Below, one piece after another: positions 1-33,587 of a stretch of DNA of 33,587 nucleotides; position 1 is the stretch's first letter; the number at the start of each line of letters is the position of its first letter. Source of the stretch: Tepidiphilus sp. J10. Its GTDB lineage: Bacteria > Pseudomonadota > Gammaproteobacteria > Burkholderiales > Thiobacillaceae. Both the position numbers and the translations under genes were made by a program. The stretch is from positions 1 through 33,587 of the forward strand of contig CAMDHJ010000020.1 of NCBI GenBank assembly GCA_945897865.1, given 5' to 3'. The notes beneath the pieces are model-generated. The model was not told the origin of the DNA, searched no databases, and saw only the letters and a list, made by a program, of their open reading frames with translations.

Positions 1-63
1 CATAAAACCCGGAAATACATTGTCATGAATTCGCGGTGACGCCGACCAATCCATCAATGAGAC

Positions 64-645
64 TTGAAAAACTTGAAAAGCGTGACTTCCCCAATTCGAC
101 GAATACTCATGGTGGCCATGTTTCTCGGCGTGTTGCTGGCGATCTTCCAACTGAGCGGCCTGCGCGATCACTTCAGCCTGGCGTTCTTGCGCCAGACCAT
201 CCTCGACAACCAGATAAGCGGACTGCTGGTTTTTACGCTGGTATTTGCCTTGGGCAACCTGATCCAGATCCCCGGCTGGCTGTTTCTCGCCGCCGCCGTG
301 CTGGCGTTGGGACAAGTCTGGGGCGGACTGGCGACCTATATCGCCGCCAGCATTTCCTGCCTGATCAGCTTTCTGCTTATCCGATTTGTCGGCGGGAATG
401 CCCTGCGCCAACTGGATAACCGCGTCGTCTCTCGCATCCTCGGACATCTCGACGCGCGCCCGATCTGGAGCGTGGTGCTGGCAAGAGTGCTGTTTCAGAC
501 CCTGCCGGCGCTCAATTACGCCCTCGCCTTGTCCGGCGTCCGTTTCCGAACCTATTTGCTTGGCACCCTGCTCGGGTTGCCCCTACCCATCGCCTTGTAT
601 TGCCTGTTCTTCGATGCTTTGGCGCGTTCACTCCACCTGAATTAA
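64..645 (+). CDS. TVP38/TMEM64 (VTT-domain) family membrane protein
   Basis: Predicted inner-membrane protein of about 193 residues, belonging to the TVP38/TMEM64 or SNARE-associated/DedA-like superfamily. Seen in the sequence: a first hydrophobic helix (about residues 15-35), a second near 50-70, then the family hallmark of a Gly/Pro-rich re-entrant segment (GNLIQIPGWLF, about 64-74) and a later R-VLFQTLPALNYALALSG-VRF block. This corresponds to the VTT pattern of an Arg followed by a Pro-rich loop and an NY-alsG-vrf motif. The family is implicated in membrane lipid handling, but no substrate can be read here. The start is uncertain: TTG at 64 is the first codon after an in-frame stop, GTG at 82 and ATG at 109 are alternatives, and none has a clear ribosome site. 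The next gene starts 10 bases downstream, so the two are probably co-transcribed. Confidence 0.8.
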   Translation: MKNLKSVTSPIRRILMVAMFLGVLLAIFQLSGLRDHFSLAFLRQTILDNQISGLLVFTLVFALGNLIQIPGWLFLAAAVLALGQVWGGLATYIAASISCLISFLLIRFVGGNALRQLDNRVVSRILGHLDARPIWSVVLARVLFQTLPALNYALALSGVRFRTYLLGTLLGLPLPIALYCLFFDALARSLHLN

Positions 646-655
646 GGAGATTTCC

Positions 656-1465
656 ATGCCGGCCTTATTTTTACCAAGACGCACTTTTGCCGTTTTGCTG
701 CTGTTGCTCTGGCATGCCGCCGCGCAGGCTGGCGCGCAAAGTTGCAGCGCCAGTAGCGGGCCGATGCGAACCTCTCTGCTGGAACTGTTTACGTCGGAAG
801 GATGCAGCAGTTGCCCGCCGGCAGACCGTTGGCTTTCGGGCCTGCTCGCACAGGCCGGGAACAAACAGCAGCTTGTGCCTTTGGCGTTTCACGTCGACTA
901 CTGGAACCGGCTCGGCTGGGCAGACCGCTTCTCGAAGCCGGCCTACTCCGCCCGCCAGCGCTGGATTGCTGACGTCAACCGTTCGAGCACTATCTACACC
1001 CCTCAGTTCGTGCTCGATGGCCGCGACGCTCGCCCGATGCAAAGCGGCCTGCCGGCAGTGCAAAATGCGCGCGCGGCCGCTGCTGACATTCACCTGGAGC
1101 TTGCGCCACCAACCGGCGGACGTATGGAAATCCGTGGCGAAGTCCGCATGCGCCCTCCGACAGAGGGCGCACAGGTGTTTCTCGCCCTGTACGAGAACAA
1201 CCTGACGACACGCATCGAGGCGGGCGAAAACGCGGGCCGTCTGCTCAGACACGATTTTGTCGTGCGAGAACTCCTCGGTCCTTTCCGCTTGCCACCCTCT
1301 GGCGTGTTACCCATTCAGCATGCCTTCAGCCTCGGTGCCGACTGGAAACGCAATGACCTGGGCGTCAGCGCCTTCATCCAGAACACTAAGACCGGCGAGG
1401 TCTACCAGGCACTACAGCAACCTGTGTGCGGAGGCGGCAAAAACGGGGGAAAAGTGACTCCTTAA
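656..1465 (+). CDS. Secreted DUF1223 thioredoxin-fold protein
   Basis: Exported protein of 269 residues in the DUF1223 family. It has a signal peptide (positively charged start, hydrophobic stretch at about residues 11-20, Ala-rich cleavage region ending near AQA). The mature N terminus shows the family signature LLELFTSEGCSSCPPAD, with a CxxC pair at C50 and C53. The pair sits at the end of a first beta strand, as in thioredoxin-like folds. A further conserved-looking segment (FHVDYWNRLGWADRFS) follows. The biochemical role of the family is not established, and a periplasmic thiol role is inference from the CxxC. The ATG is preceded by a good AAGGAG ribosome site (645-650), which also overlaps the stop of the upstream gene and indicates coupling. 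The C-terminal third looks like a beta-rich domain that I do not recognise. Confidence 0.85.
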   Translation: MPALFLPRRTFAVLLLLLWHAAAQAGAQSCSASSGPMRTSLLELFTSEGCSSCPPADRWLSGLLAQAGNKQQLVPLAFHVDYWNRLGWADRFSKPAYSARQRWIADVNRSSTIYTPQFVLDGRDARPMQSGLPAVQNARAAAADIHLELAPPTGGRMEIRGEVRMRPPTEGAQVFLALYENNLTTRIEAGENAGRLLRHDFVVRELLGPFRLPPSGVLPIQHAFSLGADWKRNDLGVSAFIQNTKTGEVYQALQQPVCGGGKNGGKVTP

Positions 1466-1604
1466 AACCCTTGTTTCCTTCTTTGTTTAACAAAACTGCC
1501 AGCCAGCCAGGCACGCGCCGCTCGCCCGCCTCGTTATACTGTCGCCACTGCTTCGCTGCACACTCGTTCCACGCCATTTCCTGCATCCCTACTGCGATTT
1601 CATC

Positions 1605-3248
1605 ATGTCCGATCTGACCCAATCCCCCGCCTGGAAAGCCCTGAAGGAAGAACGCAAAGCCTGGAAAGGCGTGCATCTGCGTGACTTGTTCGCGAAAGAC
1701 AAGAAGCGTGCCGAGCGTTTTTCGCTACAGATGGATGATCTGCTGCTGGATTACTCGAAAAACCTGATCCGGCCGCAGACCATGAAGCTGCTGGTCAAGC
1801 TGGCGAAGGACAGCGGCGTTGAAATCCTGCGCGATGCGATGTTCGCCGGTGACAAGATCAACCTGACCGAAGACCGCGCGGTGTTGCACACGGCGCTGCG
1901 CAACCGGGGCGAGCGTCCGGTCATGGTCGATGGGCATGATGTGATGCCGGATGTGCGCGACGTGTTGGCGCGCATCGGCGCCTTTGCCGACCGGGTGCGC
2001 ACTGGTAAATGGAAAGGTTTTACCGGCAAGCCGATCACCGATGTGGTCAACATCGGCATCGGCGGTTCCGACCTCGGGCCGGCAATGGCTTGCCTGGCGT
2101 TGCGGCCTTATGGTGGCAACATCAACGTACACTTTGTTTCCAATGTCGACCCCAGCCACCTGTATGACACGCTGGAAGACCTTGATCCGGCAACGACTCT
2201 GTTCATCGTCGCATCAAAAACATTCACCACACAGGAAACCCTGCTCAACGCAGGCGCGGCGCGCAGCTGGTTACTGGATGCGGCAAAGAAGGACATGAAA
2301 GTAGTGGCCAAGCATTTCGTCGCGGTATCGACAAATGCAGATGCGGTGCACGAGTTTGGTATCGACACCGCCAACATGTTCGGTTTCTGGGATTGGGTTG
2401 GTGGCCGTTATTCCCTCTGGTCCGCCATCGGTCTGCCGATTGCGCTCTACATTGGCATGGAAGAGTTCGAGGAATTACTGGCTGGCGCGTATGACATGGA
2501 CGAGCATTTCCGTACCGCGCCACTGGCCGAGAACATGCCAGTAATCCAGGCCGTGCTGGGCGTCTGGTACAACAATTTCTGGGATGCGCAGAGCTACGCC
2601 GTACTCCCCTATGAGCAGCGATTAAGCCGCTTTGCCGCCTACTTGCAGCAACTTGACATGGAGAGCAATGGCAAAGGGGTGACGCGCGAAGGCAAACCCG
2701 TCAAGGTATCGACCGGGCCAGTGCTGTTTGGCGAACCAGGCACCAATGGTCAGCATGCGTTCTACCAATTGATACACCAGGGCACGAAATTGATCCCGTG
2801 CGATTTCCTGGCTGCGGCCGAGTCACACAACGACGCGAATGGACAACATGCCGTTCTGCTGTCGAATTTCCTCGCGCAACCTGAAGCCCTGATGCGCGGC
2901 AAGTCCGCAGCCGAAGTGGAAAACGAATTGATCGCTGCCGGCATGAACAAACGCGACATCAAAGCATTGCTGCCGCACAAGATTTTTCCCGGCAACCGAC
3001 CCACCAATACCCTGCTGTATCGCAAACTGACCCCCCGCACCCTGGGGCGTTTGATCGCGCTCTACGAACACAAGGTTTTTGTCCAGGGCGCGATCTGGGA
3101 TGTCAATTCCTACGACCAGTGGGGCGTTGAACTGGGCAAGCAACTGGCCAAGGTCATCCTGCCCGAATTGACCTCGTCAGAGATCAGCAACCTGCATGAT
3201 GGTTCAACCAGCCGACTGATCGCACGTTTGCGCGCATCAGCAGACTAG
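1605..3248 (+). CDS. pgi: Glucose-6-phosphate isomerase
   Basis: Cytoplasmic enzyme interconverting glucose-6-phosphate and fructose-6-phosphate in glycolysis/gluconeogenesis. The 547-residue length matches the long bacterial (E. coli-like) class. Sugar-phosphate-binding motifs are visible: GIGGSDLGP, then SKTFTTQET. The PROSITE-type signature [14 protein letters not shown] is intact. The catalytic regions are present: the Glu in MESNGKG, the His in [14 protein letters not shown] and the C-terminal Lys in the [14 protein letters not shown] segment. The start ATG at 1605 lacks a strong ribosome site but matches the expected N terminus. A TATACT hexamer at 1535-1540 could be a -10 element, with no convincing -35. 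The gene has its own 139-base upstream gap, so it may be transcribed separately from the DUF1223 gene. Confidence 0.97.
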
Positions 3249-3352
3249 CGAAAATATAAAAACTTGCTATCATGTCGCCCGTTAGCGCCATTGCTACCCG
3301 CAAAAACGCCAACAATCAACATGTTGATCAACGCTTTTAAGGAATTACACAA

Positions 3353-3592
3353 ATGAAATATTCAGTCCTGCTCGCCGCCCTGTTGGCTTTCTCCCTGACC
3401 GCTTGTGGCAAAAAAGAAGAAGCTCCGGCTCCTGAAGTTGCTGCTCCCGTTGTAGAAGCTCCGGCTCCTGCCGCTCCGGTTGAAGAAGTTGCTCCTGCTG
3501 CTGACGCTATGGCTCCTGCTGATGCCGCTGCTCCTGCTGCTGATGCCGCTGCTCCTGCTGACGCCGCTGCTCCTGCTGCTCCCGCCCACTAA
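3353..3592 (+). CDS. Small Ala/Pro-rich lipoprotein
   Basis: Predicted lipoprotein of 79 residues. The N terminus is a lipoprotein signal: Lys at position 2, a hydrophobic core, then LTAC, giving a lipidated Cys at residue 18 followed by GKKEE. The rest is low complexity, built from Ala, Pro, Glu/Asp and Val. Units of the type APADA/APAADA repeat in its second half, encoded by near-repeats of GCTGCTCCTGCTG-type DNA. No catalytic or binding motif is visible. Such sequences usually act as extended tethers in the periplasm, which is inference. The ATG at 3353 has an AAGGAA ribosome site (3341-3346). A strong intrinsic terminator follows 19 bases after the stop, so this is an independent end of transcription. 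Confidence 0.75.
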   Translation: MKYSVLLAALLAFSLTACGKKEEAPAPEVAAPVVEAPAPAAPVEEVAPAADAMAPADAAAPAADAAAPADAAAPAAPAH

Positions 3593-3611
3593 TCATTGGC
3601 AAGCAGCACAG

Positions 3612-3639
3612 AAAACCGGCCTTCGGGCCGGTTTTTTTT
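3612..3639 (+). terminator. Rho-independent terminator after the lipoprotein gene
   Basis: A perfect 10-bp stem (AAAACCGGCC at 3612-3621, GGCCGGTTTT at 3626-3635) closes a stable TTCG tetraloop and runs into eight consecutive T residues (3632-3639). Confidence 0.9.
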
Positions 3640-3756
3640 CGTCTACAACTTTTTCACCTTACGTCCATCTTTAGGTCCGTCTTCAAATCCGCCTCCCAAC
3701 TTTAGCCAAGCTGACAAAATTTCAACACAGCTGATTGCCTCACCATCAAGCTGAAA

Positions 3757-3800
3757 TCCAACAACATCCAAAAACAAACATAAGTCATTGTTTTGTTGGA
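3757..3800. repeat. Inverted repeat upstream of the -24/-12 promoter
   Basis: TCCAACAA at 3757-3764 and its exact reverse complement TTGTTGGA at 3793-3800 flank an AT-rich 28-base centre, just upstream of the sigma-54-type promoter at 3810. It could be an activator site for an enhancer-binding protein, but it lies closer to the promoter than most such sites. The arms are short, so chance is possible. Confidence 0.3.
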
Positions 3801-3809
3801 AGAATTATA

Positions 3810-3827
3810 TTGGCACGGTTTATGCTT
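3810..3827 (+). promoter_or_regulatory. Sigma-54 (-24/-12) promoter of the PEP-CTERM gene
   Basis: The sequence TTGGCACGGTTTATGCTT matches the sigma-54 consensus (YTGGCACG-N4-TTGCW) except for one base at the -12 box. The invariant GG (3812-3813) and GC (3824-3825) are separated by exactly 10 bases, the required spacing. Transcription would begin near 3837, leaving about 20 bases with the AAGGAG ribosome site (3845-3850) before the ATG at 3857. RpoN control of PEP-CTERM genes through the PrsK/PrsR two-component system is established for exosortase systems. No prsR homologue is visible in this window. Confidence 0.72.
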
Positions 3828-3856
3828 ACAGTCTTATACCATTCAAGGAGACTGTA

Positions 3857-4696
3857 ATGATCAAAACACTAATTCAACTGATGATCGTAGCCGGCATGAT
3901 GGCCTCTGCGGGCGCTCAAGCCATTGTCATAGATGGTGATTTATCTGATTGGGGCATACAGAAAGATATCGGCAAAGCCGGCTGGACTCCGACCGCAAAC
4001 AACGGAATCATCCCCAACAGCAATATCCAAACCAGCGTCGAAGACTGGGACCGGTCGACAAAGAACGGCTACCTTGACCCTGGCTATGGCGGCCAGGCTT
4101 ACGACGCTGAAGCGCTTTATGCCCTGATCGAAGGCAACACGCTGTTTATTGCATTAGCCACGGGGCACAACCCGGCAACCGCAAACTCACCGAATAACAA
4201 TAATTTTGGCGCCGGCGATTTCGCAATCGACTTCGGCAAAAACGGAAGCTACGAACTAGGCATCAATATCAAACCGTATTGGGACACCTTTGGCGTCGCT
4301 GGCGGCGTTTACAAGAATGTCACCTGGGAACTGGGTTTATGGAATGACAACGCAACTTCCGGTTACCTCAAGTCTGAACATCCGACATCGATGAGCAATG
4401 GAACGCAAATCGGCGCTGTCGATTCGCTCTTCATCAGCTCCGCCAAGACCGGTTATGGCGAATGGTCAACAGACAAGCATTATTTCTATGAGATGAGCAT
4501 CAACATTTCGCTATTGGAAGCTGCGGGCTGGGATGGCGACCCCTTCAACATCCACTGGACCCAGAACTGCGCCAACGACAGCATCATCGTTGACCCGCCT
4601 TCAGGCGTTCCCGAACCTGGCACGTTGGCGCTAATCCCCCTCGGCCTGCTTGGTCTTGTTGTCCTCCGCCGCCGTAACGCGACTTCAGCAGCCTAA
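3857..4696 (+). CDS. PEP-CTERM sorting-domain surface protein
   Basis: Exported protein of 279 residues destined for exosortase processing. The C terminus is a textbook PEP-CTERM signal: VPEPGTLALIPLGLLGLVVL followed by RRR. The N terminus is a Sec signal peptide ending near GAQA. The mature protein opens with VIDGDLSDWG, a motif typical of CBM9/DOMON-like beta-sandwich domains. The body is rich in Asn, Gly and aromatic residues, as expected of an extracellular protein. I start it at ATG 3857, which has AAGGAG seven bases upstream. An in-frame ORF extends back to 3788, but it runs across the promoter. PEP-CTERM proteins are linked to exopolysaccharide and floc formation in betaproteobacteria. 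The exosortase must lie elsewhere. Its last 12 bases overlap the end of the convergent aminotransferase gene. Confidence 0.9.
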   Translation: MIKTLIQLMIVAGMMASAGAQAIVIDGDLSDWGIQKDIGKAGWTPTANNGIIPNSNIQTSVEDWDRSTKNGYLDPGYGGQAYDAEALYALIEGNTLFIALATGHNPATANSPNNNNFGAGDFAIDFGKNGSYELGINIKPYWDTFGVAGGVYKNVTWELGLWNDNATSGYLKSEHPTSMSNGTQIGAVDSLFISSAKTGYGEWSTDKHYFYEMSINISLLEAAGWDGDPFNIHWTQNCANDSIIVDPPSGVPEPGTLALIPLGLLGLVVLRRRNATSAA

Positions 4697-5848
4697 GACT
4701 GTTTCAATTCGCTGCATTGCCTCCTGGATCCGTTCCAGGGTGGTGGTGTAAGCGAAACGGATATGCCGATTTGCCAAATGGGCGCCAAAGTCTGTTCCAG
4801 GTGTCAACGCAACGCCCGCCTCAAGCAATAGCTTTTCTGCCAAAGATTCGGCGCTCATGCCAAAACGACTCACCTCGGCATAACAATAAAACGCCCCTTG
4901 CGGCGCCGTTTTGACGTCAAACCCGAGATCTGCCAAAGCCGGCAGTAGCGCATCTCGACGCAGCTGCAATTCAAATTTGCGCTGATCCAGAAAATTACGT
5001 GTTTCCGCCTCCAACGCAACCAGCGCGGCATGCTGAGCGACGGTAGGCGCGGCGAGAAAAATGTTCTGTGCCAGTTTGTCAATACTCGGTAACAGTGATG
5101 ACGGCGCCAACATCCAGCCAAGTCGCCAGCCGGTCATCAGGAAATACTTCGAGAAGCTGTTGATCACCAGTACGTCTTCGCCCAAACCAGCTGCGCTGGG
5201 TGGCGCGTCGGCATAGACCAGCTCGTGATAAATCTCATCGACGATCAACCAGCCACCGCGCGCGCGCACTTCGGCATGAATAGCGGCCAGTTCATCGGCC
5301 GCGATCAAAGTGCCCGTTGGGTTGCCCGGGTTCGCCACCAGCACACCGCGCGTGTTCGGTCCCCAGTGGCGCGCAACCGCATCGGCGGTGAGTTGATAAG
5401 CGGTTTCCGGGCCGACCGGAATGCCCACCGCTTTCGCCTCGACCAGACGCGCGAAATGCCGATTGCACGGATAGCCGGGGTCGGCAAGCAAGATTTCCTC
5501 ACCCGGATTGAACAATGCCGCCATCGCCAGCAACAAGGCGCCGGAAGCGCCCGGCGTCACGCAGACCCGGCTGGGCGACACATCAACGCCGTAGCGTTCA
5601 CCGTAATAAGCCGCGATCGCTGCGCGCAACGCCGGCAAACCCAGCGCCGGCGTGTAATGGGTATGGCCGGCGCGCAATGCCGCAATGCCGGCCTCGACGA
5701 TCGGCATCGGGGTAGGAAAGTCGGGCTCGCCGACCTCCATGTGGATGATGTCTCGCCCGGCCACCTCCATTGCGCGCGCCCGCGCCAAGATGGCCATGAC
5801 GCGAAACGGTTCGATTTCCTTGGCGCGCCGGGCGATGTTCACTTGCAT
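4685..5848 (-). CDS. Pyridoxal-phosphate aminotransferase, class I/II
   Basis: Cytoplasmic PLP-dependent aminotransferase of fold type I, 387 residues, the usual length for the aspartate/aromatic-type subfamily. Visible landmarks are MEVGEPDF near the N terminus, HYTPALGLPALRAAIA (the substrate-binding YT-GxxxLR region), NPGNPTG (residues 173-179), VDEIYHEL with the cofactor-contacting Asp204 and Tyr207, and SFSKYFLMTGWRLGW with the Schiff-base Lys234. A C-terminal HIRFAY supplies the carboxylate-binding Arg. Substrate specificity cannot be read from this. It is the last gene of the minus-strand typA operon, starting 3 bases after the thioredoxin-like stop, and its end overlaps the convergent PEP-CTERM gene by 12 bases. 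Confidence 0.92.
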   Translation of the reverse strand: MQVNIARRAKEIEPFRVMAILARARAMEVAGRDIIHMEVGEPDFPTPMPIVEAGIAALRAGHTHYTPALGLPALRAAIAAYYGERYGVDVSPSRVCVTPGASGALLLAMAALFNPGEEILLADPGYPCNRHFARLVEAKAVGIPVGPETAYQLTADAVARHWGPNTRGVLVANPGNPTGTLIAADELAAIHAEVRARGGWLIVDEIYHELVYADAPPSAAGLGEDVLVINSFSKYFLMTGWRLGWMLAPSSLLPSIDKLAQNIFLAAPTVAQHAALVALEAETRNFLDQRKFELQLRRDALLPALADLGFDVKTAPQGAFYCYAEVSRFGMSAESLAEKLLLEAGVALTPGTDFGAHLANRHIRFAYTTTLERIQEAMQRIETVLGC

Positions 5849-5851
5849 CCC

Positions 5852-6232
5852 TTACAGATGTTCGGCGATGAACTCACGCACGAAGTGCTCCGGTTTCGCA
5901 CTATGGAAACGCGCCACTTCCTCGCCATTCTTGAACAGCAAGACCGTCGGGAAGCCGCGCGCGCCGTAGCGGCCAGCGATTTTCATGTTCTCGTCCTCAT
6001 CGACTTCGATTTTGGCCAGTTTGACCTTGCCGGCAAACTCGGGAATCACCTTGGCCAATACCGGAGAAAGGAAATGGCAGGGACCACACCATTCCGCCCA
6101 GAGATCGACCAGGATGATTTGATGATGCGAGGCTTCGATGACGTCGCGTTCGAAATGATGCAGGTCAGTATCGAAAATGCACTGATCCTTGCAGGCTTCC
6201 TCGTGTTTGTGGTCGTGATGTTGCAGCGTCAT
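5852..6232 (-). CDS. Thioredoxin-like protein with His/Cys-rich N terminus
   Basis: Thioredoxin-fold protein of 126 residues. The active site is W48-C49-G50-P51-C52, in the strand-helix context LVDLWAEWCGPCHFLSPVL. The cis-Pro is in RGFPTVLLF. No signal peptide is visible, so it is probably cytoplasmic. The unusual part is a roughly 20-residue extension before the fold: four His within residues 5-10, then Cys14 and Cys18, a plausible metal- or redox-sensitive tail. The fold resembles the N-terminal half of YbbN/CnoX-type proteins, but the TPR region is absent. It overlaps the mtfA stop by 4 bases (ATGA), which implies translational coupling. Confidence 0.9.
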   Translation of the reverse strand: MTLQHHDHKHEEACKDQCIFDTDLHHFERDVIEASHHQIILVDLWAEWCGPCHFLSPVLAKVIPEFAGKVKLAKIEVDEDENMKIAGRYGARGFPTVLLFKNGEEVARFHSAKPEHFVREFIAEHL

Positions 6233-7065
6233 GATGTTTGCGTCCCTTGCAAAAACGGCGCCAGCCGAGTCAAAGGATCTTGACGGTAATACTGGCGCAG
6301 TTGTTCGTAGACCGCCGGATAGTCAGCAAAAAGAATATCCGGCGCTTCAAAAAAATACTCGCTCAGCACGGCAAAGAACTCGGCCGGGCTCGCGCTCGCG
6401 TAAGGATCGATTTCGGGCTCTCCGCCTGCATCGACGCGACCACAAAAATCAGTGTAAGCCGCGTTGAATGCATCAGCCCAGACCTCGACCGACATGCCTG
6501 AATGCAGCGCTGGCAGCCCATCCACCGCACCATTACGCATATCCAGCTTGTGGACAAATTCGTGGATCACCACGTTGTAGCCCAGGCAGTGGCCGGAAGC
6601 GGCGACATCGTCGAGCGACAGCACCAGCGGCCCGCCTTCCCAGGCCTCGCCGCTCAACGGCTGGCACACCCGATGCACGATGCCGAAGTCATCAGTGACT
6701 TCACGATCGGGAATGAACTCGCCGGGATACAGGATGATCTCGCGCCAGCCCCGGTAAGCCGGGTAGCCCAGATACAGGATCGGCAATACCGCCTGCAACG
6801 CGATGGCGGCACAGGTCGGTGCATCCAGCACGGCGCCGGAAACCGGCGTGAGAGTTTTCTCGACCAGCAACTGCGACGCCAGATCGTGCAAGGTCGCGAG
6901 TTCCGCTTCGCTCAGACCAGCGAAGACCGGCAACGCCAGGGTCGGCGCTGCAGCTGACAGCCAATGAGACTCTGCAGGCAAAACAATGCCGGCACGCTGG
7001 CCGGCATTGGTCGCCTCGGACCTGGAAAACCATTTGCTCCAGAACCCCGGCACAGAAGTTCGCAA
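6229..7065 (-). CDS. mtfA: Zinc peptidase MtfA (Mlc titration factor family)
   Basis: Peptidase family M90/MtfA, about 278 residues. In E. coli, MtfA is cytosolic, binds the repressor Mlc and so influences glucose PTS expression, and it has zinc-dependent peptidase activity. The zinc motif HEFVH (H168, E169, H172) is followed by KLDMRNGAVDG, a hallmark of the family. Downstream, ASPAEFFAVLSEYFFEAP carries the expected third-ligand Glu region. The IILYPGEFIPDREV and FGIVHR segments also match the family. The first available start is TTG at 7065, and GTG at 7053 is an equally plausible start. It begins 18 bases after the typA stop and overlaps the thioredoxin-like gene by 4 bases. Whether this organism has Mlc is not visible here. 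Confidence 0.92.
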   Translation of the reverse strand: MRTSVPGFWSKWFSRSEATNAGQRAGIVLPAESHWLSAAAPTLALPVFAGLSEAELATLHDLASQLLVEKTLTPVSGAVLDAPTCAAIALQAVLPILYLGYPAYRGWREIILYPGEFIPDREVTDDFGIVHRVCQPLSGEAWEGGPLVLSLDDVAASGHCLGYNVVIHEFVHKLDMRNGAVDGLPALHSGMSVEVWADAFNAAYTDFCGRVDAGGEPEIDPYASASPAEFFAVLSEYFFEAPDILFADYPAVYEQLRQYYRQDPLTRLAPFLQGTQTS

Positions 7066-7083
7066 ACTCGGTCGAGTCAGCGA

Positions 7084-8907
7084 TCAGCCTTCGCGGTTAG
7101 CCCGCTTGCGCTCGTGCTCTTTCAGGAAGCGTTTGCGGATGCGGATGCTCTTCGGCGTGATTTCGACCAGTTCGTCGTCGGCGATGAATTCGACGGCGGC
7201 TTCCAGCGACATCAGGACCGGCGGCACCAGGCGCACAGCTTCGTCGGTGCCGGATGAGCGCACGTTGGTGAGCTGCTTGCCCTTGATCGGGTTGACCACC
7301 AGATCGTTGTCGCGGCTATGCACGCCGATGATGATGCCTTCATACAGCGGGTCGTTGTGCTTGACGAACATACGACCGCGATCCTGCAGTTTCCACAGCG
7401 CATAGGCGACCGCCGGGCCGTCTTCGCCGGAAATCAGCACGCCGTTGCGGCGCTCCGGCATGTCGGGACGGATCGGACCCCAGTCGTCGAACACGTGGCT
7501 CATGATGCCGGTACCGCGCGTCATGGTCATGAATTCGCCCTGGAAGCCGATCAGGCCGCGCGCCGGAATGCGGTATTCCAGACGCACCCGACCCTGGCCG
7601 TCCGGCACCATGTCGAGCAGATCGCCGCGACGACGACCGATTTCTTCCATGATGCTGCCCTGATGTTCTTCTTCCACATCGATTGTGAGCAGTTCGTACG
7701 GCTCCTGCTTTTCGCCATCCATCTCGCGTGTGACTACACGCGGCCGCGACACGGCCAGTTCGAAACCTTCGCGGCGCATGTTTTCCAGCAGGATGGTCAG
7801 ATGCAATTCACCGCGACCGGAGACGAGGAAAACATCGGTGTCATCGGTGTCTTCCACGCGCAGCGCGACGTTGACCAGCAGTTCTTTCTGCAGACGGTCG
7901 CGGATGTTGCGGCTGGTGACGAACTTGCCTTCCTTGCCGGCGAACGGCGAAGTATTGACCATGAAGTTCATCGTCAACGTCGGCTCATCGATAGCGATCA
8001 CCGGCAGCGCTTCAGGCTGATCGACATCGGCAATGGTGGCGCCGATGGCGACGTGCTCAACGCCGGAAATGATGATGATGTCGCCGGCTTCGGCTTCTTC
8101 AACCGGCACGCGATCGAGACCACGGAAACCCAGGATGGTGCCGATGCGGGCCTTTTCCTTGAACTCGTCGCCGAGCAGCACCATGACTTCCTGGTTCAGC
8201 TTCATGCGACCGCGCTGAATGCGACCGACACCGAGACGACCCAGATATTTCGAGTAATCCAGCGCAGCAATCTGCATCTGCAGTGGCTCGTCCGAGCTGC
8301 CACTGGGCGGCGCGACATGTTTCAGGATGGTCTGATACATGGCTTCCATATCGGTCACCGGATTCTTCGCGTGCTCTTCCAGATCCAGCGTCGCCCAGCC
8401 TTGCAGCGCGGAAGCGTAAACCACCGGGAAATCCATCTGCTCGTCGGTTGCGCCGAGTTTGTCAAACAGGTCGAAGGTCTCGTTGATGGCCCATTCCGGA
8501 CGGCCACCGGGACGGTCGACCTTGTTTACCACGACGATCGGCTTCAGGCCGTGTTGCAGCGCCTTGCGGGTCACGAAGCGGGTCTGCGGCATCGGGCCTT
8601 CGACGGCGTCGACCAGCAGCAGACAACCATCGACCATGCCGAGCACGCGCTCGACTTCACCGCCGAAGTCGGCGTGGCCGGGGGTGTCGACGATGTTGAT
8701 GCGATAACCCTGGTAGTCGATAGCGGTGTTCTTGGCCAGAATGGTGATGCCCCGCTCCTTCTCCAGGTCGTTGGAATCCATCACGCGTTCAGTGACCTGC
8801 TGGTGCGCGGCATAGGTGCCGGCTTGTTGCAGGAGCTTGTCGACCAGTGTGGTCTTGCCATGGTCGACGTGCGCGATGATGGCGATGTTACGGAGGGCGC
8901 GGGCCAT
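7084..8907 (-). CDS. typA: Ribosome-associated GTPase TypA/BipA
   Basis: Translational GTPase of the EF-G/LepA superfamily that binds the 70S ribosome and supports ribosome assembly and stress or low-temperature growth. The start at 8907 gives 607 residues, the normal family length. The open frame runs upstream to 8973, but [20 protein letters not shown] is the standard N terminus. All G motifs are present: G1 HVDHGKTT, the G2 region ERGITI, G3 [15 protein letters not shown] and G4 [10 protein letters not shown]. The C-terminal half shows the EF-G domain V-like part and the TypA-specific tail ([19 protein letters not shown]). It heads the minus-strand operon continuing into mtfA. A -10-like TAGAAT lies upstream on the minus strand near 8936-8941, but no clear -35 was found. 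Confidence 0.97.
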
Positions 8908-9008
8908 TGAAATGTGTCCGTTCTGAAAAACGCAGGATTCTAACATTGCCGTCTTGCCAATTCTTGACAGCATTCAACAGTAATGGCTGAACAGTTTCCC
9001 GCCGCAGC

Positions 9009-9701
9009 TTATTTCGCAACTTTTGCGGCAGCCGGGCGCTTCGAATTCGCCTGATTCGGCTTGCCAGCCAACAATATGCCGAGTTCGCCATTGCACTGCC
9101 GGCTCAAATCGCGATACGACTCTGGGCTATCGATAATCGGATGTCGCATCTGGCCAAGTGCCTGATAGACAAAATTGAACTGCTGGAAGAAGCGGTTACG
9201 CGCCCGCTCCTGATTCAGACTGCCGGTCCGTTCAATCGCGGCGGTATCGAAAATGTCCTGGCTGAACTGGCGGACTTCCTCTGGCATCACGCGCAGCACT
9301 TCCAGGTCATAGTCCTGATGCTTCAACTCATGATCCAGCACCAGCTTGAAAGCGCAGGAATCCTTCGGCAGATCGCTGGCAACGTAAATCACCGGCGCGG
9401 TGACAATCCGGGTCGTCAACGATAACCGCTTGCCGGGCAAGCTCATCTCGTTAAAGTTCAACTCAATCTTCTGTCGGTTTTGAAACAGCCCGACGCCGAG
9501 GTCCGCCTTGAAGCCGCCTTGCGCTTGCGCCAGTGTGATTTGCTTGACGTTCTTGCTGTGATCAATCGACAGCGTGCCATGCTCAATGACCACCCGGTTG
9601 CCGATCTGCCACAGTGAGCCGGCATGCGCGCTGAATTGCACTTCAAGCACCAGGCAACAGAGCATGGCGACTGAAAGTAATAACCGGCGGCAGGCAAGCA
9701 T
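9009..9701 (-). CDS. Secreted protein with HExxH motif, function unknown
   Basis: Unrecognised 230-residue protein. It has a signal peptide (MLACRRLLLS start, hydrophobic to about residue 20, cleavage near AHA). A candidate zinc-binding motif HELKH (H124, E125, H128) sits in the context FKLVLDHELKHQDYDLE. Cys116, just before this motif, and a late Cys in LSRQCNGELG may form a disulfide in the periplasm. The context resembles DUF922-type predicted secreted metalloproteases, but I cannot assign the family. A strand-rich N-terminal half (about residues 30-110) precedes the motif, and the C-terminal tail is basic and Ala/Lys-rich. The ATG at 9701 lacks a good ribosome site. It is divergent from the HD-GYP regulator across 207 bases. 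Confidence 0.7.
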   Translation of the reverse strand: MLACRRLLLSVAMLCCLVLEVQFSAHAGSLWQIGNRVVIEHGTLSIDHSKNVKQITLAQAQGGFKADLGVGLFQNRQKIELNFNEMSLPGKRLSLTTRIVTAPVIYVASDLPKDSCAFKLVLDHELKHQDYDLEVLRVMPEEVRQFSQDIFDTAAIERTGSLNQERARNRFFQQFNFVYQALGQMRHPIIDSPESYRDLSRQCNGELGILLAGKPNQANSKRPAAAKVAK

Positions 9702-9908
9702 CAGGGTCAGGACTCGAAGGAGGGCAACAGCGGCTATTTACCCGAAAACCGCCGGCAGAATGCAACTCGATATTGAAAATATGCAGCAATAAGATTCGGC
9801 ATTCGGCCTTTTATTTTGCTCCCCACCATTAAGAAAATCCCTGGCAACGCCGATAGCGGGAAACCGGGTAGATACGGGTCAACCAGACTGCAGTCAACTG
9901 AGCATTTC
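9702..9908. other. Divergent intergenic region in front of the sensing operon
   Basis: This 207-base gap separates the HExxH gene (-) from the ten-gene plus-strand run. It must hold the promoter of that run unless transcription enters from elsewhere. An AT-rich patch (about 9770-9835) contains TTGAAA and TTGCTC hexamers, but I find no well-spaced sigma-70 promoter. One sigma-54-like string has wrong spacing. No intrinsic terminator is visible. Confidence 0.5.
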
Positions 9909-11705
9909 ATGGATCTGAGCAATCTTTCTGTATTGAAAAACATGCGGGTGCTTTACGTCGAAGACGACAGCGCCACCCGTGAGGAACTCGGCGAGATCCT
10001 CGCCTACTGGGTCAAGACACTCGACATCGCAACCAATGGGCAAGCCGGTCTCGCTTTGTATAGCGAAAAACGGCACGACCTGGTGGTGACCGACATTCAG
10101 ATGCCGATCATGGGCGGTCTGGTCATGAGCGCGGAGATTCGTCGTATCGCGCCGCGACAACCCATCATCGTGCTGAGCGCATACAACGATGTGGAATTCC
10201 TGTTCCGCGCCATTGAACTCGGCATCAGTCAATACATAACCAAACCGGTCAATGTCGAAAAGCTGCTCGGAAAAATAGCCGAGATTGCCGAGGTTCTGCA
10301 GGCGAAACAGGAACAACAGCGCAACCGGCGGCTGCTTGAACAATATCGTCACCTGGTCGACGCCAGCGCCATTGTCAGCAAATTCGATCCGCACGGCCGC
10401 ATAACCTATGTCAATGACCGCTTTTGTGAATTGAGCGGATATAACCAGCAAGCGCTGATCGGCAGCGAAATTCGGCGCATGCGCCATCCTGACGAGCCGA
10501 AGGATATTGCCGGGAAAATCTGGCAATCGGTCCTTGATGGCAACAAATGGGCGGGCATCGTTAAGAACCAAAACCGATCTGGCGCCATGTATATAGTCGA
10601 CAGCAGCCTGGTGCCGATCTTCAACGAACGCAATCAGGTCGAAGAAGTCGTCTGTCTGGATGTCGACATCACCGACCTCTACCTGAATTACGAAAACATG
10701 CTCGAGTCGCTCAGCCGCAGTGAGCGATCCCTCTATGAGCAACGTCATTTGCTCGACGAATACAAACGCGTGCTGGAACTGGGCGCCAGCATCCTCGTCG
10801 TCGAACCAAGCGGGCGTATCCTGGGTGTCAACCTTCGATTGGCGAACATGCTCGGGTATGAGGTCAAGGACTTGATCGAGCGGTCGTTAAGCGATGTCGT
10901 GCCGGCCGACTATTCGACTTGCATCCAGCAAGCCACCCAGATCATCGACGGCCATTGCAGTCAAGTCATTCCGTTCATTCATCAAGACGGCGCGGAACGG
11001 ATATTCAGTGTCAACTTCATGTCCGTGCACGACCTGCATGGCCAGATCAACTCCATCATCCTGAGCTGCCAGGACGTCACCGAGCCGCTGCGTCTGACAC
11101 AAGAAATCGTCGAAACCCAGCGTGAGCTTCTGCTGGTTCTCGGCGAAGTGATGGAAAACCGCAGCCAGGAAACCGGCAAGCATGTTTACCGTGTCGCCGA
11201 AATTGCCCACTTGCTGGCCCTTGAATATGGCCTAAGCAAGGAACAGGCAGAAATCCTGAAGACCGCCGCGCCGATGCACGATATCGGCAAGGTCGGCATC
11301 GACGATGCGATTCTGCACAAGCCGGGCAAGCTGGATTTCGATGAGTTCGAGATCATGAAAACGCATGCCGAACGCGGCCATCACATCCTCACCCGCATCG
11401 ACCGCCCGCTGCTCAGCATGGCCGCGCGGATTGCGCATGAACACCATGAAAACTTCGATGGAAGCGGCTATCCGCAAGGCCTCAAGGGCGAAGAAATCTC
11501 GATCGAGGGCCGCATCATCGCGGTCGCCGACGTGCTCGACGCCCTCGGCCAAGCACGGGTTTACAAAGCTGCTTGGGAAGACGTCGCGATCCGTAATTAC
11601 TTCGTCACGCAACGTGGCTGCAAGTTCGATCCCGTACTGGTCGACCTGATGCTCAAGCATTGGGATGCCATCTCCGATATACGAAATAACTATCGCGATA
11701 TTTGA
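9909..11705 (+). CDS. REC-PAS-PAS-HD-GYP response regulator (c-di-GMP phosphodiesterase)
   Basis: Cytoplasmic response regulator of 598 residues. The receiver domain (about 10-130) has the acidic pair E18/D19/D20, phospho-acceptor D62 (VVTDIQMP) and the Lys of ITKPVN at 112. PAS 1 (about 145-258) has GRITYVNDRFCELSGY. PAS 2 (about 285-395) has GRILGVNLRLANMLGY. HD-GYP (about 405-590) carries the HD dyad at 457-458 (MHDIGKVGI), HHENFDGSGYP with GYP at 520-522, and DVLDAL..R.YK. All key catalytic residues look intact, so hydrolysis of cyclic di-GMP is expected. The open frame extends upstream to 9816, but ATG 9909 fits the domain start. It is the first gene of the run ending with the kinase at 21042, and only 16 bases separate it from the TolC-family gene. 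It is the natural candidate partner of that kinase. Confidence 0.93.
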   Translation: MDLSNLSVLKNMRVLYVEDDSATREELGEILAYWVKTLDIATNGQAGLALYSEKRHDLVVTDIQMPIMGGLVMSAEIRRIAPRQPIIVLSAYNDVEFLFRAIELGISQYITKPVNVEKLLGKIAEIAEVLQAKQEQQRNRRLLEQYRHLVDASAIVSKFDPHGRITYVNDRFCELSGYNQQALIGSEIRRMRHPDEPKDIAGKIWQSVLDGNKWAGIVKNQNRSGAMYIVDSSLVPIFNERNQVEEVVCLDVDITDLYLNYENMLESLSRSERSLYEQRHLLDEYKRVLELGASILVVEPSGRILGVNLRLANMLGYEVKDLIERSLSDVVPADYSTCIQQATQIIDGHCSQVIPFIHQDGAERIFSVNFMSVHDLHGQINSIILSCQDVTEPLRLTQEIVETQRELLLVLGEVMENRSQETGKHVYRVAEIAHLLALEYGLSKEQAEILKTAAPMHDIGKVGIDDAILHKPGKLDFDEFEIMKTHAERGHHILTRIDRPLLSMAARIAHEHHENFDGSGYPQGLKGEEISIEGRIIAVADVLDALGQARVYKAAWEDVAIRNYFVTQRGCKFDPVLVDLMLKHWDAISDIRNNYRDI

Positions 11706-11721
11706 TTTTTAAGGAATTCCC

Positions 11722-13137
11722 ATGCGCAAGACTCTCACCCACCTGTTCGCCCTGACCTGCCTTGCCGGCGCGACGCAACTCGCCAACGCCGAACAACTGG
11801 ACAACCTGACGCTGCAACATAGCCTGCGCATTGCGCTGGAAAACCACCGCTCGCTGCAGGTCTCGCAAGCCGCACTCGACATGGCAGAGGCGCAATACCA
11901 GCAGGCGATGGCGGCATTTCGGCCGAAACTGGGGCTGGAAGCTGGGTTTCAGCGGGCGGATGAGAATCGGACGTTTACCTTTGAGGGCATTGTGCAGACC
12001 CCGGCGATGGGCCTGCCGATCGGCCTCGGTGGTGCCATCGTGGCCATTCCCGGACAGCCCCTGCCGATCAATCTCGATGTCCAGCTGTTCGACCGCGATG
12101 TCACCCGCGCCGGCCTCAACCTGACTTATCCGCTCTACACCGGCGGCAAGAAGGAAGCGATCACCGGCATGGCGAAGAAAGGCGTCGAAATCGCGCGCGA
12201 GGAAAAACGCAAAACCGAACTGGAGGTGGTGCGCGACGTCAACAAGTACTACCACGGCGCGCAGTTCGCGCAACAGATGGAACAACTGGTCAGCGACACG
12301 CTGGAACGCTTCCAGGCATTGGAAGACCTGACCGACCGGCTGTACCAGAACGCTTCGCTGAAGGTGAAAAAGACCGATTACCTGCGCACCAAGACGACTA
12401 CGGCGATGACCCGCTCCATGTTGCAGGAAACCCGTTACGCCAGCGCGCTGACCCGCGAAGCGCTGGCGAATGCGATGGGCTTGCCGGTCAACAGCCGAAT
12501 CAGCCTGGCTCCAGAAGCAGAAATGCCGGGATTCGATGCGGCCTTTGAACCCCTGCTCGCCGACGCCATGAAGTTCAATCCAGACAAACAGCGCCTGGAA
12601 CTGGCGGTGCAGGCAGCCGAGCACAAAATCAACGAAGCGCGTAGCGGTCATTTTCCGGTGGTCGGGCTGGAAGCCAGTGCTTATCGCGCCTGGAACGACT
12701 ACAAGGGCGGTCTGATCAACGACGACAACCGCGACGGCTGGACGTTGGGAGTCGGCGTCAAATGGGATCTGTTTGACGGCGGCATGACCAAGGCCGGCGT
12801 CGATGCCGCCCGCGCCGGCAAGATCAAACTTGAAGCCCAGCGCGTATTGCTCGATAACGGCCTCGCGTTGCAGATCAAGAATGACTTCATGCGCATTGAA
12901 CGCTCCCGCGCCCAGGTCAGCGACAGCACCCAGGCGCAAGGCTATGCCGAGGAAAACCGCAAACTGAATGTGCGCGCCTATCAGGAAGAAATGGTCGAGA
13001 CCAAGGACGTGATCGAAGCCCAGCTGGTGGAAACCTTCGCCAGCGCCAACCTGCATCGCGTCCGCCACGACCTGCGCGCCGCCCTGGCCTATCTCGATTA
13101 CCGCCTCGGCAAGGCGCTGCAACCGGCCAAGCCGTAA
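11722..13137 (+). CDS. TolC-family outer-membrane efflux protein (orphan)
   Basis: Outer-membrane factor of 471 residues with a Sec signal peptide ending near ANA. It shows the two-fold TolC architecture: an N-terminal repeat starting SLRIALENHRSLQVSQAAL, and a second repeat around residues 275-460 with AAEHKINEARSGHFPVVGLEASAY and a late coiled coil. Each beta-barrel section is followed by YPLYTGG or WDLFDGG, typical OMF motifs. Between the first two strands there is a long hydrophobic, Pro/Gly-rich insert (about residues 86-118) that could form a large outer loop. OMFs normally partner with an inner-membrane pump and an adaptor, and neither is in this window. It has a good AAGGAA ribosome site, and its stop lies 7 bases before P1. 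Its role could be export, or sensing/gating linked to the binding proteins (inference). Confidence 0.9.
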   Translation: MRKTLTHLFALTCLAGATQLANAEQLDNLTLQHSLRIALENHRSLQVSQAALDMAEAQYQQAMAAFRPKLGLEAGFQRADENRTFTFEGIVQTPAMGLPIGLGGAIVAIPGQPLPINLDVQLFDRDVTRAGLNLTYPLYTGGKKEAITGMAKKGVEIAREEKRKTELEVVRDVNKYYHGAQFAQQMEQLVSDTLERFQALEDLTDRLYQNASLKVKKTDYLRTKTTTAMTRSMLQETRYASALTREALANAMGLPVNSRISLAPEAEMPGFDAAFEPLLADAMKFNPDKQRLELAVQAAEHKINEARSGHFPVVGLEASAYRAWNDYKGGLINDDNRDGWTLGVGVKWDLFDGGMTKAGVDAARAGKIKLEAQRVLLDNGLALQIKNDFMRIERSRAQVSDSTQAQGYAEENRKLNVRAYQEEMVETKDVIEAQLVETFASANLHRVRHDLRAALAYLDYRLGKALQPAKP

Positions 13138-13144
13138 GCACGGC

Positions 13145-14050
13145 ATGGCAAATTCGGCCATCCGGCTTGCCCTCGCGCTGGTGCTGTTGTGCTGCGGACT
13201 GGCGCGGGCTGAGTTACCGCCGGTCGCCATCGGATTCTATCTCCCGGTCGTCCGCGACCTGCCACGCAAGGATGTCGAGGTCTCGCTGCGCTTCTGGGTC
13301 GAGGAACTTGCGCGCAGCATCGGGGTTTCCTATCTGCCAGTGCAGATGTACGACGATCTGTCCAAGTTGAAGCGCGACTTGGTCAGCGGCAAGCTGAATT
13401 TCCTGGTCACCACCGCCATGGGCGCGGTACAACATTTCGCACCCGAAGAATTGGCAGATGGCTTTTCAGGCTACAAGACGGTTCCCGACCACCTGCTGCT
13501 GGTGGTACGTCGCGAAGCCGCAATCCGCACACCCGGTGACCTTGCCGGCAAGCGGGTTGCGCTGATGGAGGGCGACGAACTTGCCGATCTCTATCTGGAA
13601 ACCCTGCTGCTGAAAGCCTGGGGCAAACCGGACTGGAAGCGCCTCGGCCCAATTACCCGCGAGCAGCGCTCCGGCAAACTGGCGCACCGCCTTTTCTTTG
13701 GCCAGGCTGACGCGGCGCTGCTCTATCGCAACGGCTATGAGGCCGCCCTGGCGCTGAACCCACAACTCGGGCAACGCCTGCAGGTACTGGACGCCTATTC
13801 CTTCAAGATGCGTTCGCCGCATATCGGCCTATTTTCGGCACAGGTGCGTCCGGAACACCGCGAGGAAATCACTCAGGCCGTGCTGCGGCTGAACGAAACG
13901 GCGCGCGGTCGGCAAGTGTTGCAGATATATCTGGCGGACAGCATGGTGCGGACCCCGCTGCGCGATCTGGCGCCGTTTCGCGAGCTGATCGAAACCCACC
14001 GCAGTTTGCTGGCGCGCGGCCAGGGAAAAGCAGAAAGCACACGCAAATGA
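13145..14050 (+). CDS. PhnD-like periplasmic binding protein P1 (lacks Cys pair)
   Basis: Periplasmic solute-binding-type protein of 301 residues with signal peptide cleavage after ARA (residue 22). The fold matches the PhnD/phosphonate-binding family (type 2 periplasmic binding proteins): VAIGFYLPVVRD opens lobe 1, QMYDDLSKLKRDLVSGKLNF forms the next unit, and LAGKRVALMEGDELADLYLET starts lobe 2. NPQLGQR and RGRQVLQIY are the array-wide motifs. It is the only array member without the CX7C pair: Leu155 and Asp163 stand where the others have Cys. It also departs from the FK-(T/I/V)D consensus after RGRQ. Being first and most divergent, it may bind a different ligand or play a structural role. 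The ribosome site is weak, so expression probably depends on TolC-gene translation 7 bases upstream. Confidence 0.85.
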   Translation: MANSAIRLALALVLLCCGLARAELPPVAIGFYLPVVRDLPRKDVEVSLRFWVEELARSIGVSYLPVQMYDDLSKLKRDLVSGKLNFLVTTAMGAVQHFAPEELADGFSGYKTVPDHLLLVVRREAAIRTPGDLAGKRVALMEGDELADLYLETLLLKAWGKPDWKRLGPITREQRSGKLAHRLFFGQADAALLYRNGYEAALALNPQLGQRLQVLDAYSFKMRSPHIGLFSAQVRPEHREEITQAVLRLNETARGRQVLQIYLADSMVRTPLRDLAPFRELIETHRSLLARGQGKAESTRK

Positions 14051-14946
14051 GGCTCGGATGCCTTCTGCCGCTGCTGCTTTCACTGCTGTTAGTCAGCGCG
14101 AGCAGCAGCGCTGCCCCCCCCACCCACGAATCGCTGCGCATTGGCGTCGACCTCAGTGCACTCCGCGACGCCAGCCGCGCCGATGTGGAAGTGTCGCTCA
14201 AGGTGTGGGCAGACGAATTGATGCGTACCCTGGAAGTGCCGGCTGAAGTGCAGTTCTTTTCGGCCATGCCGGAGGTTAGACGCGCCCTGGATGCCGGCCG
14301 CATCAACTTCGTCATTGGCGACGGCCTCGACCTGCTGCGCCATTTCGCAACGAACGATCTCAGCGATGGCTTTGGCGGCCTTGCGCCAAATGAAGACCAG
14401 ATGTTCCTGCTGGTCCGCAAGGCGGCCGGCATCCGGCACGCACGCGATCTGGCCGGCCAACGGGTGGCGTTGCTCAGCAACAATGCGATATCCGACCTCT
14501 GGCTGGAAACCTATTGCCTGCGCGCCTTCCAGAAGACCTGTGCGAAGGCCGGCCTGCAGGTCAGCACCGAACAGCGCAGCCGGCAACTGGTACTCAAGCT
14601 GTTTTTCGACAAGGCAGACGCCGCCCTGGTGCGTGGCTACGCCTATGAACTGGCGAAGGAACTCAATCCGCAGATCAGCCAACGCATCGACATTCTCGAA
14701 CGGATCGACATTTATCCTGGCTCGCTTGGCCTGTTCGGGCGTCTGGTCAGCCCGGCCTTCCGTGACTATGTCATCGCCAAGGTGCCTCGCCTGCACGACC
14801 ATCCGCGCGGCCGCCAGATTTTGGAAGTGATGCAGACCTCGCGTGTCGGCCGGGTTCCGCATAGCCTGCTCGACCCAATCAGGGATCTGGTCAGGGAACA
14901 TGAAATGCTGAGCCGGCGGTCTGTCGCAAGCGGAGAGCGTAAATGA
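14047..14946 (+). CDS. PhnD-like periplasmic binding protein P2
   Basis: Exported binding protein of 299 residues, with a signal peptide rich in Leu and Ser ending near SSSAA. Lobe 1 begins LRIGVDLSALRDASRADVEVSL; here the usual Phe after IG is Val. Lobe 2 begins LAGQRVALLSNNAISDLWLETYC. The Cys pair is C157/C165 (CLRAFQKTC), predicted to form a disulfide in the periplasm. NPQISQR and PRGRQILEVM are present. The LSNN segment shares the LSND start of type B proteins, while LETYCLRAF is closer to type A, so P2 looks intermediate. It starts inside the P1 stop (ATGA) with no strong ribosome site of its own. Confidence 0.85.
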   Translation: MRLGCLLPLLLSLLLVSASSSAAPPTHESLRIGVDLSALRDASRADVEVSLKVWADELMRTLEVPAEVQFFSAMPEVRRALDAGRINFVIGDGLDLLRHFATNDLSDGFGGLAPNEDQMFLLVRKAAGIRHARDLAGQRVALLSNNAISDLWLETYCLRAFQKTCAKAGLQVSTEQRSRQLVLKLFFDKADAALVRGYAYELAKELNPQISQRIDILERIDIYPGSLGLFGRLVSPAFRDYVIAKVPRLHDHPRGRQILEVMQTSRVGRVPHSLLDPIRDLVREHEMLSRRSVASGERK

Positions 14947-15851
14947 CGGGTTACGGGCTGCCGCACCGCGTGATTCTGCTGCTGTCGATGCTGTTCGGCC
15001 TGCTCGCGGTCCCCGCATTGCAGGCTGCTGACGAGGTGTTGCGGATCGGCTTCAACGTCAAGATCGCGCGCGATTTGAACCGGGCCGATGTGCAATCAGC
15101 ACTCAGCCTGTGGGCGGATGAATTGAGCAGCAAGTTCAACGTACCCGCCGAATCCCTGTTTTATGACGACATGGCCGTCCTGCGACAGGACTTCGATCGC
15201 GGCAAAATCAATTTTGTCATTGCCGCCGGCATGGATTTCGCGCGCTACTTCAAACAAAACGAACTGGCGGATGGCTTTCGTGGCACAGTCCTGACCGACC
15301 ACACCCTGTTATTGCTGACGCGGCGCGATGCCGGCATCGAAGATATGAACCAGCTACGGGGCAAACGTATCGCCGTGCTGAAGGGCGATGAACTGTCCGA
15401 GGTGTATCTGGAAACCCTGTGTTTACGCCGCTTCCAACGACCCTGTACGCAGGTATTCAGCAGCATCGAAACGGTGTCCAACAGCAACCAACTGATCCTG
15501 CGTCTGGTGTTTGGCAAAGCCGATGTGGTGCTGAGCAAGCGGAATGGTTTCGAGACCGCACAAGAACTGAATCCGCAGGTCGGCCGGGTGGCGATGGAGC
15601 TGACCCGGTTCCCGATCAAGAGCAGTTACTACGGACTCTTCAACAGCAAGGTCAACCCTGCAATGCGCAAGCACAGCCTGCAGCGAATGCCCAACATGCA
15701 CAAGGATGTGCGCGGTCGGCAAGTGCTGGAGATATTCAAAGTCGATCGGCTCGTATTGGTCGGAACCGATGAATTGCGCCCCTTCTATGAGCTGCTGTCG
15801 GATTACGAAGCCTTGCTGCCCACCCCGGCGAGCAAGCGGAGCGCACGATGA
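14943..15851 (+). CDS. PhnD-like periplasmic binding protein P3 (type A)
   Basis: Exported binding protein of 302 residues, signal peptide to about ALQA (residue 28). The type A signature is clear: KIARDLNRADVQSALSLWADEL in lobe 1, LKGDELSEVYLETLCLRR in lobe 2, Cys pair C160/C168 (CLRRFQRPC), and VRGRQVLEIFKVDRL. FYDD (73-76), followed by a charged helix and GKINFVIAAGMDFARYF, corresponds to the ligand-cleft region of PhnD relatives. The NPQV motif is kept, but the following residues (GRVAMEL) diverge. It is coupled to P2 by ATGA and preceded by a good GGAGAG ribosome site. P3 is closest to P4 and P6 by eye. Ligand unknown. Confidence 0.86.
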   Translation: MTGYGLPHRVILLLSMLFGLLAVPALQAADEVLRIGFNVKIARDLNRADVQSALSLWADELSSKFNVPAESLFYDDMAVLRQDFDRGKINFVIAAGMDFARYFKQNELADGFRGTVLTDHTLLLLTRRDAGIEDMNQLRGKRIAVLKGDELSEVYLETLCLRRFQRPCTQVFSSIETVSNSNQLILRLVFGKADVVLSKRNGFETAQELNPQVGRVAMELTRFPIKSSYYGLFNSKVNPAMRKHSLQRMPNMHKDVRGRQVLEIFKVDRLVLVGTDELRPFYELLSDYEALLPTPASKRSAR

Positions 15852-16753
15852 AGACATGGCTTCTTTGGCGACTGCGCCTGTTGCTGAGCACTTTGCTGTT
15901 GAGCGCCGCTTTGCAGCCGGCCTGGTCCGCGCCAACGGCTGAAACCGCACGGCTGGGCTTGTACATGAAGATCGCGCGCGATCTGAATCGCTCCGACGTG
16001 CGCACCGCGCTTGAAGTCTGGACGGAGGAATTGACGCGCAAATTCCAGGTTCCCTCCGAAGTCCGCTTCTATTCCGACATCGACGCGCTACGCCATGATT
16101 TCGACACCGGCCAGGTCAACCTGGTGATTGCCGACGCAATGACCTTCGTACGTCATTTCAAACCGGAGGAATTGGCCTTGGGCTTCACCGCCAAGCTTCC
16201 CAACAGCGCCTCTCTGCTTCTGCTCGGCCGCCCAGGTGGCGGCGGTGTCTCACAACTTGCAGGTAAAACCATCGCCAGGCTAGACGATGACGAGGTCTCC
16301 TCAACCTATCTGGACACCTTATGCCTGCGGCGTAGTGGCAAGGAATGTGCGGCGCTCCGGGTCACCTTTGTACCCGTGCCGAACAATCATCAAGCAGTGA
16401 CTCGACTGTTGTTCAAGCAGGTCGATTTTGCCCTGGTCAATCAACATGGCTACGAAACCGCCGTCGAGCTCAATCCCCAACTCAGGAAGGCGGGTGAGTT
16501 GGTGGAAAAACTCAGTTTTGAAACCCAGTTTTTCGGTTTTTTCAGCAGCCGGATTACCCCCGAGTTCCAACGCTTCGCGCTGCGCACCATTGACACCATG
16601 CATCTGGAACCGCGTGGCAGACAGATGCTGGATGTATTCAAAACAGAACGCGTGACCCTAGCCGAACCGATCGTGTTGAAGCCGTTTTATCAACTGGAGC
16701 GGGAATACCGGGAACTGAAAGCCGAGGCCAGGCGCAAGGAACGCAAGCCATGA
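15848..16753 (+). CDS. PhnD-like periplasmic binding protein P4 (type A)
   Basis: Exported binding protein of 301 residues with a long hydrophobic signal peptide ending near AWSA. Lobe 1 has LGLYMKIARDLNRSDVRTAL, sharing both protein and DNA identity with P3. Lobe 2 (LAGKTIARLDDDEVSSTYLDTLCLRR) is type A but with acidic substitutions, and the Cys pair is C159/C167 (CLRRSGKEC). A glycine run (GRPGGGG) before the hinge is not seen in the other members. NPQLRK and PRGRQMLDVFKTERV close the conserved motifs. The FETQFFGFFSSRI segment is aromatic-rich compared with its paralogues. Coupled to P3 by ATGA, with GGAG upstream. Confidence 0.86.
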   Translation: MKTWLLWRLRLLLSTLLLSAALQPAWSAPTAETARLGLYMKIARDLNRSDVRTALEVWTEELTRKFQVPSEVRFYSDIDALRHDFDTGQVNLVIADAMTFVRHFKPEELALGFTAKLPNSASLLLLGRPGGGGVSQLAGKTIARLDDDEVSSTYLDTLCLRRSGKECAALRVTFVPVPNNHQAVTRLLFKQVDFALVNQHGYETAVELNPQLRKAGELVEKLSFETQFFGFFSSRITPEFQRFALRTIDTMHLEPRGRQMLDVFKTERVTLAEPIVLKPFYQLEREYRELKAEARRKERKP

Positions 16754-17643
16754 AGCACTGGCGCCAGCTCCTGTTGCTGCTGTTGCCGACTTGTCTGCAG
16801 GCTTCGCCCACCCCGGCCGCACCCGTGCAAGAGCCGTTGAAGCTGGGTTTTTATCTGCCCGCCATTCGTGACGCCAATCTGGTCGACATGAAAGTCAGCC
16901 TCGGCATCTGGGTGACAGAAATTGGCAAACCCCTTGGCCTGACCGTCACCACCACGACCTATGACGATATCTCCGCCATGCGTCAGGCCCTGGACCGCGC
17001 CGAGATGAACTTCTTCAGCGGCCCGGGCATGGAACTGGCCGAAGTTTTCGCACCGGGTGAAATTCGATCCGGCTATGCCCGTCGCATCATAGGTACCGAC
17101 GAAGGTATCGCCTTGCTGGTATCCAACACCTCCGGCATCAGGAGCTTTGCCGACTTGCGCAACAAACGCCTGTCCCGCCTGAGCAACGATCGCCTGTCCG
17201 ACATCTTCCTGGAAGTCCAGTGCATCAAAGCGGCGGGCATGGCGTGTCATGATTTCCTGCAAATGAAGGAGGAAAAGCGCGACATCCAATCGGTCTACAA
17301 CGTCTTTTTTGGTCGCGCCGATGCCGCACTGGTCAGCCTGGCCACCTTGCGCACCGCGAATGAACTGAATCCCCAAGTCGGGCAACGCTTGCATGTGCTG
17401 CTCGATTGGAAAGCGAAAGCGTTGATGTTCGGCATCATGACCCGGCATACCAAGGACGCCTATCGCGACCTGGTGCTGAACTCGGTGACGGAAGTGATGA
17501 AAACCCCGCGCGGCCGGCAAATCCTGGAACTGTTCAAGACGGACTATCTTGAGCCGGTCGATGCCGAAGCCTTGCGGCCATACTGGGCACTGCTGCGCGA
17601 ATACCATGAACTCCGCCGCGTCGGCATGACGAGAAAGAAATGA
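16750..17643 (+). CDS. PhnD-like periplasmic binding protein P5 (type B)
   Basis: Exported binding protein of 297 residues, signal peptide ending around CLQA. It is the first of two type B members. Lobe 1 reads LGFYLPAIRDANLVDMKVSLG. Lobe 2 has LSRLSNDRLSDIFLEVQC with Cys pair C158/C166 (CIKAAGMAC). Then LMFGIMTRHTKD replaces the GLF region of type A. ANELNPQVGQRLHVLLDWKA is nearly shared with P7 (ANELNPQIRQRLHILLEWKT), and both end with a D-PYW-L-RE tail after LFKTD. The Cys at residue 15 in the leader is not in a lipobox. Coupled to P4 by ATGA, with AAGGAA upstream. Confidence 0.86.
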   Translation: MKHWRQLLLLLLPTCLQASPTPAAPVQEPLKLGFYLPAIRDANLVDMKVSLGIWVTEIGKPLGLTVTTTTYDDISAMRQALDRAEMNFFSGPGMELAEVFAPGEIRSGYARRIIGTDEGIALLVSNTSGIRSFADLRNKRLSRLSNDRLSDIFLEVQCIKAAGMACHDFLQMKEEKRDIQSVYNVFFGRADAALVSLATLRTANELNPQVGQRLHVLLDWKAKALMFGIMTRHTKDAYRDLVLNSVTEVMKTPRGRQILELFKTDYLEPVDAEALRPYWALLREYHELRRVGMTRKK

Positions 17644-18575
17644 GTCGCCGATTTTCCATCCTCGCTCCGCTTCGCATCGCCGCCAGCCTGATTGTGACAC
17701 TGGCTTTGTTGCTGCCAGCCACACAAGCCACCTCGGCCACCTCAGCAGCCGCTGAAGAAAGCATTCGATTGGGTTTTTATAGCGGCGCGCGCCGGGAATG
17801 GAGTCGCGCCGAGGTGCGCGGCACCTTCGACCTGTGGGCGCAGGAATTGGCGAGAAAATTCCAGATTCCGGTCAGGATCATCCACTACGACGACACGCTC
17901 GAGATGCGTCAGGACTTCCTCGCCGGCAGGATCGACGGCATCAATGCGGATGCCATCACCCTTGTTCGCCAGTACAAGCTGGACGAGCTGGCGGAAGGCT
18001 ATGCAACGATCATGAAGGGCGGCTGGAACCTGATGTTGTTCACCAGCAAGGCAAGCGGCGTGCAAAACTTGGCAGATCTCGCCGGTAAGCGCATTGTTTT
18101 ACTGGAAGAAGACCAGGCGGGAGAGATGTACCTGGAGACGCTTTGCCTGCGCCACCACCAGCGCCCGTGCCGTGAAGTTTTCTCCGACATCCAGCGCGTC
18201 AGCACCAGCAACCAGGCCTTGATGCGGGTCTTTTTCGGCAAGGCCGATCTGGCGCAGGTCTATGGTTACGGCCACGACGTGGCGGTCGAAATGAACCCGC
18301 AACTGGGGCAGTCCATCCGCAAACTGGCAGAATTTCCGCTTCGCAGCCTGTTCCTCGCCTTCTATAGCACCCGGGTGGACCCCACCCTGCGCCAGCGCAC
18401 TATTCGCATCATGCCCACCCTGCATACCTATCCGCGCGGTCGCCAATTGCTCGACATCTTCAAGATCGATCGTCTGGATGTCGCCTACCCCGCCGAACTG
18501 CAGCCGGTGATTGAACTGGAGCGGGAATATCAGCGATTGCTCAGCCAGTTCGAGCGCAAGGAAAGGCGCAGATGA
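17640..18575 (+). CDS. PhnD-like periplasmic binding protein P6 (type A)
   Basis: The longest array member at 311 residues, because of a longer signal peptide and Ala/Ser/Thr-rich leader (cleavage near TQA or SAA). Type A signature: LARKFQIPVRIIHYDDTLEMRQDF, lobe 2 LAGKRIVLLEEDQAGEMYLETLCLR, Cys pair C169/C177 (CLRHHQRPC), NPQLGQS and PRGRQLLDIFKIDRL. The RD of the common LGFY...RD start is replaced by a Arg-rich segment (SGARREWSRAEVRG), which could change the ligand cleft. GRIDGINADAIT contrasts with GKINFV in P3. Coupled to P5 by ATGA, with a weak ribosome site (GAGAAAG). Confidence 0.86.
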   Translation: MSRRFSILAPLRIAASLIVTLALLLPATQATSATSAAAEESIRLGFYSGARREWSRAEVRGTFDLWAQELARKFQIPVRIIHYDDTLEMRQDFLAGRIDGINADAITLVRQYKLDELAEGYATIMKGGWNLMLFTSKASGVQNLADLAGKRIVLLEEDQAGEMYLETLCLRHHQRPCREVFSDIQRVSTSNQALMRVFFGKADLAQVYGYGHDVAVEMNPQLGQSIRKLAEFPLRSLFLAFYSTRVDPTLRQRTIRIMPTLHTYPRGRQLLDIFKIDRLDVAYPAELQPVIELEREYQRLLSQFERKERRR

Positions 18576-19447
18576 AGTCGGCAATCGCTCTCCTGGTCTG
18601 TCTGCTCTCGCTCTGTGCGCCGGCCAGCCGTGCTGCCGATATCCTGAACATGGGCTTCTACCTGCCTGGCATTCGCGACGCCAATCTGGCCGATGTCCAT
18701 ATCACCCTGCAGCTTTGGGCGGACGAAGTCGGCAAGGCGCATGGCATCAACGCCACCGCCTACACCTACAGCGATATGGCCGCGTTGTATCGCGACAGCA
18801 TGGTCGGCAAGATCAATCTGATCGTGGCCCCAGGCATGGAGATCGCCGAAACCTTCGCACCGGAAGAACTGGCGCCAGGCTTTGTCGGCAAGCATCACAG
18901 CAGCAGCGAAGGCCTGGTGCTGATCGTGCGGGCCAGCGACGGCATCCGGCAGTTCGGCGATCTGCGCGGCAAGAAAGTACTGCATCTGTCCAACGACCGC
19001 CTGTCCTCGGTGTTTCTGGAAAACCAATGCCGACAGCAGGCCAGCGCGGCATGCGCCGACCTGTTCCAGGTCGGCGAGGAGAAGCGCAACAGCCAGACCA
19101 TCCACAAGGTCTTTTTCGGCCAGGCCGATGCCGCACTGGTCAGCATCAGCGCCCTGCACGCCGCGAATGAATTGAATCCGCAGATTCGGCAGCGCCTGCA
19201 CATCCTGCTGGAATGGAAAACCTCGTCTCTTGGATACGGGCTGATGTCGGCCAGGACCGACATGGCGCTGCGTGACAGGGTAGTGAAATCGGCCATGCAG
19301 GCGACCAATACCGTGCGCGGCAAACAGCTTCTTGAACTGTTCAAGACCGACTTCATGGACCGGGTCGACGTCCAGGAACTGAAACCCTACTGGCAATTGC
19401 ATCGAGAGCGTCAGGAATGGGCCAACCACAAAGCGAGGAAAAAATGA
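18572..19447 (+). CDS. PhnD-like periplasmic binding protein P7 (type B)
   Basis: Exported binding protein of 291 residues, signal peptide ending at SRA. Type B: MGFYLPGIRDANLADVHITLQ in lobe 1, VLHLSNDRLSSVFLENQC in lobe 2, Cys pair C153/C161 (CRQQASAAC), NPQIRQRLHILLEWK and VRGKQLLELFKTD. RGKQ replaces the RGRQ of all other members. The C-terminal ELKPYWQLHRERQEW matches the tail of P5. The lobe 2 entry is HHSSSEGLVLIVRAS. It is coupled to P6 by ATGA and a strong AAGGAAAGG site, and its own stop overlaps the kinase start, so binding protein and kinase translation are tied together. Confidence 0.86.
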   Translation: MKSAIALLVCLLSLCAPASRAADILNMGFYLPGIRDANLADVHITLQLWADEVGKAHGINATAYTYSDMAALYRDSMVGKINLIVAPGMEIAETFAPEELAPGFVGKHHSSSEGLVLIVRASDGIRQFGDLRGKKVLHLSNDRLSSVFLENQCRQQASAACADLFQVGEEKRNSQTIHKVFFGQADAALVSISALHAANELNPQIRQRLHILLEWKTSSLGYGLMSARTDMALRDRVVKSAMQATNTVRGKQLLELFKTDFMDRVDVQELKPYWQLHRERQEWANHKARKK

Positions 19448-21042
19448 CACCCCCTTGGCTATCCGTCAGGCTGCTGCCGGCCAATCGCATGTTCTTCCGG
19501 GTGTTCGGTGTGTTCGGCAGCCTGTTGCTGGCGATGACTATCCTATACGGCCTGCTGATCATCCCGTTGCAGCGTGACTCGCTACTCAAGGTGCTTTATT
19601 CGCAGGCCACCACGGTGTCGCGCTCAATTATTCAGGCCAGTTCGGATGCCATGCTGACCGACGATTTCGGCTTTGTCGTCGAACACAACCTGCAGGTTCT
19701 GCAAAACAACAAGAGCATTCAGTCGGTGCTGATCGTCCCACGCCGCGGTTCAGCGCTGAGCATTGCAACGAGCGGCTGGGAAATGCTGCAGACCGCTGCG
19801 GCACCGATCAAGCCGGCCGATTACGACGTTGAATCGTATGGCATCGTCACTTCGCCGGAAGGCAACGCGCGCTACCGTTACATCACCCCAATCCGCTTCA
19901 GCGGCGTCAGTTGGGGAGTGATGCAAATTGACTTCGATACCAGTGAATACGAAGCGAACATCGACGAGATGTATCGTCAAATCGCCTACATCTCACTGTT
20001 TACCTTGCTGGCGATTCTGCCCATCGGCTATTTTTTCGCACTCTGGCTGACCCGGCCGATCGCCACCATCAGCCAGGCGGCATCACGAGTCGCCAGTGGC
20101 GAGCTGGATACCCACGTCAAGATCGACCGCAACGACGAAATCGGCGACCTGTCGCACAGCTTCAATCAGATGGTGCAAGCGCTGGCGGAAAACCGGCGGC
20201 AACTGGAAAACGTCAATCTTGACCTGGAAATCAAGGTGACCGAACGAACCCAGGAACTGGATGAACTGAACCGCACCCTGGACCAGCGCGTGCGCGACGA
20301 AGTCTCGAAACGGAAAGAACAGGAACAACTGCTGATCCATCAGTCGCGTCTGGCGGCAATGGGCGAGATGATCGGCGCCATCGCACACCAGTGGCGACAA
20401 CCGCTGAATGCGCTGAGTCTGGTGACTCAGAACATGCAAATGCAATACCTCACCGGCCAACAAACGGAGGAATCAATGCGCGCCTTGCAGGACAAAGCGC
20501 AGCAGTTGATCCAGCGCATGTCGCAGACCATCGACGAGTTCAGAAACTTCTTCAAACCCAGCAAACATTCGGAAACCTTCAATCTCGCTCAGGCCATTCA
20601 GGCCGCTGCAGATATTCTTGAAGGCATGTTCAAGAATCACAATATTGAACTCGGCATGGATTGCCCGTCCGATATCGAGCTGTATGGCATACCTGGCGAG
20701 TTCTCCCAGGTTATTCTGAATTTGCTCGGCAATGCGCGGGATGCAGTGTTGACCGCGAATCAGCCGCAGCCAAAAATCTTTATCCGTGCGAGTTTGGGTC
20801 AGAATCAGGTTCAGATTGACGTAGAAGACAACGGCACCGGCTTTGACCCGAACACCATGCACAAGATTTTCGAGCCATATTTCACCACCAAGGAAGAGGG
20901 TAAAGGGACCGGCATCGGCTTGTACATGTCGAAGACCATCGTGGAAAACAACATGCACGGCAACCTGGAAGCGATCAGCATGGCAAATGGCGCTTGCATG
21001 CGGATTACCTTGCCCATCAAAACCAGCCCGGTCACTGGCTGA
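19444..21042 (+). CDS. Membrane sensor histidine kinase (Cache-like, HAMP, HisKA)
   Basis: Inner-membrane kinase of 532 residues. A transmembrane helix at about residues 20-42 and another at about 180-202 bracket a roughly 135-residue periplasmic domain. That domain's ITPIRFSGVSWGVMQIDFD ending resembles single-Cache/PDC sensors. HAMP follows (about 203-255), then a coiled coil with heptads to about 295. The dimerisation/phosphoacceptor helix carries His315 in IAHQWRQPLNAL. The ATPase domain has the N box (NLLGNARDAV), G1 (DNGTGFD), an F box (FEPYFTTK) and G2 (GKGTGIGLYM). All look intact. The ATG at 19444 overlaps the P7 stop. Likely role: read out one or more of P1-P7 and phosphorylate the HD-GYP regulator heading the run. 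That pairing is inferred from synteny. Confidence 0.94.
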   Translation: MTPPWLSVRLLPANRMFFRVFGVFGSLLLAMTILYGLLIIPLQRDSLLKVLYSQATTVSRSIIQASSDAMLTDDFGFVVEHNLQVLQNNKSIQSVLIVPRRGSALSIATSGWEMLQTAAAPIKPADYDVESYGIVTSPEGNARYRYITPIRFSGVSWGVMQIDFDTSEYEANIDEMYRQIAYISLFTLLAILPIGYFFALWLTRPIATISQAASRVASGELDTHVKIDRNDEIGDLSHSFNQMVQALAENRRQLENVNLDLEIKVTERTQELDELNRTLDQRVRDEVSKRKEQEQLLIHQSRLAAMGEMIGAIAHQWRQPLNALSLVTQNMQMQYLTGQQTEESMRALQDKAQQLIQRMSQTIDEFRNFFKPSKHSETFNLAQAIQAAADILEGMFKNHNIELGMDCPSDIELYGIPGEFSQVILNLLGNARDAVLTANQPQPKIFIRASLGQNQVQIDVEDNGTGFDPNTMHKIFEPYFTTKEEGKGTGIGLYMSKTIVENNMHGNLEAISMANGACMRITLPIKTSPVTG

Positions 21043-21087
21043 GAGTTGTCGTTTACAGCAGCAGTTCAGCAGCCCTGTCCAAAAGGA

Positions 21088-23214
21088 TCAAGGCACTGAC
21101 TGCAGTGCGATGACCAAATTTTTCTGCGTCGTTTCAAGCTGCGAAAACAAGCTGAAGGCTTCGGCAAGCGGTGCATTGCCGCGTAATAACGTATCAAGCT
21201 CGCTGGCTAGCCGATACACCTCTCTGGCCCCCACCGCGCCGGAAGATCCAATCAGGCTATGCACAATTTGACGGGCCTTTTCCCGTTCGCCCTGTTCCAG
21301 CAAACCACGCACAATGGAAATATCTTCCCTGTGTGTCCAGACAAAAATCTTCAGCACTTCACGGTACTTTGGCAGCTTGCCAAGAATATTTTTCAACCCC
21401 AATGCAACATCCAGACCGGGTATCGCCGCCAGCATTGCAACCACATCAGGTTTCGCAACCGACGCGTCAGGTTTAAGCGTGGTTTCAGGTTTTGGCGTGG
21501 TTTCAGGTAGCCACTTGACCAATGCGGCGTAAAACGTGTCCGGTTCGACCGGTTTGGCAATGTGGCCATTCATCCCGCTGGCCGTGCATTTTTGTAAATC
21601 GTCGACAAACACATTCGCGGTCAGCGCCAGAATCGGCAGCTGCTGGTAACCAGGCAAGCTGCGGATATGTTGCGTCGCCAGCAAACCATCCATGACCGGC
21701 ATCTGCACATCCATCAGGATTGCGTCGAAGATCTGCTCGCGACACAGATTCAGCGCAATCAAACCATTGTCCGCCAGCACTGCCTCGAAGCCGACGTCCT
21801 GCAACAGGAGGGCCGCAACTTCCTGGTTGATCAGATTATCTTCCACTACCAGGATGCGGCATGGCTGCCGCCGCCCGCGCAGCAAGTCAATCGCCGAAGG
21901 ACCATTGGCATGCGTGGCGCTAGCGTTGGCAACCTGAGCGTCGGCAACCTGCGCGTTGAGACCGAAAGGAATGTCGCACCAGAACCGGCTACCCTCTCCG
22001 GTATGGCTTTCCATGCCGATCTCACCGCCCATCATCTCGGCCAGATGTTTGCTGATCGTCAGACCGAGGCCGGTTCCACCGTATTTTCGGGTGGTGGAAA
22101 CGTCAGCCTGCTCGAAAGCCTCGAACAGTTTGGCTTGTTTATCGGATTCGATGCCGATGCCGGTGTCCTCCACCTGGAAGCGCAAGCGGATCACTTCGCC
22201 GGCGGTTGCACCCGCGAGGGTTGTGCCACCCAGGGTCGAATCCTTGGCCTGCAAACGCCTGACGCCGAGCACTATGCTGCCCTGTTCGGTGAACTTGGCC
22301 GCATTGCTGGCGAAATTGAGCAGGATCTGGCTTAAACGCTGGGCATCGCCACGCAGGTTGGTGGGGATGCCGGCTTCGATATCCCGACGTATTTCCACAC
22401 CTTTGCCGCGAACCCTGTCAGCGGTCAGATCGAGCACATTGCGCAAGACATCATCGAGACGGAAATCGGTCACATCCAGCTGCATCTTGCCGGCTTCAAT
22501 CTTCGAGATATCCAGCACGTCATTGATGATGCCCATCAAATGATGCGCAGCGGATTCCATCTTGCCCAACCAGTCGAGTTGTTTTTCGGACAACGGAGAC
22601 CCGCGCATCACATGCGACAAACCCAGAATGGCGTTCATCGGCGTACGAATTTCATGGCTCATGTTGGCCAGAAAGGTGCTCTTTGCCTTGCTCGCTGCCT
22701 CCAGTTGGGCGGTGCGTTCAGCAACCTTCTGTTCCAGTTGCTGACGATGCTGTTCCAACTCATGCTGGGTACGTTCAAGCTGCGTCAGATTCCATCCCGC
22801 CTGCATGACGAATTGGATGCGCTGCATCAGCAAACTGAGATTGAGCGGTTTTTGGAGGAAGTCCGAGGCGCCCGCCGCGAATGAACGATCGATCGAGTCC
22901 TGATCATTCACCGCGGTCACCATGATGATCGGCAACCCAATGCCATGCGCCTGGCGCAAAGCGATACAAGTCTGAATGCCATCCATCACCGGCATCGTGA
23001 TGTCCAACAAAACCAGGTCAGGCATTTGTTGTTGGCAGAAACTCAGCGCATCCGGACCACTCTCCGCCATTTCGGCATGGTGGCCATACATGACAAGCAG
23101 CGACTTCAACAGCTCTCGCGTCGATTCATCATCATCCACCACCAGAATACGGAGTGGTTGCGACCAGGGATTCTTCTGTCCATCCTGGCTGGTTATGCTG
23201 GCAGCATCAGTCAT
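21088..23214 (-). CDS. Hybrid kinase REC-HisKA-HATPase-REC-Hpt
   Basis: Soluble multi-step phosphorelay protein of 708 residues. REC1 (about 21-140) has acceptor D71 (LVLLDITMP). A coiled coil (about 143-178) leads to HisKA with H187 ([11 protein letters not shown]). HATPase (about 290-420) has NAAKFTE, DTGIG and GGTGLGL. REC2 (about 452-570) has D502 (AILMDVQMP). The C-terminal Hpt domain has H652 ([14 protein letters not shown]). There are no transmembrane helices, so input must come through REC1 or cytosolic cues. Two low-complexity linkers with short repeats ([24 protein letters not shown]) flank REC2. I start it at ATG 23214; a GTG at 23274 is possible. It converges with the sensor kinase gene across 45 bases lacking a terminator hairpin. 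Cross-talk with the sensing operon is plausible but unproven. Confidence 0.93.
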
Positions 23215-23361
23215 GTCAAAAAAATCGGCTAAGTTGGACGCTGTTGATCTGAATTTATTGGATTCCACAAACACAAACGGCGGAATGAAACTAACGATAC
23301 TCGGGCCAGCTGGCCGCTGTCAGCTTATCTTTGCGGTATCTGCGGGCATTCCCGAAAATAA

Positions 23362-25422
23362 TCATCCACCCAGCCAGCCGATCAGTTCCAGCGGCCAGCG
23401 TAGCGCCGCCGCCACCGCCAGCGCGACACCAATCGACAGCAGCACCGAGTACATCGCCTCGCGCCAACCGAGCAGCTTCAGCATCATCGCGAAGGTGGAC
23501 ACGCAGGGCACATAGAAAGTCAGGAAAACCAGGAAGGTGACGATCTGCGTGGTGTCCATGACGCCGGCCAGTTCCTGCGTGCCGAGCGCCTGGAACACCA
23601 TCAGCAGCGACAACTCCTTGCGCAGGATGCCGAACAGGATCGGTACCCCGAGCACTACCGGCAGACCGAGCCACCAGCTGGTGATCGGCGTCAGGCCCCA
23701 ATTGATCCAGGCATCGGCGCCGTAATGGCCGAGCAGCGCCAGCACGATGCTGCCGGCGACCAGCAGCGGCAGCACGATGGTGACGATGTCGCGGCTGCGT
23801 TCCCAGGTATTGGCCAGTACGGTTTTCAGCGTCGGCACCGCGTAGGCGGGAATTTCCTGGATCATCCCCGGCGTGGTTTCCGGATAGCGCCGCTTAAGCA
23901 GCTTGCCGACCAGGCTGACCACGATTGGCGCCAGCATGAACAGCGCGAAGACGCCAAAGCCGCCCAGGTATTTGCCGCCCAGCGCCAGCAGAATCGCCGA
24001 GCGTGCCGAACACGGCAGGAAGGTGATCAGCAACGCTGCCACCGTGCGGTCGCGACCATGCGTCACGGCGGCGGTGGCCGCCAGCGCCGGCACGTTGCAG
24101 CCGAGTCCCATCAGGAACGGCAGCGCCACGCCACCGTGCAGGCCGAGGCGATGGAAGCCGCGATCCACGACGAAGGCGACGCGATGCATGATGCCGGTCT
24201 CCTCCAGCATCACCAGCAGCACCACCAGCGGAATCATGTACGGAATGACGATGCCGGCGAGGCCGATGAAACCATCCAGTATGGCGCGGCCAAGCACGCC
24301 ACCAAGATCGGTCGGCTGCCACGGTTCAGCCCAGGCGATCAGGCGCGCGACAGTCAGGCTGTCGAGAAATGCGCTGACCTCGAACACAAAGAACAGCACC
24401 AGCGCGAACACCGCCAGGCTGCCAACGAACCCCCAGCGTGGATGCAGAAACAGGTCATCGGCCCAGATTTGCCAGCGCGGTGGCCTCGCCTCGCCGCCCG
24501 GCCGGCTTACTGCTTCGTAGCAAAGCGCAGCGCGATGATGCCGGTCGGCATGGATTTCATCCGCCAGCGGGCGCGGCAACGCCGCATCGGCGGCAGCGCG
24601 GGCGGCCAGCAGAGCTGAATGCTGGGCGGGGAAATGGGCGTGTAATTCCTGCGCGAAGTAATCGTCGTTTTCCGCCAGTTGCAGCGTCAACAGGGTTTCC
24701 GGCACAGAAAACGCGGCGGCCACATCCGGCTGCCGCGCGATCTCGCCGATCTCGCGCAACTGCGCGGTGATATGCGGGCTGATCGGGCAAGATTCGACGT
24801 GCACATGCCCCGACTTTGCCTCGCGCGCGGCGCGCACGGCGGTGGAAAACAGATCCGCCAAGCCGATGCCCATGTGCGCCATGGTCGGCACCACCGGCGC
24901 GCCCAGCTTGGCGGCCAGCGCGCGAACATTGATGAAACGCCGCTTGGCGCGCGCCTCATCCATCCGGTTAAGCGCGAACACCATCGGCTTGCCCAGCTGC
25001 ATCAGTTCCAGAGCCAGCTCCAGGTCACGTTCCAGCGCCGTCGCATCCATCACCATCAGCAACAGATCGGGCGCCGCGAAGACGCTTTCCGGCTGATGCA
25101 CTTCGTGCTCCGCAATCGCCGGCCAGCTGTCGCCCCAGAGCAGGTACTTCAGCACCACCGAGGAATCGGGGTCGAGATGATGAAAACTGTCGATTGCCGG
25201 CAGAGCAACCAGCGAAATCTGATCAATGCCGACTTCAACCAGGCATTCCTCATATGCCTGCCCCTCCCCGGCCAGCCGCTCATGCCGCGTCGAAGTGCTG
25301 GAAGCCGCCCGGAAGATGCTGCTCTTGCCGCTGCCGGCGCGCCCGACGATAGCCACGCGTGGACGCCGCGCGCCTCGTAAACCGGGTCCATGCAAGGTAA
25401 AGGTGTGATTGGTCGCAGTCAT
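23362..25422 (-). CDS. feoB: FeoB-like ferrous iron transporter with degenerate G domain
   Basis: Inner-membrane protein of 686 residues related to FeoB, the GTPase-coupled Fe(II) importer. The membrane half has FeoB hallmarks: two Gate-like repeats, GLGCNVPALAAT, FLPCSARSAILLAL, and a late FYVPCVSTFAMML. The N-terminal G domain keeps a P-loop (GRAGSGKSS, residues 27-35) and G4 (NRMD, 152-155). The G3 DLPG of FeoB is instead ALPA (73-76), and the Asn of the usual NPNSGKTT P-loop is missing. GTP hydrolysis may be altered. A long cytosolic His/Ala-rich linker (about 240-325) follows. Neither feoA nor feoC is adjacent. A Fur-box-like palindrome lies 19 bases upstream of the ATG, supporting an iron role. 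Confidence 0.85.
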   Translation of the reverse strand: MTATNHTFTLHGPGLRGARRPRVAIVGRAGSGKSSIFRAASSTSTRHERLAGEGQAYEECLVEVGIDQISLVALPAIDSFHHLDPDSSVVLKYLLWGDSWPAIAEHEVHQPESVFAAPDLLLMVMDATALERDLELALELMQLGKPMVFALNRMDEARAKRRFINVRALAAKLGAPVVPTMAHMGIGLADLFSTAVRAAREAKSGHVHVESCPISPHITAQLREIGEIARQPDVAAAFSVPETLLTLQLAENDDYFAQELHAHFPAQHSALLAARAAADAALPRPLADEIHADRHHRAALCYEAVSRPGGEARPPRWQIWADDLFLHPRWGFVGSLAVFALVLFFVFEVSAFLDSLTVARLIAWAEPWQPTDLGGVLGRAILDGFIGLAGIVIPYMIPLVVLLVMLEETGIMHRVAFVVDRGFHRLGLHGGVALPFLMGLGCNVPALAATAAVTHGRDRTVAALLITFLPCSARSAILLALGGKYLGGFGVFALFMLAPIVVSLVGKLLKRRYPETTPGMIQEIPAYAVPTLKTVLANTWERSRDIVTIVLPLLVAGSIVLALLGHYGADAWINWGLTPITSWWLGLPVVLGVPILFGILRKELSLLMVFQALGTQELAGVMDTTQIVTFLVFLTFYVPCVSTFAMMLKLLGWREAMYSVLLSIGVALAVAAALRWPLELIGWLGG

Positions 25423-25440
25423 CTATCAGCCATGCCTAAT

Positions 25441-25457
25441 ATGAGAATACTTCTCAT
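25441..25457 (-). promoter_or_regulatory. Fur-box-like palindrome upstream of feoB-like gene
   Basis: ATGAGAA-TAC-TTCTCAT is a perfect inverted repeat with 7-base arms and a 3-base centre. It closely resembles the 7-1-7 Fur site (TGATAAT-n-ATTATCA). On the minus strand it fills the 17-base gap between TTAAAA (25459-25464) and TATTAG (25436-25441), which could be weak -35 and -10 boxes. Fur-Fe(II) bound here would block transcription of the iron transporter. The promoter boxes themselves are uncertain, since they would give a very short leader. Confidence 0.65.
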
Positions 25458-25506
25458 CTTTTAAGCTGTGACGACTCCGCTGTCAATCGGGAGGGCTTGA
25501 CCTTGA

Positions 25507-25737
25507 TCATGGCTTAGACGCGATGCCGGTGTGCTTCCGGTAAAGCTTCAACGCCAACAACATGGCCGGCAGCAAATGCCAGAACACATCGAAGATATCC
25601 AGCGGCCGGGTCAACGTGCCTTCAGACAACATGCGCATTTTCTCAACCAGATGCGGCTCCGGCACGAAGGGTGCCCCGAGCATGAAAACGGTCAGCACAA
25701 TCAGCAAGGGAAACGGGAAGTTATCGATGAATTTCAT
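25507..25737 (-). CDS. Small conserved-looking membrane protein
   Basis: Protein of 76 residues with two hydrophobic segments, FPLLIVLTVFMLGAPFVP (about residues 9-26) and FWHLLPAMLLALKLY (about 52-66). They are joined by PEPHLVEKMRMLSEGTLTRPLDIFDV. This pattern resembles small proteobacterial proteins that databases often label loosely as RND transporter, although the protein is far too short to be one. Function unknown. The start ATG at 25737 is the only sensible one. It lies between the selD fusion and the feoB-like gene on the same strand, but REP-like repeats upstream and the Fur-like site downstream suggest it is its own unit. Confidence 0.7.
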   Translation of the reverse strand: MKFIDNFPFPLLIVLTVFMLGAPFVPEPHLVEKMRMLSEGTLTRPLDIFDVFWHLLPAMLLALKLYRKHTGIASKP

Positions 25738-25763
25738 GGCTTTGGCAGTTCGGGATGAAAGTT

Positions 25764-25790
25764 GTAGGAGCGTCCGCTCGCGGCGCGATT
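25764..25790 (+). repeat. REP-like element copy 1
   Basis: Starts GTAGGAGCGTCCGC and matches the other two copies in this gap over 25 bases with one mismatch (CTCG instead of CTTG), then diverges. The GTAGGAGC start is typical of repetitive extragenic palindromes. Confidence 0.75.
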
Positions 25791-25860
25791 ACCCTACTCG
25801 AAACAAGTCGACACGGCTATCCTGGATTCGGCCCGCTAACGATCTTTACGCGACCGCACA

Positions 25861-25887
25861 TCTCGCGCCGCAAGCGGACGCTCCTAC
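25861..25887 (-). repeat. REP-like element copy 2 (inverted)
   Basis: The exact 27-base reverse complement of copy 3, from which it is separated by 16 bases. Together they can form a long hairpin in the transcript between the selD-fusion stop and the small membrane-protein gene, a BIME-like arrangement. Confidence 0.8.
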
Positions 25888-25903
25888 CTGTCAAATTGCG
25901 GCG

Positions 25904-25930
25904 GTAGGAGCGTCCGCTTGCGGCGCGAGA
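25904..25930 (+). repeat. REP-like element copy 3
   Basis: The same 27-base unit on the plus strand, ending 18 bases before the stop codon of the selD-fusion gene (which reads on the minus strand). Its hairpin with copy 2 would sit directly in the 3' end of the selD-fusion mRNA, where it could stabilise or terminate the transcript. Confidence 0.8.
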
Positions 25931-25948
25931 TTTTTGCAATACCCGTCG

Positions 25949-28234
25949 CTACAGCACCACCCGAATCGGCATCAACGCATCGTTTTGCGGCAGAACCCGT
26001 CCAATCCGCGCGGCATGCGGGTAACCCAGCGCATGCAAAGCTGCCAGGCAGGCGTCGGCGGTCGTTGCCGGCACGCTGGCGAGCAGGCCACCGGCGGTTT
26101 GCGGGTCGAACAGCAGCGGGTAATTCGGGTGATTCAATGCGGCTTCCTGATTACTCAGCGCGCGCCGCAATCGTGTGTTGGCCGGCTGCAGCGAACTCAG
26201 CACACCGGCGGCCACCGTTTCGCGCGCGCCATCCAGCAGTGGCAGCGCATCCAGTTCGAGTTCGGCATCGACACCAGATGGCCTGGTCATTTCGACCAGA
26301 TGGCCGATCAGGCCGAAGCCGGTGAGGTCGGTGCAGGCACGTGTGCCATGTTCGATCAGACAGGCAGCGGCGGCTTGGTTCGATACCTGCATCGACTCCA
26401 GCGCGGCGTCGATCCAGCGGCCGCGCGCTTTCAACAGCGCATGCGCGGCGAGCAGCGTGCCGGTGCCGATGGGTTTGGTCAGGATCAGCACGTCGCCGGG
26501 ACGCATGCCGCCCTTGGTCATCACTCCGGCCAATTCACCCGCCAACGACACGTCGATCAGGCCATTCACCGCGAAGCCCAGCCCCAGCTCGCGGCCTTCG
26601 CCGGTGTGGCCACCGACCAGCGCGCAGCCGGCTTCATTGAGCACCGACACCGCGCCGGACAGCATTTGCAACAGGGTGTCCTCAATCTTGCTTTCCAAGC
26701 CCGGCGGCACAGTGCAGATTGCGGTGGCGGATTGCGCTTCGGCCCCCATCGCGAATACATCGCCGAGCGCGTGATTGGCCGCGATGCGGCCGAATATCCA
26801 GGGGTCGTCGATGAAAGCACGGAAGAAATCGACGCTGTGCACCAGCGCCTTGCCCGGCGGTACGCGCAGCACGGCGGCGTCATCCGGCGCGTGCAGGCCG
26901 ATCAGCACATCGTCGCGTTGAATCGGCTGCACCTGCGCCAACGCGCGCGACAACACACTGGCGCCAACCTTGGCGCCGCAACCGCCACAACGCATCGCCA
27001 ACGCCGAAATGGCCTGGGTCTGTTCGGCGGGTTCCAGCGGAATCCGTTCGGTGGACGGCTTGCGCTCGGTCATCGTCGGAAATTCGGAAAAACGCAGCAT
27101 GAAGCGACGGTCGATCCAGTCCTTCCAGCGCCAGACCCAGTCGCCTTGCATGAACAACGCACCGCGTGAGGCGATCGCGTGCTTTTCGCCGGTGCTGATC
27201 AACGCCAGCCAGCGGCGTTGCGGCCGGTAGGGTTTCAGTGGCTGGCCGAGCAACTGGCGGCGTAGATTGTCGGCCAGCGGCGGCCCCATGCGCACCGCGA
27301 AGACGCCGGCCTTCTCCAGCGGCCGATCAGGCCATGCGACGCAATCGCCGGCGGCAAAAATCAGCGGGTCGGTTTCGCTTTGCAGCGTGTCGCGCACCCG
27401 GATGAAGCCCGTCTCATCCAGCGCCAGACCGGTGCCGGCCAACCAGGCGGCGCCACCAGCCTGGGTCACCCAGACGATTTCATCGGCATCGACCGACTCG
27501 CCGCGCGCAGTAAGCAACCGATTTGGCTCGACGCGAACCACTTCCGCATCGAGATGCAGCACTACCCCGCGTTGCGTCAGCACCCGCTCGAACGCGCGCC
27601 GCACAGCGGCATTGTGGGTCGGCAGGATGGTCGGGCCGGAGGTCAGTAAATGCATCCGCAGTTCGTCCGGATTGCGCCCCAGCGCAGTCAGTTCGCGGCG
27701 CAGGCGGAACTGCATCGCCAGCGTCATTTCGACGCCGCCGGCACCGGCGCCGACCACCGCCACCGTGGTCACGCCGGCGTGCTGGCGCACCCGCTCCAGC
27801 AGCGCCAGCCAGCGCTCGTTGAACTGGCGGATCGGCTTCACCGGCACCGCATGCGCATCGGCGCCGGGTACGTTGACCAGCTTCGGCGTCGAACCGATGT
27901 TGATCGACAGCGCGTCGTAGGCCACCGGCGGACGCGAACGGCAGATCACTTCCCGCGTCACCCGATCAATGCCGATGACCGCATCGCGGAAATAGCGCGC
28001 GCCGGCGAATTCGGCCAGACGGCGGACGTCGATATGCACATCGTCGCAACTGTAATGGCCGGCGATGTAGCCGGGCAGCATGCCGGAATACGGCGTGTCG
28101 GTATCGGTGCAGATCAGCGTCAGGCGCGCGCCGGGCAATGGGTTCATCGCCCACATGTGCAGCACCACAGCATGGCTGTGACCGCCGCCGATCAGGACGA
28201 TGTCGCGGAATACCGGGGTATCAGAGGTTTGCAT
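25949..28234 (-). CDS. selD: Fused NADH-dehydrogenase-like FAD oxidoreductase / selenide water dikinase
   Basis: Two-domain protein of 761 residues. Residues about 1-385 form a type-II NADH-dehydrogenase-like flavoprotein: FAD motif VLIGGGHSH (14-21), second nucleotide motif VVGAGAGGVE (160-169) and FAAGDC (293-298). Residues about 408-761 are SelD, which makes selenophosphate from selenide and ATP for selenocysteine or selenouridine. The catalytic pair is present as GGCGAK (Cys419 and Lys422, matching E. coli Cys17/Lys20), with Ala at the non-essential second Cys position. DDAA, GGHTGEG and FDPQTAGGLL are intact SelD motifs. This fusion is known in several bacterial lineages, and the flavin domain may supply reduced selenium or electrons (inference). 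No selA, selB, ybbB or tRNA-Sec is visible nearby. The ribosome site is GAAAG. Confidence 0.93.
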   Translation of the reverse strand: MQTSDTPVFRDIVLIGGGHSHAVVLHMWAMNPLPGARLTLICTDTDTPYSGMLPGYIAGHYSCDDVHIDVRRLAEFAGARYFRDAVIGIDRVTREVICRSRPPVAYDALSINIGSTPKLVNVPGADAHAVPVKPIRQFNERWLALLERVRQHAGVTTVAVVGAGAGGVEMTLAMQFRLRRELTALGRNPDELRMHLLTSGPTILPTHNAAVRRAFERVLTQRGVVLHLDAEVVRVEPNRLLTARGESVDADEIVWVTQAGGAAWLAGTGLALDETGFIRVRDTLQSETDPLIFAAGDCVAWPDRPLEKAGVFAVRMGPPLADNLRRQLLGQPLKPYRPQRRWLALISTGEKHAIASRGALFMQGDWVWRWKDWIDRRFMLRFSEFPTMTERKPSTERIPLEPAEQTQAISALAMRCGGCGAKVGASVLSRALAQVQPIQRDDVLIGLHAPDDAAVLRVPPGKALVHSVDFFRAFIDDPWIFGRIAANHALGDVFAMGAEAQSATAICTVPPGLESKIEDTLLQMLSGAVSVLNEAGCALVGGHTGEGRELGLGFAVNGLIDVSLAGELAGVMTKGGMRPGDVLILTKPIGTGTLLAAHALLKARGRWIDAALESMQVSNQAAAACLIEHGTRACTDLTGFGLIGHLVEMTRPSGVDAELELDALPLLDGARETVAAGVLSSLQPANTRLRRALSNQEAALNHPNYPLLFDPQTAGGLLASVPATTADACLAALHALGYPHAARIGRVLPQNDALMPIRVVL

Positions 28235-28508
28235 TCAACTTTCAATAAAATTCATTAGAACTGTTGCACTCAAGCGCGAGAACCGCACCAGCCCTGCGGA
28301 TGCGGCAAAGAACCCGCATCCAGGCGACAGTTCAGCCACAGGGACGGCAGATTTGGCGCAACGTTGCATGGGAAATAGCCAGCGTAGCCAGGGCCCAGCA
28401 TGGTCGCACGCGCAGCCCCGGCCAAGCCAGCATGATCCGCGCATCGGTCATCCGCAAACTCGGCCAGGCGGCATGGCGACGCATGCGCCGGACAATCCAA
28501 AGATACCG
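28235..28508. other. 274-base gap upstream of the selD fusion
   Basis: Open frames here look like noise, with no ribosome sites or recognisable proteins. A 10-base perfect palindrome GCAACGTTGC sits at 28358-28367, a possible regulator site of unknown identity. A weak minus-strand promoter pair TTGAGT/TTTATT lies just upstream of the selD-fusion start. Confidence 0.4.
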
Positions 28509-29255
28509 TCAGGGAAACGCCGGGCTGTCGCGGTTCGCGTCGGCAGTCAATGCGAACAGCAGGTTTGCCTGCCGCTCATCCCTGGGCAAACCATGGTCTC
28601 CCCGAGCGTAAGCCTGGGCGAGAAATTGCAGGGCATGGGGATATTCCTGCTCCGCAGCCAGATGGATCAGTTGCAGCGCTTTTGCCTCGTCCCGTACCAC
28701 GCCCTGCCCCTCCAGATAAGCTTGTGCAAGCAGAAACTGCGCATGCGGCACACCGGCATTGGCAGCGCGCGTCAACGCGGCCAGTGCGCGTTCAGGATTG
28801 GCCGCATCGGCGAGGCCATTTTTTTCGATCAAGGCCAGATAATAATCAGCCGCAGGCCATTCGGACGCAGCCTGCTGCAGCCAGGGACGGGCCAGCGCGT
28901 GGTTGCGTGGCAGCCCGTTGGCGCCATGAAAATACAATTTCCCCAACATCAACGCTGCCCGACGGTCACCTTTGCCAGCAGCTTGCCGGAGTTTGGCTTG
29001 CCCCTCGGCGATTCCCGACGGGGAATTGCTTGCCAGCAGATTCATTGCCTCAGCGCGCAAGGCAGCCGGGTTGCCCAGCCAGGCTGCACTGCGCAGTCGA
29101 ATTTCCGCAGGCCATTGCCCGAGCGCGGCACGAACACGCAGAGATTCAGTTTCCGTTACCGTCGGATTGCCCAACAGGAAACCTGCAGCAACCAGCAAGG
29201 CAGGCAGCAAGACAGCCGGTAACCACAGCCAGCGGTATTGCCGACGAATAGTCAC
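28509..29255 (-). CDS. Sel1-like repeat (SLR/TPR-type) membrane-anchored protein
   Basis: Protein of 248 residues with one N-terminal hydrophobic helix (WLWLPAVLLPALLVAAGFLL, about residues 9-28) that anchors or exports it. Four Sel1-like repeats follow, each alternating a helix with an AA.G/E..A pattern and a LA.AY..G helix; the clearest are AANAGVPHAQFLLAQAYLEG and AAEQEYPHALQFLAQAYARG. Sel1 repeats are scaffold modules for protein-protein contacts, and no specific partner is evident. The start is GTG at 29255, chosen because GGAG lies seven bases upstream. It is 66 bases downstream of the CpdB-like gene, with a hairpin in between. Confidence 0.85.
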   Translation of the reverse strand: MTIRRQYRWLWLPAVLLPALLVAAGFLLGNPTVTETESLRVRAALGQWPAEIRLRSAAWLGNPAALRAEAMNLLASNSPSGIAEGQAKLRQAAGKGDRRAALMLGKLYFHGANGLPRNHALARPWLQQAASEWPAADYYLALIEKNGLADAANPERALAALTRAANAGVPHAQFLLAQAYLEGQGVVRDEAKALQLIHLAAEQEYPHALQFLAQAYARGDHGLPRDERQANLLFALTADANRDSPAFP

Positions 29256-29264
29256 AATAGGACT

Positions 29265-29297
29265 CCAAAACGAAACGGCGCCAGCAAAGCCGGCGCC
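29265..29297 (-). terminator. Probable terminator/attenuator after the CpdB-like gene
   Basis: On the minus strand a 9-bp GC-rich stem (GGCGCCGGC / GCTGGCGCC, one G-T pair) with a TTT loop is followed by GTTTCGTTTTGG. The T-run is interrupted and leads straight into the ribosome site of the Sel1-repeat gene. It may therefore act as a partial terminator between the two genes. Confidence 0.6.
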
Positions 29298-29321
29298 GGG
29301 GCAAATGCGTGAACGCGCGGC

Positions 29322-31343
29322 TCAGTTCGCCAGGTCGATCTGGTAGATCGACAGGTTCTTGCCGCTACCATCATCCGCCTGATACAGACTGACATTGCTC
29401 AGCCCGGCAGCGCTGGCCAGACTCAACACGTTTTGCGCACTATGGAAGATCACCGGCCCGGTCGTGGCCACTTTCTTGAAGCGCCAGGAGCGGTCTGCCC
29501 CGTTGCTGGTGCGTTTGATGTTCTCCAAGACCTTGATGTAAGCGATCAGCACGTCCCGATTGGCATCGGGAGACGCGTAGATGATGTTGCTGCCGTCGAG
29601 TCCGGGGAAACCGCCGCCACCGCTGGCACGGTAGTTGTTGGTCGCGACGATGAATTCAGCGGCGGGGTCGATCGCCACGCCCTTGTACATCAGGTTGACG
29701 ATGCGGCTGTTGGCGGGTTGGGTGACGTCGATTTCATAGCTGATATCCGTGTGGGTAAACATATCGAAGTTGTAGCCGGGAAAGCTGCCGACCAGTTCTT
29801 GCGCGGTGGTCTTGGTCACATCGATCTGATTGAAGCGGTTGGCGGCCTTTTCCAGCCAGTTCTTGATTCCGGCGCCAGTCACTTTTACCGCATACACCGT
29901 GTTGGGGTAGAGGTAGAGATCGGCGGCATTGTTGATGGCCACATTGCCTTGCTGAACATCGGTGTAATCCGAACCGCCGCCGAAACCGCTCTTGAAGGGT
30001 GCCGACACAGAGAGCACCGGCAAACTTGCGTACTGGGGCAGATTGGCCGCCACATAATCCTTCACATAGGCGGCCTGGGCTTGATTGACCAACTGGATCG
30101 CGCCCACTTCGCCGACATCGGCAAAATAGGTGGTCATGCGGAAATCGGTATCGCCAATCGGCGTTTTCACATATTCGATGGTGGCCTTGTGTTCGCTATC
30201 GACCAGACTGGCAATCGCCGGGTCTGCCGCCACATAGGTGCCATCGGTATTGCGGGTGGAACGGGTTTCTACCGTCGTCTTGCTCTTGTCCACATACCAG
30301 CCGTTCTCGCCGTAGACCAGATTCAGCTTGATCACGCCCAGGCTTTTACCCCAATAGTTGGCCATGACCGAAGGGACGCCGTTGATCAAACCTTTGCTCT
30401 TGTCCACGCCAGGCAGATTGAACGCCGCCAGGGTGCTGGTGGCGTTGGGGAAAACCCGATGCGAGTGCCCCATGAACATCACATCCACCCCGCCAACCAT
30501 GGAGAGGTAGTAGCCAAGATTTTCCATGTCCGCACTGTATGCAGCGCCATCCAGGCCACCGTGCTGGAGGAAAACCACCAGATCGGCGCCTTTGGCACGC
30601 ATTTCCTGCACGTATTTTTGAGCGACTTCCAACGTATCCGAGATGTAGACCTTGCCATCCAGCCAGCGCTTGTCCCAATTCATGATCGGAGGCGGAGCGA
30701 AGCCCACCACCCCCACCTTGATCGCGGCGGTCACTGTCTTGCCGTCAGGATCGGTGGCGGTCAGGTTGCGGGTAATCAGGCTATAGGGAGAAAACAACGG
30801 CTGGTTGTCTTTGCTGCTGTTGACGTTGGCGAGCACCAGCGGGAAGTTGGGGCCGGCACATTTCTTCGTCGGCATGCCATCCGCATCCACATTCAATTGC
30901 AAGCCGCTGACCTGGCTCAGGAACGGCAGGCCATAGTTGAACTCGTGGTTGCCGATGGTGCCGGCATCGTAGTTCATGGTGTTCATCGCTTTGTACATGG
31001 CCAGCGTGGTCTCGCAACCGATCGGCGCAACCTGGGCCTGATAATCGGCGAGCGCGGTGCCCTGGATGGTGTCGCCGTTGTCGAACAGAAAGGTATTCGC
31101 GAATTCGGCGCGAGCGGCTTTGATCAAGGTGACCACCCGGTCAAAACCGAAAGACGGATCCGCAGCCAGTTTGAAGTAGTCGTAACCAAGAATATTGGTA
31201 TGCAGGTCGGTCGTTTCCAGCATGACCACGCTGGCTTTGGTACCAACCTCAATGCTTGGCTGTTCATCGCTGTTGTCGTCACATCCCGCCAACAAGACGC
31301 CGGTAGCCAGAATGGCCGTAGCCAGATAGCGCTGAAAATTCAT
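29322..31343 (-). CDS. cpdB: CpdB-like 2',3'-cyclic phosphodiesterase / 3'-nucleotidase lipoprotein
   Basis: Metallophosphoesterase/5'-nucleotidase-family protein of 673 residues. In E. coli, CpdB is a soluble periplasmic enzyme degrading 2',3'-cyclic nucleotides and 3'-nucleotides. Here the leader ends VLLAGC (Cys21), predicting lipidation and membrane anchoring. Metal-ligand motifs in order: ETTDLHTN (D46, H48), FDNGDTIQG, GTIGNHEFNYG and MGHSHRVFP. The C-terminal substrate domain has NNYRASGGGGFPG. The WDKRWLDGKVYISDTLEVAQKYV block also resembles CpdB. A minus-strand GGGAG ribosome site precedes the ATG at 31343. It probably scavenges nucleotides for phosphate and nucleosides. The UshA-type alternative is less likely given the CpdB-like blocks. 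Confidence 0.9.
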   Translation of the reverse strand: MNFQRYLATAILATGVLLAGCDDNSDEQPSIEVGTKASVVMLETTDLHTNILGYDYFKLAADPSFGFDRVVTLIKAARAEFANTFLFDNGDTIQGTALADYQAQVAPIGCETTLAMYKAMNTMNYDAGTIGNHEFNYGLPFLSQVSGLQLNVDADGMPTKKCAGPNFPLVLANVNSSKDNQPLFSPYSLITRNLTATDPDGKTVTAAIKVGVVGFAPPPIMNWDKRWLDGKVYISDTLEVAQKYVQEMRAKGADLVVFLQHGGLDGAAYSADMENLGYYLSMVGGVDVMFMGHSHRVFPNATSTLAAFNLPGVDKSKGLINGVPSVMANYWGKSLGVIKLNLVYGENGWYVDKSKTTVETRSTRNTDGTYVAADPAIASLVDSEHKATIEYVKTPIGDTDFRMTTYFADVGEVGAIQLVNQAQAAYVKDYVAANLPQYASLPVLSVSAPFKSGFGGGSDYTDVQQGNVAINNAADLYLYPNTVYAVKVTGAGIKNWLEKAANRFNQIDVTKTTAQELVGSFPGYNFDMFTHTDISYEIDVTQPANSRIVNLMYKGVAIDPAAEFIVATNNYRASGGGGFPGLDGSNIIYASPDANRDVLIAYIKVLENIKRTSNGADRSWRFKKVATTGPVIFHSAQNVLSLASAAGLSNVSLYQADDGSGKNLSIYQIDLAN

Positions 31344-31611
31344 TGTTTGCTCCCTGTCATTGAAAAATCGGGCGAAGCATAGCCAGCCGCTGTAAAGCTT
31401 TTGTGACCTTGAAGTGATGGTTCGGTGACATGCCGATTCTGTTGTTTGGCAATCCCGCGATTTCGGATCGGCACGACAACGCCATCGATCCGCCGCCGGA
31501 CATTACTTCCACAATGCCTCAGGCTGACGCGCCCTGTCCTGGCGTGCGATGCTTGCACCTGCGTGGGATGCATTGGCGCGTCAGATCGGCAACTCAACCG
31601 GGAGAGGGATC
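31344..31611. other. Divergent 268-base gap between cpdB-like and ppdK
   Basis: Both neighbours are transcribed outward, so at least two promoters should lie here. I see no well-spaced sigma-70 or sigma-54 pair, no strong palindrome and no credible small gene. Confidence 0.4.
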
Positions 31612-33587
31612 ATGTCAACAAAGTGGGTGTATGCATTCAGTGAAGGCAACGGCAAGAACAAACATCTGTTGGGCGGCAAGGGCGCGAATCTGTGCGAGAT
31701 GACGCAGATCGGCCTCAACGTGCCGCCGGGTTTCGTCATCACCACCGAGGCCTGTCTGGCCTATCTGGACGATGCCCAGCATGCGCTGCCGGGCGGGGTG
31801 ATGGATGAAGTGCGGCTGCAACTGGAAAGGGTTGAAACCGCCAGCGGCAAGGTGTTCGGCGGCCGCGAGAATCCGTTGCTGGTCTCGGTGCGCTCGGGTT
31901 CGGCGATGTCGATGCCGGGCATGATGGACACCATCCTCAACCTCGGCCTCAACCCGGACACGCTGCAGGGCCTGATCGCGCAGACCGGCAACGAGCGGTT
32001 CGCGAATGACGCCTATCGCCGTTTCATCCAGTTGTTCGGCAAAGTTGCGCTCGGCGTGCCGGAAGAGCTGTTCGACACCGAGTTCGAGGCGGTGAAGCAG
32101 AAGGCCGGCGTCAAACACGATGTCGGTCTGTCGGCGCGCGATCTGAGCGAGATCGCCGAACGTTTCCTGGAAGTGGTGCAAAAACACACCGGCCAGCCTT
32201 TCCCCACCAACCCGTATCAACAACTCGAAATCGCCATCAAGGCGGTGTTCAACTCCTGGGGCGGCAAGCGCGCGGTGGATTACCGGCGCGAATTCAAGAT
32301 CACGCCGGCGATGGCCAACGGCACCGCAGTCAACGTGGTGGCCATGGTGTTCGGCAACATGGGCGACGACTCGGCGACTGGCGTCGGCTTCACCCGCGAC
32401 CCCGGCACCGGCGAGAACGTGATGTTCGGCGAGTACCTGACCAACGCCCAGGGCGAGGACGTGGTGGCCGGCATCCGGACACCGAAGCCGGTGGCGGAAC
32501 TGGAAAAGGAAATGCCGGACCTTTTCCGGCAACTGCTCAACCTGCGCAACCAGCTGGAAAGCCATTACCAGGAAGTGCAGGACTTCGAATACACCATCGA
32601 AAAGGGCGTGCTCTATTGCCTGCAAACCCGCAACGGCAAGATGAACGCCACCGCACTGGTGCGCACTTCGGTTGAAATGGTGCAGGACGGCCTAATCGAC
32701 AAGACTCAGGCTCTGCAGCGCATCCAGCCGGAACTGCTGGAACAACTGCTGTTCCCCCGCCTCGACCCGAAAGCCGGCGCCAAACCGGTGGCCAAAGGCT
32801 TGCCGGCGTCACCCGGCGCGGCCTCCGGCATTGCCGTGTTTGATGCCGACCGCGCCGAAAAACTCGGCCGCGCCGGCGAGAAAGTGATTCTGGTGCGGGA
32901 AGAAACCAAGCCGGAAGACATTCATGGTTTCTTCGCCTCACAGGGCATTCTCACCAGCCGTGGCGGCAAGACCTCGCACGCCGCCGTGGTCGCGCGCGGC
33001 ATGGGCAAGCCCTGCGTCGCCGGTGCCGAGGGCATTCATGTCGATGTCCACACCCGTCAGGCGGTCGTCGGCGACAAGGTGTTCGGCGAAGGCACGGTGA
33101 TCACGCTGGATGGCACCACCGGCAACGTCTACCTGGGTGAAGTGGCGATGATCGAAGCCGATTTCTCGGCCGAACTCGACACCCTGCTGGCCTGGGCCGA
33201 CGAGATGGCGAAGCTGAAGGTGATGGCCAACGCCGATACGCCGCATGACGCCGGGCGCGCGCTGAAGTACGGCGCCATGGGCATCGGACTGTGCCGCACC
33301 GAGCGCATGTTCAACGCCACCGAACGCTTGCCCATCGTGGTCGAGATGATCGTCGCCGACACCATCAGCGATCGTCAGGTTGCGCTCAACAAACTGCTGC
33401 CGATCCAGCGCGCCGACTTTGTCGGCATCTTCAAGGTGATGGCGCCGCGCCCGGTCACCATCCGCCTGCTCGACCCGCCGATCCACGAATTCCTGCCCAG
33501 CGCCGATCAACTGGTGGAAGAACTCGACCAGCTGAAACACCTGCGCGACACCTTGCGCGGCATGCAGGTGCTGTCCGATGCGGTGGA
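31612..33587 (+). CDS. ppdK: Pyruvate phosphate dikinase (5' part, truncated by window end)
   Basis: Cytoplasmic enzyme interconverting pyruvate + ATP + Pi and phosphoenolpyruvate + AMP + PPi, used in gluconeogenesis or PPi-linked glycolysis. About 658 of an expected ~880-900 codons lie in the window, and the frame is open to the edge. The N terminus MSTKWVYAFSEGNGKNKHLLGGKGANLCEM is the standard start, with a GGGAGAGGG ribosome site. The ATP-grasp domain shows SVRSGSAMSMPGMMDTILNLG. The swivelling domain carries the phospho-histidine His456 in GGKTSHAAVVARGMGKPCV, matching His455 of the Clostridium symbiosum enzyme. The PEP-binding barrel begins with GIGLCRTERMF. PPDK rather than PEP synthase is indicated by these blocks. 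An associated PPDK regulatory kinase gene is not in the window. Confidence 0.96.
   Translation, partial: MSTKWVYAFSEGNGKNKHLLGGKGANLCEMTQIGLNVPPGFVITTEACLAYLDDAQHALPGGVMDEVRLQLERVETASGKVFGGRENPLLVSVRSGSAMSMPGMMDTILNLGLNPDTLQGLIAQTGNERFANDAYRRFIQLFGKVALGVPEELFDTEFEAVKQKAGVKHDVGLSARDLSEIAERFLEVVQKHTGQPFPTNPYQQLEIAIKAVFNSWGGKRAVDYRREFKITPAMANGTAVNVVAMVFGNMGDDSATGVGFTRDPGTGENVMFGEYLTNAQGEDVVAGIRTPKPVAELEKEMPDLFRQLLNLRNQLESHYQEVQDFEYTIEKGVLYCLQTRNGKMNATALVRTSVEMVQDGLIDKTQALQRIQPELLEQLLFPRLDPKAGAKPVAKGLPASPGAASGIAVFDADRAEKLGRAGEKVILVREETKPEDIHGFFASQGILTSRGGKTSHAAVVARGMGKPCVAGAEGIHVDVHTRQAVVGDKVFGEGTVITLDGTTGNVYLGEVAMIEADFSAELDTLLAWADEMAKLKVMANADTPHDAGRALKYGAMGIGLCRTERMFNATERLPIVVEMIVADTISDRQVALNKLLPIQRADFVGIFKVMAPRPVTIRLLDPPIHEFLPSADQLVEELDQLKHLRDTLRGMQVLSDAV

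Follow-up and report, generated by a model that had tools for sequence, protein, structure and literature searches.

The window (the whole 33,587-nucleotide stretch that was analysed) carries a ten-gene run on its plus strand (9909-21042), which encodes a response regulator, a TolC-family channel, seven PhnD-like periplasmic binding proteins (S1 to S7) and a membrane histidine kinase. The regulator (9909..11705, 598 aa) has a REC-PAS-PAS-HD-GYP architecture and is a probable c-di-GMP phosphodiesterase, as judged from Pfam and from the motifs HDIGKVGI and HHENFDGSGYP, which we take to be the HD-GYP signature (HDxGK and HHExxDGxGYP). It is followed by the TolC/OEP-family outer-membrane channel (11722..13137, 471 aa), S1 (13145..14050), S2 (14047..14946), S3 (14943..15851), S4 (15848..16753), S5 (16750..17643), S6 (17640..18575), S7 (18572..19447) and the kinase (19444..21042, 532 aa). 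All ten genes of the first-pass annotation were present at these coordinates and on this strand, and Pfam backed every call (Response_reg, PAS and HD_5 for the regulator; OEP for TolC; PF12974 for each of the seven; HAMP, HisKA and HATPase_c for the kinase). The annotated gaps of 16 and 7 bases at the operon start were also right; they are followed by seven ATGA overlaps (S1/S2 to S7/HK) and not by eight overlaps or abutments as claimed, because the kinase start was placed at 19444, which alignment with relatives made more likely than 19417. As had been noted, the run itself includes no permease, ATPase, pump or adaptor, and permease, adaptor and export pump were also absent among twelve flanking window proteins scanned with Pfam. 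One of these twelve is an FeoB iron transporter. A scan for sigma-70-like promoters found none ahead of the operon; its single hit in the region, where 4.1 were expected, fell within the kinase gene.

The operon was present in three distant bacterial groups, and since the same gene order recurs in other genomes, a chance arrangement was excluded. The TolC set comprised 35 rows, two of whose contigs end inside TolC (L063 and L064, left out of the binding-protein count). A binding protein of the family followed this TolC subfamily in 33/33 genomes with downstream DNA, and in 28 of 30 genomes (leaving out L052, L060, L063, L064 and L065, where contigs end) the array was followed by a kinase bearing the family's sensor domain; no family kinase was found adjoining the array in L056 and L058. 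G018, whose operon is split over two contigs, was left out of the binding-protein, kinase and HD-GYP counts, and in G003 two contigs each hold part of the array. Comparison across genomes supports the four gene types as a conserved unit in beta- and gammaproteobacterial lineages.

At most loci the presence of TolC is by construction, because most were found via TolC searches. The co-occurrence of the operon parts is nevertheless not only an effect of TolC seeding, since searches seeded with the kinase or the binding protein reached TolC-bearing genomes only: a kinase-seeded search picked 7 of 117 genomes, every one with this TolC, and an order-level binding-protein search (best seven candidates per genome) picked at least 2 of 300, again TolC-bearing only. 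Moreover, among 141 Geobacterales genomes, separate TolC and binding-protein searches picked the identical 11. At wider range, with the best three to four candidates per genome considered, a class-level kinase search yielded at least 1 of 369 genomes and a phylum-level TolC search at least 1 of 398. In each of 15 distinct operon genomes (beta, gamma and Geobacteraceae), all family binding proteins at E<=1e-20 lay inside the operon; in G992 and G1053, some were on contigs separate from TolC's. The distance matrices of TolC, HK and HD-GYP agreed (Mantel r 0.93, 0.83 and 0.84 over 13 loci), these co-inheritance figures being uncorrected for kinship (the organism tree) and drawn from loci of which the majority were found via TolC. 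Clustering of flanking reading frames revealed no extra conserved partner: the two widest clusters (six and five loci) include GGDEF and kinase-type genes, and the remaining ones span two or three loci each, mostly close relatives. A plasmid-borne cassette was unsupported, as TolC had no plasmid match at 1e-60. Overall, the conserved unit comprises TolC, at least one PhnD-like binding protein and a kinase whose sensor is Cache-like; TolC is a constant part of it and receptor multiplicity an optional one, seven receptors being one end of a range of 1 to 7 per locus.

The first-pass annotation proposed c-di-GMP as the output. This fits the beta/gamma loci, where an HD-GYP regulator lay upstream of TolC in 21 of 23 (leaving out L062, which has no upstream DNA, and L054), but not the Geobacterales (0 of 10 loci with upstream DNA) nor one betaproteobacterial locus, L010; HD-GYP is therefore not a universal output. 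A GGDEF gene stood directly ahead of the HD-GYP gene in at least 10 of the 23 beta/gamma loci, a minimum because the GGDEF profile was run on L046-L065 and GGDEF was recognised elsewhere by Pfam in three proteins. In Beta- and Gammaproteobacteria (NCBI sense) the unit is usually headed by a receiver-linked HD-GYP protein, often with a GGDEF protein before it. In the window the regulator carries REC plus HD-GYP with both signature motifs, and Pfam detected no DNA-binding domain in it.

In the kinase, two TM helices flank a Cache-like (Cache/PDC) periplasmic domain, and HAMP, HisKA and HATPase_c follow. A model of the periplasmic domain (pLDDT 81.6, pTM 0.59, moderate) has a Cache-like fold with WalK and vpHK1S among its best matches, and the domain size and one sheet suggest a single Cache. 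With region limits set by eye and the HK of L013 cut by a contig end, conservation was stronger in the periplasmic than in the ATPase domain for 11 of 13 relatives (the exceptions being L019 and L020), while for 11 of 14 it was stronger still in the phosphoacceptor (DHp) domain than in the periplasmic one. The first comparison, with the Cache-like fold, is in keeping with a docking surface that the receptors would share; the second speaks against it.

All seven S proteins matched PF12974 (Phosphonate-bd), scoring 40.8-59.5 bits where the gathering score is 27. On the other hand, no NCBIfam model exceeded its cut-off for any of them (TIGR01098 was best with 29.1 bits against 112.05), and S1 additionally passed the Pfam cut-off for NMT1; the annotated label "PhnD-like" thus stands as a fold family only. 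S2-S7 are 30-37% identical to S1 and so are old paralogues. A tree, with groups assigned by eye, resolved seven orthologous groups, S1-S7, common to several families, and betaproteobacterial arrays were order-preserving subsets of these, indicating that the paralogues are old and distinct. Group-specific residues occupied 9 of 291 positions. The claimed seven-receptor array therefore holds as a set of ordered, distinct receptors, although seven is the top of the range. Could the seven copies instead reflect a lineage-specific, recent duplication or a dosage effect, without separate functions? Copy number does vary (1 to 7 per locus), and L001 (8501-8665) and L012 (8753-9058) contain decaying remnants; yet the low identity to S1, the shared orthologous groups, the conserved order and purifying selection (dN/dS 0.14-0.33) argue against it, so that recent dosage amplification was rejected and the idea as a whole is very improbable.

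By sequence, the binding proteins' top profile match was ArrX (E 4e-11; next protein 0.003). By structure (S7 was modelled with pLDDT 92.9), ArrX was first by Foldseek E-value with small margins over PtxB, AioX and PhnD, a weak ranking because the E-values and TM-scores of ArrX, PtxB, AioX, HtxB and BstB are close. The nearest solved relative is thus a sensor protein by both measures, which is in line with the AioX type of precedent invoked in the first-pass annotation. When positions were placed by eye in the ArrX alignment, ArrX Tyr138 and one ArrX Asp had no Tyr or Asp counterpart in S1-S7 (Y, R, K, N, S, Y and S at the Asp position), and one Ser position was kept in some. That Asp position is presumably the equivalent of AioX Asp210. 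The oxyanion pocket of AioX comprises Tyr88, Cys106, Tyr131, Ser161, Ser163, His192 and Asp210 (PMC5908839).

The TolC protein matches the OEP domain PF02321 in two stretches, corresponding to two repeats, and belongs to a distinct subfamily. The two best-conserved 11-mers of the subfamily, both near-invariant, are predicted periplasmic tips: tip 1, SLKVKKTDYLR (residues 212-222; 12355..12387), and tip 2, RAYQEEMVETK (residues 418-428; 12973..13005), regions which we take to be the tips by OprM/TolC structures. The periplasmic tips of TolC proteins are the usual docking place of pump adaptors, and strongest conservation at just these stretches suggests that this TolC may have a dedicated partner. 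The motifs differ from canonical ones: tip 1 has two extra residues relative to OprM and is two to four residues longer than in four further OEP proteins encoded by this genome (those in the examined pieces matching the TolC profile at E<=1e-3, from 25 domain matches genome-wide; one of the four has no tip 2 region). TolC also had the lowest dN/dS (0.063) among the operon genes compared.

Taken together, we favour (with a probability of about 60%) a multi-receptor sensory operon of the AioX-AioS kind, in which many receptors would converge on one kinase and, in the beta/gamma lineages, on c-di-GMP; TolC would be a constant component of it. The seven secreted binding proteins may each have a ligand or affinity of their own; loaded with ligand (or empty), they would dock, by analogy with AioX/AioS, on the common periplasmic domain of the single kinase, which would phosphorylate the HD-GYP protein at its REC domain and so alter c-di-GMP breakdown. 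Both multi-ligand sensing and contact between binding proteins and kinase are what we infer from this arrangement. TolC would be the outer-membrane conduit of the circuit, through which the sensed compounds would probably pass or be exported, and would act via a dedicated partner at its tip.

PF12974 proteins usually serve ABC importers, and the seven might be substrate-binding parts of uptake systems with permease and ATPase encoded elsewhere, the kinase being a mere neighbour. PhnD/phosphonate ABC transporters, however, have a linked permease and ATPase, and in the arrays read no gene for either stood between TolC and the kinase. Nor was a strictly co-inherited transporter apparent for PhnE, the one permease family tested: a match at E<=0.001 occurred in 14 of 16 operon genomes, but it was over the cut-off in four and under it in 12, including the window's own (86% complete). 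On this survey, uptake through an unlinked phosphonate permease was rejected, and with the sensor ArrX as nearest solved relative, we consider transport improbable. TolC proteins can serve unlinked pumps, so this one might provide the outer component for efflux or type I secretion with a pump encoded elsewhere, the binding proteins collecting periplasmic compounds for export or reporting them to a kinase that tunes cell state; its low dN/dS would be in keeping with that. Against this, no adaptor or pump linked to TolC was seen where neighbouring genes had been read (part of these loci were scanned), the regulator has no DNA-binding domain, and, although the OEP family is common to both, the window TolC differs from TolC/OprM efflux proteins in its distinct tip motifs and in being invariably linked to binding proteins and, in almost all loci, to a kinase. 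Efflux control is thus doubtful though conceivable. Somewhat more speculatively still, TolC in the sensory operon might dock the binding proteins or the kinase periplasmic domain at its specialised tip, in the adaptor's usual place, so that channel, exchangeable receptors and inner-membrane kinase would make up one envelope-spanning sensor whose passage or open state is read out as c-di-GMP.

Separate binding proteins modulate membrane sensors in NspS-MbaA, TorT-TorS and LuxP-LuxQ, which use other binding-protein families and one receptor each. XAC2383-XAC2382 of Xanthomonas citri reportedly couples a PhnD-fold periplasmic protein to c-di-GMP, with one receptor directly on a membrane diguanylate cyclase, and in this coupling it would resemble the window operon; to our knowledge the pair has neither kinase nor TolC. 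Its structures (5ub3, 5ub7) were among the Foldseek matches, with fold ranks 5, 12 and 18. We also know of no TolC in the AioX, ArrX and ArxX systems. According to PMC5908839, which also names LuxP and TorT, AioX-AioS-AioR, ArrX and ArxX are three-component systems with a PhnD-like periplasmic protein encoded by a kinase and a regulator. This is the likeness to the window operon; the differences are one binding protein, transcriptional regulators and an arsenic-oxyanion pocket there, whereas the operon here has as many as seven binding proteins, an HD-GYP output and a constant TolC. The window array thus adjoins a kinase but not, as those genes do, a DNA-binding regulator. In the TtrS/ThsS kinases, as described in PMC5408782, a PhnD-like domain is built into the kinase as its sensor and there is no separate array, in contrast to the separate binding proteins of the window.

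In agreement with the first-pass annotation, no operon of this composition, and no precedent explaining the role of TolC in one, was found in the literature searched; if TolC takes part in sensing, that role too would be one not found there. The accessory-receptor systems known to us have one binding protein per kinase, and our literature searches agree. Here, as many as seven distinct receptors have been retained by evolution, in order, before one conserved sensor domain. Natural loci cover n = 1 to n = 7, which opens the integration of many periplasmic inputs by a single kinase to study.

The ten-gene run proposed by the first-pass annotation at window 9909-21042 (+) was confirmed by coordinates, reading frames and Pfam: along it lie REC-PAS-PAS-HD-GYP (the regulator), OEP (TolC), seven PF12974 matches (binding proteins S1-S7, in gene order) and HAMP-HisKA-HATPase_c (the kinase, HK). 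The claimed gaps of 16 bases (HD-GYP-TolC) and 7 bases (TolC-S1) were also correct, but the count of ATGA overlaps was not, seven being present. The HK start was placed at 19444 because aligned relatives point there. S2-S7 are 30-37% identical to S1, and none of the NCBIfam models reached its cut-off for any of the seven. PF12974 has 21 matches in the window's genome (14 outside the operon), while a seven-protein profile at E<=1e-25 recovers solely S1-S7 there. PhnD-like domains also lie within 911-1185 aa frames on contigs C111, C43 and C41 of genome G000, possibly as PhnD-like sensor fusions of the same genome. Among the neighbors, a hybrid kinase with two receivers and an Hpt domain (21088-23274, -) is convergent with the operon, 45 bases past its end, and genome G003 has a relative of it (58% over 283 residues) on the far side of its operon (locus L002, 3-839); the protein encoded at 3788-4693 (+) bears a PEP-CTERM motif.

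The TolC-binding protein-kinase unit is patchy and rare across genomes. A TolC search of 61 genomes (the window's own and 60 relatives) gave matches in seven, one of them distant, and a scan of named genome contigs yielded 16 loci, in MAGs labelled Thiobacillus, Parasulfuritortus, Propionivibrio, Rhodoferax, Tepidiphilus, Nitrosomonadales, Methylomicrobium, Methylicorpusculum, Methylomonas, Geobacteraceae and several uncultured lineages. TolC was present in 13 of 151 genomes from the family of the Methylomicrobium locus and in 11 of 141 from the order of the Geobacteraceae locus; a kinase-seeded search found 7 of 117 genomes in the window's own family, all carrying TolC. At wider range, a binding-protein search of the window's order found at least 2 of 300 among the candidates scored, and TolC occurred in at least 1 of 398 genomes of a phylum sample (the window's own) among the few candidates scored. 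With four protein profiles, the gene order that was to be sought elsewhere (HD-GYP, TolC, a varying number of binding proteins, HK) was found to recur in beta- and gammaproteobacterial loci, with L010, where the regulator is shortened, as the exception.

The linkage counts that follow cover the 35 genomes with an aligned TolC: 11 betaproteobacterial, 13 from the methanotroph family and 11 from the Geobacteraceae order, as grouped by record title; a twelfth betaproteobacterial genome (G018), its operon split over two contigs, stands outside them. A family binding protein follows TolC in 33/33 genomes with DNA at that place, and a kinase bearing the family's sensor domain comes after in 28/30. 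The exceptions are L056 (G865), where two transposase-like frames, as read by eye, break the regulator gene (2406-3946), the binding proteins have no kinase after them and the operon looks degenerate, and L058 (1-7168), where three binding proteins are followed by no family kinase within 7 kb. As a control against an artefact of TolC seeding, a binding-protein profile (E<=1e-30) on the same 141 Geobacterales genomes returned the identical 11 and no others, which supports the link of TolC to the unit. At E<=1e-20 all family members lay inside the operon in 15 distinct operon genomes, a set that excludes the window's own (16 handles, two being one genome). As exceptions, in G992 (contig C224) and G1053 (C195, C231, C180) some of the family's binding proteins do not share a contig with TolC, possibly as broken arrays or separate copies; the TolC contig of G1053 ends in the array, and part of its set may thus be a broken array. 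Distances of TolC, HK and HD-GYP agreed (Mantel 0.83-0.93), an agreement that, uncorrected for a species tree, shows apparent co-inheritance only.

A REC-HD-GYP gene lies immediately upstream of TolC in 10 of the 11 betaproteobacterial loci, L010 having REC-PAS only. Of the 12 methanotroph loci with DNA upstream, 11 have it there (it is split in L056), as against none of the 10 such Geobacterales loci. Geobacterales kinases carry their own receiver in 8/9 loci, the ninth ending at a contig edge, and are sometimes followed by further receiver proteins (REC-GGDEF in L053). At least 10 of the 23 beta/gamma loci have a GGDEF protein directly ahead of HD-GYP (from Pfam for L012, L015 and L022, from a local profile for seven more). 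Therefore TolC, the binding proteins and the kinase's sensor make up the core, and the output is replaceable, being mostly c-di-GMP-related in beta/gamma loci. Putative TonB-receptor-like and YfiR-like genes, read from translations, follow one Geobacteraceae version (L023, 11256-13872).

Receptor number varies widely: 7, 6, 4, 4 (plus a remnant), 3, 3, 3, 1, 1, 1 and 1 in betaproteobacterial loci; 2, 2, 3, 2, 2, 4, 2 and 3 in methanotroph loci with kinase; and 2, 1, 2, 5, 2, 4, 3 and 2 in Geobacterales loci with kinase (L054 has about 4, with broken pieces). A tree built from 47 binding proteins gave groups S1 to S7, by which the window's array reads 1-2-3-4-5-6-7, G003 1-3-4-5-6-7, L012 1-2-5-(remnant)-7, L003 1-4-5-6, L010 1-6-7, L009 and L013 1-5-6, and one contig of G018 3 (cut)-4-5-6-7; L004 and L005 have only 7, and L014 and L015 each have a single protein that falls next to the S1 group. 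G003 holds two array versions, S3 being intact in L002 (6470-7366) and only a C-terminal remnant in L001 (8501-8665), possibly from two strains in one assembly. Order ascends in every array compared (chance ~1e-8 under random order for six arrays, which are related), the plain reason being shared descent of an old array. Exchange also occurs, since S6 of G003 (49% identity) is farther from the window's S6 than those of L003 (57%) or G018 (85%). The dN/dS was 0.14-0.33 for binding proteins (rough for S2 and S6, with dS above 1.3), 0.063 for TolC, 0.139 for HK and 0.192 for HD-GYP.

A profile search against solved structures ranked ArrX first (E 4e-11), followed by AncQR (0.003), PtxB (0.0045) and a phosphonate-binding protein (0.0069). 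The S7 model (pLDDT 92.9) matched, in order of E-value, ArrX, then XAC2383, PtxB, AioX and PhnD, with close E-values; TM-scores of HtxB and BstB (7t1m), the latter a sterol binder (PMC10942540), were slightly higher. Across five groups, 9/291 positions distinguish groups and are kept within them, including loop residues 33, 113 and 114, the last two adjoining ArrX Tyr138 (by eye, ArrX alignment); read from alignment rather than coordinates, they fit, weakly, an expectation of different ligands. The position matching an ArrX Asp holds Y, R, K, N, S, Y and S in S1-S7, which, again apart from coordinates, would argue weakly against a plain oxyanion pocket. That the binding proteins instead serve uptake via an unlinked permease appears quite improbable: 14 of the 16 operon genomes have PhnE-like matches at E<=0.001, most of these weak, but PhnE exceeds its cut-off in just four (G774, G775, G777, G778), the window's own not among them.

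The periplasmic part of HK was modelled as a Cache-like domain (pLDDT 81.6, pTM 0.59), whose best structural matches include WalK and vpHK1S. Kinases usually vary most in the sensor domain, yet identity to the window's HK was higher in the periplasmic part than in the ATPase domain for 11 of the 13 relatives in which both are present (among them all nine betaproteobacterial ones; exceptions L019 and L020), and higher than in the DHp domain for only 3 of 14. Such conservation suggests a conserved protein partner. The two best-conserved 11-residue stretches of TolC were SLKVKKTDYLR and RAYQEEMVETK (15 rows, and again 35), with [KR]VKKTD in 35/35 rows and RAY[QR][EDQ]E[ML]V in all 34 complete there. 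The former region aligns, two residues longer, to OprM YDVGVASALD, and we take it to be the periplasmic tip, the docking site of adaptors. In four other OEP proteins of the window's genome the first motif is absent and the region is shorter by two to four residues, and the second motif is missing from the three that extend over its region; thus the TolC tip appears to have a dedicated, conserved partner.

The operon is real and conserved, and gene content, order, conservation and predicted folds of the unit are established here. In the proposed mechanism, S1-S7 would bind ligands and dock on the kinase, which would pass phosphate to the HD-GYP receiver and so change the c-di-GMP level; the function of TolC is its least certain part. 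The XAC2383-XAC2382 pair is reportedly a known relative. The closest described sensors are the AioX/ArrX/ArxX systems (PMC5908839) and TtrS/ThsS (PMC5408782), and according to a 2022 review of c-di-GMP sensing, SBP_bac_3 alone from the PBP clan had been studied in c-di-GMP networks (PMC8846402). The initial claim of a composition without described precedent agrees with our search, as no published description was found in the literature covered, which excluded most subscription papers. As far as that search reaches, the operon is thus an undescribed form of two-component signalling aided by binding proteins, marked by receptors in an ordered array and by TolC as a constant part.
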